Shown here: positions 1 through 64,000 of the stretch, piece after piece | Numbering within the stretch: the stretch's first letter is position 1 | How the letters are laid out: the number at the start of each line of letters is the position of its first letter | Assembly: GCF_013466785.1 (NCBI RefSeq) | Contig: NZ_CP059163.1 | Coordinates: 2,604,001-2,668,000, forward strand | DNA: 64,000 nucleotides | Source: Nocardioides marinisabuli | Lineage (GTDB): Bacteria > Actinomycetota > Actinomycetes > Propionibacteriales > Nocardioidaceae | Direction of reading: 5' to 3' | Notes under the pieces: generated by a model | What the model was told of the DNA's origin: nothing | The model's input: the letters and a program-made list of their open reading frames with translations, nothing else | Databases searched by the model: none | Program-made: the position numbers and the translations under genes

Positions 1-124
1 TCAGGAAGCGGGGCGTGCCGGGCATGGGGCCATGCTCCCACCTGGCGGCCCGCGACGGCGCAGCCCACCCCGGGCTGTGGAGAAGCAGGTGAGAGAGCGC
101 GCCCGAGTGGGCATGATGCCCGCC

Positions 125-838
125 GTGACGACCGACCAGCAGACCAGCAGCGCGCCGACCGCCGCCGGCGCCGTCCCCGGCGCGACCCCCGGCGCCGTCC
201 CCAGCGCCGTACGGGCCGGGCGCCCCGGGTGGCGCGACCCGCGGCTGTGGGTCGGCGTCGCGCTGGTCGCGGCCTCGGTGGTGCTCGGTGCCCGCCTGCT
301 CGCGGCCGCCGACGACATGGTGACCGTGTGGTCGGCGGGCAGCGACCTGGGGGTGGGTCAGCGCCTGGAGCCCGACGACCTGGTCGCCCAGCGGGTGCGC
401 TTCGACGACGCGCTGGCCCTGGAGGGCTACCTCGGCGCCGACGACGAGCTGCCCGCCGACGCGACGCTGCTGCGGCCGGTGGCGGCCGGCGAGCTGGTGC
501 CCGCGGCCGCGCTCGGCTCGGCGCAGGACTCCGGGCGCGTCGAGCTGCCGCTCTCGGTCGACCCCGAGCGCCTGCCCGACCTCGGTGCCGGGATGACCGT
601 CGACGTCTACCTGCTGGCCACCGGTCGCGACGCCGACGGGCGCAAGGTCGAGCTCGACCCCGGGCCGGTGCTCGCCGACGTGACCGTCGTCGACGCCAGC
701 ACACCCGACGGCGGCTTCGGCTCCTCGGGGCAGCGACGGGTCGTGGTCGCGGTGCCCGAGGACGACGCCGACGCCTACGTCGCGCTGCTCGGCCGGCTCG
801 GCGAGCCCACGGTCCTCGTCTCGCGGGCCCAGCAGTGA
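125..838 (+). CDS. SAF-domain protein, CpaB-like pilus assembly factor
   Basis: Protein of 237 aa with an Ala/Pro-rich N-terminus, one membrane helix at about residues 41-60, and an SAF-type domain starting near residue 66 (GVGQRLEPDDL is the typical start of the second strand). CpaB/RcpC proteins take part in Flp (tad) pilus assembly; in an organism without an outer membrane the partner is unknown. GTG at 125 is preferred to upstream ATGs because a -10-like CATGAT lies 7 nt before it, as in a leaderless transcript. The stop overlaps the GTG of the CpaE-like gene by 4 bp, so the two are translated together. Family call is by motif and context. Confidence 0.75.
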   Translation: MTTDQQTSSAPTAAGAVPGATPGAVPSAVRAGRPGWRDPRLWVGVALVAASVVLGARLLAAADDMVTVWSAGSDLGVGQRLEPDDLVAQRVRFDDALALEGYLGADDELPADATLLRPVAAGELVPAAALGSAQDSGRVELPLSVDPERLPDLGAGMTVDVYLLATGRDADGRKVELDPGPVLADVTVVDASTPDGGFGSSGQRRVVVAVPEDDADAYVALLGRLGEPTVLVSRAQQ

Positions 839-2220
839 GCCCAGCGGCCGGCCCGGGGGTGGGGCCGGGGGTGGGGTCCGAGCCGGTCGTCGTGCTGGTG
901 GCCGCCGCCGGCGCGGCCTGGGAGTCCACGGCCGTGGAGGCGCTCAACGCCCGCAGCGGCGTGGTGCTGCTCAAGCGCTGCGTCGACGTCGACGACCTGC
1001 TGGCCGCCGCGTCGGCCGGGCAGGCCGACGCGGCGGTGCTCGGGCTCGACGCGCACGGCCTCGACGCCGCGGCCGTCGACCTGCTGCGCCGCTACCGGGT
1101 GCGCCCGGTCGCGGTGGTGCCCGCCTCGGTGGCCCCCGACACCGCCAGGCTGCGGGCCTCGCGCATCGGGGTGCGCACGCTGGTGCCCGAGGGACGCGTC
1201 GACACGGTCGCCGACGCGGTCACCGCGCCCGAGGCGAGCCCGGAGCCGACCCGCGTGGCCGACCGGGCGGCGTACGCCGGCGGGCCGGGCGCCCCGCCGC
1301 CCCCGGGCCCGCCGAGCGGACCGCCGCGGGTGCTGGCCCCCCTCGACGCCGAGGGGAGCCAGGACGCCGACGGGGCTCCCGCACCCGGGCGGGTGCTGGC
1401 CGTGTGGGGCCCGGCCGGGGCTCCCGGTCGCAGCACCGTCGCCGTGGCGCTGGCCTCCGAGCTGGCCCGCCGCCGCAGCACGACGATGCTGGTCGACGCC
1501 GACCCGCAGGCCGGCAGCACCGCCCAGCAGCTCGGTGTGCTTGACGAGGTCTCGGGGCTGCTGGCCGCGGCCCGGCTGGCCACGGCCGGCGTGCTGGAGG
1601 AGCGGCTGGCCTCGGTGCAGCGGGCCCTCGGGCCGCACCTGCGGGTGGTGACCGGGCTGCCGCGCTCGGACCGGTGGAGCGAGGTGCGCGCCGGCTCGCT
1701 GGAGCTCCTGCTCGAGCTGGGCCGCGAGCAGGGCCACGTGGTGGTCGACACCGGCGCCTCGCTGGAGGACGACCCGGCCGCCGACCTGGGCGGCCGGCCC
1801 GGCCGCAACGCGCTGACCCTGGGTGCGCTCGACGTCGCCGACGAGGTGCTGGTGGTGGGCACCGCCGACCCGGTGGGGCTCTCGCGGCTGGCCCGGGGGC
1901 TGGTCGAGCTGGGGGAGCGCTGGCCGGGCACCCCGGTGCGGGTGGCGGTCAACCAGATGCGACCCACCCTGGGCTGGACCCGCGAGGAGGTCGCCTCGAT
2001 GGTGCACGGCTTCGTGGCCCCCGCCTCGCTGCACTTCCTGCCCGAGGACCGTGCCGGTGTCGACCGGGCCCTGGTGGCCGGGCGCACCCTGCTGGAGAGC
2101 GGCGAGTCGCCGCTGACCCGCGCGGTCGCCGAGCTGGCCGACGCCCTGGTCGGGGCGGCGCCGGCCGCGGCGCCCGCCGGGCTCAGGCAGCGAAGAGGAG
2201 GAAGAGCCCGCCGGCGGTGA
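835..2220 (+). CDS. CpaE-like P-loop ATPase (ParA/MinD superfamily), degenerate Walker A
   Basis: 461 aa. Residues 1-125 look like a receiver-like N-terminal domain, followed by a Pro/Gly-rich linker and a MinD/ParA-type ATPase from about residue 185. The P loop reads GPAGAPGRST, so the usual Lys of GKT is Arg; the switch region LVDADPQAGST and the VVDTGASLEDD strand are recognisable. CpaE proteins place tad pilus machinery in the cell. The gene begins inside the stop of the CpaB-like gene (GTGA overlap). Its last 38 bp overlap the 3' end of the convergent membrane-protein gene. The rest of the tad cluster is 43 kb away. Whether ATP is hydrolysed is doubtful from sequence alone. Confidence 0.75.
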   Translation: MSPAAGPGVGPGVGSEPVVVLVAAAGAAWESTAVEALNARSGVVLLKRCVDVDDLLAAASAGQADAAVLGLDAHGLDAAAVDLLRRYRVRPVAVVPASVAPDTARLRASRIGVRTLVPEGRVDTVADAVTAPEASPEPTRVADRAAYAGGPGAPPPPGPPSGPPRVLAPLDAEGSQDADGAPAPGRVLAVWGPAGAPGRSTVAVALASELARRRSTTMLVDADPQAGSTAQQLGVLDEVSGLLAAARLATAGVLEERLASVQRALGPHLRVVTGLPRSDRWSEVRAGSLELLLELGREQGHVVVDTGASLEDDPAADLGGRPGRNALTLGALDVADEVLVVGTADPVGLSRLARGLVELGERWPGTPVRVAVNQMRPTLGWTREEVASMVHGFVAPASLHFLPEDRAGVDRALVAGRTLLESGESPLTRAVAELADALVGAAPAAAPAGLRQRRGGRARRR

Positions 2221-3556
2221 AGCCGACCATCAGCAGCAGCAGCGGCAGCTGGCCGGTGAGCTGGTGGCGCTTGGGCAGCAGCGAGATCGCCCGGTCGTGG
2301 GCGGCCACCACCGCGACCACGTGACCCAGCACGACCCCCAGCACCTTCAGGTTGGCCAGCAGCGTGGGGTGGTAGGAGAGCCAGTAGTTGACGCTCCAGT
2401 CGCCGGTGCCGAGGTGGTCGGCGCCGGTGCTCATCGGGTCGCTGGCCTTGATCAGGGTGTCCTGGCCGACCTCGAGCCAGTACGACAGGTAGTGCGCGGC
2501 GATGTAGCCGACGATGATCGGGATCATCGTGTGCGCGAACTGCGAGGGCAGGTGCCGGCGCCGCTGGCCGTGGCCGACCCCGGTCAGCATGGTGCCCAGG
2601 GCGAAGAGCAGCCCGACCCCGCCGCAGAAGACGAGCAGCGCGATGTTGTCGGCCACGGTGGCCGCCCAGTCGCGGCTGGCGATCGCGTCGGTGTTGAGCA
2701 GGAACCGCACCCAGGTCGGCGACTCGCGGAAGGAGTCGAAGCCGGTGCTGCCGAAGAGCACCGCGACCACCGCCACCAGCCCGGGGCGCACCTCGGTGGT
2801 GGCCAGGTTGGCCAGCGGCGAGCGGACCGCGACCCGCCCGTCGCGCTCGCCCCACACCGACAGCTTGGCGACCAGCGAGGAGTAGACCTCGAAGGGGTCG
2901 GCCCGCTCGAACCAGGTGTCGCCGAAGAGCGCACCGCCCAGGAGCATCACCGCGACGTACACCGACGCCCACAGGCGCACCGGGCCCAGCTCGGTGGAGT
3001 AGGGGTAGACCAGCTCGAGCCAGACGAACGCGAACAGGCCCAGCGCGGCCGGCCAGTAGCCGAGGCGGGCCGGGTAGGCCAGCACGCCGCGGGCGGGGTC
3101 GGAGCCCGAGACCTTGGCCAGCAGCAGGTGGAAGGTGCGCACCGGGCTGACGGCCTTCCAGACCGGGCCCAGCAGCAGGGAGGCCGGCACGAGGCCGACC
3201 CACAGCCACACGTAGAACATCCCGAAGAACGGGTTGGTCAGCAGGTCCTGGCCCGCGACCGCGGCCAGCGCGGCCCAGCCGAAGAACAGCAGGCCGACGA
3301 CCCGCAGCGCGCCACGCCAGAGCGCCGAGTCGAGGACGTCCTGCAGCGCGTCGGGCAGCAGGTGGCCCCCGCGCGGCGGCACGTCCTGGGAGGCGTAGCG
3401 CGGGGTGCGCCAGGCCAGGGCCAGGACGGTGAAGGAGATGGTCAGCGCCGCGACGGCGCCGGCGATGGCCAGCTCCGGCGAGATCGGCAGGTCCTTGGCC
3501 CCGCCGATGCCGTGCGCCTCGACCGTGCGCGCCGCGTCGTCCAGCCTCAGCCCCAC
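2183..3556 (-). CDS. Multipass integral membrane protein of unknown function
   Basis: 457 aa, GTG start, roughly ten hydrophobic helices spread over the whole length and ending LLLLLMVGFTAGGLFLLFAA. There are no motifs I can tie to an enzyme; His residues occur in or near helices (AHTMIP, SYHPTLL, GHVVAVVAAHD), which could bind metal or haem, but that is a guess. The start codon lies one base after the stop of the cupredoxin lipoprotein gene, so the two form an operon. This pairing hints at a copper- or redox-linked membrane function. The 3' end overlaps the CpaE-like gene on the other strand. Confidence 0.6.
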   Translation of the reverse strand: MGLRLDDAARTVEAHGIGGAKDLPISPELAIAGAVAALTISFTVLALAWRTPRYASQDVPPRGGHLLPDALQDVLDSALWRGALRVVGLLFFGWAALAAVAGQDLLTNPFFGMFYVWLWVGLVPASLLLGPVWKAVSPVRTFHLLLAKVSGSDPARGVLAYPARLGYWPAALGLFAFVWLELVYPYSTELGPVRLWASVYVAVMLLGGALFGDTWFERADPFEVYSSLVAKLSVWGERDGRVAVRSPLANLATTEVRPGLVAVVAVLFGSTGFDSFRESPTWVRFLLNTDAIASRDWAATVADNIALLVFCGGVGLLFALGTMLTGVGHGQRRRHLPSQFAHTMIPIIVGYIAAHYLSYWLEVGQDTLIKASDPMSTGADHLGTGDWSVNYWLSYHPTLLANLKVLGVVLGHVVAVVAAHDRAISLLPKRHQLTGQLPLLLLMVGFTAGGLFLLFAA

Positions 3557-3557
3557 G

Positions 3558-3944
3558 TCAGGAGACTTCGAGCTGGACGATCAGCTGGTCGGGGTCGTGC
3601 GCCTCGACCTCGACGACACCGGGACGCTCGAAGGTCAGCGTCTCCTCGGTGGTGCCCTCGGTGTAGTCGAAGGTGACCTCGGGGGTCGAGTGCACGTGCA
3701 CCGAGCCGGCGACGTCGGAGGTGACGGTGAAGACGACCTCGTCGCCGACCCCGACCTCGATCCGGTCGCCCTTGGGGGTGATCGCCCCGTCCTCGACGGT
3801 GATCTCGATGGCGACGGGCTCCTGGGCGCCGTCGGCGCCGCTGTCGGGCTCCTCGGAGCCGCAGGCGACCAGCGCCAGGGGCAGCACGAGGGCGGCCAGG
3901 GCGGCCAGGCCGCGGGACGAGGGACGGGTCGGGACGCGGTGCAT
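3558..3944 (-). CDS. Secreted lipoprotein with cupredoxin-like domain
   Basis: 128 aa. The signal peptide ends in a lipobox (LALVACGS), so the protein should be lipid-anchored on the outer face of the membrane. The remaining 95 residues form a short beta-sandwich of the cupredoxin_1 type (PKGDRIEVGVGDEVVFTVTSD...GSVHVHSTPE). The His pair in VHVHS sits where one expects a metal ligand, but a full Cys/Met/His type-1 copper set is not visible. The ATG at 3944 is preceded by GGAAGAG. It is the first gene of a pair with the membrane protein downstream. Divergent to the WS/DGAT gene across 94 bp. Confidence 0.75.
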   Translation of the reverse strand: MHRVPTRPSSRGLAALAALVLPLALVACGSEEPDSGADGAQEPVAIEITVEDGAITPKGDRIEVGVGDEVVFTVTSDVAGSVHVHSTPEVTFDYTEGTTEETLTFERPGVVEVEAHDPDQLIVQLEVS

Positions 3945-4038
3945 GAGGCTCTTCCTGTCGTGGCCGGTCGGCCGCGGGGGGTCGTCTCTGACAGAATCCC
4001 ATGCACGACAAGGGCGACGGCGAGAGGGGCCCCACCAG

Positions 4039-5481
4039 ATGACCACCCGGGTGCAGGCGCGCGACCTGGCCTTCCTGGCCGAGGAGACACCCTCGACGCC
4101 GCGTCACAACGCCACCGTGGAGGTCTTCGAGCCCGGTGCGTCCGGCTTCGACCACGAGCAGCTGCTCGCGCTCATCGAGGACCGCATCTCCTTCGTGCCG
4201 CGCTACCGCCAGCGGCTGCAGGCGGTCCCGGGGCGGCTGGCCAACCCGGTCTGGATCGACGACCCCGACTTCGACCTGGGCTACCACGTGCGCCGCTCGG
4301 CGCTACCGCGCCCCGGCACCCCCGAGCAGCTGCGCGAGCTGGTGGCCCGCATCGTCTCGCGGCCGCTCGACCGCTCGAAGCCGCTGTGGGAGGTGTACGT
4401 CGTCGAGGGTCTGGCCGACGGCCGGGTCGCGCTGCTCTACAAGGCCCACCAGGCCCTGGTCGACGGGGTCGACACCGTCGACCTGGCCCAGGTGCTGCTC
4501 GACACGTCGCCCGAGCCCAAGCTGCTCGGCGGCGACGACTGGGACGCCTGGAAGCGGCCCTCGGTGCCGAGCCTGGTGGCCGGTGCCGTGCGTGACAACC
4601 TGACCCGCCCCGACGTGCTGGGCCAGACGCTGCGCAGCACCTCCGCCGCGCTGGTGCGCGGCGCCGACGCCGCCGGCGAGCGCGCCGGCCAGGTGCTCGG
4701 CGCGCTCACCGGCCGCGGCGGCGAGCGGGAGACCCCGATCAGCGGCCGGCACTCCCAGCAGCGTCGCGTGGTGTCGGTGCACACCACCCTGGCCGACCAC
4801 CAGCGCATCCGCGACGGGCACGGCGGCACCGTCAACGACGTGGTGCTCGCCACGGTCTCCGGCGGGCTGCGGGCCTGGCTGATGACCCGGTCGGAGTCGA
4901 TGGCCGGGCTGCGGCGCGTGCGGGCGGTCGTGCCGGTCTCGGTCATCGACAGCGAGCTGGAGGCGACCTCCCTGGGCAGCCAGATCGCCGCCCACGTGGT
5001 CGACCTGCCGGTGGGCGAGCCCAGCGCCGTGGTGCGGCTGCACCAGGTCTCCTACTCCTTCCAGAGCCACGCCGAGACCGGCCGGGGCGTGGCCGCCAAC
5101 CGCCTCGCCGGCATCGCCGGCTTCGCCCCGAGCACCTTCCACGCCATCGGGTCACGCGTCGCGGCCTGGGAGGCCGGGCGCGGCGCCCAGCTGATCGTCA
5201 CCAACGTGCCGGGCCCGCAGTCGCCGCTCTACGCCGCCGGGGCGCGGATGGTCGAGACCTACCCGGTCCCGCCGCTGCTGCCCGGCCACCTGCTCGCCAT
5301 CGGCGTGACGTCGTACGACGGGCAGGTCTCCTACGGCATCACCGCCGACCGCGACAAGGTGCCCGACGCCGACGTGCTGGGCCAGTGCCTGGCCGAGGCC
5401 CTCGACGAGCTGCTCGACACCGTCTCCGGGGTCCGCCCGCGCGCGCCGCGCGGTCGCCGCAAGAAGAGCGTGAAGCGCTGA
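4039..5481 (+). CDS. WS/DGAT family O-acyltransferase with altered active-site motif
   Basis: 480 aa, the normal length for wax ester synthase/diacylglycerol acyltransferases, which join fatty acyl-CoA to long alcohols or diacylglycerol for storage lipid. Family landmarks: PLW-type motif (SKPLWEVYVVEG, about 114-124), active-site region at 135-143, and NDVVLATVSGGLR near residue 266. The catalytic HHxxxDG is here HQALVDG (His137, Gln138, Asp142): the second His, regarded as the general base, is Gln. Activity is therefore uncertain. ATG 4039 follows a GAGAGGGG ribosome site. The stop overlaps the next ATG (TGATG), implying coupling with the small protein downstream. Confidence 0.85.
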   Translation: MTTRVQARDLAFLAEETPSTPRHNATVEVFEPGASGFDHEQLLALIEDRISFVPRYRQRLQAVPGRLANPVWIDDPDFDLGYHVRRSALPRPGTPEQLRELVARIVSRPLDRSKPLWEVYVVEGLADGRVALLYKAHQALVDGVDTVDLAQVLLDTSPEPKLLGGDDWDAWKRPSVPSLVAGAVRDNLTRPDVLGQTLRSTSAALVRGADAAGERAGQVLGALTGRGGERETPISGRHSQQRRVVSVHTTLADHQRIRDGHGGTVNDVVLATVSGGLRAWLMTRSESMAGLRRVRAVVPVSVIDSELEATSLGSQIAAHVVDLPVGEPSAVVRLHQVSYSFQSHAETGRGVAANRLAGIAGFAPSTFHAIGSRVAAWEAGRGAQLIVTNVPGPQSPLYAAGARMVETYPVPPLLPGHLLAIGVTSYDGQVSYGITADRDKVPDADVLGQCLAEALDELLDTVSGVRPRAPRGRRKKSVKR

Positions 5482-5822
5482 TGACCCGCCTCTACCTGCC
5501 CTCGAGCCTGGAGCTGCTGGCGCGCCTGCACGCCGGCGAACCCCTCACCACCGACACCGCCGTCGAGGCCGACGACGACAGCGAGGACGCCGAGTACGCC
5601 GCGCTGCTCGAGGCCGCCGAGGCCTCCGCCGGCATCGTCGGCGCCGGCCGGCGCCGGGTCGTGGTCGTGGCCGAGGTGGCCCGCCGCGGCGACCCGGTCA
5701 CGGTGCGCGAGGTGGCCGCGGTGCACGTCGACACCGAGGAGGGCGCCGCCCCCGACGACGACCTGGCGTGGTTCGCGACCCAGGAGATCGGTCAACTGGT
5801 CCAGGGGGCCCCGGGCGCCTAG
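5481..5822 (+). CDS. Small conserved actinobacterial protein (DUF6912-like)
   Basis: 113 aa, acidic, no signal peptide and no membrane helix. It begins MTRLYLPSSLELLARLHAGEP, a pattern I associate with the actinobacterial DUF6912 family, followed by a Glu/Ala-rich helix and two beta strands (RRVVVVAEVARRG, VREVAAVHVDTEE). No catalytic motif is evident. Its ATG overlaps the stop of the WS/DGAT gene, so it is probably co-translated. Its TAG stop is embedded in the -10-like TAGGGT of pruA. Function unknown. Confidence 0.7.
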   Translation: MTRLYLPSSLELLARLHAGEPLTTDTAVEADDDSEDAEYAALLEAAEASAGIVGAGRRRVVVVAEVARRGDPVTVREVAAVHVDTEEGAAPDDDLAWFATQEIGQLVQGAPGA

Positions 5823-5825
5823 GGT
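5820..5825 (+). promoter_or_regulatory. -10-like hexamer for leaderless pruA transcript
   Basis: TAGGGT ends 6 nt before the pruA ATG at 5832 and overlaps the stop codon of the preceding gene. The spacing fits transcription starting at or next to the A of the start codon. No convincing -35 is visible. Confidence 0.5.
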
Positions 5826-5831
5826 CGGGCC

Positions 5832-7470
<1,639 letters not shown>

Positions 7471-7481
7471 GGCCCACGACG

Positions 7482-7519
7482 ACGAGCGCCCCGCCCGGGA
7501 GACCGGGCGGGGCGCTCGT
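7482..7519. terminator. Perfect 17-bp stem-loop, bidirectional terminator
   Basis: Arms 7482-7498 and 7503-7519 are exact reverse complements with a GAGA tetraloop. It lies between the convergent ends of pruA (7470) and the small secreted peptide gene (7534). No T tract follows on either strand, which is common in high-GC actinobacteria. Confidence 0.8.
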
Positions 7520-7533
7520 GCGTCACGAGTGGA

Positions 7534-7686
7534 TCAGCCGGGCAGGCACTGGCTGCCGGCCTGGCCCTGGCCGTTGATCGAGATGTCGTAGTCGATGCAG
7601 ATGCTCGCGGCCGAGGCCGGAGCGGTTGCGGCGACCAGCGAGAGACCGAACGAGAGGGCGAGGACGGCGACGAGGCGCTTGGCCAT
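7534..7686 (-). CDS. Small secreted peptide precursor (50 aa)
   Basis: Begins MAKRLVAVLALSFGLSLVAA, a clear Sec signal peptide ending at about TAPASA-A (residues 26-27). The mature part is only about 24 residues, acidic and Gly/Gln-rich, with two Cys (ICIDYD and SQCLPG) that could form a disulphide. A good ribosome site (GGAAAGGTGG) precedes the ATG at 7686, and a strong terminator lies just past the stop, which together argue that this is a real, expressed gene. No function can be assigned; an extracellular structural or signalling peptide is possible. Confidence 0.7.
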   Translation of the reverse strand: MAKRLVAVLALSFGLSLVAATAPASAASICIDYDISINGQGQAGSQCLPG

Positions 7687-7765
7687 GTCGGTACCACCTT
7701 TCCGAGACGTGGCCGGACCCGAGCGACCCGGCCTTGCCCCGGTGAACGAACGGTGCGGCGTCAGG

Positions 7766-8836
7766 TCACGCCTCGAGCGCGGGGTAGTCGGTGTAGCCCT
7801 CGGCGCCCCCGCCGTAGAAGGTGGCGGCGTCGGGCTCGTTGAGCCCGGCACCCTCGGCCCAGCGGCGCGGCAGGTCGGGGTTGGCGATGAAGAGCCGCCC
7901 GACCGCGACCGCGTCGGCGAGGTCCTTGTCGAGGATCTCCTGGGCCGACTCGGCGGTGGTGACCTCGCCGAAGCCGTCGTTGGCGAGCACGACGCCACCG
8001 AAGGTCGAGCGGAGGTCCTGCACCAGGTCGAGGCGGGGGTCGGCCAGGATGCTGAGGTAGGCCAGGCCGAGCGGCGCGAGCTGCTCGACGAGGTGGGTGT
8101 AGGTCGCCTGCACGTCGGCGGCGTCCTCCTCGGTGGCGCCCTGGATGTTGTGCGCGGGGCTGATCCGGATGCCGACCCGCTCGGGGCCGACGGCCTCGGC
8201 CACGGCCCGGGTCACCTCGACGGCGAAGCGGGCGCGGTTCTCGGGGGAGCCGCCGTACCGGTCGTCGCGGGTGTTGGAGCCCGGGGCCAGGAACTGGTGG
8301 ATGAGGTAGCCGTTGGCGGCGTGCACCTCGACGCCGTCCAGCCCGGCCTCGACGGCGTTGCGGGCCGCCCGGGCGATGCCCTGGACGACGTCGGGGATCT
8401 CGTCGGTGGTCAGCGCCCGCGGGGTCGGGTGCGGCTTGGCGCCCGTGGCGGTGAACATCTCGCCGGGGGCGGCGATGGCCGAGGGGGCCACGACCTCCTG
8501 GCCGCCGGTGTTGTCGGGGTGGGCGATGCGCCCGGCGTGCATCAGCTGGGCGACGATCCGTCCGCCGCGCTCGTGCACGGCGTCGGCCACGCGGCGCCAG
8601 CCGGCGAGCTGCTCGGGGGAGTGGAAGCCGGGGGTGTTCGGGTAGCCCTGGCCCTCGGCGGTGGGCTGGCTGCCCTCGGTGATGATCAGCCCGGCGGAGG
8701 CGCGCTGGGCGTAGTACTCGACCTGCAGGTCGCCGGGCACCGTGCCGGTGGCGCGGTTGCGGGTCAGCGGCGCCATCACGAGGCGGTTGGGCATCGTCAG
8801 GGCGCCGGCGGTCAGGGGCTCGAAGAGGGAAGGCAT
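7766..8836 (-). CDS. Alkene reductase, Old Yellow Enzyme family (NemA-like)
   Basis: 356 aa FMN-dependent TIM barrel. It starts SLFEPLTAGALTMPNRLVMAPLTRNRA, typical of the class I OYE N-terminus; the substrate-anion binding pair is in HAANGYLIHQFL, followed by SNTRDDRYGGS, and the FMN phosphate loop is AVAVGRLFIANPDL. These NADPH-dependent enzymes reduce activated C=C bonds or nitro compounds, usually in detoxification. Start ATG 8836 matches the family N-terminus. Stands alone: convergent with nothing upstream, and the small membrane protein gene is divergent at 8903. Confidence 0.9.
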   Translation of the reverse strand: MPSLFEPLTAGALTMPNRLVMAPLTRNRATGTVPGDLQVEYYAQRASAGLIITEGSQPTAEGQGYPNTPGFHSPEQLAGWRRVADAVHERGGRIVAQLMHAGRIAHPDNTGGQEVVAPSAIAAPGEMFTATGAKPHPTPRALTTDEIPDVVQGIARAARNAVEAGLDGVEVHAANGYLIHQFLAPGSNTRDDRYGGSPENRARFAVEVTRAVAEAVGPERVGIRISPAHNIQGATEEDAADVQATYTHLVEQLAPLGLAYLSILADPRLDLVQDLRSTFGGVVLANDGFGEVTTAESAQEILDKDLADAVAVGRLFIANPDLPRRWAEGAGLNEPDAATFYGGGAEGYTDYPALEA

Positions 8837-8902
8837 GTCTGTCCCAACCGGCCGGGGTGCCTGCCGCATTCCGCCACCCAGGGGTGAGCGACAATGGTCA
8901 CG

Positions 8903-9106
8903 ATGACGACCCAGATCCACCTGGTGGCCCTCCACCTCGGTGCCCTGCACCCCGTGGAGCGCGCACTGACTCTGGCACTGGCCTTCGGGCCGTTCGTGGT
9001 GCTCGGCGTGGTGGTCTGGTGGCGCTCGCGCCACGAGCAGGACGAGCACGACGACGGGCACGGCCCGGTCGAGCTGCCCGAGGACCCGGTTCAGCGCGAC
9101 AGGTAG
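8903..9106 (+). CDS. Small single-pass membrane protein
   Basis: 67 aa when started at ATG 8903 (70 aa from ATG 8894). A hydrophobic helix (TLALAFGPFVVLGVVVWW) is followed by a His/Asp/Glu-rich tail (RHEQDEHDDGHG), which could bind metal ions. GACAAT lies 7 nt before 8903, the leaderless layout used by many genes here, which decides the start. The last 16 bp overlap the convergent DUF2505 gene. No homologous family is recognised; small size keeps confidence moderate. Confidence 0.5.
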   Translation: MTTQIHLVALHLGALHPVERALTLALAFGPFVVLGVVVWWRSRHEQDEHDDGHGPVELPEDPVQRDR

Positions 9107-9573
9107 TCGCGCCCCACCTTGTGCTCCACCCGCAGCGCCTTGCGCAGCATCTCGGTCACCAGGCCCTCGACCTTCCCGCCGACCAGCGGGATCGAGACCT
9201 TGACGGTCAGGTCGACGGTCTCGGTGGTCACGCCGTCGCGCTCCACCAGCGTGATCGTGCCGCGCATGTCGCCGGGCTTGCCGGGGATCGTCATCGTCAC
9301 CTCGCCCGCCTCGGGGCCGGTCCAGCGCTCCTCCTGCACGATCGTGATCTCGTCACCGATCAGCTTCTTGGCGAACGACGGCACGCCGGCGGCGTCCTGG
9401 ACCTGCTCGACGCGCACCTCGAGCACGTCGCCGGAGGAGTCCACGCGCACGTCGTGGCGCAGCACCCGCTGCCGCTCGCAGACCTCCTCGCGGAACGCCG
9501 GGTCGGCCAGCATCGCCGCGACCGCGGCGAGGGGGGCGTCGTACGCCAGCTCCTCGACCAGGCGCTTCGACAT
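9091..9573 (-). CDS. DUF2505 family protein (second copy)
   Basis: 160 aa, no signal peptide. DUF2505 proteins are actinobacterial and predicted to have an SRPBCC/START-like fold; the pattern LAYDAPLAAVAAMLADPAFREEVC ... VEQVQDAAGVPSFAKKLIGDE matches. Ligand unknown. Its ATG overlaps the TGA of the upstream paralogue (TGATG). The two proteins share the same order of motifs, including ending IPLVGGKVEGLV, so they arose by tandem duplication but have diverged widely. Confidence 0.8.
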   Translation of the reverse strand: MSKRLVEELAYDAPLAAVAAMLADPAFREEVCERQRVLRHDVRVDSSGDVLEVRVEQVQDAAGVPSFAKKLIGDEITIVQEERWTGPEAGEVTMTIPGKPGDMRGTITLVERDGVTTETVDLTVKVSIPLVGGKVEGLVTEMLRKALRVEHKVGRDYLSR

Positions 9574-10058
9574 CAGCGCTCACCCGCCAGCCAGGCGGTG
9601 CCGACGCCCTGCTCGACGTCGAGGTTCTTCCTGATCTGCTCGGCGAGCATCGACTCGAGCTTGCCGCCCACCAGGGGGACCTTCACCTTGGCGTCGAGCG
9701 TGACCACCTCGCGGGTGCCGCTGCCGTCGGCCTCGAGGGCCACGGTGCCGCCGATCGAGGTCGGCTTGCCGGGGGAGAGGATCGTGACGGTGCCGCCCGA
9801 GGGGCTCGTCCACTCCTCCTCCACCACGGCCTGCGTGGTGTCACCGGTGATCTTGCGGGCGATCGAGGGCAGGTCGCTGGTGTCCTGCACCTGGTCGACC
9901 ACCAGGCTGAAGCCGTCGGCGCCCCGAGGGGTCAGGGTGACCTCGGCGGAGACGACCCGCTGGGCGGCGCACACCTTCTCGCGGAAGGCGGGGTCGCTCA
10001 GCATGGCGTAGACGTCGGCGGGGGAGGCGTCGTAGGTGAGCTCGTGGGTGAACTTCAT
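9573..10058 (-). CDS. DUF2505 family protein (first copy)
   Basis: 161 aa from ATG 10058 (MKFTHELTYDASPADVYAML); an ATG 12 bp upstream is possible, but CATGAT sits 7 nt before 10058, as at the first gene of the window. SRPBCC-like layout as in its neighbour: a helix after DPAFREKVC, then VVDQVQDTSDLPSIARKITGD and VPLVGGKLESMLAEQI. Probably binds a lipid or other hydrophobic ligand, by analogy with the fold. First gene of a two-gene unit. Confidence 0.8.
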   Translation of the reverse strand: MKFTHELTYDASPADVYAMLSDPAFREKVCAAQRVVSAEVTLTPRGADGFSLVVDQVQDTSDLPSIARKITGDTTQAVVEEEWTSPSGGTVTILSPGKPTSIGGTVALEADGSGTREVVTLDAKVKVPLVGGKLESMLAEQIRKNLDVEQGVGTAWLAGER

Positions 10059-10085
10059 GGGCGCCATCATGCCGTGGGTATGTCG

Positions 10086-11093
10086 CTACGCGGGGCAGGA
10101 GCGCAGGTCCTGCTCGAAGGTCGCCTCGTCGACCTCCTCCAGCACCTCCCCGGGGCCGGGCGCGGTGATGGAGACCGGCGCGCCCACGTCGGCGAAGCGG
10201 GCCTCGAGCGAGCCGTCGAGCACCTCCTCGGCGGTCCGGGCCGCCTCCCCGCCGGAGCGCCGCAGCTCGCGCAGGTCCGCCAGCGCCTCGGCAGCGACCC
10301 CGGCCCCCTCCAGGGCCGGCAGCAGGTCGCGCACCCGGACGGAGATGCTCTCCAGCACCCCGTCGGAGAGCGTGACGGTCGCGGGCACGGGGATGTCGCT
10401 CTCGGGGTCCAGCTCGCCGGTCACCAGGGACTTGCTGCTCAGCAGCTGGACCAGCGTCACGAGGTCGGCGGTGGCCAGGAAGGTCCCGGGGCCGACCTGC
10501 TCGCGACCCACCAGGTACGACGCCGCGATCACCGGCGCCGGGTGCGGTGCCCCCGCGCCCTGGACGCCGATCGTGGCCTGGAGGGCGCCCGCGCCCACCC
10601 AGCAGCCCCAGCCGGGGGCGTCCATGCGCATCCAGCTCGTGGCGTCGACCGTGAGCATCTCGGCGGTCAGGTCCTGGCCGTCGACGTCGAACGTGCGGGT
10701 CGCTGCCCAGGCCTGGCCGCCGATGTCGTAGCTGCCCTCCTCGCGGGTGCTCGCCACGGGGGCGAGGTCGGCGCGCACGGTGAAGGTCCCGGTGCCGGCG
10801 GTGAGCAGCGCCCGGACCGCCCGGGCGACGGCCTTGCGGGCCGCCGGGTCCTTGGCGAGGTCGCCGACGGCGAGGGCCTCCGGGGTCGGGGTGGAGGTGG
10901 GGCCGGACGTCGGGCTCGAGGTGGGGCTGGACGTCGGGCTGGGCGTCTCCGTGGAGCCTGCCGAGCTGGTGGTGCCGGAGCCGGCGCACCCGCCCAGCCC
11001 GGCGACGAGCACCCCGGCCGACAGGGTGCTGAGCAGGGCGGTGGGACGGCGGCCGGGACGACGGTGGGGACGACGGAGGTGGGAGGAGCGCAC
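10086..11093 (-). CDS. Lipoprotein, LprG/LppX-like candidate
   Basis: 335 aa. An Arg-rich start and hydrophobic segment end in a lipobox (LVAGLGGCAG), followed by a Ser/Thr/Pro linker (repeated SPTS/GPTS units) and a domain of about 260 aa. The region GTFTVRADLAPVASTREEGSYDIGGQAW resembles the start of LppX/LprAFG-type lipid-binding domains, where a conditional test of misfolding is not needed; I would call the family tentative. Start GTG 11093 has TAGGGT 6 nt upstream, a leaderless layout. Anchored on the outer membrane face; role unknown. Confidence 0.65.
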   Translation of the reverse strand: MRSSHLRRPHRRPGRRPTALLSTLSAGVLVAGLGGCAGSGTTSSAGSTETPSPTSSPTSSPTSGPTSTPTPEALAVGDLAKDPAARKAVARAVRALLTAGTGTFTVRADLAPVASTREEGSYDIGGQAWAATRTFDVDGQDLTAEMLTVDATSWMRMDAPGWGCWVGAGALQATIGVQGAGAPHPAPVIAASYLVGREQVGPGTFLATADLVTLVQLLSSKSLVTGELDPESDIPVPATVTLSDGVLESISVRVRDLLPALEGAGVAAEALADLRELRRSGGEAARTAEEVLDGSLEARFADVGAPVSITAPGPGEVLEEVDEATFEQDLRSCPA

Positions 11094-11099
11094 CGCGGG

Positions 11100-11105
11100 A
11101 CCCTA
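11100..11105 (-). promoter_or_regulatory. -10-like hexamer for leaderless lipoprotein gene
   Basis: Reading on the minus strand, TAGGGT ends 6 nt before the GTG at 11093. Same arrangement as pruA and NAD-GDH. Confidence 0.45.
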
Positions 11106-11162
11106 GGCGGCGCGCCGACCCTCCACCAAGACCTCGCCGTGACGCTGTGCGAGGTTGGGGCC

Positions 11163-12008
11163 ATGAGTGGTCAGCCAGGTCAGGGTGCGGCGACGCGGGG
11201 CGACGAGACGTTCGTGTCCTTCGGTGAGCAGGGGGCGCAGCTGACCTACGGGTCCTACCTGCGCCTGCCCCAGCTCCTCGACAGCCAGCACCTCGAGTCC
11301 GACCCGCCGGCGCACGACGAGCTGCTGTTCATCACGATCCACCAGGTCTACGAGCTGTGGTTCAAGCAGCTGCTGCACGAGGTCACCGCCGCCCGCGACG
11401 CCCTGCTCTCGCCGCCCGGCACGGGTCGGGACCGGCTGTGGTGGGCCCAGCACCTGCTGGCGCGCGTCCACGTCATCGAGCGCACCCTGGTCCAGCAGGT
11501 CGACGTGCTGGAGACGATGACCCCCCAGGACTTCCTGGAGTTCCGCCAGCGGCTCGCGCCGGCCAGCGGCTTCCAGTCGGTGCAGTTCCGCGAGCTGGAG
11601 TTCCTCTCCGGCGCCAAGGACCCCGGCTACCTCGACCGCTTCCGCGGGCTCAGCGACGACGAGCAGGAGCGGCTGCGCCGCCGGCTCGAGGAGCCGACCC
11701 TGTGGGACGCCTTCGTCACCGCCCTGGGCGGCGCCGGCTTCGACGTCGGCGACGACGAGCAGGTGGCGCGGGCGCTGCACACGGTGGCGCACGACCGCGA
11801 CTCCCACGCCGCGCTGTGGGCGCTGGCCGAGGCGCTGCTGCAGCACGACGAGCTGGCCGCGTCGTGGCGGGCGCGGCACGTGGTGATGGTGGAGCGGATG
11901 ATCGGGGCGAAGTCGGGCACCGGCGGGTCCAGCGGGTCGACGTACCTGCGCTCGCGGCTGCCGCTGCAGTACTACCCGCTGCTGTGGGAGCTGCGCTCGC
12001 AGCTCTGA
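11163..12008 (+). CDS. kynA: Tryptophan 2,3-dioxygenase
   Basis: 281 aa haem enzyme that opens the indole ring of L-tryptophan to N-formylkynurenine, the first step of the kynurenine route. Signature segments: FITIHQVYELWFKQLLHE (substrate pocket), GFQSVQFRELE with the carboxylate-binding Arg, the haem-ligand His in HVVMVERMIG, and the GTGGSSGSTYLR loop that closes over substrate. Length is normal for bacterial enzymes. ATG 11163 fits the family; no kynurenine pathway partner (kynureninase, formamidase) is adjacent, so the gene is isolated in this window. Confidence 0.95.
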   Translation: MSGQPGQGAATRGDETFVSFGEQGAQLTYGSYLRLPQLLDSQHLESDPPAHDELLFITIHQVYELWFKQLLHEVTAARDALLSPPGTGRDRLWWAQHLLARVHVIERTLVQQVDVLETMTPQDFLEFRQRLAPASGFQSVQFRELEFLSGAKDPGYLDRFRGLSDDEQERLRRRLEEPTLWDAFVTALGGAGFDVGDDEQVARALHTVAHDRDSHAALWALAEALLQHDELAASWRARHVVMVERMIGAKSGTGGSSGSTYLRSRLPLQYYPLLWELRSQL

Positions 12009-12068
12009 GCCCCCAGCAGACCTCCGCACCACCCCGGGGCCCGTGTTGTCCGCGTCACGTCGGGGTCC

Positions 12069-12074
12069 TAGGGT
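12069..12074 (+). promoter_or_regulatory. -10-like hexamer for leaderless NAD-GDH transcript
   Basis: TAGGGT ends 7 nt before the GTG at 12082. It decides that start over the in-frame codons upstream. Confidence 0.5.
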
Positions 12075-12081
12075 CGGGAAC

Positions 12082-15000
12082 GTGTCAACGACGACGCACG
12101 ATCTCGACAAGTCCGAGCTGATCTCCAAGGCCGCGGAGCTGGCGCGTGCCGGCCGCGGCAGCGGCGGCCCGCCGCACGCCGAGGTGGGCGACCTGCTCAC
12201 CGCCTACTACCGCCACGTCGCCCCCGAGGACCTCGCCGAGCGCGCCGAGAGCGACGTGTGGGGGGCCCTGGCCAGCCACTACCGCCTGGCCCAGCAGCGA
12301 CCCCAGGGCCGCGCCTCGGTGCGGGTCTTCACCCCCACCCTGGCCGAGCACGGCTGGTCGGCCGGCGGGCACAGCGTCGTCGAGGTCGTCACCGACGACA
12401 TGCCCTTCCTCGTCGACTCGCTGACCATGGAGCTCTCGCGCCAGCTGCGCGACGTGCACCTGGTCGTGCACCCGCACTTCGACGTCGAGCGCGACATCAC
12501 CGGCGAGCTCCAGCGCGCCCGGGTCGTCGACGACGGCGCGATGGAGCCCCAGGACTCCTCGGTGCGCGAGTCGTGGATGCACGTGGAGATCGACCGGCTC
12601 GCCGACGACGACGACACCGAGCAGATCGTCGAGGACGTCCAGCGGGTGCTGCGCGACGTGCGCGAGGCCGTCGAGGACTGGCCGCGCACCCGGCAGCGGA
12701 TGCTCGACATCGTGCGCGGCCTGCGCGAGGACCCGCCGGTCGAGCTGACCGCCGAGGAGGTCCGCCAGGGCGCCGAGCTGCTCGAGTGGCTCGTCGACGA
12801 CCACTTCACCTTCCTGGGCTACCGCGAGTACCGGCTCGAGACCGTGGAGATCGACGGCGGCGAGGACGACGTCCTGCGGGCGGTGCCGGGCACCGGCCTG
12901 GGCATCCTGCGCGCCGACCAGGCCCACAGCACCTCCTTCGCCCGGCTCCCCGAGCCGGTCAAGGTCAAGGCCCGCGAGAAGTCGCTGCTGGTCCTGGCCA
13001 AGGCCAACTCGCGGGCCACCGTGCACCGCCCGGCCTACCTCGACTACGTCGGGGTCAAGACGTTCGACGAGCGGGGCGAGGTGACCGGCGAGCAGCGCTT
13101 CCTGGGCCTGTTCTCCTCCACGGCGTACGCCGAGTCGCTCACCCGCATCCCGCTGCTGCGCGAGAAGGCCCGCGAGGTGCTGCGCCGCAGCGGCTTCGAC
13201 CCGCGCTCCTACGCCGGCCGCGCGCTGATGGACACCCTGGAGACCTACCCGCGCGACGAGCTCTTCCACACCGACGTGAGCCAGCTCGCGACGATGGCCG
13301 AGGCCGCGATGCACGCGCGCGAGCGGCGTGCGGTGCGCGCGATCATCCGCCCCGACACCTACGGGCGCTACGTCTCGGTGCTGGTCTACCTGCCCCGCGA
13401 CCGCTACAACACCGCGGTGCGCGAGCGGTTCAGCGACATCCTGCTCGAGCGCCTGGGCGGCGAGTCCATCGAGTTCACCGTGCGGATCAACGAGTCGACG
13501 ACCGCGCGCGTGCACTTCGTGGTGCACCTGCCGCGCGGCGAGAGCGACCCGACCGTCACCGGCCAGCTGCGCGCCCTCGACACCACCGACCTCGAGCGGC
13601 GCCTGGCCGACGCGTCGCGCTCGTGGCGCGACGACTTCCTGGCCGCCGTGCTCTCCGAGTACGGCGAGCAGGCCGGGGCGGTGCTGGGCCGGCGCTACGC
13701 CGACTCCTTCCCCGAAGCCTTCAAGGAGGACTACTCGGCGCGCACCGCCGCGGTCGACCTGGGCCGGCTCGAGGCGATCGAGGGCGACGAGGGCCTCGAC
13801 CTGGCGCTGCACGAGAACCTCGACGCCGGTCGCGGCGAGGTGCGCCTGAAGGTCTACCGGGTCGGCAGCCCGCTGTCGCTGTCCGAGGTGTTGCCGATGA
13901 TCTCCAGCCTCGGCGTCGAGGTCGTCGACGAGCGCCCGTACGAGATCGACGGCCTCGAGCGCGCCTCCTACATCTACGAGTTCGGGCTGCGCTACGGCCG
14001 CTCGCTGCCGGAGCGCTCCCGCGACCTCTTCGTGCAGTCGCTGCGCGCGATCTGGGACGGGCGCACCGACACCGACGGCTTCAACGTGCTGGTGCTGGCC
14101 GCCGAGCTGAGCTGGCGACAGGTCTCGGTGCTGCGCGCCTACGCCAAGTACATGCGCCAGGGCGGGTCGCCCTTCCAGCTCGACACCATCGAGGAGGCGC
14201 TGAGCAGCAACGTCGACATCACCCGGCTGCTCGTGCAGCTCTTCGAGGTCCGCTTCGACCCGACCTGCGAGGACCGCGAGCAGCGCGAGGAGCAGCTGCG
14301 CGAGCGGCTGGCCGGCGCGCTCGACGACGTCGCCAGCCTCGACCACGACCGCATCCTGCGCTCCTACCTGACCCACATCGGCGCGACCCTGCGCACCAAC
14401 CACTACCAGTGCACCGACGACGGCGAGCCCAAGTCGTACCTCAGCCTCAAGCTGGAGCCGTCGGCGATCCCCGACCTGCCGCGCCCGCGCCCGGAGTACG
14501 AGGTGTTCGTGCACTCCCCGCGCGTGGAGGGCGTGCACCTGCGCTTCGGCTCGGTGGCCCGCGGCGGGCTGCGCTGGTCCGACCGGCGCGACGACTTCCG
14601 CACCGAGGTGCTGGGCCTGGTCAAGGCGCAGATGGTCAAGAACACCGTCATCGTGCCGGTGGGCGCGAAGGGCGGGTTCTTCGCCAAGCAGCTGCCCGAC
14701 CCCTCCGACCGGGAGGCGTGGATGGCCGAGGGCATCGCCTCCTACCGCACCTTCATCAGCGGTCTGCTCGACATCACCGACAACCTCGTCGACGGGCGCA
14801 CCGCGCCGCCGGTCGACGTGGTGCGCCACGACGGCGACGACTCCTACCTGGTGGTCGCCGCCGACAAGGGCACCGCGACCTTCTCCGACATCGCCAACGA
14901 GCTGTCCAAGGACTACGGGTTCTGGCTCGGCGACGCCTTCGCCAGCGGCGGCTCGGTCGGCTACGACCACAAGGCGATGGGCATCACCGCCCGCGGCGCC

Positions 15001-16983
15001 TGGGTCTCGGTGCAGCGCCACTTCCGCGAGCGCGGCATCGACTGCCAGACCGAGGACTTCACCTGCGTTGGCATCGGCGACATGTCCGGCGACGTGTTCG
15101 GCAACGGGATGCTCTGCTCCGAGCACATCCGGCTCGTGGCCGCCTTCGACCACCGCGACATCTTCCTGGACCCCACGCCCGACGCCGCGACGTCGTACGC
15201 CGAGCGCAAGCGGCTCTTCGAGCAGCCGCGCACCAGCTGGCAGGACTACGACACCTCGCTGATCTCCGAGGGCGGCGGGGTGCACTCGCGCTCGAAGAAG
15301 TCGATCCCGATCACCCCGCAGGTGCGCGAGGCGCTCGGCATCAGGGACGACGTGTCGTCGATGACGCCGGCCGAGCTGATGCGCGCCATCCTCACCGCGC
15401 CCGTCGACCTGCTGTGGAACGGCGGCATCGGCACCTACGTCAAGAGCCGCGAGGAGACCCACGCCGACGCCGGCGACAAGGCCAACGACCCGATCCGCGT
15501 CGACGGTCGCGACGTGCGGGCGCGCTGCATCGGCGAGGGCGGCAACCTGGGCCTGACCCAGGCCGGGCGCATCGAGTACGCCCGCCTGGGCGGCGACCCC
15601 GACAGCGGTGGCGGTCGCGTCAACACCGACTTCATCGACAACTCCGCCGGGGTGGACACCTCCGACCACGAGGTCAACATCAAGATCCTGCTCGACCGGG
15701 TGGTCGCCGACGGCGACCTGACCGGCAAGCAGCGCAACGAGCTGCTGGCGGCGATGACCGACGAGGTCGCCGCGCTGGTGCTGCGCGACAACTACGAGCA
15801 GAACCTGGCGCTGGCCAACGCGCTCTCGCACGCGCCGTCGCTGCTGCACGTGCACGAGGAGTTCATGAAGCGCCTCGAGCGCGAGGGCGTCCTCAACCGC
15901 GCGGTCGAGGGCCTGCCCACCAGCCGCGAGGTGCGTCGCCGGGCCGACAAGAAGGAGGGTCTGACCGCGCCGGAGCTGTCGGTGCTGCTGGCCTGGACCA
16001 AGATCGTGCTGGCCCAGGAGCTCATCGAGTCCGACGTGCCCGACGACCCCTACCTCGACCAGGACCTGCTGGTCTACTTCCCCACGGCGATGCGCGAGCG
16101 CTTCACCGAGCAGATCCGCAAGCACCCGCTGCGCCGCGAGATCATCGTGACCCAGGTGGTCAACGACCTGGTCAACGGCGCCGGCATGACCTTCTGGCCG
16201 CGCCTGGGCGGCGAGACCGGGGTGGGGGCCGCCGAGCTGACCCACGCCAACTTCGTGGCCCGCGAGATCTTCGGGTCGCTGCCGCTGCGCGAGGAGCTGC
16301 ACTCCTACGACAACAAGCTCGACGCCTCGGTGCAGACCCGGATGCGCCTGGAGATGCGCACCCTGGTCGAGCGGGCCACCCGCTGGCTCGTCGCCAACCG
16401 GCGTGCCCCCCTCGACAGCAGCGCCACCGTCGAGCAGCTGGCCGGGCCGGTCCAGGAGACCGTGGCCCAGCTGCCCGAGCTGATGACCGGGCGCGAGCTG
16501 GCGGCCTTCGAGCAGCGCCGCGACCGCCTGGTCGAGCGCGGCGTGCCCGACGACCTGGCCGCGCGCGTGGCGGTCCTGCCGCCGGCGTACATGGTGCTCG
16601 GCATCGTCGACGCCGCCACCCGCGAGGGCCTCGACCCCGCCGAGGTCGCCCGGGTGCACTTCGCCCTGGGCGAGCGGCTGGGGCTGCCCGCGCTGGTGCT
16701 GCGCATCCTCGCGCTGCCGCGCGAGGACCGTTGGCAGACCATGGCGCGCGCGGCGCTGCGCGACGACCTGCACTCGGTGCACCTGCAGCTGACCCTGCGG
16801 GTCATCGCCGCCACCGGCGACGACGAGTCGGCCACCGCCCGGATCTCGACCTGGGAGGACGGCGACGCCACCGCGGTGGGCCGCGCCGCCAGCACCCTCG
16901 GCGAGATCTGCTCCGACGAGGACGCCGACCTCGCGCGGCTCTCGGTGGGGCTGCGGATCGTGCGGGGGCTGCTCACCAGCTGA
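12082..16983 (+). CDS. gdh: Large NAD-specific glutamate dehydrogenase (GDH-180 type)
   Basis: 1633 aa, the size of the L_180 class that oxidatively deaminates glutamate to 2-oxoglutarate and is allosterically controlled. Order: long N-terminal regulatory region with ACT-like segments (about 1-700), catalytic domain with GGLRWSDRRDDFRTEVLGLVK and KGGFFAKQLP, dinucleotide-binding part with GIGDMSGDVFGNGMLCSEHI, then a helical C-terminal domain. The catalytic Lys region and the GEGGNLGLTQAGRIEYA strand are intact. GTG start chosen from the -10-like box and because upstream residues lack family similarity. Works with proline catabolism (pruA) in using amino acids as carbon sources. Single gene; followed by a repeat-rich gap. 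Confidence 0.95.
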   Translation: MSTTTHDLDKSELISKAAELARAGRGSGGPPHAEVGDLLTAYYRHVAPEDLAERAESDVWGALASHYRLAQQRPQGRASVRVFTPTLAEHGWSAGGHSVVEVVTDDMPFLVDSLTMELSRQLRDVHLVVHPHFDVERDITGELQRARVVDDGAMEPQDSSVRESWMHVEIDRLADDDDTEQIVEDVQRVLRDVREAVEDWPRTRQRMLDIVRGLREDPPVELTAEEVRQGAELLEWLVDDHFTFLGYREYRLETVEIDGGEDDVLRAVPGTGLGILRADQAHSTSFARLPEPVKVKAREKSLLVLAKANSRATVHRPAYLDYVGVKTFDERGEVTGEQRFLGLFSSTAYAESLTRIPLLREKAREVLRRSGFDPRSYAGRALMDTLETYPRDELFHTDVSQLATMAEAAMHARERRAVRAIIRPDTYGRYVSVLVYLPRDRYNTAVRERFSDILLERLGGESIEFTVRINESTTARVHFVVHLPRGESDPTVTGQLRALDTTDLERRLADASRSWRDDFLAAVLSEYGEQAGAVLGRRYADSFPEAFKEDYSARTAAVDLGRLEAIEGDEGLDLALHENLDAGRGEVRLKVYRVGSPLSLSEVLPMISSLGVEVVDERPYEIDGLERASYIYEFGLRYGRSLPERSRDLFVQSLRAIWDGRTDTDGFNVLVLAAELSWRQVSVLRAYAKYMRQGGSPFQLDTIEEALSSNVDITRLLVQLFEVRFDPTCEDREQREEQLRERLAGALDDVASLDHDRILRSYLTHIGATLRTNHYQCTDDGEPKSYLSLKLEPSAIPDLPRPRPEYEVFVHSPRVEGVHLRFGSVARGGLRWSDRRDDFRTEVLGLVKAQMVKNTVIVPVGAKGGFFAKQLPDPSDREAWMAEGIASYRTFISGLLDITDNLVDGRTAPPVDVVRHDGDDSYLVVAADKGTATFSDIANELSKDYGFWLGDAFASGGSVGYDHKAMGITARGAWVSVQRHFRERGIDCQTEDFTCVGIGDMSGDVFGNGMLCSEHIRLVAAFDHRDIFLDPTPDAATSYAERKRLFEQPRTSWQDYDTSLISEGGGVHSRSKKSIPITPQVREALGIRDDVSSMTPAELMRAILTAPVDLLWNGGIGTYVKSREETHADAGDKANDPIRVDGRDVRARCIGEGGNLGLTQAGRIEYARLGGDPDSGGGRVNTDFIDNSAGVDTSDHEVNIKILLDRVVADGDLTGKQRNELLAAMTDEVAALVLRDNYEQNLALANALSHAPSLLHVHEEFMKRLEREGVLNRAVEGLPTSREVRRRADKKEGLTAPELSVLLAWTKIVLAQELIESDVPDDPYLDQDLLVYFPTAMRERFTEQIRKHPLRREIIVTQVVNDLVNGAGMTFWPRLGGETGVGAAELTHANFVAREIFGSLPLREELHSYDNKLDASVQTRMRLEMRTLVERATRWLVANRRAPLDSSATVEQLAGPVQETVAQLPELMTGRELAAFEQRRDRLVERGVPDDLAARVAVLPPAYMVLGIVDAATREGLDPAEVARVHFALGERLGLPALVLRILALPREDRWQTMARAALRDDLHSVHLQLTLRVIAATGDDESATARISTWEDGDATAVGRAASTLGEICSDEDADLARLSVGLRIVRGLLTS

Positions 16984-17023
16984 CCCCGTCGTCGGTCGCG
17001 GGGTGTCGACGACGCTCGGCCCT

Positions 17024-17102
17024 CGGCCCTCGCTGCTCAACCAACGGCGGCCTCCGTTGGTCGAGCAGTGACGAGCGCCAGCGAGGAACGTCGTCGAGAC
17101 CC
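17024..17102. repeat. Palindromic intergenic repeat, copy 1
   Basis: About 79 bp. The centre is an inverted repeat, CTGCTCAACCAACGG then CCGTTGGTCGAGCAG, separated by 6 nt with one mismatch; CCTCGCTG and CAGCGAGG flank it as an outer pair, giving a nested hairpin. Copy 2 lies 140 bp downstream and differs at only a few bases. The form resembles REP/BIME-type elements. Confidence 0.75.
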
Positions 17103-17163
17103 GGTGAGAACCGCGCCCGCCGTACGCCATGGGCTCACCGGTTTTCGAGGACGCTCGAGCCTT

Positions 17164-17242
17164 CGGCCCTCGCTGCTCAACCAACGGCGGCTTCCGTTGG
17201 TCGAGCAGTGACGAGCGCCAGCGAGGAGCGTCGTCGAGACCC
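17164..17242. repeat. Palindromic intergenic repeat, copy 2
   Basis: Nearly identical to copy 1 in direct orientation, with the same nested inverted repeats and the same CGTCGTCGAGACC end. The similarity continues more weakly on both sides (cgaggacgctcgagc upstream; the following gtgag). Stands 97-110 bp upstream of the ABC exporter start, so it could also affect that transcript. Confidence 0.75.
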
Positions 17243-17352
17243 CGTGAGGTGCCCGCCTCCTGTACGCCCTGCGACGTTCGCGCCGATACCGGGTCGGGGG
17301 GTGAGGAAACCCGGTCGTGGAGTGTCGGTGGACGCACCTAAGATCGGTGTCG

Positions 17353-19176
17353 ATGTCAACGACTCTCGGATCTCGTGGTGGCACCGACGCGCTCGGTCCC
17401 GACCCGGACAGCCCGCCGCCGGCCGGCGTCCACTCGCTGTGGCGCCTGCGCGGCTACCTGCGCCCCCACGTCGGGGCGCTGGCCATCATGCTCGTCGCCT
17501 CGCTGGGCGGGGTCGCCCTGGCGATCGGCATCCCGCTGGTGACCCGGGCGATCATCGACGGGCCGGTGACCGACCGCGACCTCGGGGCCCTGCTGCCGCT
17601 GGCCGGGCTGGCGCTGCTGCTCGGCGTGCTCGAGGCGGTGCTGGTGTGGTGGCGGCGCTGGGTGCAGTCCAACGCGGTCCTGGGCCTCGAGACGACGATG
17701 CGCCGCGACCTCTACGCCCACCTGCAGCGGCTGCCGATGGCCTTCCACACCCGGTGGGGCTCGGGCCAGCTGCTGTCGCGGGCCACCACCGACCTGGCCG
17801 CGATCCGCCGGTTCTCCGGGTTCGGCCTGCTGTTCCTGCTGATCAACGTCGTGCAGCTGGTGGCGACCACCGCGGTCCTGCTGCACATGTACTGGCCGCT
17901 GGGACTCGTGGTGGCCGCGGCCGCGGTGCCGATCGTGTGGCTCTCGATGCGCTTCGAGAAGCGCTACGTCGTCATCTCGCGCCGGGTCCAGGACGAGCAG
18001 GGCGACCTCGCGACCCTGGCCGAGGAGGGCGCGGTCGGCATCCGGGTGGTGAAGTCCTTCGGGCGCAGCGCCCACATCGGCGAGCAGTACGACGTCGCCG
18101 CCCGACGCCTGCACGCCACCAGCGTCGAGAAGGCGAGGCTCTCGGCGAAGTTCTGGACCTTCCTCGAGGTGATCCCCAACGTCGCGGTGGTCGTGGTGCT
18201 GCTGCTCGGCGCCCTCGGGGTCGGGCGCGGCCAGCTGACCCTCGGCGAGCTGGTCGCCTTCATCACCCTGCTGCTGAGCCTGGTGTGGCCGGTCTCCTCG
18301 CTCGGGGTCATCCTGGCGATGGCCCAGGAGGCGATGACGGCCTCGGCGCGCATCCTGGAGATCTACGACACCGAGCCCTCCATCGTCGGCGGCGACCGGG
18401 TCGTCGACGACCCGCGCGGCCACCTGCGCCTCGAGCAGGTCGACTTCGCGTTCCCCGACGCCCCCGACGAGCCGGTGCTGCGCGGCGTCGACCTCGACGT
18501 GCGCCCCGGCGAGACGGTCGCCCTCGTCGGCGCCACCGGCTCGGGCAAGACCATCCTGACCGCGCTCGTCCCGCGGCTGTGGGACGTCACCGGCGGCCGG
18601 GTGCTCATCGACGGCGTCGACGTGCGCGAGCTGCGCACCGACCACCTGCGCACCCTGGTCGCCACCGCCTTCGAGGACCCCACGCTGTTCTCGATGAGCG
18701 CGCGCGAGAACCTCACCCTGGGCCGCGCTGACGCGACCGAGGCCGAGATCGAGCAGGCCCTCGAGGTCAGCCAGGCACAGTTCGTGCACGACCTGCCGTG
18801 GGGCCTCGACACCCGCATCGGCGAGCAGGGGATGGCGCTCTCGGGCGGGCAGCGCCAGCGGCTCGCGCTGGCCCGTGCGGTGCTGGCGCGCCCCCGCGTC
18901 CTGGTGCTCGACGACACCCTGTCCGCGCTCGACGTGCACACCGAGGCGCTCGTCGAGGAGGCCCTGGGCCGGGTGCTGTCCTCGACGACGGCGATCGTGG
19001 TGGCGCACCGGGCCTCCACGGTGCAGCTGGCCGACCGGGTCGCGCTGCTGCAGGACGGCACCATCACCCACGTCGGGCCGCACCGCGAGCTGCTGGCGAC
19101 CGTGCCGGCGTACCGCGACCTGCTCGCGGGCGACGACGACCTCGACGACGAGCAGGCTGAGGAGGTGTCGGCATGA
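17353..19176 (+). CDS. ABC exporter half-transporter, degenerate ATPase subunit
   Basis: 607 aa: N-terminal six-helix exporter membrane domain (about 35-320) fused to an ATPase domain. Walker A is GATGSGKT, signature LSGGQRQR, H-loop VAHRAS. Walker B reads LVLDDTLSALD: the catalytic Glu after the Walker B Asp is replaced by Asp (residue 521). Such a change marks one subunit of heterodimeric exporters in which only one of the two ATP sites is catalytic. The downstream gene overlaps by 4 bp (ATGA) and encodes the partner. Substrate unknown; drugs, lipids or peptides are all possible for this class. TAAGAT lies 8 nt before the ATG. Confidence 0.9.
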   Translation: MSTTLGSRGGTDALGPDPDSPPPAGVHSLWRLRGYLRPHVGALAIMLVASLGGVALAIGIPLVTRAIIDGPVTDRDLGALLPLAGLALLLGVLEAVLVWWRRWVQSNAVLGLETTMRRDLYAHLQRLPMAFHTRWGSGQLLSRATTDLAAIRRFSGFGLLFLLINVVQLVATTAVLLHMYWPLGLVVAAAAVPIVWLSMRFEKRYVVISRRVQDEQGDLATLAEEGAVGIRVVKSFGRSAHIGEQYDVAARRLHATSVEKARLSAKFWTFLEVIPNVAVVVVLLLGALGVGRGQLTLGELVAFITLLLSLVWPVSSLGVILAMAQEAMTASARILEIYDTEPSIVGGDRVVDDPRGHLRLEQVDFAFPDAPDEPVLRGVDLDVRPGETVALVGATGSGKTILTALVPRLWDVTGGRVLIDGVDVRELRTDHLRTLVATAFEDPTLFSMSARENLTLGRADATEAEIEQALEVSQAQFVHDLPWGLDTRIGEQGMALSGGQRQRLALARAVLARPRVLVLDDTLSALDVHTEALVEEALGRVLSSTTAIVVAHRASTVQLADRVALLQDGTITHVGPHRELLATVPAYRDLLAGDDDLDDEQAEEVSA

Positions 19177-21029
19177 GCACCGCACAGACCTGGCGCGGCG
19201 AGGCCGAGGTCGACCAGGACGAGGCGGCCGAGCGGCTGACGGCCGGCTCCCTCGGGGGCGGCGCCAAGCGGTTGCTGCGCGACCTGCTGCGCCCCTACAA
19301 GCGGGCCCTGCAGGTCCTGGTCCTGATCGTGCTGGTCGAGAACGCCGCCCGGCTGGCGATCCCCTACCTGGTCAAGGTCGGCATCGACTCGGGCATCCCG
19401 CCGATCCGCGAGCGCGACGACCTCTCCACGCTGCTGACCGTGGTGGCCGTGGTGCTGGTGGCCACGCTGACCCAGGCCGTGGCCCGCAACCGCTTCCTCG
19501 TGCGCCAGGGCCAGATCGGCCAGGACGTGCTGCTGGCGCTGCGCCGACGGGTCTTCGGGCACTTCCAGGCCCTCAGCCCCGCCTTCCACGACACCTACAC
19601 CTCGGGTCCCGCCTTCCACGACACCTACACCTCGGGTCGGGTGATCTCGCGCCAGACCTCCGACGTCGACGCGATCCACGAGATGCTCGAGACCGGCTTC
19701 GACGGCCTGGTCACCGCGGCCATCACCCTGGTCGGCACCGCCGGCATCCTGCTCTTCCTCGACGTCCGGCTGGGTCTGGTCGCGCTGCTGTGCGGGCCTT
19801 TTCTGGCGCTGCTGACCAACTGGTTCCGCAAGGCCTCGGCCAGCTCCTACCGGGTCACCCGGGAGAAGGTCGCGCTGGTCATCGTGCACTTCGTGGAGTC
19901 CATGGGCGGCGTCCGCGCGGTCCAGGCTTTCCGCCGCGAGGGGCGCAACCAGGAGATCTTCGACGACGTCAACGACCAGTACCGCCGCGCCAACCTGGTC
20001 GCCTTCCGTCTGGTCGCCTGGTTCATGCCCGGCATCCGCCTGATCGGCAACATCACCATCGCGGTGGTGCTGCTCTACGGCGGCTACCTGGCCTACCAGG
20101 GCGACGTCACCGTCGGGGTGCTGGCCGCGTTCCTGCTCTACCTGCGCCAGTTCTTCGAGCCGATGATGGAGATCAGCCAGTTCTACAACACCTTCCAGTC
20201 CGCCTCGGCGGCGCTGGAGAAGCTCGCTGGCGTGCTCGAGCAGGAGCCGGACGTCCCCGAGCCCACCTCGCCGCGCCCGCTGGCACAGGCGTCGGGGGAG
20301 CTGCGCTTCGACGCGGTCCGCTTCGAGTACGTCGAGGGGCGTCCGGTGCTGCCGGGCCTCGACCTGGTCGTGCCCGCCGGCCAGACCGTGGCGCTGGTGG
20401 GCACCACCGGCGCCGGCAAGACCACCCTGGCCAAGCTGGCCACCCGCTTCTACGACCCGACCGGCGGGCGGGTGCTGCTCGACGGCATCGACGTGCGGGA
20501 CCTGGCCAGCGACACCCTGCGCGACCACGTGGTGATGGTGACCCAGGAGAACTACCTGTTCTCGGGCACGATCGCCGACAACATCCGCTTCGGCCGGCCC
20601 GACGCGACGATGGAGGAAGTCGTGGCCGCCACCACGGCGCTGGGCGCCCACGACTTCATCGCGGCCATGCCACAGGGCTACGAGACCGACGTCGCCAACC
20701 AGGGCGGCCGCCTCTCGGCAGGCCAGCGCCAGCTGGTCGCCTTCGCCCGCGCGTTCCTGGCCGACCCCGCGGTGCTGATCCTCGACGAGGCGACGTCCTC
20801 GCTCGACGTGCCCTCGGAGCGGCTGGTGCAGCAGGCGCTGCGCACCGTGCTGGCCGGGCGCACCGCGGTGATCATCGCCCACCGGCTCTCGACGGTGCAG
20901 ATCGCCGACCGGGTGCTGGTGATGGAGCACGGCCGGGTCGTCGAGGACGGCAGCCCTTCGGAGCTCGTGGCCGCCGGCGACGGCCGGTTCTCGGCGCTGC
21001 ACGAGGCCTGGCAGGCCTCGCTGGCGTGA
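19173..21029 (+). CDS. ABC exporter half-transporter, catalytic ATPase subunit
   Basis: 618 aa, membrane domain plus ATPase: Walker A GTTGAGKT, Walker B LILDEATSSLD with the catalytic Glu present, H-loop IAHRLS. The signature is LSAGQRQ rather than LSGGQ, and in the dimer it would face the degenerate site of the partner, which is the arrangement seen in heterodimeric exporters. Residues in the first intracellular loop are duplicated: PAFHDTYTSG occurs twice in a row from an exact 30-bp tandem repeat, lengthening the coupling-helix region by ten residues. Start overlaps the stop of the partner gene. Substrate unknown. Confidence 0.9.
   Translation: MSTAQTWRGEAEVDQDEAAERLTAGSLGGGAKRLLRDLLRPYKRALQVLVLIVLVENAARLAIPYLVKVGIDSGIPPIRERDDLSTLLTVVAVVLVATLTQAVARNRFLVRQGQIGQDVLLALRRRVFGHFQALSPAFHDTYTSGPAFHDTYTSGRVISRQTSDVDAIHEMLETGFDGLVTAAITLVGTAGILLFLDVRLGLVALLCGPFLALLTNWFRKASASSYRVTREKVALVIVHFVESMGGVRAVQAFRREGRNQEIFDDVNDQYRRANLVAFRLVAWFMPGIRLIGNITIAVVLLYGGYLAYQGDVTVGVLAAFLLYLRQFFEPMMEISQFYNTFQSASAALEKLAGVLEQEPDVPEPTSPRPLAQASGELRFDAVRFEYVEGRPVLPGLDLVVPAGQTVALVGTTGAGKTTLAKLATRFYDPTGGRVLLDGIDVRDLASDTLRDHVVMVTQENYLFSGTIADNIRFGRPDATMEEVVAATTALGAHDFIAAMPQGYETDVANQGGRLSAGQRQLVAFARAFLADPAVLILDEATSSLDVPSERLVQQALRTVLAGRTAVIIAHRLSTVQIADRVLVMEHGRVVEDGSPSELVAAGDGRFSALHEAWQASLA
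19578..19637 (+). repeat. Exact 30-bp tandem duplication inside ABC exporter gene
   Basis: Units 19578-19607 and 19608-19637 are identical and keep the frame, adding ten residues (PAFHDTYTSG). Complete identity shows the event is recent or an assembly artefact. Confidence 0.9.
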
Positions 21030-21060
21030 AGGGGCACGGGTCGTCGGTAGTCTCGCGCGC

Positions 21061-21986
21061 ATGATCCGAGGCGCGGCACGGCTGCTGAGCACCCCCGTGG
21101 CCCGCCTCGACAGGCTCACCCGTCCGCTCACCGGGCGACCCAGCCCGCTGCGCGGCACCCACGTGGTCATCACCGGCGCCTCCTCGGGCATCGGCGAGGC
21201 CACGGCGTACGCCGCCGCTGCCGCCGGCGCCCACGTGCTGCTGGTGGCGCGGCGCGCCGACGAGCTCGAGCGGTGGCCGGCCGGGTGCGCGAGCGGGGCG
21301 GCCTGGCGACGACGTACCCCTGCGACCTGACCGACGGTGCGGCCGTCGACGCGCTGGTCGCGCGGCTGCTCACCGAGCACGGCCACGTCGACCACCTGGT
21401 CAACAACGCCGGGCGCTCGATCCGGCGGTCGCTGGCGCTGAGCGGCGACCGGTTCCACGACGTCGAGCGCACGATGGCGATCAACTTCCTGGCCCCGGTG
21501 CGCCTGACCATGGGGCTGCTGCCCTCGATGCGCGAGCGCGGCTCGGGCCACGTGGTCAACATCGTCACCTGGGGCGTGCAGCTCAAGGCCCCGAAGTTCT
21601 CGGCCTACATCGCCTCCAAGACCGCCCTCGACGCCTGGAGCCGGGTCGCGGGCCGCGAGACCTGGGGCGACGGTGTCACCTTCACCTCGATGCGCTTCGG
21701 GCTGGTCGAGACCGCGATGACCGCGCCCACCGAGGCCTACGCCGGGCGCGGCGCGAGCCCCGAGCAGGCCGCCGCGCGCGTCGTACGCGCCCTGGAGGAG
21801 CGGCCGGTGCTGGTCAGCACCCTCGCCGGCAACCTCGGCGAGGTGCTCAACCTGCTCGCGCCCCGGCTCACCGACGTGCTCTTCGCCCGAGCCGACCAGA
21901 TGTTCCCCGACTCCGCCGCGGCCCGCCCGGGGGAGGGGGAGGCCGCGAAGGTTCATCGGGTACCCGATGAAGCTGGCGCCACCTGA
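21061..21986 (+). pseudogene. Short-chain dehydrogenase/reductase, frameshifted
   Basis: The N-terminal frame holds the cofactor loop TGASSGIGEA (NAD(P)-binding Rossmann fold), then the frame breaks between 21269 and 21273; adding one G gives ADELEAVAGRVRERGG and restores 308 aa. After the break come NNAG, the catalytic Tyr-Lys pair in SAYIASKTALD, and a C-terminal helix region. A leaderless -10-like TAGTCT ends 7 nt before ATG 21061. The last codons run into a 20-bp palindrome. The protein resembles membrane-associated SDRs of mycobacteria with an N-terminal extension; substrate unknown. Sequence error is a real alternative to a pseudogene. Confidence 0.8.
21952..21971. repeat. Perfect 20-bp palindrome, copy 1
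   Basis: TTCATCGGGTACCCGATGAA is its own reverse complement. It sits in the last codons of the SDR gene, 80 bp from the convergent end of ku. Confidence 0.85.
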
Positions 21987-22013
21987 CCGAAGGTTCAGCC
22001 GGGTAGCGCGAGT

Positions 22014-22033
22014 TCCATCGGGTACCCGATGAA
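22014..22033. repeat. 20-bp palindrome, copy 2 (one mismatch)
   Basis: TCCATCGGGTACCCGATGAA; the inner 16 bp (22016-22031) are perfectly symmetrical. It lies in the short gap between SDR and ku 3' ends, and both copies follow a GTTC-like lead-in. Between them, GGTTCAGCCGGGTA looks like a decayed half copy. Confidence 0.8.
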
Positions 22034-22051
22034 ACTCTCGCCGGCCTCGCC

Positions 22052-23047
22052 TCAGCTCGCCTTCTTGGCCGCCGCCGCCTTCTTCGTCGCCGTCTTCTTG
22101 CTGGTGCTCTTCTTCGCGCTGGTCTTCCTGGCCGCGCTCGACTTGCTGGTGCTCTTCTTGGCCGTCGACTTCTTCGCGGCCGTCTTCTTGGCCGGCGTCT
22201 TCCTGGTGGCGCTCCTCGCGGGCTTCTCGCCGGCCTCGGAGTCCCCGGAGTCCTCCTCGGACTCGTCGCTCTCACGGCGCCCCGACTTCGCGGCGTCGAC
22301 GGAGCGCTGGAGGGCGGCGAGGAGGTCGACGACCTCGCCGGAGGACTTGGTCGAGGTGGGGGTGCGCTTCATCTCGCCGCCCTCGATCTTGGTCTTGACC
22401 ATCATCTCGACGGCCGCGGCGTAGTCGTCCTCGAACTCGGAGGCGTCGAAGTCGCCGGCGAGGGTCTCGACGAGCATCGTGGCCATCTTGGTCTCGGCCT
22501 CCTTGACCTCGCCGGCCTCGACCGAGAAGTCGGGGGTGCGGATCTCGTCGGGCCACATCATCGTCTGCAGCACGATCACGTCGTCGCGCACCCGCAGCAC
22601 CGCGATGGTGGTGCGCTGGCGCAGCGCGACGGTCACCACGGCCATCCGGTCGGCCTCGAGCAGCGCCTGGCGCAGCAGGGCGTACGGCTTGGCGCCGGAC
22701 TTCTCGGGCTCGAGGTAGTAGCTCTTCTCGAAGAGCATCGGGTCGATCTGGTCGGAGGGCACGAACTTCTCGACCGCGATCTCGCGCGACGACGTCGACG
22801 GCAGCTCGGCCATGTCGTCGTCGGTGAGGATCACCATCTCGCCGTCCTCGGTCTCGTAGCCCTTGGCGATGTCGGCGTAGGGCACCTCCTCGCCGTCGAT
22901 CGAGCAGACCCGCTGGTAGCGGATGCGCCCGCCGTCCTTGGCGTGCACCTGGCGGAACGACACGTCGTGCGACTCGGTCGCGGAGTAGAGCTTGACGGGC
23001 ACGCTGACGAGCCCGAAGGACACCGCACCCTTCCAGATCGCGCGCAT
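22052..23047 (-). CDS. ku: Ku homodimeric DNA end-binding protein
   Basis: 331 aa. MRAIWKGAVSFGLVSVPVKLYSATE is the hallmark N-terminus of bacterial Ku, and YLEPEKSGAKPYALLRQAL fits the core beta-barrel ring that threads onto broken DNA ends. About the last 75 residues are an extended Lys/Ala/Ser/Thr-rich tail with repeated AKKS/TKK units, similar to the DNA-interacting tails of actinobacterial Ku. It recruits LigD in non-homologous end joining. ATG 23047 has GAGAGG upstream. Divergent from the ligase gene across 106 bp. Confidence 0.95.
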   Translation of the reverse strand: MRAIWKGAVSFGLVSVPVKLYSATESHDVSFRQVHAKDGGRIRYQRVCSIDGEEVPYADIAKGYETEDGEMVILTDDDMAELPSTSSREIAVEKFVPSDQIDPMLFEKSYYLEPEKSGAKPYALLRQALLEADRMAVVTVALRQRTTIAVLRVRDDVIVLQTMMWPDEIRTPDFSVEAGEVKEAETKMATMLVETLAGDFDASEFEDDYAAAVEMMVKTKIEGGEMKRTPTSTKSSGEVVDLLAALQRSVDAAKSGRRESDESEEDSGDSEAGEKPARSATRKTPAKKTAAKKSTAKKSTSKSSAARKTSAKKSTSKKTATKKAAAAKKAS

Positions 23048-23153
23048 GGGGAAGCCTCTCGTTTCGCGGACACCACCAGTGTGACGGGTGGGACGCCGGT
23101 TCGTCATCGCCCGGGTGGGGGCGCGGGCGCGCCCGCTCGGGCAGGATGGCCGG

Positions 23154-24098
23154 GTGCCACCGCTGCGCCCGATGCTCGCGACCAAGGCGAGCAGCCTGCC
23201 CACGGGCGCCGAGTGGTCCCACGAGGTGAAGTGGGACGGCGTGCGCATCCTCGCCGACCTCACCCCCGCCGGCGGCGGCTCGGCGAGGCTGTGGAGCCGC
23301 AACGTCAACGAGGTCGGCGTGGCCTGGCCCGACGTGGTCGAGAACGCCGTGGGTGCGCGCGACCTGCTCGTCGACGGCGAGGTGATCGTGCTCAACGGCG
23401 CCGGGGTGCCCGACTTCCGGGTGCTCCAGGAGCGCCTGCACGTGAGCCGGGCGAGCACCGCCGAGCGGCTCGCCGGCAGCCTGCCGGCGACCTTCATGGT
23501 CTTCGACCTGCTGCGGCTCGACGGCACCGACCTGAGCGACCTGCCGCTGCACGAGCGACGCGCCCGCCTCGCCGACCTCGACCTGGGCCGCTGGCAGGTG
23601 CCGGCGGCGTACGACGACGGGGCGATGCTGCACGCCGCCACCCTCGAGCAGGGGCTCGAGGGCGTGGTCAGCAAGCGCCTCGACTCCCGCTACACCTTCG
23701 AGCGGCGCAGCCCGCACTGGCTCAAGCTCGCCCACCGGCACCGCCGCTCCTACGTCGTCGGGGGCTGGCGGCCCCAGGAGGGCAGCAGCGACCGGCTGGC
23801 CGCGCTGCTGGTGGGGGAGCCGACCCCCGACGGGCTGGCCTACCGCGGTCGGGTCGGCAGCGGCATCGGGGCGCGGGTCTCGCGCCAGCTCACCGCGCTG
23901 GTCGCCGACCTCGCGCGCGACCGCAGCCCCTTCGCCGACGAGGTGCCCCGGCTCGACGCCCGCGGCACGCACTGGGTCGAGCCGGTGCTGGTCGTCGACG
24001 TCGACACCCACGGCACCGGCCACGCGCGCCTGCGCCAGCCGTCCTACCGCGGCCTGCGCGAGGACCTGGCCCCCGCCGACCTGCCGGACCAGTCGTGA
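23154..24098 (+). CDS. ligD: ATP-dependent DNA ligase, LigD ligase domain
   Basis: 314 aa. Begins PPLRPMLATKASSLPTGAEWSHEVKWDGVRIL: the KWDG motif contains the Lys that is adenylated. Later motifs (LWSRN, LLVDGEVIVLN, MVFDLLRLDG, EGVVSKR, WLKLAHR) and an OB-fold C-terminus complete a stand-alone nucleotidyltransferase ligase. It seals ends held by Ku. GTG 23154 is preferred because CAGGAT lies 6 nt upstream and the family N-terminus starts here. Polymerase gene follows 25 bp later; a 12-bp tandem repeat covers the stop codon. Confidence 0.92.
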   Translation: MPPLRPMLATKASSLPTGAEWSHEVKWDGVRILADLTPAGGGSARLWSRNVNEVGVAWPDVVENAVGARDLLVDGEVIVLNGAGVPDFRVLQERLHVSRASTAERLAGSLPATFMVFDLLRLDGTDLSDLPLHERRARLADLDLGRWQVPAAYDDGAMLHAATLEQGLEGVVSKRLDSRYTFERRSPHWLKLAHRHRRSYVVGGWRPQEGSSDRLAALLVGEPTPDGLAYRGRVGSGIGARVSRQLTALVADLARDRSPFADEVPRLDARGTHWVEPVLVVDVDTHGTGHARLRQPSYRGLREDLAPADLPDQS

Positions 24099-24112
24099 GG
24101 CCAGTCGTGAGG
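24089..24112 (+). repeat. 12-bp tandem duplication over ligase stop codon
   Basis: CCAGTCGTGAGG occurs twice in a row; the second copy repeats the last two codons plus stop and moves the next gene 12 bp away. A likely replication slippage product with no evident function. Confidence 0.7.
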
Positions 24113-24123
24113 GGCGGGGACTG

Positions 24124-25032
24124 ATGGCGGGCGAGGAGGTGCTGGTCGACGTCGAGGGCCGCACGCTGCGCATCAGCAACCTCGACAAGGTGATGTACCC
24201 CGCGACGGGGACGACCAAGGGCGAGGTGCTGCAGTACTACGCCCGGATCGCGCCCACCCTGCTGCCGCACCTGGCCGACCGCGCGGTGACCCGGATCCGC
24301 TGGCCGCACGGCACCGGCGGCAGCAGCTTCTTCGAGAAGAACGCCCCCTCGGGGACGCCGTCGTGGGTGCGCACCGTGTCGGTGCCCACGACCGGCAGCC
24401 GCGGGGAGTCGCGCCACGGCGACCGCCTGGTCTTCCCGGTGGTCGACGACCTGGCGACGCTGACCTGGCTGGCCAACCTGGCCGCCCTCGAGCTGCACGT
24501 GCACCAGTGGCGGGTGGGGCGCAACGGCCGGCCGCGCAACGCCGACCGGATCGTCATCGACCTCGACCCGGGTGACCCGGCGGGGCTGCACGAGTGCTGC
24601 CAGGTGGCGCTGCTGGTGCGCGACCGCCTGGCCGAGCGCGGCCTGGAGGCGCGACCGGTCACCAGCGGCAGCAAGGGGCTGCACCTCTACGCGACGCTGC
24701 CGCGGCGCCTGCCACCCGCGGAGTCGACCGAGCTGGCCAAGCAGGTCGCCGAGGAGCTGTCCGCCGCCCACCCCCGGCGGGTCACCGCGACCATGACCAA
24801 GGCACGCCGCGGCGGCAAGGTCTTCCTCGACTGGTCGCAGAACGCCGGCTCGAAGACCACCATCACGCCCTACTCGCTGCGCGGTCGCGACCGGCCGTAC
24901 GTCGCCGCGCCGGTCTCGTGGGACGAGGTCGAGGCCGGCGCCGAGGACCCCCTGGGCCTGGAGCAGCTGCGGCTCGAGGAGGTCCTGGAGCGCGTGGAGG
25001 AGCGGGGCGACCTGTTCGCGGAGCCGCGCTGA
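24124..25032 (+). CDS. ligD: LigD primase-polymerase (PolDom) protein
   Basis: 302 aa archaeo-eukaryotic primase-like polymerase that fills gaps, often with ribonucleotides, during end joining. Catalytic metal ligands are in VIDLDPGD, the nucleotide-binding SGSKGLHLY follows, and the third carboxylate is in KVFLDWSQN. The N-terminal TLRISNLDKVMYP is the standard family start. Here polymerase and ligase are separate genes and the 3'-phosphoesterase domain of full-length LigD is missing from the window. ATG 24124, directly after GGGGACTG. Confidence 0.93.
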   Translation: MAGEEVLVDVEGRTLRISNLDKVMYPATGTTKGEVLQYYARIAPTLLPHLADRAVTRIRWPHGTGGSSFFEKNAPSGTPSWVRTVSVPTTGSRGESRHGDRLVFPVVDDLATLTWLANLAALELHVHQWRVGRNGRPRNADRIVIDLDPGDPAGLHECCQVALLVRDRLAERGLEARPVTSGSKGLHLYATLPRRLPPAESTELAKQVAEELSAAHPRRVTATMTKARRGGKVFLDWSQNAGSKTTITPYSLRGRDRPYVAAPVSWDEVEAGAEDPLGLEQLRLEEVLERVEERGDLFAEPR

Positions 25033-25162
25033 GGGTGCTGCCGAGCGGTGTTACCGAACCGTGGACCGGTCGTGGTCGAGGCGTGGCCGCGCCGTGCGCG
25101 CCGGGTCCTACGGTCACAGGGACCGGGCACCCGACCGGTGCGCGACCAGGGGAGGACCCGCC

Positions 25163-25699
25163 ATGACCTCGATCCAGCTCCAGCGGCACGGACAGCCGCA
25201 GCTGCCGAGCCTGAGCAGCTCGCAGCTGCGCACGGGTGGCGTGTTCCTGGTCGTGCTGCTCGTGCTCGCGGGCACCGTGTGGCTCAGCGGCATCCCGCTG
25301 CGCGGCAGCGAGACCGACGCGGGCGCCGGCATGTCGCTCTCCGCCGGCGAGCAGGGCACCACGCTGAGCGTGACCAGCCTCGAGGCGGGGGCCAGCGCCA
25401 GCCGCACCGTGACGATCCGCAACCCCGAGAGCAGCGAGGTGCGCCTGGCGCTGGTCGAGAACGCCGCGCCCACCACGGCCGCCGGTGGCGCGCTGGTGCT
25501 GCGCATCGAGCACGACGAGCGGGTGGTCTACGAGGGCCCCTTCGGTGCGATGGCCGACGTACGCCAGGACATGGGCTGGGTGCCGGCGCGCGGGGAGAGC
25601 ACCTTCCGCTTCACCGTCTCGCTCCCTGAGACCGCGCCGCCCTTCTCCGCGGGCGGGCAGGCCGCCACAGCCACGTATGCGTGGGAGAGCACTCCCTGA
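25163..25699 (+). CDS. Membrane-anchored extracytoplasmic protein, unknown
   Basis: 178 aa. A cytoplasmic stretch of about 30 residues is followed by one helix (GGVFLVVLLVLAGTVWLSGI) and an outer domain rich in beta strands. The passage GASASRTVTIRNPESSEVRLALVENAAP resembles immunoglobulin-like or CalY/TasA-type sandwiches, but the similarity is too short to name. A ribosome site GGGGAGGA precedes ATG 25163, and TACGGT at 25109 could be the -10 of its promoter. Stands between the NHEJ genes and a response regulator. Confidence 0.6.
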   Translation: MTSIQLQRHGQPQLPSLSSSQLRTGGVFLVVLLVLAGTVWLSGIPLRGSETDAGAGMSLSAGEQGTTLSVTSLEAGASASRTVTIRNPESSEVRLALVENAAPTTAAGGALVLRIEHDERVVYEGPFGAMADVRQDMGWVPARGESTFRFTVSLPETAPPFSAGGQAATATYAWESTP

Positions 25700-25768
25700 C
25701 GGGGAGGGGTCCGGGGTGTCGCGTCGTCGAACTGCCGTGTTGGCGCCTCGCCCTGATGCCCGGGGCCC

Positions 25769-25774
25769 TATGCT
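25769..25774 (+). promoter_or_regulatory. -10-like hexamer for leaderless response regulator
   Basis: TATGCT ends 7 nt before ATG 25782. It chooses that ATG over the one at 25770, which would lie inside the box. Confidence 0.5.
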
Positions 25775-25781
25775 TCGGACC

Positions 25782-26507
25782 ATGGCTCAGCGTGTCCTGG
25801 TGGTCGAGGACGAGGAAGACATCGCCTTCCCCCTCGTCCGCACCCTCGAACGTGAGGGCTACGAGGTGTCCTGGGTCGACAGCGGTCAGCGCGCCCTCGA
25901 CGACCTGAGCGGCATCCCCGCGGACGTGGTCATCCTCGACCTGGGCCTGCCCGACATGGACGGCCTCGAGGTCTGCCGGCGCGCCCGGGAGGCCGGCTAC
26001 GAGGGTGCGATCATGATCGTGACCGCCCGCGCCGGTGAGCTCGACCGGGTCGTGGGCCTCGACTACGGCGCCGACGACTACCTGGCCAAGCCCTTCGGCC
26101 TTGCTGAGCTGCAGGCCCGGGTGCGGGCGCTGCTGCGCCGCACCGCCAGCGGCTTCTCCGCCTCGGGCGACCCCGACCCCCACGGGCTGCGCGTCGACGT
26201 CGCGGCCCGCCGCGTCTACTGCGGCGAGCAGGAGGTCCCGCTGACGGGCAAGGAGTTCGAGGTGCTCAACATCCTGGCCTCCCAGCGCGACAAGGTCGTG
26301 GCCCGCGGCCGGCTGATGGCCGACGTGTGGGACGAGAACTGGTACGGCTCGACCAAGACCCTCGACGTCACCATCGGTCGCCTGCGCCAGAAGCTCGAGA
26401 GCGTCGGGGTCACCGACAAGATCGTCGCCGTGCGCGGGGTCGGCTTCCGTCTCGAGGGCGCCGCGGCCCCCTCGACCAGCTCGGCCCCCTCCTCGGCCGA
26501 CGCCTGA
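25782..26507 (+). CDS. OmpR/PhoB-family response regulator
   Basis: 241 aa. Receiver domain with acidic pocket VEDEED, phospho-acceptor Asp53 (ILDLGLPDMDG), Thr81 and Lys103 (YLAKPF); then a winged-helix DNA-binding domain (about 135-230) with LTGKEFEVLNILA and the recognition helix STKTLDVTIGRLRQKLE. A Ser/Ala-rich tail ends the protein. No kinase is adjacent in the same operon position, but a sensor kinase lies 0.9 kb downstream past the HAD gene. Leaderless start at 25782. Confidence 0.92.
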   Translation: MAQRVLVVEDEEDIAFPLVRTLEREGYEVSWVDSGQRALDDLSGIPADVVILDLGLPDMDGLEVCRRAREAGYEGAIMIVTARAGELDRVVGLDYGADDYLAKPFGLAELQARVRALLRRTASGFSASGDPDPHGLRVDVAARRVYCGEQEVPLTGKEFEVLNILASQRDKVVARGRLMADVWDENWYGSTKTLDVTIGRLRQKLESVGVTDKIVAVRGVGFRLEGAAAPSTSSAPSSADA

Positions 26508-26511
26508 GCCG

Positions 26512-27369
26512 GTGGCCGCGCCCCCGCAGGACCCCGCCCAGCACGACCAGCCCGACCAGCACGACCAGGCAGCCCCGCGCCGCGAGGTGCTGACCTGGCT
26601 GACCGACATGGACGGCGTGCTGGTGCACGAGGAGGTGCCGATCCCCGGCGCCCAGGAGTTCATCGAGGCCCTCCAGCGCTCCGGGCTCGGCTTCATGGTG
26701 CTGACCAACAACTCGATCTTCACCCCGCGCGACCTGCGCGCCCGCCTGCTCGGCAGCGGCATCGACGTGCCCGAGTCGGCGATCTGGACCTCCGCCCTGG
26801 CCACCGCGCAGTTCCTGCACGACCAGCGCCCCGGCGGGTCGGCGTACGTCGTGGGGGAGACCGGGCTGACCACGGCCCTGCACGACGCGGGCTACGTGAT
26901 GACCGACCGCGACCCCGACTACGTCGTGCTCGGCGAGACCCGCACCTACTCCTTCGAGGCGATCACCCGCGCGATCCGCCTCATCGACGACGGCGCCCGG
27001 TTCATCGCGACCAACCCCGACCCCAGCGGGCCCAGCCAGGACGGCAAGCTGCCCGCCACCGGCGCGGTCGCCTCGCTGATCACCACTGCGACCGGGCGGG
27101 CGCCCTACTACGTCGGCAAGCCCAACGCGCTGATGATGCGCAGCGCCCTGAACCGCATCGACGCGCACTCCGAGACCACCGTGATGGTGGGCGACCGGAT
27201 GGACACCGACATCATCGCCGGGCTCGAGGCGGGGCTGCGCACGGTGCTGGTCACCAGCGGCTCGACCCGCCCCGACCAGGTCGGCACCTTCCCCTACCGC
27301 CCCACCGTGGTGCGCGAGTCGGTGGCCGACCTCGTCGGCCTCGTCGACGAGTGGGCCCGACGGGTGTGA
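26512..27369 (+). CDS. HAD-IIA family phosphatase (NagD-like)
   Basis: 285 aa. Nucleophile motif TDMDGVLVHEE, motif II LTNNS, then KPN with the Lys of motif III and GDRMDTDI of motif IV. The large cap domain between motifs II and III places it in subclass IIA with NagD and p-nitrophenyl phosphatases, hydrolysing small phosphoesters. An unusual Gln/Asp/Pro repeat (AQHDQPDQHDQAA) forms the first 22 residues. GTG 26512 lies 4 bp after the regulator stop, so the genes are probably co-transcribed. Confidence 0.88.
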   Translation: MAAPPQDPAQHDQPDQHDQAAPRREVLTWLTDMDGVLVHEEVPIPGAQEFIEALQRSGLGFMVLTNNSIFTPRDLRARLLGSGIDVPESAIWTSALATAQFLHDQRPGGSAYVVGETGLTTALHDAGYVMTDRDPDYVVLGETRTYSFEAITRAIRLIDDGARFIATNPDPSGPSQDGKLPATGAVASLITTATGRAPYYVGKPNALMMRSALNRIDAHSETTVMVGDRMDTDIIAGLEAGLRTVLVTSGSTRPDQVGTFPYRPTVVRESVADLVGLVDEWARRV

Positions 27370-27385
27370 GCACGCCCCCGCGACG

Positions 27386-27391
27386 TAGTCT
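27386..27391 (+). promoter_or_regulatory. -10-like hexamer for leaderless sensor kinase
   Basis: TAGTCT ends 6 nt before ATG 27398, so the kinase can be transcribed separately from the regulator-HAD pair. Confidence 0.45.
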
Positions 27392-27397
27392 CCGCGC

Positions 27398-29518
27398 ATG
27401 ACGTCCGGCCCCCCCGATGCCAGGCGGCAGCGGGTCCTCCTGGTCGTCGCCACCGTCGTCGCCGCCGCCGTGCTCGTCGTCTTCTGGTCGCTGCTGGCGT
27501 CGTCGCTCTCGCTGGAGGCACGTGGGGGTGTCAGCGCCCTGGGCCTGGTCGTGGCGGGCGCGCTGGCCACCGCGAGCACCGCTGTGCGGGCCCGGTGGTC
27601 GACCGGCGGGCGGCGTCGCGCCTGGCGGCTGCTGTCCCTGGCCGGCCTGACCGCGCTCACCGGCAACGTGCTGGCGATGCTGCTGGGGGACTCCTCGAGC
27701 GCGGTGTCCTCGCCGGTGGGCGACACCGCGATCGCCCTGGCGCTGGTGCTCGCGATCGTGAGCCTGACCTGGTTCACCCAGGTGAACCGCAGCCGGGTCG
27801 ACCTGGCGGTGATGGCGCTCGACGGGCTGATCCTCGGCACCGCGGTGCTGATGATCGCCGCCAGCCTGGTCTACGACCAGCTGCTCGCCTCGGGCGAGAA
27901 CGTCTCCCTGCTCGCGGGCACGGTCATCCCGATCCTCGACGTCGTGCTGGCGACCGTCGCGCTCATCCTGCTGCGCCGCACCCGCGGCCCCGACCGGGTC
28001 GCCCTCGGCCTGGTCGCGGCCGGCTTCATCGTCTACACGATGACCGACCTGGGGTACGCCGTGCGGGTCGCGGCCGGCACCTTCGACTTCGGCACGGTGC
28101 TCGACCTCGGCTGGATGGGCGGCTACCTCCTGCTCGCCCTGGCGGCCTGGTGGCCCAGCCGGGTCAGCGACGTGACCCGCGAGGACGGGGTCGCGGGCGC
28201 GGAGGACTGGGACACCGCCGTCGTCTTCGGCGTGCTGCTGGTCGCGACCATGGTCGAGGTGATCGGCGAGGGCGCCGGGGGCCTGCTCAGCGTCGAGGCC
28301 GTGCTGTGGATCCTCCTGATCGGCGGGGCGGGGCTGCGCCAGGGGCTGATCGCGCGCGACAACCGGCACCTGCGCGCCAACCTGGAGGACCAGGTGCGCG
28401 AGCGCACCGCCGACCTGCGCCAGATGGGGCGCGAGACCGAGGTGCTGCTGTCCTCGGTGGCCGACGGCATCTACGGCGTCGACCTCGAGGGCAGGGTCAC
28501 CTTCGTCAACCCCTCCGGCGCCCAGATGCTGGGCTACGAGGTGGCCGACCTGACCGGGCGCGTGGCCCACGACGTCTTCCACGCCCCCGACGAGCAGGGC
28601 AGGGCCTACCCGGCCGAGCACTGCTACATCGCCGACGCCGTCGGCTCGCGCCGGGTCACCCACAGCGAGGACGACCGCTACCTGCGTGCGGACGGTGAGG
28701 CGTTCCCGGTCGAGATCACCGCGAGCCCGCTCGTCGACGGCGACACCGGCGAGGTCCGTGGCGGGGTCGTGGTCTTCCGTGACGTGACCTCGCGCCACGA
28801 GGTCGAGCGGGTCAAGAACGAGTTCCTCTCGGTGGTCAGCCACGAGCTGCGCACCCCGCTGACCTCGATCCGCGGCTCCCTGGGGCTGCTGGCCGGTGGC
28901 GTGCTCGGGGAGCTGCCCGAGCCCGCCTCGGCGATGGTCGACCGGGCGCTGATGAGTTCGGAGCGCCTGACCCGGATGATCAACGACATCCTCGACCTCG
29001 AGCGGATCGAGTCGGGCAGCCTGGCCCTCGAGGTCGCGCCGCACGACGTCGACGACCTGCTGGCCATCGCCGAGCGCGAGATGACCGGGCTGGCCGAGAG
29101 CCGCCAGGTGCGCCTCGTGCGCGGTGCCGGGTGCCCGGCCCAGGTCCTGGCCGACCACGACCGCATCGTGCAGTCGCTGACCAACCTGATCGGCAACGCG
29201 CTGAAGTTCTCCGCGCCTGGCGCGGTGGTCGAGCTCGACGCGCGGCTGGTGGGCGGCGAGGTGGAGATGCGGGTGCGCGACCAGGGCCGGGGCATCCCCG
29301 CCGACCAGCTCGACGCGATCTTCGACCGGTTCGTGCAGGTCGACTCCTCCGACATGCGCCAGGAGGGCGGCTCGGGCCTGGGCCTGGCGATCTGCCGCGG
29401 CATCGTGGAGCGCCACGGCGGCCGGGTGTGGCTCGAGAGCGAGGTCGGCGTCGGTACCACCGCCCACCTGAGCCTGCGGGCCGCGCCGGTGCGTGGACCC
29501 TCCGAGGTGCCGGTCTGA
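27398..29518 (+). CDS. Membrane sensor histidine kinase with PAS domain
   Basis: 706 aa. Residues 1-310 hold eight or nine membrane helices of a type seen in GGDEF and PAS kinases of actinobacteria, not a classical two-helix sensor. A coiled stretch (RANLEDQVRERTADLRQMGRE) leads to a PAS domain (about 345-455), HisKA with phospho-acceptor His482 (SHELRTP), and HATPase_c with NLIGNALKFS, RDQGRGIP and GSGLGLAI. All catalytic boxes are intact. Probable partners are the OmpR-type regulator 0.9 kb upstream or the single-domain regulator 1.2 kb downstream. Signal unknown. Confidence 0.9.
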   Translation: MTSGPPDARRQRVLLVVATVVAAAVLVVFWSLLASSLSLEARGGVSALGLVVAGALATASTAVRARWSTGGRRRAWRLLSLAGLTALTGNVLAMLLGDSSSAVSSPVGDTAIALALVLAIVSLTWFTQVNRSRVDLAVMALDGLILGTAVLMIAASLVYDQLLASGENVSLLAGTVIPILDVVLATVALILLRRTRGPDRVALGLVAAGFIVYTMTDLGYAVRVAAGTFDFGTVLDLGWMGGYLLLALAAWWPSRVSDVTREDGVAGAEDWDTAVVFGVLLVATMVEVIGEGAGGLLSVEAVLWILLIGGAGLRQGLIARDNRHLRANLEDQVRERTADLRQMGRETEVLLSSVADGIYGVDLEGRVTFVNPSGAQMLGYEVADLTGRVAHDVFHAPDEQGRAYPAEHCYIADAVGSRRVTHSEDDRYLRADGEAFPVEITASPLVDGDTGEVRGGVVVFRDVTSRHEVERVKNEFLSVVSHELRTPLTSIRGSLGLLAGGVLGELPEPASAMVDRALMSSERLTRMINDILDLERIESGSLALEVAPHDVDDLLAIAEREMTGLAESRQVRLVRGAGCPAQVLADHDRIVQSLTNLIGNALKFSAPGAVVELDARLVGGEVEMRVRDQGRGIPADQLDAIFDRFVQVDSSDMRQEGGSGLGLAICRGIVERHGGRVWLESEVGVGTTAHLSLRAAPVRGPSEVPV

Positions 29519-29592
29519 GCCGCGGGGCAGAATCGGCCCGCTCGCCGGCGGGGACAGCCCCGCACCACCGTCCCGCTGCCTCGGAGGCTCCC

Positions 29593-30096
29593 TTGGACAC
29601 GACCCCACCGCCCGCCGCGCCCCGGATCACCGTGCGCACCGGCAGCGGCACCGGCCGCACCCGGCTCTCGGCCTTCGACGCCGCGCTGCGCGAGGCCGGG
29701 GTGGCCGACCTCAACCTGGTCACGCTGTCCTCGGTGGTGCCGCCGGGCAGCACGGTGGTGGAGTCGTACGAGCCGTTGGAGCACGACCACGGGGACCGGC
29801 TGTGGTGCGTGCTGGCCTCGGCCGGCGCCGAGCAGCACGGCGAGGTCGTGTGGGCCGGTCTGGGCTGGGCCCGCGAGACCACCAGCGGTGCCGGGGTGTT
29901 CGTGGAGCACCACAGCGGCAGCGAGGAGGCCCTGCGCACCCAGATCGCGCTGAGCCTGGAGGACCTGTGCGCCTCGCGCGGCTGGGGCGAGGTCGAGAGC
30001 CACACGGTCGTGGCCAGCGCCCACTGCGTCGACGACCCGGTCTGTGCCCTGGCCGTGGCCGCCTACGAGGTCCAGGGGTGGGGCACCGGTGCCTGA
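29593..30096 (+). CDS. pdaD: Pyruvoyl-dependent arginine decarboxylase
   Basis: 167 aa proenzyme. The self-cleavage site is in DLNLVTLSSVVPPGS: cleavage between Ser46 and Ser47 would turn Ser47 into the N-terminal pyruvoyl group of the alpha chain. Product is agmatine from arginine, a route to putrescine or an acid-stress response. Later motifs (WAGLGWARETTSGAGVFVE, SLEDLCASRG) fit the family. Start is TTG 29593, chosen from the ribosome site TCGGAGG at proper distance; no ATG or GTG fits. It overlaps the next gene by 8 bp. Confidence 0.88.
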   Translation: MDTTPPPAAPRITVRTGSGTGRTRLSAFDAALREAGVADLNLVTLSSVVPPGSTVVESYEPLEHDHGDRLWCVLASAGAEQHGEVVWAGLGWARETTSGAGVFVEHHSGSEEALRTQIALSLEDLCASRGWGEVESHTVVASAHCVDDPVCALAVAAYEVQGWGTGA

Positions 30097-30670
30097 GCGG
30101 ACCCTCGAGGGGCTGACCGTGACCATCGAGGTCGAGACGGTGCTCGAGCCCGAGGTCGTCGAGCGCTTCCACGCGCTGTACGCCGCCACCTTCGAGCCGC
30201 TGGCCACGCGCGCCGTGGCGCGCCAGGTGCTGCACCGCGAGGAGTTCGTGGAGGAGATGTCGGACCCGCGGGTGATGAAGTACGTCGCCCGCGACCTCGA
30301 CGGCGAGGTGGTCGGGCTGACCACGCTGACCCGCGACCTCGAGACCGTGCCGTGGATCAGCCCCGACTACTTCGCCGCGCACTACCCCGAGCACACGGCC
30401 CGCGACGCGGTCTACTACCTCGGCTTCACCCTGGTCGCCCCGCAGCACCGTCGCACCCACGTCTTCCAGTCGATGATCGAGGAGGTCGTCGAGCTGGTCC
30501 GCGACGACCGCGGGGTCTGCGGGTGGGACGTGTGCGCCTACAACGAGCAGCACCTGGGCTTCTCGACGATGATCGGGGCGCTGCTGCACTCGCGGGCCGA
30601 CTGCACCATCGAGCAGGTCGACACCCAGACCTACTCGGTGGTCCAGATGCACGGACCCAGGGGCTCCTGA
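30089..30670 (+). CDS. Putative GNAT-like N-acyltransferase coupled to pdaD
   Basis: 193 aa, GTG start 8 bp inside the end of pdaD. The middle part, VARDLDGEVVGLTTLTRDLE...AVYYLGFTLVAPQHRRTHVFQSMIEEVVELV, follows a GNAT fold: strand, hairpin, a V-x-P segment, then an Arg-rich loop like the acetyl-CoA pyrophosphate site. The classic Q/RxxGxG/A loop is not exact (QHRRTHVF). If it is an acyltransferase, tight coupling to agmatine synthesis would suggest a polyamine or agmatine acceptor. That is inference only. Confidence 0.6.
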   Translation: MPERTLEGLTVTIEVETVLEPEVVERFHALYAATFEPLATRAVARQVLHREEFVEEMSDPRVMKYVARDLDGEVVGLTTLTRDLETVPWISPDYFAAHYPEHTARDAVYYLGFTLVAPQHRRTHVFQSMIEEVVELVRDDRGVCGWDVCAYNEQHLGFSTMIGALLHSRADCTIEQVDTQTYSVVQMHGPRGS

Positions 30671-30758
30671 GCGCTCCTGGGGATGACCGGCGGGGGTGCC
30701 GCCCCGGGTATCGTGGGCGCTCGCGGTCGTCCGGGGCCGTGACCGTCGAGAGGGAACG

Positions 30759-31142
30759 ATGCCGAGCGTGCTGGTGGTCGACGACGACGACGACGTCCGC
30801 ATGGTCACCTGCATCTCGCTGAGCAAGGTCGGCGGGTGGGACGTGCTCGAGGCGTCGCGCGGTCGTGAGGCGCTCGAGCTCGCCGCGAGCGCCCGGCCCG
30901 ACGCCATCCTGCTCGACCTGATGATGCCGGACATGGACGGCATCACGACCTTCCGCCTGCTCCAGGACGACCCCGTGACCAGGGACATCCCCGTCATCCT
31001 GCTGACCGCCAAGAGCCGGGTCGGCCCCACCCAGCCGTGGGACGGACTGGCCGTGACCGGGGTGCTGGCCAAGCCCTTCAGCCCGATGGAGCTGCCCGGC
31101 GACGTCGCGGCGCTGCTGGGCTGGAGCGCGCCGGGCGCCTAA
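30759..31142 (+). CDS. Single-domain response regulator
   Basis: 127 aa, receiver domain only. Acidic pocket VDDDDD, phospho-acceptor Asp53 (LLDLMMPDMDG), Thr83 and Lys105 (VLAKPF) are all present, with no output domain. It may signal by protein contact or act as a phosphate relay for the sensor kinase 1.2 kb upstream. A ribosome site (GAGAGGGAA) precedes ATG 30759; TATCGT at 30708 is a possible -10. Its TAA stop is part of the -10-like box of the next gene. Confidence 0.88.
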   Translation: MPSVLVVDDDDDVRMVTCISLSKVGGWDVLEASRGREALELAASARPDAILLDLMMPDMDGITTFRLLQDDPVTRDIPVILLTAKSRVGPTQPWDGLAVTGVLAKPFSPMELPGDVAALLGWSAPGA

Positions 31143-31151
31143 CGTACGGCC

Positions 31152-32099
31152 ATGCGGTCGTTCCGGTGGCACGGCAAGACGTTCGGCGGGGTCCCGCGCG
31201 AGCACTGGCGGTGCGTCAACGACGCGCTCGACCCCGAGACCGACTTCGTCGAGATCTACCGCAACGCGGTGGTCCACGAGTTCCCGTGGGACATGAACCA
31301 GGCGCTGTCCTTCGCGCTGTTCCGCACCTACGCGGTGCCGGGCATCGGGCGGCTGCTCGCCGAGACCGGCGCCTTCACCGAGCAGGTGCAGCGGCGCTAC
31401 GACGACACGGCGCTGCTGCTCGAGCAGCCCTCCCTCAAGGGCTTCGACCACCCCGACGCCCGGGCCGCGATCCGGCGCGTCAACCAGATGCACCGCGCCT
31501 ACGACATCCCCGACCACGAGTTCCGCTACGTGCTGTCCACGTTCGTGGTGGTGCCCAAGCGCTGGCTCGACGACTACGGCAAGCGGCCCCTGACCAGCAC
31601 CGAGCTGCGGGCCTCGGTCAACTACTACCGCACCCTCGGGCGGCACATGGCGATCCCCGACGTGCCCGAGACCTACGACGGCTTCGCCCGGCTGATGGAC
31701 GACTACGAGGCCGAGCACTTCGGCCCCGACGCCGGCGGTCGGGCGGTGGCGGCCTCGACGCTGGCGCTGATGCTGACCTTCCAGCCCCGCATCGCCGCAC
31801 CGGCGGTCGAGGTGTTCTCGCGGGCCCTGATGGACCCGCCGCTGCTCGAGGCGCTGGGCTACGCCGCACCCCCGCGACCGGTCGTGCTCGCCGCCCGGGC
31901 CGGGCTGCGAGCACGCGGGCGGGTGCTGCGGTTGTTCCCGGCGCGGATGAGCCCCCAGACGGTCGCCGACCTGCCGTGGGTGCGCTCCTACCCCGACGGC
32001 TACGAGATCGAGCAGCTGGGCACCTTCCCGACGCCGGGCGTGGCCGGCTGCCCGGTCAGGCACGCTCCTGGGCCAGCAGCTCCCGCACCCGGGGGATGA
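31152..32099 (+). CDS. MpaB-like oxygenase family protein (DUF2236)
   Basis: 315 aa. RNAVVHEFPWDMNQALSFALFRTYAVPGIGRLLAETGAF, then helices with HRAYDIPDHEFRYVLSTFVVVPKRW, match the DUF2236 family, which includes the latex-clearing protein Lcp and MpaB and is thought to bind haem b through a conserved His. No signal peptide is seen, so cytoplasmic or membrane-associated. TAACGT lies 6 nt before ATG 31152 and overlaps the stop of the regulator gene. The 3' end overlaps the convergent LLM gene by 44 bp. Substrate unknown. Confidence 0.75.
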   Translation: MRSFRWHGKTFGGVPREHWRCVNDALDPETDFVEIYRNAVVHEFPWDMNQALSFALFRTYAVPGIGRLLAETGAFTEQVQRRYDDTALLLEQPSLKGFDHPDARAAIRRVNQMHRAYDIPDHEFRYVLSTFVVVPKRWLDDYGKRPLTSTELRASVNYYRTLGRHMAIPDVPETYDGFARLMDDYEAEHFGPDAGGRAVAASTLALMLTFQPRIAAPAVEVFSRALMDPPLLEALGYAAPPRPVVLAARAGLRARGRVLRLFPARMSPQTVADLPWVRSYPDGYEIEQLGTFPTPGVAGCPVRHAPGPAAPAPGG

Positions 32100-33180
32100 C
32101 CTCGGTGCCGTAGAGCCGGATCGACTCCGCACGCTGGGCGTGCGGCAGCGCGCCGACGGCGTACTTCATCTGGAAGCGCGAGAGGCCCAGGGTGCGCACC
32201 GCCCAGGCGATCTTGGTCGCCACGGTCTCGGGGGAACCCACGAAGAGCGCGCCCTGCGCGCTCGCGCCCTCGTCGAAGGCCGCCCGGGTGTAGGGGCCCC
32301 AGCCGCGCTCGCGCCCGATCCGGCTGAAGGCCGCCGCCTGGTGGGGGTACATCTGCTCGCGCGCCAGCTCGTCGGTGGCGGCGACGTGGCCGGGGGAGTG
32401 CATGCCGACCGGCAGCTCGGGACGCTCGTACTCGGTGAGCGCGCGGCGGTAGAGGTCGGCGAGCTGGGTGAACCCGGCGGGGGAGCCGCCGATGACGGCC
32501 AGCACCAGCGGCATGCCGTACGCCGCCGCCCGCACCACCGACTGCGGCGTGCCGCCGACGGCGATCCAGGCGGGCAGCAGCCCGGCCTCGGTGCGGGGGT
32601 GCACGACCTGCTCGCGCAGCGGCGGGCGGGTCGTGCCCGACCAGGTCACCGGCTGCTCGGTCTGCACCGCGGCGAAGAGGTCGAGCTTCTCGTGGAAGAG
32701 CACCTCGTAGTCGGACAGGTCGTGGCCGAAGAGCGCGAAGGACTCGGTGAAGGAGCCGCGGCCCAGCTGCACCTCGGCGCGCCCGCCGCTGATCGCCGCG
32801 AGCGTGGCGAAGCGCTGGTGGACCCGGATCGGGTCGTCGGAGGAGAGCACCGTGACACCGGAGCCGAGACGTATCCGCGAGGTCTGCCCGGCGATCGCGG
32901 CGAGCACCACGTCGGGGGCGGAGACCGCGTAGTCGTCGCGTGGTGCTCGCCGACCCCGAGGTAGTCGACCCCGACCTCGTCGGCCAGCACCCCCTCGGCC
33001 ACGACCTGGCGGATCGCCTCGGCCTCGTGCACCGGTCGCCCGTCGGGGCCGAGCTCGAGGTCGCCGAAGGTGTCGAGGCCGAAGGTCGGGTGCGCGCCGG
33101 GTGCCGAGGCGGGCCAGGGCATCGGGCAGGGCGTCGGGCTGGGCGTCGGGCTGGGCGGGCGGGACCGGGGGAGTGCTCAC
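32056..33180 (-). pseudogene. LLM-class flavin-dependent oxidoreductase, frameshifted
   Basis: Luciferase-like monooxygenase barrel: GLDTFGDLELGPDGRPVHEAEAIRQVV and DYLGVGEHH in one frame, then RDDYAVSAPDVVLAAIAGQTSRIRLGSGVTVLSSDDPIRVHQ and the rest in another. Adding one G between 32940 and 32941 joins them as GEHHRDDYAV. The N-terminus is uncertain: ATG 33122 is in the first barrel frame but has no ribosome site or promoter, while GTG 33180 has TACGCT 6 nt upstream yet needs a second indel near 33090. Uses reduced F420 or FMN in other family members; substrate unknown. Confidence 0.75.
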
Positions 33181-33215
33181 CCCTCGAGCGTACGAGCGGC
33201 GGTCCGTACCGGTCG

Positions 33216-33244
33216 TTGACAGGAGTCAGCCCTGTGGCTACGGT
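33216..33244 (+). promoter_or_regulatory. Sigma-70-type promoter of the liv-like operon
   Basis: TTGACA at 33216-33221 and TACGGT at 33239-33244 with a 17-nt spacer: the best -35/-10 pair in the window. An inverted repeat ACAGG-n7-CCTGT (33219-33235) overlaps the spacer and could be an operator, perhaps for the TetR protein encoded in the operon. Confidence 0.65.
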
Positions 33245-33295
33245 CACGTCATGAGACCTGAATCACCCGTCAGGTTGGACGACGAAGGAGAAGTC

Positions 33296-34523
33296 ATGAC
33301 GCAGCGCACCCCGGCCCGACAGGGCGGACGACGAACCCTGGCAGTGGCCGCAGCAGCGGTCGTGGGCGTGCTGGGCCTCAGCGCCTGCGCGCCCGACAGC
33401 GGCTCGGCCTCGGCGGGGGAGGACGGCGAGGGCGCCGCGGTGCCCGTCTCGATCATCTACTCCCAGAGCGGCCCGCTCGCCGCCTACGGCGAGGCCTACC
33501 GCAACGGCCTCGAGGCCGGCATCGACTACGCCACCGACGGCAGCGGCGAGGTCGACGGCCGCGAGATCGACCTCGACTTCGTCGACGACGCCGGCGACCC
33601 CGCCAAGGCGGTCGGCCTGGCCAAGGACGCGATCGGCTCGGGCACCCAGATCATCGCCGGCACCGTCTCCTCGGGCGTCGCGCTCTCGCTGGCCGAGCAG
33701 GCCGAGCAGAACGAGGTGCTCTACATCTCCGGGCCCGCCGCGGCCGACGCCGTGACCGGCATCAACCGCTACACCTTCCGCTCGGGCCGCCAGACCTACC
33801 AGGACGTGGCCACCGCCGGCTCGCTGATCGGCGACCTCGACGGCAAGAAGGTCGCGGTCTTCGCGCAGGACAACGCCTTCGGCCAGGGCAACGTGGCCGG
33901 TGTCGAGGCCGTCCTGGGCGGCGCCGGCGCCGACGTCGAGCCGGTGCTCGTGCCCGAGGACGCCACCGAGTTCACCCCCTTCGCGCGTCGCATCCTCGAC
34001 GCCGAGCCCGACCTGGTCTTCGTGGCCTGGGCCGGCGACACCACCAGCGCCATGTGGCAGTCCCTGGACCAGCAGCAGGTCTTCGACGAGGTGCCGGTGA
34101 CCACCGGGCCTCGGCGACATCGCCAGCTACGGCGCCTACGGCGCGGCCAGCGAGCAGATCACCTTCCTGTCGCACTACTTCGCCGGCGCCCCCGACAACG
34201 AGGTCAACGCCGCGATGGTCGAGTCCCTCGAGGAGGCCGGCGCCGAGGCCGACCTGTTCTCGCCCGACGGCTTCGTGGCCGGCCAGATGATCGTGCACGC
34301 CATCGAGGAGGGCGGCGGCGACGACGTCGACGCGATGATCGAGGCGCTCGAGGGCTGGGAGTTCGAGGGCCCCAAGGGCACCACCACGGTGCGCGCCGAG
34401 GACCACGCGCTGATCCAGCCGATGTTCGCGGCCACCCTGACCAAGGAGGGCGGCTCGTTCGTGCCCGAGCTGGCCGACCAGGTCGAGCCCGACGCCGTCG
34501 CACCCCCGGTCGCGACCTCGTGA
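33296..34523 (+). pseudogene. Branched-chain amino acid-type ABC substrate-binding lipoprotein, frameshifted
   Basis: Lipobox LGLSAC, then a type I periplasmic-binding domain (IIYSQSGPLAAYGEAYRNGLEAGIDYA ... IIAGTVSSGVALSLAEQAEQN) of the Leu/Ile/Val-binding class. An extra G at 34106-34108 shifts the frame after VTTG; without it the protein continues GDIASYGAYGAASEQITFLSHYF to a normal end, 408 aa in all. SD GAAGGAG supports ATG 33296, but an in-frame ATG at 33251 follows the promoter -10 by 6 nt and could give a leaderless form 15 residues longer. First gene of an eight-gene operon. Confidence 0.85.
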
Positions 34524-35281
34524 GCGAGCCCGGCCCGGTCCTGGCGGTGCGCGACCTGCACCTGAGCATCGGCGGCGCGGTCATCATCGACGGGGTCTCC
34601 CTGGCGGTGCCGCGCGGTGAGATGCTCGGGGTGATCGGCCCCAACGGTGCGGGCAAGACGACGCTGTTCAACCTGCTCTCGGGCGTCATGCGCCCGACCG
34701 CGGGCACGGTGCACCTCGCCGGCGACGACGTCACCGCCCGCTCGGTCGACGCCCGCGCCAGGGCCGGGCTGGGACGCACGTTCCAGACCTCGAGCCTCTT
34801 CGACGGCCTCACCGCCGTCGAGAACGTCCGCCTGGCCGCCCAGGCCGCCCTCGGCGGCGCGCTCAGCCTCGTCCGGTTCCCCGGGCGCGGCGGCGCCGCC
34901 ACCGAGCGGGCCCGCGACCGGCTCGACCAGGTGGGCCTGGCCCACCACGAGCACACCGTCGCCGGCGGGCTGGCCCACGGCGACAAGCGCAAGCTCGAGA
35001 TCGCCATGCTGCTGGCCAGCGACCCCCACGTCATCCTGCTCGACGAGCCGATGGCCGGGGTCGGCAGCGCCGACGTCGAGGGCCTGATGGACCTCATCCG
35101 CCGGGTGCACCGCGAGCACGGCACCACCGTGCTGATGGTCGAGCACCACATGGACGTCGTGCTCGGCCTGGTCGACCGCCTCGCGGTCATGCACCACGGC
35201 CAGCTGCTGGCCTGCGACTCCCCGGAGGCCGTGATGGCCGACCCCACCGTCCAGAGCGCCTACCTCGGAGCGACCGCATGA
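34520..35281 (+). CDS. livG: ABC transporter ATP-binding protein, LivG-like
   Basis: 253 aa. Walker A GPNGAGKT, Walker B VILLDEPMAGV, H-loop VEHHMDVV. The signature is LAHGDKRKLEIAM instead of LSGGQ, a variant common in LivG/UrtD-type subunits. It energises the importer together with the LivF-like protein. GTG start overlaps the stop of the binding-protein gene by 4 bp, which only makes sense if the binding-protein frame is restored after 34108. Next gene overlaps by 4 bp. Confidence 0.92.
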   Translation: MSEPGPVLAVRDLHLSIGGAVIIDGVSLAVPRGEMLGVIGPNGAGKTTLFNLLSGVMRPTAGTVHLAGDDVTARSVDARARAGLGRTFQTSSLFDGLTAVENVRLAAQAALGGALSLVRFPGRGGAATERARDRLDQVGLAHHEHTVAGGLAHGDKRKLEIAMLLASDPHVILLDEPMAGVGSADVEGLMDLIRRVHREHGTTVLMVEHHMDVVLGLVDRLAVMHHGQLLACDSPEAVMADPTVQSAYLGATA

Positions 35282-36042
35282 GCACCCCCCGTACGACGCC
35301 GCAGGCGCAGCCCGTGCTGCGCGTGCGCGGCCTCTCGGCCCGCATCGGCCAGCAGCAGGTCGTCGAGGACGTCACCCTCGAGGTGCCCGCCCAGGGCGTC
35401 ACCGCGCTGCTGGGCCGCAACGGCGTCGGCAAGACCAGCACCATCAAGGCGGTGCTCGGCCTGGTCGAGCGCAGCGGGGTGGTCGAGCTCGACGGCGAGC
35501 GCATCGACACCCTGCCCACGCACCGCATCGTGCAGCGCGGCGTGGGCTACGTGCCCGAGGACCGCGAGGTCTTCGGCTCGCTGAGCGTCGAGGAGAACCT
35601 GCGGCTGGCCGAGCGCACCTCGAACCCGCGCCGCGAGCTGGTCGCCGACCTGTTCCCCGACATCATCGCCCGCAGCCAGCAGGCCGCCGGCACCCTGTCG
35701 GGCGGGCAGCAGCAGATGGTCGCGCTCGCCCGCGCGCTGCTCAACGAGAACCGGCTGCTGCTCGTCGACGAGCCCACCAAGGGCCTCTCGCCCAAGCTGG
35801 TCGGGGAGGTCACCGAGGCCCTCGAACGCGCTGCTCAGGTGGTCCCGATCCTGCTCGTCGAGCAGAACCTCGTCGTGGCCCGCCGCCTGGCCGACCGCGC
35901 GGTCGTGATGTCCGACGGCCGGGTCGTGCACACCGGCGACGCCGCCGAGCTGCTCGACGACGAGCAGCGGGTCGTCAGCCTGCTCGGCGTCGGCTCCACC
36001 GGCGAGTCCCACTCCACCCACAGCCAGGAGGTCCCCTCGTGA
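35278..36042 (+). CDS. livF: ABC transporter ATP-binding protein, LivF-like
   Basis: 254 aa. Walker A GRNGVGKT, signature LSGGQQQMVALARALL, Walker B LLLVDEPTKGLSPK, typical of the second ATPase of branched-chain/hydrophobic-substrate importers. Starts with ATG overlapping the livG stop and ends overlapping the livH start, so translation is coupled through the operon. Confidence 0.93.
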   Translation: MSTPRTTPQAQPVLRVRGLSARIGQQQVVEDVTLEVPAQGVTALLGRNGVGKTSTIKAVLGLVERSGVVELDGERIDTLPTHRIVQRGVGYVPEDREVFGSLSVEENLRLAERTSNPRRELVADLFPDIIARSQQAAGTLSGGQQQMVALARALLNENRLLLVDEPTKGLSPKLVGEVTEALERAAQVVPILLVEQNLVVARRLADRAVVMSDGRVVHTGDAAELLDDEQRVVSLLGVGSTGESHSTHSQEVPS

Positions 36043-36914
36043 GCACGATCGTGCTGCTGCTCGCCACCGGCCTGGGCCTGGGCGCGCTCTACTTCCTCGT
36101 CGCCTCCGGGCTCTCGCTCATCTACGGCCTGATGGGCGTGCTGAACTTCGCCCACGGCTCGTTCCTGACCCTCGGTGCCTTCGCCGGCTGGGAGACCGCC
36201 CGCCGCCTCGGCGGCGACTCGTGGGGCTCGCTGCTGCTCTCGCTGCTGGTCGGCGCCGGCGTCGGCGCCCTGGCCGCGGTGCTCACCGAGCTGCTGCTGA
36301 TCCGGCGGCTCTACGAGCGCCACATCGAGCAGGTGCTGGTCACCGTCGGCCTGGCCCTGGCCACGGTCGCGCTCTTCGACGGCATCTGGGGCACCGACGC
36401 CATCTTCGTCACCGGCCCGGCCTGGTTCAACGAGACGACCACGATCCTCGGCGCCCGGGTGCCCAACGACCGGTTCGTGCTGATCGGCGTCGCGCTGCTG
36501 GTGCTCGGCGGCATCATCGCCTTCCTGCGCTTCACCCGCTTCGGCCTGGTGATCCGCGCCGGCGTCGAGAACCGCTCCATGGTCACCGCCCTGGGCATCG
36601 ACGTGCGCCGCGCCTTCACCGTCGTCTTCGCCATCGGCGGCGCGGCCGCCGGCCTGGGCGGGGTGCTGGCCTCGCACTACTTCGGCTACGTCTCGCCGCA
36701 GCTCGGCGGGTCGCTGCTGATCTTCGCCTTCATCGTCACCGTCATCGGTGGCCTGGGCTCCCTGCTCGGCGCGGCGATCGCCTCCGTGGTGGTCGCGGTG
36801 CTCCAGCAGATGGCCAACTTCTACCTCTCCGGGACCGGCGACCTGGTGGTCGTGCTGCTGCTGGCCACCGTGCTCCTCGTGCGTCCCTCCGGCCTGATGG
36901 GAGCCCGCGCATGA
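36039..36914 (+). CDS. livH: ABC importer permease, LivH-like
   Basis: 291 aa with about eight membrane helices. The segment SGLSLIYGLMGVLNFAHGSFLTLGAFAG is diagnostic for LivH, and NRSMVTALGIDVRRAFTVVFAIGGAAAGLGGVLA contains the cytoplasmic coupling loop. GTG start within the livF stop. Forms the channel with LivM. Confidence 0.93.
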   Translation: MSTIVLLLATGLGLGALYFLVASGLSLIYGLMGVLNFAHGSFLTLGAFAGWETARRLGGDSWGSLLLSLLVGAGVGALAAVLTELLLIRRLYERHIEQVLVTVGLALATVALFDGIWGTDAIFVTGPAWFNETTTILGARVPNDRFVLIGVALLVLGGIIAFLRFTRFGLVIRAGVENRSMVTALGIDVRRAFTVVFAIGGAAAGLGGVLASHYFGYVSPQLGGSLLIFAFIVTVIGGLGSLLGAAIASVVVAVLQQMANFYLSGTGDLVVVLLLATVLLVRPSGLMGARA

Positions 36915-38074
36915 GCACCGACACCACCACCGGCACCAGCCCCACCCCGACCGCCGACGCCCCGGCGTCCCCGGCCCCGGCCGGGTCGGGCGCCGGGCCG
37001 CGCCGCGGGCCCGGCCTGCCGCTGCGGCTGCTGGGCATGCTCGGCCTCGTCGCTCTGCTCGCGGTGCTGCCGCTGGTCAACCTGAGCATCCCCGGCGTGC
37101 TGCCGGGAGCGACGTACACGCCCGGCACGCTGCAGCTGATGGCGCTGGCGCTGGTCTTCGCCTCGCTGGCGCTGACCTACCACGTGATCTTCGGGGTGGC
37201 AGGGCTGCTGAGCTTCGGGCACGCGCTCTACCTGGCCATCGGCGCCTACGGCCTGGGCATCGTCCTGGACCGCACCGACCTGGGCCTGGTGCCGGCGATG
37301 GCGCTGACCCTGGTGGCCGGCGCGGTCGTCGCGCTGGTGCTCGGCGCGGTCGGGCTGCGGGTCGGCGGCATCTCCTTCGCCATGGTCACCCTGGCCTTCG
37401 CGCAGGCCGGCTCGGTGCTGATCCGCCGCAACAGCGACGTCACCGGCGGCGAGGAGGGGCTGCGCCTCGACACCACCCACGTGCCCGACGCGCTGGTCGG
37501 GGTCACCGACACCCGCAACCTCTACTGGGTGGCCGTGGTGCTGCTCGTGGTCGTCTTCGCGCTGGTCACCTGGTTCGAGCGCTCCCGCGCCGGCCACGTC
37601 GCCGCCGCGACCCGCGAGAACGAGCTGCGGGTGCGGGTGCTGGGCCTGCGCCCCTTCGCCGTCAAGCTGCTGGCCTTCGTGACCGGCTCGGTGCTGGCCG
37701 TCGTGGTCGGCATGGTCTACCTGCTGCTGCAGAGCGGCGCGACCCCGCGGATCGCCTCCGCCGACTTCACCCTCACCATCCTGGTGATCGTCGTGCTCGG
37801 CGGGCTCGGCTCGCGCTGGGGAGCGGTGGTCGGCGGCATCGTCTACACGCTGCTGGACCAGCGGCTGACCGCGCTGGCCGCCTCCGACGCCGTCGAGGGG
37901 CTCCCGGGCGTGCTGAGCGTGCCGCTGGGGGAGCCGCTGTTCATCCTCGGCACCCTCTTCATCCTCGTGGTGCTCTTCGTGCCCGGCGGCCTGGTCGGCC
38001 TCGGCGCCCGCCTGGCCGGGGCGCGCAGCCGGGCCGGGCGCCCCGCGGTCGCCGCGGGTGAGGATGGCCCATGA
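36911..38074 (+). CDS. livM: ABC importer permease, LivM-like
   Basis: 387 aa. A disordered Thr/Pro/Ala-rich N-terminus of about 37 residues precedes nine or ten helices; LTYHVIFGVAGLLSFGHALYLAIGAY and ENELRVRVLGLRPFAVKLLAFVTGS are LivM landmarks. Overlaps livH by ATGA and is overlapped by the acyl-CoA synthetase start, which ties transport to CoA activation. Confidence 0.93.
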   Translation: MSTDTTTGTSPTPTADAPASPAPAGSGAGPRRGPGLPLRLLGMLGLVALLAVLPLVNLSIPGVLPGATYTPGTLQLMALALVFASLALTYHVIFGVAGLLSFGHALYLAIGAYGLGIVLDRTDLGLVPAMALTLVAGAVVALVLGAVGLRVGGISFAMVTLAFAQAGSVLIRRNSDVTGGEEGLRLDTTHVPDALVGVTDTRNLYWVAVVLLVVVFALVTWFERSRAGHVAAATRENELRVRVLGLRPFAVKLLAFVTGSVLAVVVGMVYLLLQSGATPRIASADFTLTILVIVVLGGLGSRWGAVVGGIVYTLLDQRLTALAASDAVEGLPGVLSVPLGEPLFILGTLFILVVLFVPGGLVGLGARLAGARSRAGRPAVAAGEDGP

Positions 38075-39651
38075 CCACTCCGCGCCGCGACGGCCTGCAC
38101 ACCCTGGGTCGCTGGACCACCGACCGGGCCACCTCCACCCCCGAGCGGGTCGCCATCGACGACCGCGGGGTGGTGCTGACCTACGCCCGGCTCGACCAGC
38201 GCGCCGAGGACCTCGCCGAGCGGCTGCTCGCGGCCGGCTACACCGCCGGGGACCGGCTGGCCACGCTGACCGGCAACAGCGCCGACCACGTGGTGCTCTT
38301 CTTCGCCTGCGCGAAGGCCGGGCTGGTGCTGGTGCCGCTGTCGTGGCGGCTCTCCCCGCGCGAGCTGGCCGGCCAGGTCGAGGAGGCCGACCCCGCGCTG
38401 CTGCTGGTCGAGGAGGAGTTCACGGCGCTGGCCCGCGCCACCCTCGACCTCGTCGTCGGCACGGTGCCGGTGGCCGCGATGGGCACCCAGGGCGTCGAGC
38501 AGCACGCCCCGGCTCCCGGCGGGTCCGAGCGGGCCCGCGGCGAGCGGCGTACGACGACCGGCGGGGCGGCCCGCCCCGTGGGCGACGACGACCCGCTGCT
38601 GATCATCTTCACCTCCGGCACATCCGGGCAGGCCCGCGGTGCGGTGCTGACCCACGCCAACTGCTTCTGGACCAACCTGTCGCTCTCGCGCACCGCCGAG
38701 ATCACCAGCCGCGACGTGGTGCTGGCGCTGATGCCGCAGTTCCACGTCGGCGGGTGGAACGTGCAGCCGTTGCTGGCTTGGTGGATGGGCGCCACCGTGG
38801 TGCTCGAGCGCACCTTCGACGCCGGGCGGGTGCTGCACCTGATCGCCGAGCGCCAGATCACCACGACGATGGGGGTGCCCGCGACCTACCTGATGCTCGC
38901 CGAGCACCCCGACTTCGCCGACGCCGACCTGACCAGCCTGCGCCACGCCATCGTCGGCGGGGCACCGATGCCCGAGCCGCTGCTGCGCACCTGGCACCGG
39001 CGCGGGGTCGCGCTGACCCAGGGCTACGGGCTGACCGAGGCCGCCCCCAACGTGCTGTGCCTGCCGCCCGAGGAGGCCACCCGGCGCGTGGGCATGGCCG
39101 GCACGCCGTACCCGCACGTCGAGGTCGAGCTGGTCGACCCGGCCACCGGCGCGCTCGTCGAGGGCCCCGGCACCGGTGAGCTGGTGGTGCGCGGGCCCAA
39201 CGTCTTCGCCGGCTACTTCCGCGAGCCCGAGCACGAGCGGGCCGAGCAGGAGCGGCGCCGCGGCCTGCACACCGGCGACCTGGCCACCCGCGACGCCGAC
39301 GGCTACTACCGCATCGTCGACCGCATCAAGGACATCTTCATCACCGGCGGCGAGAGCGTCGCGCCCGCCGAGGTCGAGCAGGTGCTGCTCGCGCACGCCG
39401 CCGTGGCCGACGCCGCCGTGGTCGGGGTACCCGACGAGCGCTGGGGCGAGGTGTGCGCGGCGTACGTCGTGCTGCGCCCCGGCGTGGCCACCGACGAGCA
39501 GGACCTGCGCGAGCACTGCGCGAACGAGCTGGCCGCCTTCAAGGTGCCGCGCCACGTCGCGGTGGTCGCCGAGATCCCGCGCTCCTCGAGCAGCAAGATC
39601 ATGCGGCGCGCGCTGGCCGACCGGTGGCGCGAGCAGGAGGTCCGGGCATGA
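38071..39651 (+). CDS. Acyl-CoA synthetase (AMP-forming)
   Basis: 526 aa ANL-superfamily ligase: P-loop-like LIIFTSGTSGQARGAVLTHAN, QGYGLTEAAP, HTGDLATRDADGYYRIVDRIKDIFITGGESV, and the C-terminal catalytic Lys region SSSKIMRRAL. Activates a carboxylate as an adenylate and then CoA thioester. Family resemblance is to FadD/long- or medium-chain and aromatic acid ligases; the substrate cannot be read from sequence. Translation overlaps livM and the TetR gene. In this context it probably activates the imported acid. Confidence 0.9.
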   Translation: MTTPRRDGLHTLGRWTTDRATSTPERVAIDDRGVVLTYARLDQRAEDLAERLLAAGYTAGDRLATLTGNSADHVVLFFACAKAGLVLVPLSWRLSPRELAGQVEEADPALLLVEEEFTALARATLDLVVGTVPVAAMGTQGVEQHAPAPGGSERARGERRTTTGGAARPVGDDDPLLIIFTSGTSGQARGAVLTHANCFWTNLSLSRTAEITSRDVVLALMPQFHVGGWNVQPLLAWWMGATVVLERTFDAGRVLHLIAERQITTTMGVPATYLMLAEHPDFADADLTSLRHAIVGGAPMPEPLLRTWHRRGVALTQGYGLTEAAPNVLCLPPEEATRRVGMAGTPYPHVEVELVDPATGALVEGPGTGELVVRGPNVFAGYFREPEHERAEQERRRGLHTGDLATRDADGYYRIVDRIKDIFITGGESVAPAEVEQVLLAHAAVADAAVVGVPDERWGEVCAAYVVLRPGVATDEQDLREHCANELAAFKVPRHVAVVAEIPRSSSSKIMRRALADRWREQEVRA

Positions 39652-40361
39652 GCGAGAGCGCACGCAAGCCGCCGAGCACCAAGCGCGGCACCGCGACCCG
39701 CAAGGCGATCATCGACGCCGCCGAGCACGTCTTCGCCGAGCACGGCTACGCCGACGCCTCGATCACCCGTATCACCGAGCGCGCCGGGGTCGCCCAGGGC
39801 ACCTTCTACCTCTACTTCGACTCCAAGCTCACCGTCTTCGAGGAGCTCGTCGAGGACCTCAACCGGCGGGTGCGCCACGCCATGAGCGAGGGCTCGGCCG
39901 GGGCCACCACCCGGCTGGAGGGGGAGCGGGCCGGCTTCCGGGCGTTCTTCGCCTTCACCGCCGAGCACCCCGCCCTCTACCGCGTGGTGCGCGAGGCCGA
40001 GTTCGTCTCGCCGCGGGCGCTCAAGCTGCACTACACGCGCATCGTCGAGGGCTACATCGCCAACCTCGAGCGGGCCCGCGAGGTCGGCGACGTCGGCGAG
40101 ATCGACCCCGAGGTCGTCGCGTGGGTGCTGATGGGCATCGGCGAGATGGTCGGGATGCGCTGGGTGCTGTGGGGCGACGAGCCCGGCCGCACGCTGGGCC
40201 CCGGCGCCACCGCCACGGTGCCTGACCACGTCTTCGAGCAGGTGATGGCCTTCATCGAGCGCGCCCTGGCCGCCGGCCACCCCGCCACCGACCCCGCCGA
40301 CCACCCCGCCGACCACCCCGCCGCCGACCCCGCCACCGACCCAGGAGCAGACCAGCGATGA
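39648..40361 (+). CDS. TetR-family transcriptional regulator
   Basis: 237 aa. N-terminal helix-turn-helix (TRKAIIDAAEHVFAEHGYADASITRITERAGVAQGTFYLYFDSK) is canonical TetR; the ligand domain follows (about 75-205). The last 25 residues are a degenerate Asp/Pro/His/Ala repeat (ATDPADHPADHPAADP) that looks like slippage-derived low complexity. It sits inside the operon it may control; acyl-CoA-type ligands are common for such regulators next to fadD genes. Starts inside the synthetase stop. Confidence 0.9.
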   Translation: MSESARKPPSTKRGTATRKAIIDAAEHVFAEHGYADASITRITERAGVAQGTFYLYFDSKLTVFEELVEDLNRRVRHAMSEGSAGATTRLEGERAGFRAFFAFTAEHPALYRVVREAEFVSPRALKLHYTRIVEGYIANLERAREVGDVGEIDPEVVAWVLMGIGEMVGMRWVLWGDEPGRTLGPGATATVPDHVFEQVMAFIERALAAGHPATDPADHPADHPAADPATDPGADQR

Positions 40362-41293
40362 CCACCGCCACCCGGCACCCCTCGGGGCCCGCCGCCCCGA
40401 CCGACCCGGCCGGCCCGCGCACGGTCCGTGTGCCCGTCGACGGCGGCGAGCTGACCTGCGGCGTCTGGGGGCCCGAGGACCCCGAGGCTCCGGTGGTGCT
40501 CGCGGTGCACGGCATCACCGCCCACCACCGCTGCTGGCCGCTGGTCGCCGAGGCGATGCCCGGTGTCCGGGTCGTCGCCCCCGACCTGCGCGGCCGCGGC
40601 CGCAGCGCGGGCCTGCCGGCGCCGTACGGCCTCGAGCGCCACGCCCGCGACCTCGAGCAGGTGCTCGACCACCTCGGGGTGCGCGAGGTGACGCTGGTGG
40701 GTCACTCGATGGGCGCCTTCGTGGTGCTCACCCTGGCCGCGCTGGTGGGGGAGCGGGCCACCGGGCTGGTGCTCGTCGACGGCGGCCTGCCGCTCGCGGC
40801 GCCCGCCGGGGGCGTGCCCTCGCCGACCGCCACCCCCGACGACGTGCTCGGGCCGGCCGCGCAGCGGCTGCGGATGACCTTCGAGAGCCACGAGGCCTAC
40901 CGCGACTTCTGGCGCGAGCACCCCGCCTTCGCCCACGACTGGAGCCCCGTCGTCGAGGGGTACGTCGACTACGACCTCGAGGGCGAGGCGCCGCGACTGA
41001 GGCCCTCGGCCGCGGTGGCCGCCGTGGCCGCCGACGCCGCGCAGCTCTTCGGCGGGCCGACCTACGAGCAGGCGATGCGCTCGCTCACGCTGCCCACCGT
41101 CTTCCTGCGCGCCCCGCGCGGGCTGATGGACGAGCCGCAGGCGCTCTACGCCCCCGACGCGGCCGAGCGGGCGCGCGCGCTGGTGCCGCACCTGCGCGAC
41201 GTCGAGGTCGACGACGTCAACCACTACACGATCGTGCTGGCCCCGCGCGGGGCCGAGGCCGTCGTCGCCGCCGTACGAGACCTGCACGCCTGA
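40358..41293 (+). CDS. Alpha/beta hydrolase
   Basis: 311 aa. Oxyanion segment AVHGITAHHRCWP, nucleophile elbow GHSMG, catalytic His probably in DVNHYTIVL near the C-terminus. Resembles esterase/epoxide-hydrolase-like enzymes and meta-cleavage hydrolases. Last gene of the operon, overlapping TetR by 4 bp. It might release the carboxylate that the synthetase activates, or hydrolyse a pathway product. Confidence 0.85.
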   Translation: MTTATRHPSGPAAPTDPAGPRTVRVPVDGGELTCGVWGPEDPEAPVVLAVHGITAHHRCWPLVAEAMPGVRVVAPDLRGRGRSAGLPAPYGLERHARDLEQVLDHLGVREVTLVGHSMGAFVVLTLAALVGERATGLVLVDGGLPLAAPAGGVPSPTATPDDVLGPAAQRLRMTFESHEAYRDFWREHPAFAHDWSPVVEGYVDYDLEGEAPRLRPSAAVAAVAADAAQLFGGPTYEQAMRSLTLPTVFLRAPRGLMDEPQALYAPDAAERARALVPHLRDVEVDDVNHYTIVLAPRGAEAVVAAVRDLHA

Positions 41294-41306
41294 GCCGACC
41301 CGCACC

Positions 41307-41333
41307 ACCTGTTCCACACCTGTTCCACACCTG
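41307..41333 (+). repeat. 11-bp tandem repeat upstream of esterase gene
   Basis: ACCTGTTCCAC occurs twice with a third partial copy, in the 73-bp gap before the esterase start. May be incidental. Confidence 0.6.
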
Positions 41334-41366
41334 CACGTCATGCCTGGCCCTACTCGGAGGAGCACC

Positions 41367-42677
41367 ATGAACGACGTACCGACCCCGTCCCTGCCCACCA
41401 GCACAGCCGCGGCGCGGCGCCGGGGCGTCCCGGCCGCGCTGGCCGGCGTGCTCGCGGTGGTGCTCACCGCGGTCGCGCTGGCGCTGGCACCCGGGGCCAC
41501 CACCAGCGCCCGGGCCGCCGGCAGCTGGACCAGCGAGACCATCGCCGGGATGAACGTGCGTCTCTACGTGCCGACCACCGCGCCCGCGATCGCCGACGGC
41601 CGGGCGCTGATGGTCAACCTGCACGGCTGCGTGCAGACCAACACCGACCTGCAGACCGCCGGCAACTGGCAGGCCACCGCCGACGACTACGGCATGGTGG
41701 TGGCCGTGCCGGCCGCGCCCGGCGGCGGCGTGATCGCGGGGTGCTGGGACTACTACGACGGCAACCACAGCCGCAGCGCCCCGGCGCGCCACGACGACAA
41801 CCTGCTGGCGCTCGTCGAGACCCTGCTCGGCCGGACCACGCTGGGTCTCGACGCCGACCAGGTCTACCTCTCCGGTCTCTCCTCGGGCGGCGGCGAGACG
41901 ATGGTGATGGGCTGCCTGGCCCCCGACGTCTTCGCCGGCATCGGGATCAACGCCGGCCCCACGGTCGGCACCACCTCCTCTCAGATCTCGACGGTCTCCA
42001 CCACGAAGTCGGCCGCGACCTCGACCTGCACCCGCTTCGCCGACAGCCACACCGCCGGCTTCGACACCCAGCTCACCTCGGTCATCCACGGCAACGACGA
42101 CTACACCGTCGCCACGGGCTACAACCTGCTCAACGCCGAGGTGATGGCCGGGCTGTACGACGCCACCGCGACCTCGCCGGTCGCGATGTCGACGCTGCCG
42201 GGCACCAGCACCGCCGGCAGCGGCACGGTCTGGTCCGACGCCGAGGGGCCCCGGGTCTCGCTGCTCACCAACACCGGCCTGGGCCACAACTGGCCGGCCG
42301 GCGGCGGCCCGGGCGGGCGCTACATCAAGGCCACCAGCATCGACTACCCGCGCTACGTCACCTCGTTCTTCTTCGCGAACAACCGCCGGGTGAGCGGCAC
42401 GACGGGCACCCCGACGCCGACCCCTACGCCGACCCCCACCCCGACCCCGACCCCGACCCCGACACCCACGGCGACCACGCCGCCGCCTGCGGTGGACTGC
42501 TGGACCACCAGCAACGCCACCCACGAGGACGCGGGGCGCGCGGTCAGCTACGGCAACGACCCCTACAACCCCTTCTACGCCCTCGGCAGCCAGGACTACC
42601 TGGGCCAGGGCGACGCGACCGTGACGGCGGTGCGCCGGACGGGCGAGGGCGTCTACCGCAAGGTCACGGCCTGCTGA
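41367..42677 (+). CDS. Secreted PHB-depolymerase-family esterase
   Basis: 436 aa. A long Sec signal (RRRGVPAALAGVLAVVLTAVALALAPGA) is followed by a catalytic domain with oxyanion LHGC, nucleophile box YLSGLSSGGG and a late His in TGLGHNWP. Then comes a (Thr-Pro) linker and a C-terminal Cys-bounded domain of about 60 residues (VDCWTTSNATHEDAGRA ... YRKVTAC), which resembles substrate-binding modules of extracellular polyester and feruloyl esterases. Ribosome site CGGAGGAG supports ATG 41367. Likely degrades extracellular polyhydroxyalkanoate or plant esters. Confidence 0.88.
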   Translation: MNDVPTPSLPTSTAAARRRGVPAALAGVLAVVLTAVALALAPGATTSARAAGSWTSETIAGMNVRLYVPTTAPAIADGRALMVNLHGCVQTNTDLQTAGNWQATADDYGMVVAVPAAPGGGVIAGCWDYYDGNHSRSAPARHDDNLLALVETLLGRTTLGLDADQVYLSGLSSGGGETMVMGCLAPDVFAGIGINAGPTVGTTSSQISTVSTTKSAATSTCTRFADSHTAGFDTQLTSVIHGNDDYTVATGYNLLNAEVMAGLYDATATSPVAMSTLPGTSTAGSGTVWSDAEGPRVSLLTNTGLGHNWPAGGGPGGRYIKATSIDYPRYVTSFFFANNRRVSGTTGTPTPTPTPTPTPTPTPTPTPTATTPPPAVDCWTTSNATHEDAGRAVSYGNDPYNPFYALGSQDYLGQGDATVTAVRRTGEGVYRKVTAC

Positions 42678-42699
42678 GGGCGTCGCGGCGACGGCGGCC

Positions 42700-42705
42700 T
42701 AGCCT
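42700..42705 (+). promoter_or_regulatory. -10-like hexamer for leaderless membrane-protein gene
   Basis: TAGCCT, 6 nt before GTG 42712. Decides the start. Confidence 0.45.
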
Positions 42706-42711
42706 GGGCGC

Positions 42712-43257
42712 GTGAACCCGCTCCGCACCGTCGTCGTCGGCCTGCTGCTCGTGGTGGGCGACCTGCGCATCGGCGACGGGGAGGTGGCGCCCGACCTCCT
42801 GCCCGACCCCGTCGGCTGGGTCCTCGTCGCGGTGGCGCTGGGTCGCCTCGCCCACCTGCACCCCGGGTTCGGCGTCGGCGTCGTCGCCGCCTGGGTCGGG
42901 GCCGCCCTCTCGGTGCCGCTGTGGCCCGGGCTCGCGGGGCTCCGCGAGGTCGAGCTGCCCCTCGACACCGCCACCGGGATCGTCGACCTGGTCGTGGTGG
43001 TGGCCGTGCTGACCGGCGTGATGGCCGTGGTGCCGACCCGCAGCGCCGGCGCCCGCTCGCTGCGCACGACGTACGTCGTGGCGGCGCTGGCCTTCGGCGC
43101 CCTCGCCCTGGGCTCGCTGGGCAGCATGGCGCTCGCGGTGCTGGCGCTGATGGCGGGGCTGGTCAACCTGGTGGTGCTCATCATGGTGCTGGTCTTCCTG
43201 GGCAGCGTCTCGAAGGAGACCCCCCACCCGGCCCCCGCCGCCCCCGCCCCACGCTGA
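42712..43257 (+). CDS. Integral membrane protein, unknown
   Basis: 181 aa with four or five membrane helices (RTVVVGLLLVVGDL at the start, then GWVLVAVALGRLAHL, IVDLVVVVAVLTGVMAV, TYVVAALAFGALALGSLGSMALAVLALMAGLVNLVVLIMVLVFL). No family motif. GTG 42712 has TAGCCT (42700-42705) 6 nt upstream. The stop falls in a tandem 22-bp repeat. Confidence 0.65.
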   Translation: MNPLRTVVVGLLLVVGDLRIGDGEVAPDLLPDPVGWVLVAVALGRLAHLHPGFGVGVVAAWVGAALSVPLWPGLAGLREVELPLDTATGIVDLVVVVAVLTGVMAVVPTRSAGARSLRTTYVVAALAFGALALGSLGSMALAVLALMAGLVNLVVLIMVLVFLGSVSKETPHPAPAAPAPR

Positions 43258-43312
43258 CCAGGCGCAAATGTCGCGCTGACCCGGCGCAAATGTCGCGCTG
43301 ACCCGGCGCGGA
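43250..43312. repeat. Tandem 22-bp intergenic repeat
   Basis: GGCGCAAATGTCGCGCTGACCC-type unit (first 20 bp: GGCGCAAATGTCGCGCTGAC) at 43261-43282 and 43283-43304, with partial copies on both sides (CGCTGACC before, GGCGCGGAT after). The inner GCGCAAATGTCGCGC has dyad character. Lies between two unrelated genes. Confidence 0.75.
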
Positions 43313-43369
43313 TCTCCCCCGGTCGGTGGCCCCGGCACGCGGGCGGTGGTGATGGGCCACGATGGGTCG

Positions 43370-43924
43370 ATGGACGACCTCGGCTTCTACCTCGGCCTGC
43401 CTCTACTCGGCGCTGTGGCGATCGTGGTCTCCACGATCGTGCTCTACCTGGCGATCACGGCCCTGCTCTCGCACGCGGGTCAGCGGCTCCACGCCTCGCC
43501 CTCGAGCCTCGATCTCGCCGTCGTCACGGTGCTCGGCGCGATCGTGGGTCGCTCGATCCTCGGCCAGGTGCCGACGCTCAGCGGTGGCCTGCTGGCGCTG
43601 GCGACGTTGCTGGCGGTCGAGGGCGTCGCCGGGCGGGTACGTCGCAGCGAGCGGATGGTGGCGCGTCGGCGGCACCGGGCGGTCGCGGTGATGGTGGCCG
43701 GGCAGGTGCAGCGCCACGAGCTGACCCGGCTCGGCCTCGACGAGACCGGCCTGTGGAGCGAGCTGCGCGCCGCCGGCGTCCGCTCACCGCAGGAGGTGGC
43801 GGTCGCGGTCGTCGAGCCCGACGGGCGGTTCACGGTGCTGCGCCGCGGCGAGGACGTGCACCCCGCCGCGCTGACCGGGGTCAAGCAGTCGGGGGAGCTG
43901 CTCGAGCGGCTCGCCCGCGACTGA
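43370..43924 (+). CDS. DUF421/YetF-like membrane protein
   Basis: 184 aa. Two or three N-terminal helices (LLGAVAIVVSTIVLYLAITALLSHAG, LAVVTVLGAIVGRSILGQ, GGLLALATLLAVEGVAGR) lead into a soluble domain with HELTRLGLDETGLWSELRAAGVRSPQEVAVAVVEPDGRFTVLRR. This order is that of YetF/DUF421 proteins, whose function is not settled. ATG 43370 has CACGAT 6 nt upstream and matches the family start. Confidence 0.8.
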   Translation: MDDLGFYLGLPLLGAVAIVVSTIVLYLAITALLSHAGQRLHASPSSLDLAVVTVLGAIVGRSILGQVPTLSGGLLALATLLAVEGVAGRVRRSERMVARRRHRAVAVMVAGQVQRHELTRLGLDETGLWSELRAAGVRSPQEVAVAVVEPDGRFTVLRRGEDVHPAALTGVKQSGELLERLARD

Positions 43925-43950
43925 CCCGGCCCCGGTCCCGCGCCGACCGG

Positions 43951-44808
43951 TTACTGCTCGAGCTGGGCGGCCTCCTCCTCGGAGATGATGGAGACGAACC
44001 AGTGGTGGCCCCACTCGGACCCCCGTACCGGGTCGCCGGCCTCGATGCCCTTGCGCGGCACGTCCTTCGGTGCCGGGACGGACCCGACGACGTAGATGTT
44101 CCACTGCTGTCCGAGGTGCTCCTCGGTCGGAGCCAGCGTGAGTGCGGCATCGGGAGCGTGCTCGACCCAGGGCAGCGGGTAGCCCTCCTCCTCGTACCAG
44201 CCGAAGCCGCCGTCCTCGTTGAGGTAGCGGTCGACGCCCTTGGCGAACTGGATGCCGTCCTGCCACTCGCCCTCGTAGGCGACCGAGTAGGTGCGCCCGG
44301 CGACCAGGTAGTCCTTGCCGTCGGCCTCGATCGTCTCCAGCCGCGCCATGTCCGGGTGGGCCACCGGGGTGGGGATCGTGTACTTCTTCGCCTTGCTCGT
44401 GCGCACCAGCTTCTTGCGCTTGTACTCCTTGACGACGAACTTGTAGGTCTCGCCGTACTCGAAGTCGTGGTCGGCCCGGGAGAAGATGGCGGTCCCGTAG
44501 GACTGCGTCGCGGTGGCCTCAGCGCCGCCCTTGATGAACGCCCGGTAGGTGTGGCCTTTCTTCACGCCCGTGAACCGCATGCCCACGACGTACCAGCCCC
44601 AGAGGTAGCCGGCGCCGCCGCACTCGCAGGAGACCCCGGGCGACTTGATCCGCAACGGCTTGGTGCGGGCCCGGTCCTCGGTCGACGACACGGCGGGCGT
44701 GCCGGCCGCTGGTCCGGCGGCCTGGGCCGGGGCCAGGCTGAGGCCGCCGGCGAGCAGGGTCAGGGACGTGGCCACGCCGGCCAGGCGGGTGAGACGTGCG
44801 GGGGACAT
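43951..44808 (-). CDS. Secreted protein of unknown function
   Basis: 285 aa. Sec signal peptide (RLTRLAGVATSLTLLAGGLSLAPAQA-A). The mature part is rich in aromatic and charged residues with a Cys pair close together (SCECGG). Beta-rich passages (KGHTYRAFIKGG, GETYKFVVKEYKRKKLVRT, WNIYVVGSVP) suggest one or two immunoglobulin-like folds. I do not recognise a family. ATG 44808 is preceded by AAGGAG. Divergent from the tad operon over 257 bp. Confidence 0.65.
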   Translation of the reverse strand: MSPARLTRLAGVATSLTLLAGGLSLAPAQAAGPAAGTPAVSSTEDRARTKPLRIKSPGVSCECGGAGYLWGWYVVGMRFTGVKKGHTYRAFIKGGAEATATQSYGTAIFSRADHDFEYGETYKFVVKEYKRKKLVRTSKAKKYTIPTPVAHPDMARLETIEADGKDYLVAGRTYSVAYEGEWQDGIQFAKGVDRYLNEDGGFGWYEEEGYPLPWVEHAPDAALTLAPTEEHLGQQWNIYVVGSVPAPKDVPRKGIEAGDPVRGSEWGHHWFVSIISEEEAAQLEQ

Positions 44809-45009
44809 GCAGGCTCCTTGGGGTCGGGGGAGCCCCATCGTGGTGAGCAGCAGCCGCCGCTGGGGCCGGACCGGGTGATCCCGGACGATTCCGAACAGGC
44901 TGGAGCGCAGGCACGCGCCGGCTCGGCGCGAGATCTGCGCCGGGTCGGCGGGGCGGGAGGTTCTCCACAGGTTAAGGAGTGCCACTTCCCGGGTAGGTAA
45001 AGGACTGCG

Positions 45010-45015
45010 TAGCGT
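45010..45015 (+). promoter_or_regulatory. Possible -10 element of the tad operon
   Basis: TAGCGT lies 51 bp before the cpaF start in the 257-bp divergent gap. The same CGTAGCGTCA string is found at the gntP-like promoter (52123-52132). No good -35 is seen. Confidence 0.4.
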
Positions 45016-45065
45016 CAGCGACGACGCACTCCCACCTCTCGGATCCCTACTCGGAGGGAGCCTCC

Positions 45066-46364
45066 ATGGCGATGACCCACGCCGACGCCCGCCGGGCGTC
45101 GGCTCCCTCCCGGCTGCCCGGTCACTCCGAGACGCTCGAGCAGCTCGACCACGCGCTGCGCGAGGCGGTGCGACGCGAGGGCGTCGACCCCCAGCGCGAC
45201 CCGGGCGTCGTACGCCGCCTGGCTGAGGCGCTGGTGCGGGCGCACGACGACAGGAGCCTGACCGGGGCGGTGGCGCCGGTCGGCGACCTCGAGGCGATGG
45301 TCGACGAGCTGGTCGCGCGGGTCTCGGGCTTCGGGGCGTTGCAGCCGCTGCTGGACGACCCGAGCGTCGAGGAGGTGTGGATCAACGACCCGAGCCGGGT
45401 CTTCGTGGCCCGCAACGGGCGCCACGAGCTGACCAACCTGATGCTCACCCAGGCACAGGTCGCCGAGCTGGTGGAGCGGATGCTCAAGTCCAGCGGGCGG
45501 CGCGTCGACATGAGCCGCCCCTTCGTCGACGCGATGCTGCCCGAGGGACACCGGCTGCACGTGGTCCTCGAGGGGATCAGCCGTGGCTTCTCCGCCGTGA
45601 ACATCCGCAAGTTCGTGCTGCGCGCGGCCCGGCTGGGCGACCTGGTCGAGCTGGGCAGCCTGACCCCGCAGGCCGCGGAGTTCCTGCAGGCCTCGGTGCG
45701 GGCCGGGCTCAACATCCTGGTCTCCGGCGGCACCCAGGCCGGCAAGACGACGATGCTGAACTGCCTGGCGGCCGCGATCCCCGGCAGCGAGCGGGTGATC
45801 TCGGCCGAGGAGGTCTTCGAGCTGCGCTTCCCGCACCCCGACTGGGTGCCGCTGCAGACCCGCCAGGCCGGGTTGGAGGGCACCGGAGAGATCCGGCTGC
45901 GCGACCTGGTCAAGGAGACGCTGCGGATGCGGCCGAGCCGGGTGATCGTGGGGGAGGTGCGGGCCGAGGAGTGCCTCGACCTGGTGCTGGCGCTGAACTC
46001 CGGGCTGCCTGGCATGTGCACCCTGCACGCCAACTCCGCGCGCGAGGCGCTGGTGAAGATGTGCACGCTGCCGCTGCTGGCGGGTGAGAACATCGGCTCG
46101 CGCTTCGTGGTGCCGACCGTCGCCTCGTCGGTCGACCTGGTGGTTCATCTGGGTCTCGACCACCGGGGTCGGCGGCACGTAGAGGAGATCGTGGCGGTGC
46201 CGGGGCGCACCGAGAACGACATCATCGAGGTCGAGCCGATCTTCCGGCGTACCCAGGGCGAGCTGCGCCGCGCGCAGGGGATGCCGCCGCGCACCGAGCT
46301 CTACGAGCGTCACGGCATCGACGTACGCCGCCTGCTCGCGGTGGGCGCGGAGCAGGAGGTCTGA
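45066..46364 (+). CDS. tadA: CpaF/TadA-type pilus assembly ATPase
   Basis: 432 aa secretion ATPase that powers Flp pilus extension. N-terminal domain (about 1-150) then RecA-like core with Walker A GGTQAGKT, Asp box HPDWVPLQTRQ region, Walker B VIVGEVRAEECLDLV and His box LHANSAREAL. Ribosome site TCGGAGGGAG precedes ATG 45066. First gene of a seven-gene operon. The CpaB- and CpaE-like genes that often accompany it lie at the start of the window. Confidence 0.92.
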   Translation: MAMTHADARRASAPSRLPGHSETLEQLDHALREAVRREGVDPQRDPGVVRRLAEALVRAHDDRSLTGAVAPVGDLEAMVDELVARVSGFGALQPLLDDPSVEEVWINDPSRVFVARNGRHELTNLMLTQAQVAELVERMLKSSGRRVDMSRPFVDAMLPEGHRLHVVLEGISRGFSAVNIRKFVLRAARLGDLVELGSLTPQAAEFLQASVRAGLNILVSGGTQAGKTTMLNCLAAAIPGSERVISAEEVFELRFPHPDWVPLQTRQAGLEGTGEIRLRDLVKETLRMRPSRVIVGEVRAEECLDLVLALNSGLPGMCTLHANSAREALVKMCTLPLLAGENIGSRFVVPTVASSVDLVVHLGLDHRGRRHVEEIVAVPGRTENDIIEVEPIFRRTQGELRRAQGMPPRTELYERHGIDVRRLLAVGAEQEV

Positions 46365-46366
46365 GC

Positions 46367-47221
46367 GTGGGCGCGCTGGTGGGTCTCGGGGTGGGGGTCG
46401 GGCTGCTGCTCATCTGGTCGGCCTTCACTATGCCGCGGCGACCTCGCGCGACCTCGACCGGACCGGGGCGGCTGGAACGGCTGCTGGGCTCCGCGGGGCT
46501 GCGGGGCGTGTCCTCGACGTCCTTCGTGCTGATGTGCGCGGTTGCGGGTGTCGGGGCCGCGCTGCTGGTGCAGCTGGTCTCCCGGACCCCGCCGGTCGCG
46601 GTCGTCTTCGGGGTGCTGGCGGCCTACCTGCCAGTGACGGTGGTCGCGGCCCGGGCGCGGCGGCGGCTGCGCGAGTTCGCCGAGGTGTGGCCCGAGGCGG
46701 TCGACAACCTGTCCTCCGCGGTGCGCGCCGGCATGTCGCTGCCCGACGCGCTCTCGGCGCTGGGCACCCGGGGGCCGGAGCCGCTGCGCGAGGCGTTCAC
46801 CGGTTTCGCCCTCGACTACCAGGTCACCGGCCGGTTCGGCGAGAGCCTCGACCGCCTCAAGGACCGCCTGGCCGACCCGGTCGGCGACCGTGTCGTCGAG
46901 GGCCTGCGGGTGGCCCGCGAGGTCGGCGGCGGCGAGCTGGGCCGGCTGCTGCGCAACCTGTCGGGCTACCTGCGCGAGGACGCCCGCACCCGCTCCGAGC
47001 TCGAGTCGCGGCAGGCCTGGACGGTCAACGGGGCCCGCCTCGCGGTCGCGGCGCCGTGGGTGGTGCTGCTGCTGATGTCGTTGCAGAGCGACGTGATCCG
47101 CCGCTACGCCTCACCGGCCGGGGTCGTGGTGCTCGCCGTCGGGGCCGGGCTGTGCGTGCTGGCCTACCGCCTGATGATGCGCATCGGCCGGCTGCCCACC
47201 GAGAGGCGGATCCTGTCGTGA
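46367..47221 (+). CDS. tadB: TadB-like inner-membrane platform protein
   Basis: 284 aa, type II secretion F-domain family. Two N-terminal helices, the F domain EVWPEAVDNLSSAVRAGMSLPDALSALG, and two C-terminal helices. Works as the membrane platform contacted by TadA. GTG 46367 is 2 bp after the TadA stop; overlaps TadC gene by 4 bp. Confidence 0.88.
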   Translation: MGALVGLGVGVGLLLIWSAFTMPRRPRATSTGPGRLERLLGSAGLRGVSSTSFVLMCAVAGVGAALLVQLVSRTPPVAVVFGVLAAYLPVTVVAARARRRLREFAEVWPEAVDNLSSAVRAGMSLPDALSALGTRGPEPLREAFTGFALDYQVTGRFGESLDRLKDRLADPVGDRVVEGLRVAREVGGGELGRLLRNLSGYLREDARTRSELESRQAWTVNGARLAVAAPWVVLLLMSLQSDVIRRYASPAGVVVLAVGAGLCVLAYRLMMRIGRLPTERRILS

Positions 47222-48156
47222 GCCTGACGATGTGGGGTGCCCTGCTGGGGGCCACGACCGCCGCCGGGCTGCTGCTGGTCGCGGCGCGGCTGCGCGTCGT
47301 ACGCCGCCCGCAGCTGGCCGACCGGGTGCTGCCCTACCTGCGGGACCTGCCGCAGGCGGGGCGCCCGGCCGCGGGGCCGAAGCTCGAGGGCGGGTCGTCG
47401 GTGGTGGTCGCCGTCTTCGGACCGGTGCTGCGCTCCCTGGCCCAGAGCGTGGAGCGGGTGCTGGGTGGCGCGACCTCGGTGCGCCGGCGGCTGGCGCGGG
47501 CCGGCATCGACAGGAGCGTGCACGAGTTCCGCGTCGAGCAGGTCCAGTGGGGGCTGGTGGCGTTCTCGCTGGCGGCGGCCTGGGGGCTGCTGCGCACCCT
47601 GGGCGACCCGGGAGCGGTGGTGAGCTCGGCGCTGGTGTGCGCCATCGCCTTCGTGGTCGGTGTGCTCGCCCGCGACAACCACCTCTCGGCCCAGGTCCGC
47701 ACCCGCGAGCGCCGCATCCTCGCCGAGTTCCCGACCGTCGCCGAGCTGCTCGCGCTGGCGGTGGCCGCCGGGGAGAGCCCGGTCGGCGCGCTCGACCGCG
47801 TGGTGAGCCGCTCCGGCGGCGAGCTGTCGGCCGACCTGGCCCGGGTGCTCGCGCAGGTGCGCACCGGTGAGCCGGTCGGCTCCGCCTTCGACACCCTGGC
47901 CGCCACCAGCGGCCTGCCGCTGGTCTCCCGCTTCGCGCAGGGCATCGCCACCGCCGTCGAGCGCGGCACCCCGCTGGCCGACGTGCTGCACGCCCAGGCC
48001 GCCGACGTCCGCGAGGCCGGCCGGCGCGAGCTCATCGAGTCGGCGGCCCGGCGCGAGGTGCTGATGATGGTGCCCGTCGTGTTCCTGGTGCTGCCCGTGA
48101 CCATCATCTTCGCCTTCTGGCCCGGCGTCGTCGGGCTCGACCTGACGACCCCATGA
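47218..48156 (+). CDS. tadC: TadC-like inner-membrane platform protein
   Basis: 312 aa, second F-domain protein: ILAEFPTVAELLALAVAAGESPVGALDRV is the F-domain core, with membrane helices before and after (VLMMVPVVFLVLPVTIIFAFWPGVVGL). GTG overlaps the tadB stop. Pairs with TadB. Confidence 0.88.
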   Translation: MSLTMWGALLGATTAAGLLLVAARLRVVRRPQLADRVLPYLRDLPQAGRPAAGPKLEGGSSVVVAVFGPVLRSLAQSVERVLGGATSVRRRLARAGIDRSVHEFRVEQVQWGLVAFSLAAAWGLLRTLGDPGAVVSSALVCAIAFVVGVLARDNHLSAQVRTRERRILAEFPTVAELLALAVAAGESPVGALDRVVSRSGGELSADLARVLAQVRTGEPVGSAFDTLAATSGLPLVSRFAQGIATAVERGTPLADVLHAQAADVREAGRRELIESAARREVLMMVPVVFLVLPVTIIFAFWPGVVGLDLTTP

Positions 48157-48179
48157 CCCTCTCGGGAAAGGACACCCAC

Positions 48180-48392
48180 ATGACATCCCTCCTCGCGCAC
48201 CGACTGGTGCTGCTCTGGCTCGCCCTGGTGGCACCCGCCCACCGCAGCGGCCCGCGCCGCGACGAGCGCGGCGACGTGCCCGGGTGGGTGCTGGTGACCG
48301 TGATGTCGGCCGGCATCGTGGTCGCGATCGGCTCGATCGCCCAGGACGAGCTGGGGCAGATGCTGCGCAACGCGCTCAACAAGGTGAAGTAG
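48180..48392 (+). CDS. Flp-type pilin precursor
   Basis: 70 aa. Leader with basic residues ends in DERG, followed by a hydrophobic segment (VPGWVLVTVMSAGIVVAIGSI), which is the pattern for class IVb prepilin processing after Gly, then a short C-terminal helix. The Glu at mature position +5 of typical pilins is absent. Ribosome site GGGAAAGGA precedes ATG 48180; an ATG at 48153 is possible but less well placed. Next gene overlaps the stop by one base. Confidence 0.7.
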   Translation: MTSLLAHRLVLLWLALVAPAHRSGPRRDERGDVPGWVLVTVMSAGIVVAIGSIAQDELGQMLRNALNKVK

Positions 48393-48781
48393 TGCCGCTG
48401 CTGCGTCGGCGCAGCTGCCGCGGCGCGGCCATCGTCGACTTCGTCCTGGTGCTGGTCGTGCTCGTGCCGCTGGTGCTGGGCATCCTGCAGGTCTCGTTGG
48501 TGCTGCTGGTGCGCAACACCCTGGCCTCGGCCGCCTCCGAGGGCGCCCGGTACGCCGCCACGGCCGGTCGCGGCGAGGGCGACGGGATCGCGCGCACCCG
48601 CAGTCAGATCGACGGCGCAGTCTCGGGCCGCTTCGCCCAGGACGTCACCGCCCGCACCGTGCTGGTCGACGGCGCACCCACCGTCGTGGTCACCGTGCGG
48701 GCGACCGTGCCCGCGCTGGGCCTGGGAGGCCCGGGGGTGGGCATCGAGGTCGCCGGCCACGCGGTCGAGGAGGAGCAGTGA
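48392..48781 (+). CDS. TadE-like pseudopilin
   Basis: 129 aa. RRRSCRGAAIVDFVLVLVVLVPLVLGILQVSLVLLVRNTLASAASEGARYAAT is the TadE signature: a short basic leader, long N-terminal helix and the ASEGARYA segment. GTG start inside the pilin stop. Minor pilin of the tad system. Confidence 0.85.
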   Translation: MPLLRRRSCRGAAIVDFVLVLVVLVPLVLGILQVSLVLLVRNTLASAASEGARYAATAGRGEGDGIARTRSQIDGAVSGRFAQDVTARTVLVDGAPTVVVTVRATVPALGLGGPGVGIEVAGHAVEEEQ

Positions 48782-49236
48782 GCCGGCGGCCGGTGGGTCG
48801 GCGGTACCGCGACGAGACCGGCAGCGCCCTGGTCGAGCTGGTCTGGCTGGGCGTCCTGCTCCTGGTGCCGATGCTGTGGATCGTCGTCAGCGTCTTCGAG
48901 GTCCAGCGCGGTGCCTTCGGCGTGGAGTCGGCAGCCCGGTCGGCGGCGCGGGCCTACGCCCTGGCCCCCGACGACGCCAGCGGCCACGACCGCGCGAGGG
49001 CAGCGGCCCGGCAGGCGCTGGCCGACCAGGGCCTCGACGACGTCCCCGTCACCGTGGACGTGCGCTGCGGCGAGCTGGCCGACTGCCACTCCGGGACCGC
49101 GGTCATCACGGTGCGTGTCGACTCGAAGGTCGAGCTGCCCTTGATGCCCGACGTGCTCGGCGGGGGAGCACCCAGCTTCGCGCTGGCCTCCAGCCACACC
49201 GTCCCGATCGGGCAGTACCAGGAGATCACCCGATGA
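48778..49236 (+). CDS. TadE/TadF-like pseudopilin
   Basis: 152 aa. DETGSALVELVWLGVLLLVPMLWIVVSVFEVQRGAFGVESAARSAARAYALA has the Glu-containing hydrophobic N-terminal segment of pseudopilins. C-terminal part has a Cys pair (RCGELADC). Overlaps both neighbours by 4 bp. Confidence 0.8.
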   Translation: MSRRPVGRRYRDETGSALVELVWLGVLLLVPMLWIVVSVFEVQRGAFGVESAARSAARAYALAPDDASGHDRARAAARQALADQGLDDVPVTVDVRCGELADCHSGTAVITVRVDSKVELPLMPDVLGGGAPSFALASSHTVPIGQYQEITR

Positions 49237-49691
49237 GGCCCCGACCCACGAGCCGGCGCGACGAGCGGGGCCAGGTCAGCGTGCTGATCGTCGGGTTCGC
49301 CTTCGTGCTCGCGCTGGGGGTGGCGGTGGTGGTCGATGTCAGCGCCGCCTACCTGCAGCGCTCCGGGCTCAGCACCCTGGCCGACGGCGCCGCGCTGTAC
49401 GGCGCCGACGCGGGCGCGACCGGGGCGTCGACGTACACCGAGGGCGTGCCGCAGGACCAGCTCGCCCTCGACGCCGGGGTCGCCCGGGCCGGGGTGGCCG
49501 ACTACCTGCGCAGCGTCGGTGCTCACGAGGAGTACCCCGGTCTGCGGTTCGTGGTCGTCGTCGACCAGGCCCGCTCGTCGGTGCAGGTGCGCCTCAGCGC
49601 CCCGCTCGACCTGCCGCTGAGCATGCCCGGCGCCCCCGAAGCGCCCGCGGTCTCGGCCGAGGGGTCGGCCGTCTCCGACGTCGAGCGGTGA
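49233..49691 (+). CDS. TadG-like pilus-associated protein
   Basis: 152 aa. DERGQVSVLIVGFAFVLALGVAVVVDVSAAYLQRSGLSTLADGAALYGAD matches the putative Flp pilus-assembly TadG N-terminus; it lacks the large von Willebrand domain of longer TadG. End of the tad operon. No prepilin peptidase gene is found in the window. Confidence 0.8.
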   Translation: MRPRPTSRRDERGQVSVLIVGFAFVLALGVAVVVDVSAAYLQRSGLSTLADGAALYGADAGATGASTYTEGVPQDQLALDAGVARAGVADYLRSVGAHEEYPGLRFVVVVDQARSSVQVRLSAPLDLPLSMPGAPEAPAVSAEGSAVSDVER

Positions 49692-49712
49692 GCCCGGCCC
49701 TGGCGGCAGCCG

Positions 49713-50255
49713 TCAGACGAGGGCCTCGCTGCCTTCCTCCAGCCGTCGGAAGTGCTCGATCGGGAGCTCGGCCTCGGCGTACCGAGCCCAGACCAGGACG
49801 TCCCAGTCGGCCTCGGCGGCGGCGAAGGTCCACCCAGGCGGCATGTCCTGTCGACGCAGCCGGTGGTCCTCCTCCACGGTGACGACGGCCATGGGCAGGC
49901 GCAGGAGCCGCAGGAGCACGGTGGTGTCGGTCAGCCGGCCCGACTCCGCGAGCTCGAGCAGGTGCTTGCTCACCACCCGCATCGGCACCACGTGCTCGCC
50001 GGTCGTGCCGACGACGCTGCCGTCCTCCGCCCTGGTCCGCGGCTGGTCCTTGAGCCGCATCGCATCCGGCGACCACCAGGCGCCGGCCGACCGCCTGCGG
50101 TGGCCCTGCTGCGTCTCCCGCGGCTTGGCCCAGATGTAGTCGATGTCGTCACGGATGATCTTGGTCCGGTTCAGGTCGGGGCGCCCCACGAGCAGGTGGA
50201 CCATGCCCAGGATCAGGGCGGCGTCCTGCTCGTCGTCGGGCGTCGGGCGCGTCAC
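49713..50255 (-). CDS. Protein of unknown function with EHVVP motif
   Basis: 180 aa, no signal or membrane segment. GEHVVPMRVVSKHLLELAESG recalls the His-containing core of HNH-like proteins, and the later VVTVEEDHRLRRQDMPPGW and VWARYAEAELPIEHF look conserved in style, but no full HNH triad can be seen. GTG 50255 overlaps the stop of the large membrane protein upstream by 4 bp. The pair interrupts the space between tad and gntP. I do not assign a function; nuclease is one possibility. Confidence 0.6.
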   Translation of the reverse strand: MTRPTPDDEQDAALILGMVHLLVGRPDLNRTKIIRDDIDYIWAKPRETQQGHRRRSAGAWWSPDAMRLKDQPRTRAEDGSVVGTTGEHVVPMRVVSKHLLELAESGRLTDTTVLLRLLRLPMAVVTVEEDHRLRRQDMPPGWTFAAAEADWDVLVWARYAEAELPIEHFRRLEEGSEALV

Positions 50256-52039
50256 GGGACGGAGCCGTCCGCCGTGCCGCGCTTCTCGGCCAGCCCGGTG
50301 ACACCCACGACCAGCAGGCCCAGCAGCAGCAGGCTCAGTCCTTTGACGAAGGCCAGGGCGAGGGTCAGCCACGGGGACTCGGGCCACACCGTCTGGGCCT
50401 GTCCCAGGGAGATCGGGGACAGCACCGTGTCCGTGGCGTACAGCAGCGACCACGCGCCCCTGTCCATGAAGGACTCCCACCACCCGTCGGGAAGCGTGGA
50501 CGGGTTGGCCAACGGTGACTGGACGAACTGGTGGGCGAAGGAGAAGGTCACCACAACGGCGACGACCAGCAGACCCAGCAGCCACCACAGCGCCCGGACG
50601 TTGCTGTAGAAGTAGCGGACGGTGGGCCCCAGCACCAACCGCTCAGCCCACCCCCATGGCTCGTGCCGGGTGCGTGCCTTGGCCCCCAGCACACCGAACT
50701 CCGTCGCGGCACGCGCCCTCCCGGACCGGCGCAACGCCTGCTCGAGCTGGTTCCAGACCTCCTCCGGCAACGAGGCGGACGATGCCGTGAGCCAGTCGTG
50801 GAGGCGACGGGCGGCCGCCGCGTCGGACTTCTTGCCCGGGGTGTCCTCGACGTCGGCGAGACCCACGCTGCCGATCCTGACGGACCTGCTCACCTCGAAC
50901 GGGATGGCGCCCTCGTCCGGCGGGATCCAGAGCTTCCCGAAGCGGGCGCCGTCGATCACCGTCCGGAACGTCGTCGCAGTCGAGGAGGAGGACGCCTCCG
51001 GGTTGGCCGGTGAGAACTCGCCGATCACCGCGTCGGGGATGAACAGCTGTCCGAGGCCTCGACATCCCCAGAAGCGCAGGCTCGACGCGACTTCGATCGA
51101 GGAGGCGTTGAGTGCCCCCCGCTCGCGGTGGAACGCCTGCCCGACGGGGGTGAAGTCGCACGAGTCGAAGGACAGCCACGGCACCACCAGGTGGTTCGCG
51201 CTCACCCAGTGGTGGAAGTCGCAGCCCTCGAAGCCGAGCGGGAAGTCGAGTCGCAACCAGTTCAGGTTGAGCTCTCCGCCGATCACGACCTCACGCAGCC
51301 TCAGACCCTGGGGGTTGGCCACCTGGCCGCTGGCTCCCGTCGCGAAGTCGGCGAGCACGCTGCGCAGGACCTCCGCGTCGATGTACGCCGTGGCGGTGGG
51401 GGTCTCCAGGAAGGCACCGCTGACGTCCTCGTCGCTGCGCACCGGCAACGGGTCCCCGTGCTCGTCGACGGCGTTCACGATGGTGCCCGTGACCAGCGCG
51501 CGGCTGATCTCCTCGGGCGAGACGACCCGCAGCTCGTCGAGGTACTCCTGCAAGGACGAGGCCTTGGTCCGGGCCAGGCGTTGCCCGTACTCCTTGGTCT
51601 CGAGCAGCTGCTGGACGACCGGCACGTGCTGCGGGGCCAGGTGCGAGACGTCCGCGAGGAAGTCGCGGTACCCGGGGGAGCCGAGCAGCGTGGTGAGGTC
51701 GGGCAGGCCCGAGCCGTCTGCCTGCGACCGCTCGGCGACCAGAGTGGTGGCGGGCTTGAAGGACGCCGGCTCGTGGCAGCGTCGCATCAGGTCGACATAG
51801 GTGGGCAGCGAGATGGCGCGCAGCGCCACCAACATGTCCAGGTGCTGCTCAGCAAAGCTCACGAAAGGGTCCTCGGGGCGGTCAGGGGCGCCCTGCTGGC
51901 GTCCGCGTGGGACCACCCAAAGCGCCACGGAACCCTGGAGGAGCGACGTCCGGACATCCCGGACAAGTCCGTACAAGTGGAACCAGGCAGCCTGGGCTTC
52001 CGGAGGCCGATCCCCCCAGCCCGACGGGCGCTTGATCAC
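50252..52039 (-). CDS. Large membrane-anchored protein with pentapeptide-like region
   Basis: 595 aa, GTG start. About residues 235-400 carry irregular repeats (GLRLREVVIGGELNLNWLRLDFPLGFEGCDF, VPWLSFDSCDF, SLRFWGCRGLGQLFI) like the right-handed beta-helix of pentapeptide-type proteins. Similar regions occur in actinobacterial proteins loosely called membrane-associated oxidoreductases. The C-terminus has two or three helices (ALWWLLGLLVVAVVVTF, LALAFVKGLSLLLLGLLVVGV). The N-terminal 230 residues are helical and unassigned. Codon choice is slightly less GC-biased than neighbours, by eye. Operon with the EHVVP protein. Confidence 0.6.
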   Translation of the reverse strand: MIKRPSGWGDRPPEAQAAWFHLYGLVRDVRTSLLQGSVALWVVPRGRQQGAPDRPEDPFVSFAEQHLDMLVALRAISLPTYVDLMRRCHEPASFKPATTLVAERSQADGSGLPDLTTLLGSPGYRDFLADVSHLAPQHVPVVQQLLETKEYGQRLARTKASSLQEYLDELRVVSPEEISRALVTGTIVNAVDEHGDPLPVRSDEDVSGAFLETPTATAYIDAEVLRSVLADFATGASGQVANPQGLRLREVVIGGELNLNWLRLDFPLGFEGCDFHHWVSANHLVVPWLSFDSCDFTPVGQAFHRERGALNASSIEVASSLRFWGCRGLGQLFIPDAVIGEFSPANPEASSSSTATTFRTVIDGARFGKLWIPPDEGAIPFEVSRSVRIGSVGLADVEDTPGKKSDAAAARRLHDWLTASSASLPEEVWNQLEQALRRSGRARAATEFGVLGAKARTRHEPWGWAERLVLGPTVRYFYSNVRALWWLLGLLVVAVVVTFSFAHQFVQSPLANPSTLPDGWWESFMDRGAWSLLYATDTVLSPISLGQAQTVWPESPWLTLALAFVKGLSLLLLGLLVVGVTGLAEKRGTADGSVP

Positions 52040-52124
52040 ACCTGTCTAGTCAGGTCACAACCCACCGGCACTTCTGTGTGAGCCGGGCACATACCTCTCC
52101 GGCCAGAGCGTGCGTAGCGTCACC

Positions 52125-52164
52125 CTGATGCACGAGACCGCCGTCACACCCCGCGACGGCGGTC
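52125..52164 (+). promoter_or_regulatory. gntP-like leader: -10 element and hairpin
   Basis: TAGCGT (52125-52130) is a likely -10. Just after it, GACCGCCGTC (52136-52145) and GACGGCGGTC (52155-52164) form a perfect 10-bp inverted repeat with a 9-nt loop, before the ribosome site GGAAGGA at 52174. It may be an operator or an mRNA leader hairpin. Confidence 0.5.
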
Positions 52165-52189
52165 GCCCTGAACGGAAGGAACCCCGCCC

Positions 52190-53728
52190 ATGATCGGGCT
52201 CTTCGGAATCATCCTGTCGCTGGCCCTGTTGATCTTCTTCGCCTACCGCGGCGTCAACGTGATCATCCTGGCCCCGCTGATGGCGCTCCTCGCCACCGCG
52301 TTCGCGGGCGGGCTGCCCATGCTGGCCACCTACACCCAGGTGTTCATGCCGGCACTGGGCAACTACCTCATCACCTACTTCCCGCTGTTCCTGCTCGGCG
52401 CCCTCTTCGGCAAGCTGATGGACGACAGCGGCTCGGCGCGCGCGATCGCCTACTTCATCGTCGAGAAGCTCGGCGACACGAAGGCGATCCTCGCGATCGT
52501 GCTGGCCTGCGGCATCCTCACGTACGGCGGGGTCTCGCTGTTCGTGGTGGCCTTCGCGGTCTTCCCGATCGCGGCCGCGCTCTTCCGCGAGGCCGGGGTG
52601 CCCAAGCGGCTGATCCCCGCGACCATCGCGCTCGGCTCGTTCACGTTCACGATGACCGCCCTGCCCGGCACCCCGCAGATCCAGAACGCCATCCCGGCCC
52701 CGTTCTTCGGCACCAACGCCTTCGCCGCCCCCGGGCTGGGCATCATCGCCGCCATCATGATGTTCGGCGGCGGCACGGCCTGGCTGATGTACCGCGCCAA
52801 GAAGCTCACCGCCGCCGGCGAGACCTACCTGCCCGCCGAGGCACCCAAGGGTCCCGGTCTGCTGGCCCGCGTCACCGGCAAGGGCACCGACCGCGACGAG
52901 CGGGGCAGCACCTCGACCGGCACCTCGGGCGGCACCGCGACCGGCACCGCCCCCGAGGGTGCCGGCACCGCGACGGCCACCGCCGCGACCGGGGAGCCGG
53001 TCGCCACCGACCAGTCGACCCTGCCGCGACCCAGCGTGCTCGTCGCGTTCCTGCCGATCTTCGTGGTCATCGCGCTCAACTACGTGCTGGTCACCTGGGT
53101 CTTCCCGGCCATGGACACCGACTACCTGGCCGGCGACGCCTACGGCAACACCGACATCGACACCGTCGGCGGCATCTGGGCCATCGTGGTGGCCCTGGTC
53201 GTCTCGACGCTGGTCGTCGTCGCCTTCAACCTCAACCGCTTCGGCGACGTCAAGGAGTCGGTCAACACCGGCACCATGGGCTCCTTCCTGCCGATCTTCA
53301 ACACCGCCAGCGAGGTCGGGTACGGCGCCGTCATCGCCTCGCTGCCCGCCTTCCGCACCGTGCGCGACTCGGTGCTGGGCATCTCCGGCAACCCGGTCAT
53401 CTCGCTGGCCGTCGCGGTCAACGTCCTGGCCGGCATCACCGGCTCGGCCTCGGGCGGCATGAGCATCGCCCTGCAGACGCTGGGCGAGCAGTTCCGCGGG
53501 CTGGCCGACGCCCAGGGCATCAGCCTCGAGCTGATGCACCGCGTCACGGTGCTGGCCGCTGGCGGCTTCGACGCCCTGCCCCACAACGGCGCGGTCGTCA
53601 CGGTCCTGGCCATCTGCGGCCTGACCCACCGCCAGTCCTACAAGGACATCTTCGTGGTGGCCGTGGCGATCCCGGTCGTCGCGCTCGTCACCGTGATCAC
53701 CCTCGGCACGCTCTTCGGCGGCTTCTGA
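52190..53728 (+). CDS. GntP-family permease (gluconate/organic acid type)
   Basis: 512 aa, about 12 membrane helices. GNYLITYFPLFLLGALFGKLMDDSGSARAIAYFIVEKLG and GSFTFTMTALPGTPQIQNAIP are typical of GntP/gluconate:H+ symporters. A Thr/Gly/Ala-rich loop of about 50 residues (around 225-275) interrupts the centre and is probably cytoplasmic linker. ATG 52190 follows GGAAGGA. Substrate likely a sugar acid or hydroxy acid; no catabolic gene is next to it. Confidence 0.85.
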   Translation: MIGLFGIILSLALLIFFAYRGVNVIILAPLMALLATAFAGGLPMLATYTQVFMPALGNYLITYFPLFLLGALFGKLMDDSGSARAIAYFIVEKLGDTKAILAIVLACGILTYGGVSLFVVAFAVFPIAAALFREAGVPKRLIPATIALGSFTFTMTALPGTPQIQNAIPAPFFGTNAFAAPGLGIIAAIMMFGGGTAWLMYRAKKLTAAGETYLPAEAPKGPGLLARVTGKGTDRDERGSTSTGTSGGTATGTAPEGAGTATATAATGEPVATDQSTLPRPSVLVAFLPIFVVIALNYVLVTWVFPAMDTDYLAGDAYGNTDIDTVGGIWAIVVALVVSTLVVVAFNLNRFGDVKESVNTGTMGSFLPIFNTASEVGYGAVIASLPAFRTVRDSVLGISGNPVISLAVAVNVLAGITGSASGGMSIALQTLGEQFRGLADAQGISLELMHRVTVLAAGGFDALPHNGAVVTVLAICGLTHRQSYKDIFVVAVAIPVVALVTVITLGTLFGGF

Positions 53729-53751
53729 GCCACCGAGCGGACGCCGGCACC

Positions 53752-53791
53752 CTCACCGGCACCGGGCTCAGAGCAGCCCGGTGCCGGTGAG
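53752..53791. terminator. Perfect 17-bp stem-loop at convergent gene ends
   Basis: Arms 53752-53768 and 53775-53791 are exact reverse complements with a 6-nt loop. It begins 24 bp past the gntP-like stop and covers the last codons and stop of the convergent acyltransferase gene. Confidence 0.8.
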
Positions 53792-55862
53792 CGCCGTCCA
53801 GATCTGCTCGCGCTGCTCGACGAGGTAGGTCGCGGTCACGTGGGTGGGGTTGAACCACACGACGGTGCCGTCGACGACCGGCAGGCAGACCGGCGCGTCG
53901 GGGCAGATGACCGGGTTGAGGTCGACCACCCCGGCGGACTCGGTGTCGATCGCGGCCGTGTCGTACATCCCGTCGGCCAGCGGACGCCCCAGCGGCACCG
54001 TGACGACGCAGTCGCCCAGCACCCGGGCCCGGGCCAGGCAGTCGAGGGGGTCGAACCCGCCGAGGTCGAACCCGCCGGTGCCGATGATGCTGCGCACCAT
54101 CACGGCGCTGGCGCCGGCGGCCTCCACGAGGTCGACCGTGCGGCGTACGCCGTCGAGCTGCATGCGGGCCAGCGGCAGCTGCTCGCCCTCGCGGGAGCGG
54201 ATCTTGCCCTCCCAGGTCCGGTCGCTGCGGGGCAGGTGCACCAGGACAACGGCGTCGGCGTCCATGCGGGGCAGGGTCTCGGTGTAGAAGTCCTCCCGTG
54301 CTGTCGTGCAGGCCTCCTGCACTGCGGTGGGGTTGCGGGTGTTGAGGAGGCCGTCCTGCCACGGGCACCCCGTCACGATGCTGACCGAGAGCCGCAGGCC
54401 CTTCTCCTCGGCCAGCGCCTCGAAGGCGGGCGTGAGCATCTGGGCGTGGCTGTCGCCGACGAGGACGACGTGCTGACCGGGACCGTCGACCACGAGGCAG
54501 TCCTCGGGGGCGTCGGGGGTGCAGTAGACACCCTCGGGCCCCTTGTCCTCCGCCACCTCGGCGTAGTCGATGGGCGGCACCGGCCGGCCCAGGCGGCGGT
54601 TGGTCAGGGACTCGTCGACCCGGGTGGTGGCGGCCGAGGCGGTCGCGATCGGGGTCCTGTCGCTCCGCAGCAGCGCGGGCGCCACCAGGAGCGCGGCCGC
54701 AAGACTGACGGCCAGGCCACCGGCGACGGTGGGCCACCACCAGCCGTCGAGCGAGCGCGCGCGCCGTACGGGGTGCTCCAGCAGGTGGTAGGACATCGAG
54801 GCCAGGCCCACCGACAGCACCGTCCCGACCGCGGCCGTGAGGGCGGGGCCCACCTCGACCACCCGGCCGACCGCCAGCAGCATCGGCCAGTGCCACAGGT
54901 AGATGCCGTAGGAGATCCGGCCCAGGTAGGTCAGCGTGGGCAGCGACAGCAGCCGGGAGAGCCAGGCGCCCGGGGCGAGGTAGACGCCCACCACCAGGGC
55001 CGCCAGCAGCGGGGTGGCCACCAGGTTGCGGGTGGTGGCGGCCATCGCGAGCAGCTCGGAGGCCACGACCGCGACACCGATGGCCCCGGCGGTGGCCAGC
55101 AGCGCCGCGCCCCGGGCGGTGGTGGCCCTCGTCCGCACCGCGCGCCGCGCGCAGCCGCAGCAGCACGGCGAGCGCCGCACCGGTCATCAGCTGGTAGAGC
55201 CGGGCGTCGGTGGCGTAGTACGCCCACGAGGGGTTGACCTGGGCCCAGACGAGCTGGTTGACGGCCGAGGCGACCACCAGGCCGACCAGCACGCCGAGCA
55301 GCACGACCTCGTTGCGACGGCCCCAGCGCCACCACACCAGCAGCACCAGGGGGAGCAGCACGTAGAACTGCTCCTCCACCGAGAGCGACCAGAAGTGCAG
55401 GAACGGCGACTCCTGCACGTCGCGGGCGAAGTAGTCGGCGCCGTCGAGGATGAACTGCCAGTTGGCGACGTACAGCAGCGCCGAGCGGGCCTGCGAGACG
55501 AGCTCGAGGCGCTCGGGCTTCGAGGCGAGCAGCACGAAGAGGGCGCACGTGCCGAGGACGGTGACGACGGCGGCCGGCAGCAGCCGACGGGCGCGACGCG
55601 CGAAGAACGCCCCCAGCCGCAGCTCGCCGCTGGCGCTCGCGCCGTGCAGCACCACGGTGGTGACCAGGAAGCCGGACAGCACGAAGAAGAGGTCCAGGCC
55701 CAGGAAGCCGTTGGCGAAGCCGGGCAGCTCGGCGTGGAAGAGCAGCACCAGCATCACCGCGACGGTGCGGATGCCGTCGAGCTGCGGGCGGTAGGCGAGC
55801 GGGGCGGCCGTCGGCCGGGGCGCCGGCGCGGACGTCGGCGCCGGGCGGGTCGTGGTCGTCAC
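53768..55862 (-). pseudogene. OatA-like acyltransferase (acyltransferase 3 plus SGNH), frameshifted
   Basis: N-terminal acyltransferase-3 domain of about ten helices (RPQLDGIRTVAVMLVLLFHAELPGFANGFLGLDLFFVLSGFLVT, HFWSLSVEEQFYVLLPL), later helices, then an extracellular SGNH domain with VLVGDSHAQML and a late Asn/His region (NPTHVTA). Such proteins O-acetylate cell-wall or exopolysaccharide sugars. Frame changes near 55138-55155 in a CGCG-rich run; deleting one base gives 697 aa. Start GTG 55862 is preferred because TAAGGT lies 7 nt upstream; GTG 55871 is the alternative. Confidence 0.85.
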
Positions 55863-55869
55863 GGACCGC

Positions 55870-55875
55870 ACCTTA
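55870..55875 (-). promoter_or_regulatory. -10-like hexamer for leaderless acyltransferase
   Basis: Minus-strand TAAGGT ends 7 nt before GTG 55862. It overlaps the alternative upstream GTG, arguing against that start. Confidence 0.45.
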
Positions 55876-55938
55876 ACTTTGCGATCGCACGGACCCGGCC
55901 CCGCACCGCCGCGCCCGACACCACCCGGTCGGTCGCGG

Positions 55939-55944
55939 TAGTTT
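55939..55944 (+). promoter_or_regulatory. -10-like hexamer for leaderless antiporter
   Basis: TAGTTT ends 7 nt before GTG 55952. Confidence 0.45.
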
Positions 55945-55951
55945 CGAGCGC

Positions 55952-57271
55952 GTGACAGCCGACCTCGTCTACCTCGTGGCCGGCGCCAGCCTGCTGCTGG
56001 CCATCGTGCTGCCCAGCGCGCTGGGCCGGCTGCCGCTCACCTCACCGATGGTCCTCGTGGGCCTGGGCATGCTGCTGGGCGCCACCCCGCTGCCCGACGA
56101 CCTGCCGCTGAGCCCGCAGGACAACCGGGCCGCGATCGAGCACATCACCGAGCTCACCGTGCTGATCGCCCTGATGGGCGTCGGCCTGGCGCTCGACCGG
56201 CCCCTCGACCCGCGCCAGAAGGCGTCGCGCCGGGCCTGGTCGCCGACCTGGCGGCTGCTCGGCATCGCCATGCCGCTCTCGATCGCCGGGGTGGCGCTGC
56301 TGGGCTGGTGGGCCGGGCTGGCCCCCGCGGTGGCGATCCTGCTCGGTGCGGTGCTGGCGCCCACCGACCCCGTGCTCGCCTCCGACGTGCAGGTCGGCGG
56401 GCCCGCGACCAGGAAGGTGGTCGGCGAGGAGGCCGACGACTGCGCACCGATCGACGAGGACGACGAGGTCCGCTTCGCGCTGACGGCCGAGGCCGGTCTC
56501 AACGACGGGCTGGCCTTCCCCTTCGTCTACCTCGCGGTCCTCGTCGCCGGCGGCGGCGCGCTCGGCGCCACGGCGCTGGAGTGGGTCGGGTGGTACCTGC
56601 TCGGCAAGACCGCCATCGGGGTGCTCGCCGGCGTCGCGGTGGGCCACGTGCTGGCCCGCTTCGCCTTCCGTGCGGTCAGCCCCACGCTGCGCATCGCCGA
56701 CCGCGGCGAGCCGCTGCTCGCGGTGGCCGCGCTGACGGCGTCGTACGGCGCGGCGGAGGTGCTCGGCGGCTACGGCTTCCTGGCCGTCTTCGCCTGCGCG
56801 ATGACCTTCCGGGCCTCCGAGCGCCGCCACGACTACCACCGCGCGATGCACGAGGTGGTCGAGCGGCTCGAGCGGCTGCTGACCCTCTTCGTGCTGCTGG
56901 TGCTCGGCATCGCCCTGACCCGCGGGCTGCTCGAGGCCCTCGACTGGCGCGGGGTCGCGATCGGTCTGGGCCTGATCCTGGTGGTGCGGCCGCTGGCCGG
57001 CTACCTGGCCCTGAGCGTGCGGCCGGTGCCGCCGGGGGAGCGGGGCGGACTGACCCGGGCCGAGCGGCTCACCGCGGCGTTCTTCGGGGTCCGCGGCGTC
57101 GGCTCGCTGTTCTACCTGGCCTACGCCGCCGGTGAGGTCGACGACTTCGGGCAGAGCTGGCTGTGGTCGACCGTCGGCTTCACGGTCGTGGCCTCGGTGC
57201 TGGTGCACGGCGTGCTGGTCGGCCCGGCGATGGACCTGCTCGAGCGTCGCGAACGGGTGCCGGCGGCCTAG
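55952..57271 (+). CDS. Cation:proton antiporter (CPA1/NhaP-like)
   Basis: 439 aa with about 12 helices. LAPTDPVLASDVQVG and AEAGLNDGLAFPFVYLAVL are hallmark segments: the Asp of AGLNDG is the ion-binding residue of the CPA1 family. FFGVRGVGSLFYLAYA near the end is also conserved. Exchanges Na+ or K+ for H+ for pH or salt balance. GTG 55952 chosen from the TAGTTT box. Stands alone. Confidence 0.9.
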   Translation: MTADLVYLVAGASLLLAIVLPSALGRLPLTSPMVLVGLGMLLGATPLPDDLPLSPQDNRAAIEHITELTVLIALMGVGLALDRPLDPRQKASRRAWSPTWRLLGIAMPLSIAGVALLGWWAGLAPAVAILLGAVLAPTDPVLASDVQVGGPATRKVVGEEADDCAPIDEDDEVRFALTAEAGLNDGLAFPFVYLAVLVAGGGALGATALEWVGWYLLGKTAIGVLAGVAVGHVLARFAFRAVSPTLRIADRGEPLLAVAALTASYGAAEVLGGYGFLAVFACAMTFRASERRHDYHRAMHEVVERLERLLTLFVLLVLGIALTRGLLEALDWRGVAIGLGLILVVRPLAGYLALSVRPVPPGERGGLTRAERLTAAFFGVRGVGSLFYLAYAAGEVDDFGQSWLWSTVGFTVVASVLVHGVLVGPAMDLLERRERVPAA

Positions 57272-57291
57272 CAGCCCGTACCCTCCCGGGT

Positions 57292-57744
57292 ATGCGATCC
57301 CCCCTCGCCGCCCTGCTCGTCGTGCTCCTGACCGTCGTCGGAGGCGTCGCCGCCCCCACCACCGCCCACGCCGCCGGCGCGGCTGCGTACGAGAAGTCGG
57401 TGCACAAGAAGACCAACGTGCAGCGCACCAAGCGCGACCTGGTGGGGCTGCGCAAGCAGAGGTGCGTGCAGCGCTTCGCCGACCGGCAGGCCCGCCGGAT
57501 GGCGGACCAGGAGCGGATGTTCCACCAGGACCTCGGTCCGGTGCTGGAGAAGTGCGACCTGAGCCGGGTCGCCGAGAACGTCGCCTACGGCTACTCCAGC
57601 GGCAAGGCCGTGGTGAAGGGCTGGATGGGGTCCCCGGGCCACCGCGCCAACATCCTCGACGGCCGCTTCCGGCTGCTGGGTGTCGGTGCCAGCAAGAGCG
57701 ACGACGGCACCTGGTACGCCGCCCAGGTCTTCGGCCGCAAGTAG
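57292..57744 (+). CDS. Secreted CAP (SCP-like) domain protein
   Basis: 150 aa. Signal peptide to about residue 28 (VVGGVAAPTTAHA-A), then one CAP domain with conserved HQDLGPVLEKCDLSRVAENVAYG and [12 protein letters not shown], the two central motifs of the family. Bacterial CAP proteins are extracellular and mostly uncharacterised. ATG 57292 has TACCCT 7 nt upstream. From residue 32 onwards the DNA is 368/370 identical to the 3' end of the next gene, a recent duplication. Confidence 0.88.
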   Translation: MRSPLAALLVVLLTVVGGVAAPTTAHAAGAAAYEKSVHKKTNVQRTKRDLVGLRKQRCVQRFADRQARRMADQERMFHQDLGPVLEKCDLSRVAENVAYGYSSGKAVVKGWMGSPGHRANILDGRFRLLGVGASKSDDGTWYAAQVFGRK

Positions 57745-57754
57745 GAACCGCCCG
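57385..57754 (+). repeat. 370-bp segmental duplication, copy 1
   Basis: Matches 58897-59266 with two substitutions, one giving Arg to Lys and one Asp to Asn. Identity runs through the stop codon into AGGAACCGCCC, then ends sharply on both sides. Confidence 0.92.
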
Positions 57755-57825
57755 ACGGGGCCTCTTCTTCACCCGAGATGCTCGAATCGCGAGACACAGC
57801 CGCTCGCCTGGTCCACTCTCCTCAC

Positions 57826-59256
<1,431 letters not shown>

Positions 59257-59276
59257 GAACCGCCCTGGGAGGTGCG

Positions 59277-59282
59277 TAGTCT
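59277..59282 (+). promoter_or_regulatory. -10-like hexamer for leaderless prfB
   Basis: TAGTCT ends 8 nt before GTG 59291. Confidence 0.45.
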
Positions 59283-59290
59283 TGCTCCTT

Positions 59291-60406
59291 GTGGCAGGCA
59301 TCGACTACGACCTCGAGATCAAGCAGCTCCAGGCGACCATGCGCACCGTCGAGCAGGTGCTCGACATCGACGCGATGCGTCGTGAGATCGCCGAGCTCGG
59401 CGAGCAGGTCGGCGCGGCCGACCTGTGGGACGACCAGGCCAACGCCACCCGCGTGACCGGGCGCCTCTCGCTGCTGCAGGGCCAGGTCGACCGCTTCGCC
59501 GAGCTCTCGGGCCGCATCGAGGACCTCGAGGTCCTCGTCGAGCTCGGGGTCGAGGAGGGTGACGCCGACTCGATGGCCGAGGCCGAGCGCGAGCTGGCCC
59601 GGGTCAAGAAGGCCGTCGAGCAGCTCGAGGTCCGCACCCTGCTCTCCGGCGAGTACGACGCCCGCGAGGCGCTGGTGACCATCCGCGCCGGCGCCGGTGG
59701 CGTCGACGCCGCCGACTTCGCCGAGACCCTGATGCGGATGTACACGCGCTGGGCCGAGCAGCACAAGTACCCCGTGGAGGTCTTCGACACCTCCTACGCC
59801 GAGGAGGCGGGCCTGAAGTCGGCCACCTTCGCCATCCACGCGCCCTACGCCTACGGCACCCTCTCCGTCGAGGCCGGCACGCACCGCCTGGTGCGGATCA
59901 GCCCCTTCGACAACCAGGGCCGCCGCCAGACCTCCTTCGCCGCCGTCGAGGTGGTGCCGGTGCTCGAGCAGACCGACGAGATCGAGATCCCCGACGAGGA
60001 GATCCGCACCGACGTCTACCGCTCCGGCGGTCCCGGCGGCCAGTCGGTCAACACCACCGACTCCGCGGTGCGCCTGACCCACATCCCCACCGGCGTGGTC
60101 GTCTCGTGCCAGAACGAGAAGTCGCAGCTGCAGAACAAGGCGTCCGCGATGGTCGTGCTGAAGGCCAAGCTGCTGGCGCGCAAGAAGGCCGAGGAGAAGG
60201 CGCACCTCGACGAGATGCGCGGCGACGTGCAGGCCTCGTGGGGCGACCAGATGCGCAACTACGTGCTCAACCCCTACCAGGTGGTCAAGGACCTGCGGAC
60301 CTCCTACGAGGTCGGCAACCCCCAGGCCGTCTTCGACGGCGACCTCGACGGCTTCCTCGAGGCCGGCATCCGCTGGCGGATGGGCGCCGAGAAGACCGAC
60401 GCCTGA
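59291..60406 (+). CDS. prfB: Peptide chain release factor 2
   Basis: 371 aa. Recognises UGA and UAA stops and releases the finished protein from the ribosome. Codon-recognition tripeptide SPF is in [15 protein letters not shown], and the catalytic GGQ in [15 protein letters not shown]. The N-terminal coiled domain is normal. No in-frame UGA or programmed frameshift is present, in keeping with actinobacterial prfB. GTG 59291 starts the family N-terminus. The next gene overlaps (TGATG). In most actinobacteria prfB is followed by ftsE; here 2.9 kb intervenes. Confidence 0.97.
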
Positions 60407-60837
60407 TGGTCGGCTGGGACGACGTGCGACGTCGTCTCGAGTGCCGTCTCCGGGAGCTGCCCGAGGGTGGTTTCGTCGTGCTCGGCGAGGCTCCACGCGT
60501 CCTGGGGCGCCGGGCGTGGTGGCGTCGACAGGCGCCGACGGCGCCCACCAGGTACGTGCAGGCGCGCCGCGACGGGGCGCACGTGTACGTCGAGTGCGTC
60601 GGGGCTCGTTCCTTCGGCGGCGGCTGGGAGATCGACGACACCGCCCACACGCGGCTGCGGCGGCTGGGCTGGTTGGTGCCCGGCGAGATGGACGCGACGG
60701 GGGTGCAGCCCTCGTGGCCGAGCTACTGGCGGGTCCTGCCGGTCTCCGAGTCCGCGGCGGCGGCACGGCTGTGTGTCGCTGCACTGGACGTCCTCGGGGC
60801 CTCGCCCGACGCGGTGGACCTCCAAGCCGGACCCTGA
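60406..60837 (+). CDS. Small protein, TY-Chap-like candidate
   Basis: 143 aa, no signal peptide. RYVQARRDGAHVYVECVGARSFGGGWEIDDTAHTRLRRLGWLVPGEM...SYWRVLP follows the pattern of TY-Chap/YbjN-like domains, proposed chaperones of type VII secretion; this is a pattern judgement. ATG overlaps the prfB stop. Its last 115 bp overlap the convergent operon. Confidence 0.55.
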   Translation: MVGWDDVRRRLECRLRELPEGGFVVLGEAPRVLGRRAWWRRQAPTAPTRYVQARRDGAHVYVECVGARSFGGGWEIDDTAHTRLRRLGWLVPGEMDATGVQPSWPSYWRVLPVSESAAAARLCVAALDVLGASPDAVDLQAGP

Positions 60838-61430
60838 GCCCGCGGCTCGGAGCCCCCGGGCGAGCGCGGGAGCGGGTCGGCAGACGGCAGCAGCGTCGAG
60901 AACACCCGGTAGAGCGAGGTCGCATCGACCGGGCGGAGCAGGTCGGCGCCAGGATCTGCCAGGAAGGGGCCGTGCGCTCCGTCGACCGCCACGACCTCGA
61001 CCCGTCGGCCGGGTGAGGACACCTCCAGCCGCCAGGCGCGCGAGGCGCCGGCCAGCTCGAGGGCGTCGGCGCGGACCGCCGGGTCGGTGGACAGGAGCCG
61101 ATCGAGCTCCCTCGCCGGGTAGACGCGTTCTACGCGCGGGCCACGACGTGCGACACCCGGGCGCGTCAGGCGGACCAGCGAGACGGCCAGGTGCGAGGGC
61201 GGGAGCATCATCACCTGGTGCAGTCCCGGCTGCACGGCGAGCACGACCGCCATCCGGTCGGGGGCCGCCCAGGCGCGGTGCCGCAGGAGGGTCGGCCCGG
61301 CCACCACCAGGTCCACCGCGACCGCGTGCTCACGCGCCACCTCGGCGACCGGGTGGCCGGAGAGCAGGAGCGCGGCGAGACCCTGGTCGTCGACGCGCTG
61401 CCCCTGGGCGGCAGTGGACGGATCAGACAT
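60723..61430 (-). CDS. Protein of unknown function, possible EspG-like
   Basis: 235 aa, soluble. Alternating strands and helices (LAALLLSGHPVAEVAREHAVAVDLVV, MAVVLAVQPGLHQVMMLPPSHLAVSLVRLT, ATSLYRVFSTLLPS) loosely recall EspG-type chaperones, but I cannot be sure. The last 40 residues are Ser/Ala/Arg-rich and run antisense to the gene at 60406-60837, so the true end may be shorter if an indel is present. ATG 61430 overlaps the upstream gene. Confidence 0.5.
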   Translation of the reverse strand: MSDPSTAAQGQRVDDQGLAALLLSGHPVAEVAREHAVAVDLVVAGPTLLRHRAWAAPDRMAVVLAVQPGLHQVMMLPPSHLAVSLVRLTRPGVARRGPRVERVYPARELDRLLSTDPAVRADALELAGASRAWRLEVSSPGRRVEVVAVDGAHGPFLADPGADLLRPVDATSLYRVFSTLLPSADPLPRSPGGSEPRAQGPAWRSTASGEAPRTSSAATHSRAAAADSETGRTRQ

Positions 61431-61926
61431 CGGCGCTGTTCCTCCGGCGGCCGCTGACCGGTCGCCACGCCGCAGCGACGTCTGCGCAGCAGTCGGCGAG
61501 GGCGTCGTAGGACCAGGTCTCGAACGTCGCGGTCAGCGACCAGGCGTGCCGATCGTCCTCGCGCACGAACCACTGCTCCATGGTCAGGGCCCGCCCCTCG
61601 AGGTCGACGTGGTGCGCCAGCCGTCGCCCGCCCGGCAGGTCGTCGATGCGCAGCCGTTCGATCTCGATGAGGTGGTAGTCACGCAGGGTCCGGGGCAGGA
61701 GCTGGGCGGTGCCCACCTGCCAGTCGCGGAAGCTGAGCCCGTGCAGGTCGTCGCAGGTCAGCACGAGGTTGGCGCGAAAAGACCCCCGCTCGGCCGGCCC
61801 GCCCGCTCCGGCCGGGTCACCGGCCTGCACCGCGGCCCAGAGCGCGCCCACCGGCGCCAGCGCCAGCTTGTCCCACCCCGGTGGCACCTCCGGGGCGGCG
61901 TACGACGGGGGAGCGGGGTCAGTCAC
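61423..61926 (-). CDS. LpqN/Mog1-fold-like protein
   Basis: 167 aa, no signal peptide. GSFRANLVLTCDDLHGLSFRDWQVGTAQLL...YHLIEIERLRIDDLPGGRRLAHHVDLEGRALTMEQWFVREDDRHAWSLTATFE...WRPV matches the strand order of LpqN/PsbP/DUF1795 proteins found with type VII secretion genes. GTG 61926 overlaps the membrane-protein stop; the next start overlaps its stop. Confidence 0.6.
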   Translation of the reverse strand: MTDPAPPSYAAPEVPPGWDKLALAPVGALWAAVQAGDPAGAGGPAERGSFRANLVLTCDDLHGLSFRDWQVGTAQLLPRTLRDYHLIEIERLRIDDLPGGRRLAHHVDLEGRALTMEQWFVREDDRHAWSLTATFETWSYDALADCCADVAAAWRPVSGRRRNSADV

Positions 61927-62272
61927 GCGACCGGCCGTCCGGCGACGTGGGCCGGTCGCGGTACCACCGCGGCTGGACCGCGGAGGGCACGGGCAGCGGA
62001 AGCGCGGCGAAGCCCACCCAGGCCACGAGGACGAGTCCCAGCAGCAGCGCCACCGGTGTGGTCGGGCCGCCCGCGCGCTGCAGCCCCCCGAGGGCGGCGC
62101 CCAGCAGGAGGGCGGCGGCGAGCAGCGGCCACAGGATCAGCACGTTGCGCTGGGCGAAGTCTCGGTGGGTGCCGTGGGCCCATCGTCGAGCGGCGCTCGA
62201 ACGACCGCGTCGCTGCCAGGTGTTGAACCCGGCCGCAGCCGTGCCGCTGAGCAGCATGAAGAGGTAGATCAC
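61919..62272 (-). CDS. Small membrane protein
   Basis: 117 aa with three hydrophobic segments ([59 protein letters not shown]). The stretch [29 protein letters not shown] is very basic and cytoplasmic. GTG 62272 lies 2 bp after a TGA that ends the shifted frame of the upstream gene, supporting the repaired reading of that gene. No known family. Confidence 0.6.
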
Positions 62273-62274
62273 GA

Positions 62275-62572
62275 TCAGTCCCAGAAGGTCAGGGCGTCAC
62301 CGACGTCGTCCAGGCCCTCGCCGACGTCGGGGAGACGGTCACCGGTCCGCGATGTCGCGGACCTCGTCCGCCACCGCAGCCACCGCCTGGGCCAGCGCGC
62401 CCAGCGCCGTGGCCAGCTCGTCCGACGAGGCCCCGGCGTCGGGTCGTCCGTCGAGGTCCGGAGCCACCGACGCCAGCGACCCCGCCGTCGAGTCGAGGAG
62501 GCGTGCGGCGGTGCGCAGGTCCGCCGGCTCCACGTGGAGACGCCCCGGCGTGCGGCTCGCGGAGGTGGTCAC
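62275..62572 (-). pseudogene. Short helical WXG100/ESX-like protein, probable frameshift
   Basis: GTG 62572 (GACGAT 6 nt upstream) opens 77 codons: [27 protein letters not shown] ... [26 protein letters not shown], two amphipathic helices like ESX/WXG proteins, without a clear WxG turn. The frame stops at 62339, but removing one base near 62341-62346 continues [22 protein letters not shown] and ends 2 bp before the next gene. I therefore suggest a 98-aa protein interrupted by one indel; the 77-aa form is the alternative. Confidence 0.5.
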
Positions 62573-62601
62573 GAGGCGATCGTCCCACCTGGGCGGGTGG
62601 G

Positions 62602-63246
62602 TCAAACCTCCCCCGACAGCACCGCGGCACACCATCGGTCGGCGCGTTCCTCGAGGTCGGCGCGCTCCACCGACCGGGGCGCGCTGAGGCTGCAGGTCAC
62701 CCACGCGTCACCGACCAGCCCGGCGTACCTGGTCTCGCGCAGCGGGCCGCTGCGACAGGTCTGCGCCACCGACGGGTCGCCGTACGCCGCCGCGTCGGGG
62801 ACGTCGCGGCACCTGCGGCCGGCGCCGTCGAGGGCACTCTCGGCCAGCTCCTCGGCGCGGGCGGGGGAGACCGGTGGGGTGAAGACCCAGGCGGCGGCGC
62901 TGGTGCGGGCGGGGCCGTCGAAGCGGCAGCCGTCCTCGTGGGCCACGTCGCGCACCTCGGCGGACAGGCGGGCCTCCTCGCCGTCGGCCCAGGTCTCGCT
63001 GCGGCGGGCCTCGCCGCCGAGAGCGGCCTCGACCGCCGCGACCGGCAGGCCGTCGCACAGACCGACGCGCGGCACCACCAGGTCGGAGGTGTCGATGTCG
63101 GCGAGCGCCACCGTGCTCACCGCGGGCTCGGTCGGCTCGGCCGGCTCCGCAGCATCGTCGGCTCCGGGCGCGGTCGGCTCGTCGCTGCACGCGGCCAGCA
63201 GCAGCACCAGGGCAGGGAGCAGTGCGAGGAGGGAGCGGGACGGCAC
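62602..63246 (-). CDS. Lipoprotein of unknown function
   Basis: 214 aa. Signal and lipobox [10 protein letters not shown], an acidic Ala/Glu/Pro linker, then a domain with five or six Cys (GLCDG, EDGCRF, RRCRDV, QTCRSG, VTCSL, RWCAAV) that probably form disulphides. Resembles DUF3558-type actinobacterial lipoproteins in layout only. GTG 63246 has TAGGGT 6 nt upstream. First gene of the minus-strand cassette, 29 bp ahead of the ESX-like gene. Confidence 0.7.
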
Positions 63247-63252
63247 CCGCCC

Positions 63253-63258
63253 ACCCTA
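63253..63258 (-). promoter_or_regulatory. -10-like hexamer for leaderless lipoprotein gene
   Basis: Minus-strand TAGGGT ends 6 nt before GTG 63246. Confidence 0.45.
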
Positions 63259-63305
63259 CGGACGGGGCGCGGCCCGAGGAGTCCGGGTTGTCAGGCGTCC
63301 TGGCG

Positions 63306-63311
63306 TAATCT
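63306..63311 (+). promoter_or_regulatory. -10-like hexamer for leaderless ftsE
   Basis: TAATCT ends 7 nt before GTG 63319; shows that ftsE has its own promoter, independent of prfB. Confidence 0.5.
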
Positions 63312-63318
63312 CGACCGG

Positions 63319-64000
63319 GTGATTCGCTTCGAGAAGGTCACCAAGACCTACCCCGGCACCGGAGGGCCCGCCCTCGACCAGGTGTCGGTCGACGTCGAGA
63401 AGGGCGAGTTCGTCTTCCTGGTCGGCAGCTCGGGCTCGGGCAAGTCCACCGCCCTGCGCCTGATCCTGCGCGAGACCCGGCCCACCTCGGGCCGCGTCTA
63501 CGTCGCCGGCAAGGAGATCAACCGCCTGGCGGGCTGGAAGGTGCCGCGGCTGCGCCGCCAAATCGGCACCGTCTTCCAGGACTTCCGGCTGCTGCAGTCC
63601 AAGACCGTCGCCGAGAACGTCGCGTTCGCCATGCAGGTGACCGGCCACTCGCCCAAGGAGGTCCGGGCCCTGGTGCCCGAGACCCTCGAGCTGGTGGGCC
63701 TCGACTCCAAGGCCGACCGGCTGCCCGACGAGCTGTCGGGCGGCGAGCAGCAGCGCGTCGCGGTGGCGCGGGCCTTCGTCAACCGGCCGATGATCCTGAT
63801 CGCCGACGAGCCGACCGGCAACCTGGACCCCACCACCTCGGTGGGCATCATGAAGCTGCTCGACCGGATCAACCGCACCGGCACCACCGTGGTGATGGCC
63901 ACCCACGACCACGGCATCGTCGACCAGATGCGCAAGCGCGTCATCGAGCTCGACCACGGCAAGGTGATCCGCGACCAGGCGCAGGGCGCCTACGGCTTCC
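63319..64000 (+). CDS. ftsE: Cell division ATP-binding protein FtsE (partial, runs off the end)
   Basis: 227 codons are visible without a stop; FtsE is normally about 229 aa, so nearly all is present. Walker [10 protein letters not shown], signature [15 protein letters not shown], Walker [14 protein letters not shown]-loop [19 protein letters not shown] is the usual start. With FtsX it controls peptidoglycan hydrolases at the division site. ftsX and smpB are expected beyond the window. Confidence 0.96.

Follow-up and report, generated by a model that had tools for sequence, protein, structure and literature searches.

A probably horizontally gained two-gene block encoding a beta-helix membrane protein and an EHxxP-motif protein in Nocardioides marinisabuli, putatively a small conflict module

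A described counterpart of the smaller of the two proteins considered here is the HNH nuclease domain GmrSD_C (DUF1524) of type IV restriction enzymes, which carries an EHxxP-type motif (PMC12707154 and PMC4619093). The review PMC12707154 places DUF1524 in the His-Me family and names EHxxP as a nuclease motif of this domain, and PMC4619093 gives the active site of GmrD as a predicted E/D-H-N-N. The larger protein has its counterpart in a family found, among others, on Streptomyces plasmids, in which a coil (beta-helix) domain precedes a C-terminal pair of transmembrane helices, the loop being of the Y-x-L-D-x-x-L-P type. In sequence records, its members carry labels such as 'membrane-associated oxidoreductase', 'oxidoreductase' or 'hypothetical protein', and the first of these labels occurs as a table row in PMC6302529. 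No Pfam oxidoreductase domain was found in the five relatives scanned, and a literature search returned no description of the function of this beta-helix family or of a pair such as the one reported below.

The analysed stretch of Nocardioides marinisabuli DNA (64,000 nucleotides; hereafter, the window) contains one protein of each kind, P0002 (large) and P0001 (small), encoded side by side (Table 1). The P0002 gene precedes the P0001 gene, both start with GTG, and they overlap by 4 bases. A first-pass annotation had described an overlapping two-gene unit of 595 and 180 aa, with C-terminal helices in the large protein and an EHVVP core in the small one, standing alone between unrelated loci, and each of these points was borne out. 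Both frames are intact and have a coding-type, position-specific G+C content; P0002 has hydrophobic segments around residues 477-510 and 555-588 (hydropathy peaks in windows 477-492 and 555-570, both segments aligned with relatives in alignment A5); the EHVVP motif is present; and the pair is flanked, as classified with Pfam, by Tad/type II secretion-type (pilus) genes and, at its other end, by a divergently oriented GntP-type permease gene, with no defence genes among the window neighbours. The slightly different codon use also ascribed to the pair holds for P0002 (CAI 0.59, below the lowest of the 20 reference ORFs of the window, 0.615-0.87), but not for P0001, whose value of 0.731 falls within this range and is not unusual.

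Table 1. Positions of the features of the P0001/P0002 locus (window coordinates; G013 is the closest relative compared).
Feature	Position	Strand	Basis or remark
Segment absent from G013	49693..52021		blastn and pairwise alignment of junctions; ends uncertain by ~20 bases
P0001, 180-aa EHVVP protein	49713..50255	-	ORF and translation; match to profile of relatives
EHVVP motif, P0001 residues 87-91	49983..49997	-	sequence; EH and P invariant in 4 family members
GTGA overlap, P0002 stop / P0001 start	50252..50255	-	sequence
P0002, 595-aa beta-helix and two-transmembrane protein	50252..52039	-	ORF and translation; family profile match
P0002 residues 477-585, two predicted transmembrane helices and loop	50285..50611	-	hydropathy; profile match residues 407-586
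P0002 residues 185-400, short beta-helix-like region	50840..51487	-	alignment A5; profile match residues 185-340
P0002 residues 1-165, aligned to no relative	51545..52039	-	alignment A5; profile match starts at residue 185
Near-perfect palindrome ACCTGTCTAGTCAGGT	52040..52055		abuts P0002 start codon, upstream of divergent GntP-type gene

A comparison with G013, in which the neighbouring Tad protein matched best when 15 genomes were searched with it, revealed that window regions 44959-49692 (88% DNA identity) and 52022-53734 (90%) are collinear in G013, where they end and resume at adjacent positions (9001 and 9003 of the G013 stretch compared). The segment missing between them measures 2,329 bp and contains the P0001/P0002 pair and no other gene, so the pair, which had been described as set apart from its neighbours, is indeed absent as one block from the closest relative. 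The 120-base ends of the insert that were tested have no common 8-mer, direct or inverted. Among 58 relatives, the P0002 gene was found in one, the window's own genome, and P0001 had three matches. Besides that in its own genome, there was a distant match in G022, and a third in G017 (E 8.7e-4) was rejected as due to chance, since it runs opposite to a long reading frame that probably encodes a transpeptidase. Given this distribution, a gain in the lineage of the window is likelier than a loss in G013, and the pair was most likely acquired as one block. The palindrome next to the P0002 start looks like a repressor site; it is partly retained in G013 and therefore probably predates the insertion.

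The insertion lies in a region of variable length. The distance from the Tad cluster to prfB is ~9.6 kb in the window and ~3.6 kb in G013; among 13 other relatives, prfB begins 0.24-5.4 kb past the last Tad gene in 9 and was not found within the ~5 kb examined past Tad in 4. Five segments between 39.8 and 64 kb of the window are longer than in G013 (43925-44958, 49693-52021, 53735-55920, 57754-58888 and 60408-62610), which indicates that gain and loss are frequent here. The interval from the last Tad gene to prfB (49691-59270) differs among relatives in both length and content, and looks like a spot for accessory genes.

By profile comparison, P0002 is a member of the known, functionally undescribed beta-helix family, with a new N-terminal part. 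It matched a profile of 10 relatives, built without P0002 itself, with an E-value of 2.1e-34 (Z = 1e5; 121.4 bits), and the controls (500 shuffles and one reversal) reached at most 5.8 bits. The match consists of two blocks, residues 185-340 and 407-586, corresponding to the entry region and the C-terminal helical/transmembrane part of the actinobacterial and alphaproteobacterial relatives. P0002 stands apart from these in its additional ~165 residues at the N-terminus, a smaller number of coils and the presence of a partner gene. Positively charged residues flanking the helices suggest that its N-terminal and coil parts are on the cytoplasmic side of the membrane. The pentapeptide-like repeats noted in the first-pass annotation found no direct counterpart in Pfam, as P0002 has no Pentapeptide match at E <= 1 and does not reach the gathering score of Pentapeptide_3; it does match the profile of its relatives, and of the 5 relatives scanned, 3 match Pentapeptide_3 (E <= 0.002), including two above the cut-off. 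A PB1 domain, the sole Pfam match of P0002, was discarded (E 0.087, under the Pfam cut-off).

A search with the single P0002 sequence gave only faint relatives, with matches at E <= 1 in 19 of 245 genomes, of which four were kept (the window's own, G167, G268 and G234). The other 15 were dropped, as the family profile scores none of their loci at E 1e-3 or better, and three frames examined among these resemble antisense frames of high G+C. The members in G167, G268 and G234 led to the family on 34 plasmid records, chiefly of Streptomyces and Rhodococcus, with some alphaproteobacteria and one cyanobacterium; P0002 used as a direct query against plasmids had no match. Within the genus, at least 6 of 147 genomes carry a family member (E <= 1e-10 with a profile including P0002), a lower bound in that part of the first-look candidates was scored in many genomes. 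Scans of genome contigs of close relatives with P0002 and alignment A2 yielded no confirmed relative. On a Roseomonas plasmid (L069, 4812-6502), the record shows two overlapping genes in place of a single gene of this family, whose parts are in two frames.

The family of P0001, defined here by its EHxxP motif, is rare by the counts below, and no name for it was found in Pfam, NCBIfam, PHROGs or PADLOC. Three relatives were identified, WP_111232089.1 (plasmid pS16 of Curtobacterium sp. MCSS17_016) and one protein each in G433 and G791; all belong to the same small family nearly over their full length. A profile built from these three without P0001 matched residues 6-176 of P0001 with an E-value of 1.3e-9 (Z = 1e5) and 40.7 bits, whereas controls did not exceed 7.0 bits. 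Among the positions invariant in the four members are one W, the EH and P of EHxxP, a V, a T and a W-x-R-Y motif. The relatives differ from P0001 in sequence, with only 24-29% identity, and in having no beta-helix gene in their examined flanks. At least 2 of 394 genomes in one search (the window's own and G433) and at least 2 of 396 in another (the window's own and G791) carry a member, and none was found in kin of G791 or G433, all these counts being lower bounds because only part of the first-look candidates was scored. Six of the 394 genomes had matched, and four of these matches were dropped (E 0.003-0.01, partial model, internal stop), as was a match in G280 among the kin genomes after scoring with the family profile. 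A 353-aa protein of G022 (locus L002) reached E 6.6e-5 with P0001 and E 6.8e-6 when scored with the profile from which P0001 was excluded, and it is possibly a further, distant member.

The suggestion that P0001 may be a nuclease was sustained in one respect and not in another. EHVVP fits the EHxxP signature of His-Me proteins (as described in a section of PMC12707154), so the first His-Me motif is present. On the other hand, no Asn or His after EHxxP is conserved in the four members, and hence the pattern of an HNH active site is not found; the nearest candidate residue is in a column 42 positions after the Glu of EHxxP, which is always acidic. The lack of a conserved Asn after the motif also separates this family from GmrSD_C, with which only 9 columns around the motif could be aligned by hhalign (probability 0.9%). 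The score was 17.4, compared with a maximum of 16.1 among 30 column-permuted controls, but this hit is favoured by the fact that the 24 target domains had been cut around such a motif beforehand. P0001 matches no Pfam family at E <= 1, and hence not GmrSD_C either, and single-sequence structure models, with mean pLDDT of 34.0 (P0001) and 42.7, were too poor to read a fold. P0001 may thus be a His-Me protein of an unusual or decayed form, or it may not be a nuclease at all.

The first-pass annotation had also treated the two genes as belonging together and as resembling defence or competition systems. At the family level, they were found apart, an outcome that the annotation itself had named as refuting its reading: none of the 17 other beta-helix loci (L024, L026, L027, L060-L071, L106 and L107) has an EHxxP-family gene in the examined DNA, and none of the three other EHxxP loci (L030, L094 and L095, the last only 3.5 kb long) has a beta-helix gene, so that the pairing was seen once, at the window locus. 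The resemblance to defence systems was not upheld by the databases, as neither P0001 nor P0002 is covered above chance by any family of PADLOC, NCBIfam, Pfam or PHROGs; PADLOC-DB 2.0.0 gave no family for either protein even at E <= 10, and none for nine relatives at E <= 0.05 (the sole match, to AbiEii, had an E-value of 0.055). In viral contigs, scans with A1, A2, P0002 and A4 found no relative, and a DNA pattern for EHV-PRK hit six stretches, none with a family member. P0001 had no match in phage records at E <= 1, nor had a relative (L038) at E <= 0.01.

On the Rhodococcus plasmid pLP337 (L060, 2638-4566), a relative of P0002 lies between AbiEi/AbiEii and SIR2 and ThiF genes, which is a defence-like neighbourhood, and another beta-helix relative is near a GIY-YIG nuclease gene. 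Most annotated contexts examined, however, are not defence islands but unremarkable surroundings on chromosomes or plasmids, e.g. with transporters and hydrolases (the record of L063 has no annotation). Beside the EHxxP gene of G433 (L094, 2392-3942), there are open frames that, by eye, we take to resemble restriction-type nuclease-fold proteins.

Tentatively, and with less than even confidence, we propose that the pair was gained horizontally, is coupled in translation and would act as a small conflict (defence-like) module. P0002, anchored in the membrane with its N-terminal and beta-helix parts in the cytoplasm, would hold or sense something through its coil surface, and soluble P0001 would be the effector, whose target may be nucleic acid and whose metal site may be EHxxP. 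That the genes overlap and were inserted together points to a shared role of the two proteins. The conflict-module reading is further supported by the empty site in G013, the confinement of the P0002 gene to one of 58 genomes, the sporadic occurrence of the EHxxP family, the variable Tad-prfB site, the His-Me signature and the relatives near AbiEi/AbiEii/SIR2/ThiF or GIY-YIG genes. It is weakened by the pairing being absent from all 17 and all 3 other loci, by the negative PADLOC, viral-contig and phage-record searches, by the lack of a conserved Asn/His after EHxxP and by the non-defence neighbours in the window. A role in defence is possible for the pair, but the narrower version, in which it would be an undescribed two-component defence module with a membrane-tethered beta-helix sensor, a new N-terminal domain and a coupled EHxxP effector whose acidic residue replaces the HNH Asn/His, appears distinctly unlikely.

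Two rare genes may simply have arrived together and persisted in a variable spot as accessory cargo without a common function, as would agree with the separate occurrence of the two families, the frequent gain and loss around the locus and the different codon use of the two genes; we consider this somewhat unlikely, given that the genes overlap by 4 bases, are the sole content of a single insertion and have both kept intact frames with coding-type codon-position G+C. A comparably low probability is assigned to an envelope or stress-sensing pair, in which P0002 would serve the cytoplasmic membrane as scaffold or sensor, and P0001 would be a partner or regulator that is not a nuclease. Here the ordinary genes (transporters, hydrolases) in most annotated family contexts, the lack of conserved HNH residues past EHxxP, and the divergent permease gene and palindrome at the P0002 start would find a place, but the sparse distribution is unsuited to a housekeeping role, and the palindrome, being partly kept in G013 where the pair is missing, need not regulate the pair. 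Less probable still is a toxin-immunity or toxin-antitoxin pair, in which P0001 would be a toxic nuclease-like protein that P0002 neutralises or holds. A small and a large gene overlapping in a mobile spot and the nuclease-like motif of P0001 would suit such a pair, yet P0001 has no secretion marker recognised by Pfam or NCBIfam, its relatives at three loci are without a beta-helix partner, and the P0002 gene comes first and encodes 595 aa. A first-placed gene product of that size is an unusual antitoxin.

If the pair protects against phage, this would reveal a function for the scattered family of beta-helix membrane proteins, whose only current name is the unsupported label 'oxidoreductase', and the effectors would be joined by a rare family that has a nuclease-type motif. 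If it does not, the locus is still a clean two-gene block beside a pilus cluster, present in one genome and missing from a close relative at the same site.

Several further differences were observed in the surroundings of the block. The acyltransferase-3 and SGNH gene at 53697-55871 is split over two frames. One frame has the beginning of Acyl_transf_3, and the other has the remainder together with the SGNH domain (53768-55180), so that the gene is either broken or misread; the segment 53735-55920 is missing from G013. The 2.2-kb segment at 60408-62610, likewise missing in G013, contains small open frames. Two neighbouring CAP-domain genes occupy 57286-59250, and the part at 57754-58888 is additional compared with G013, as would result from gain or loss of one copy between similar genes.
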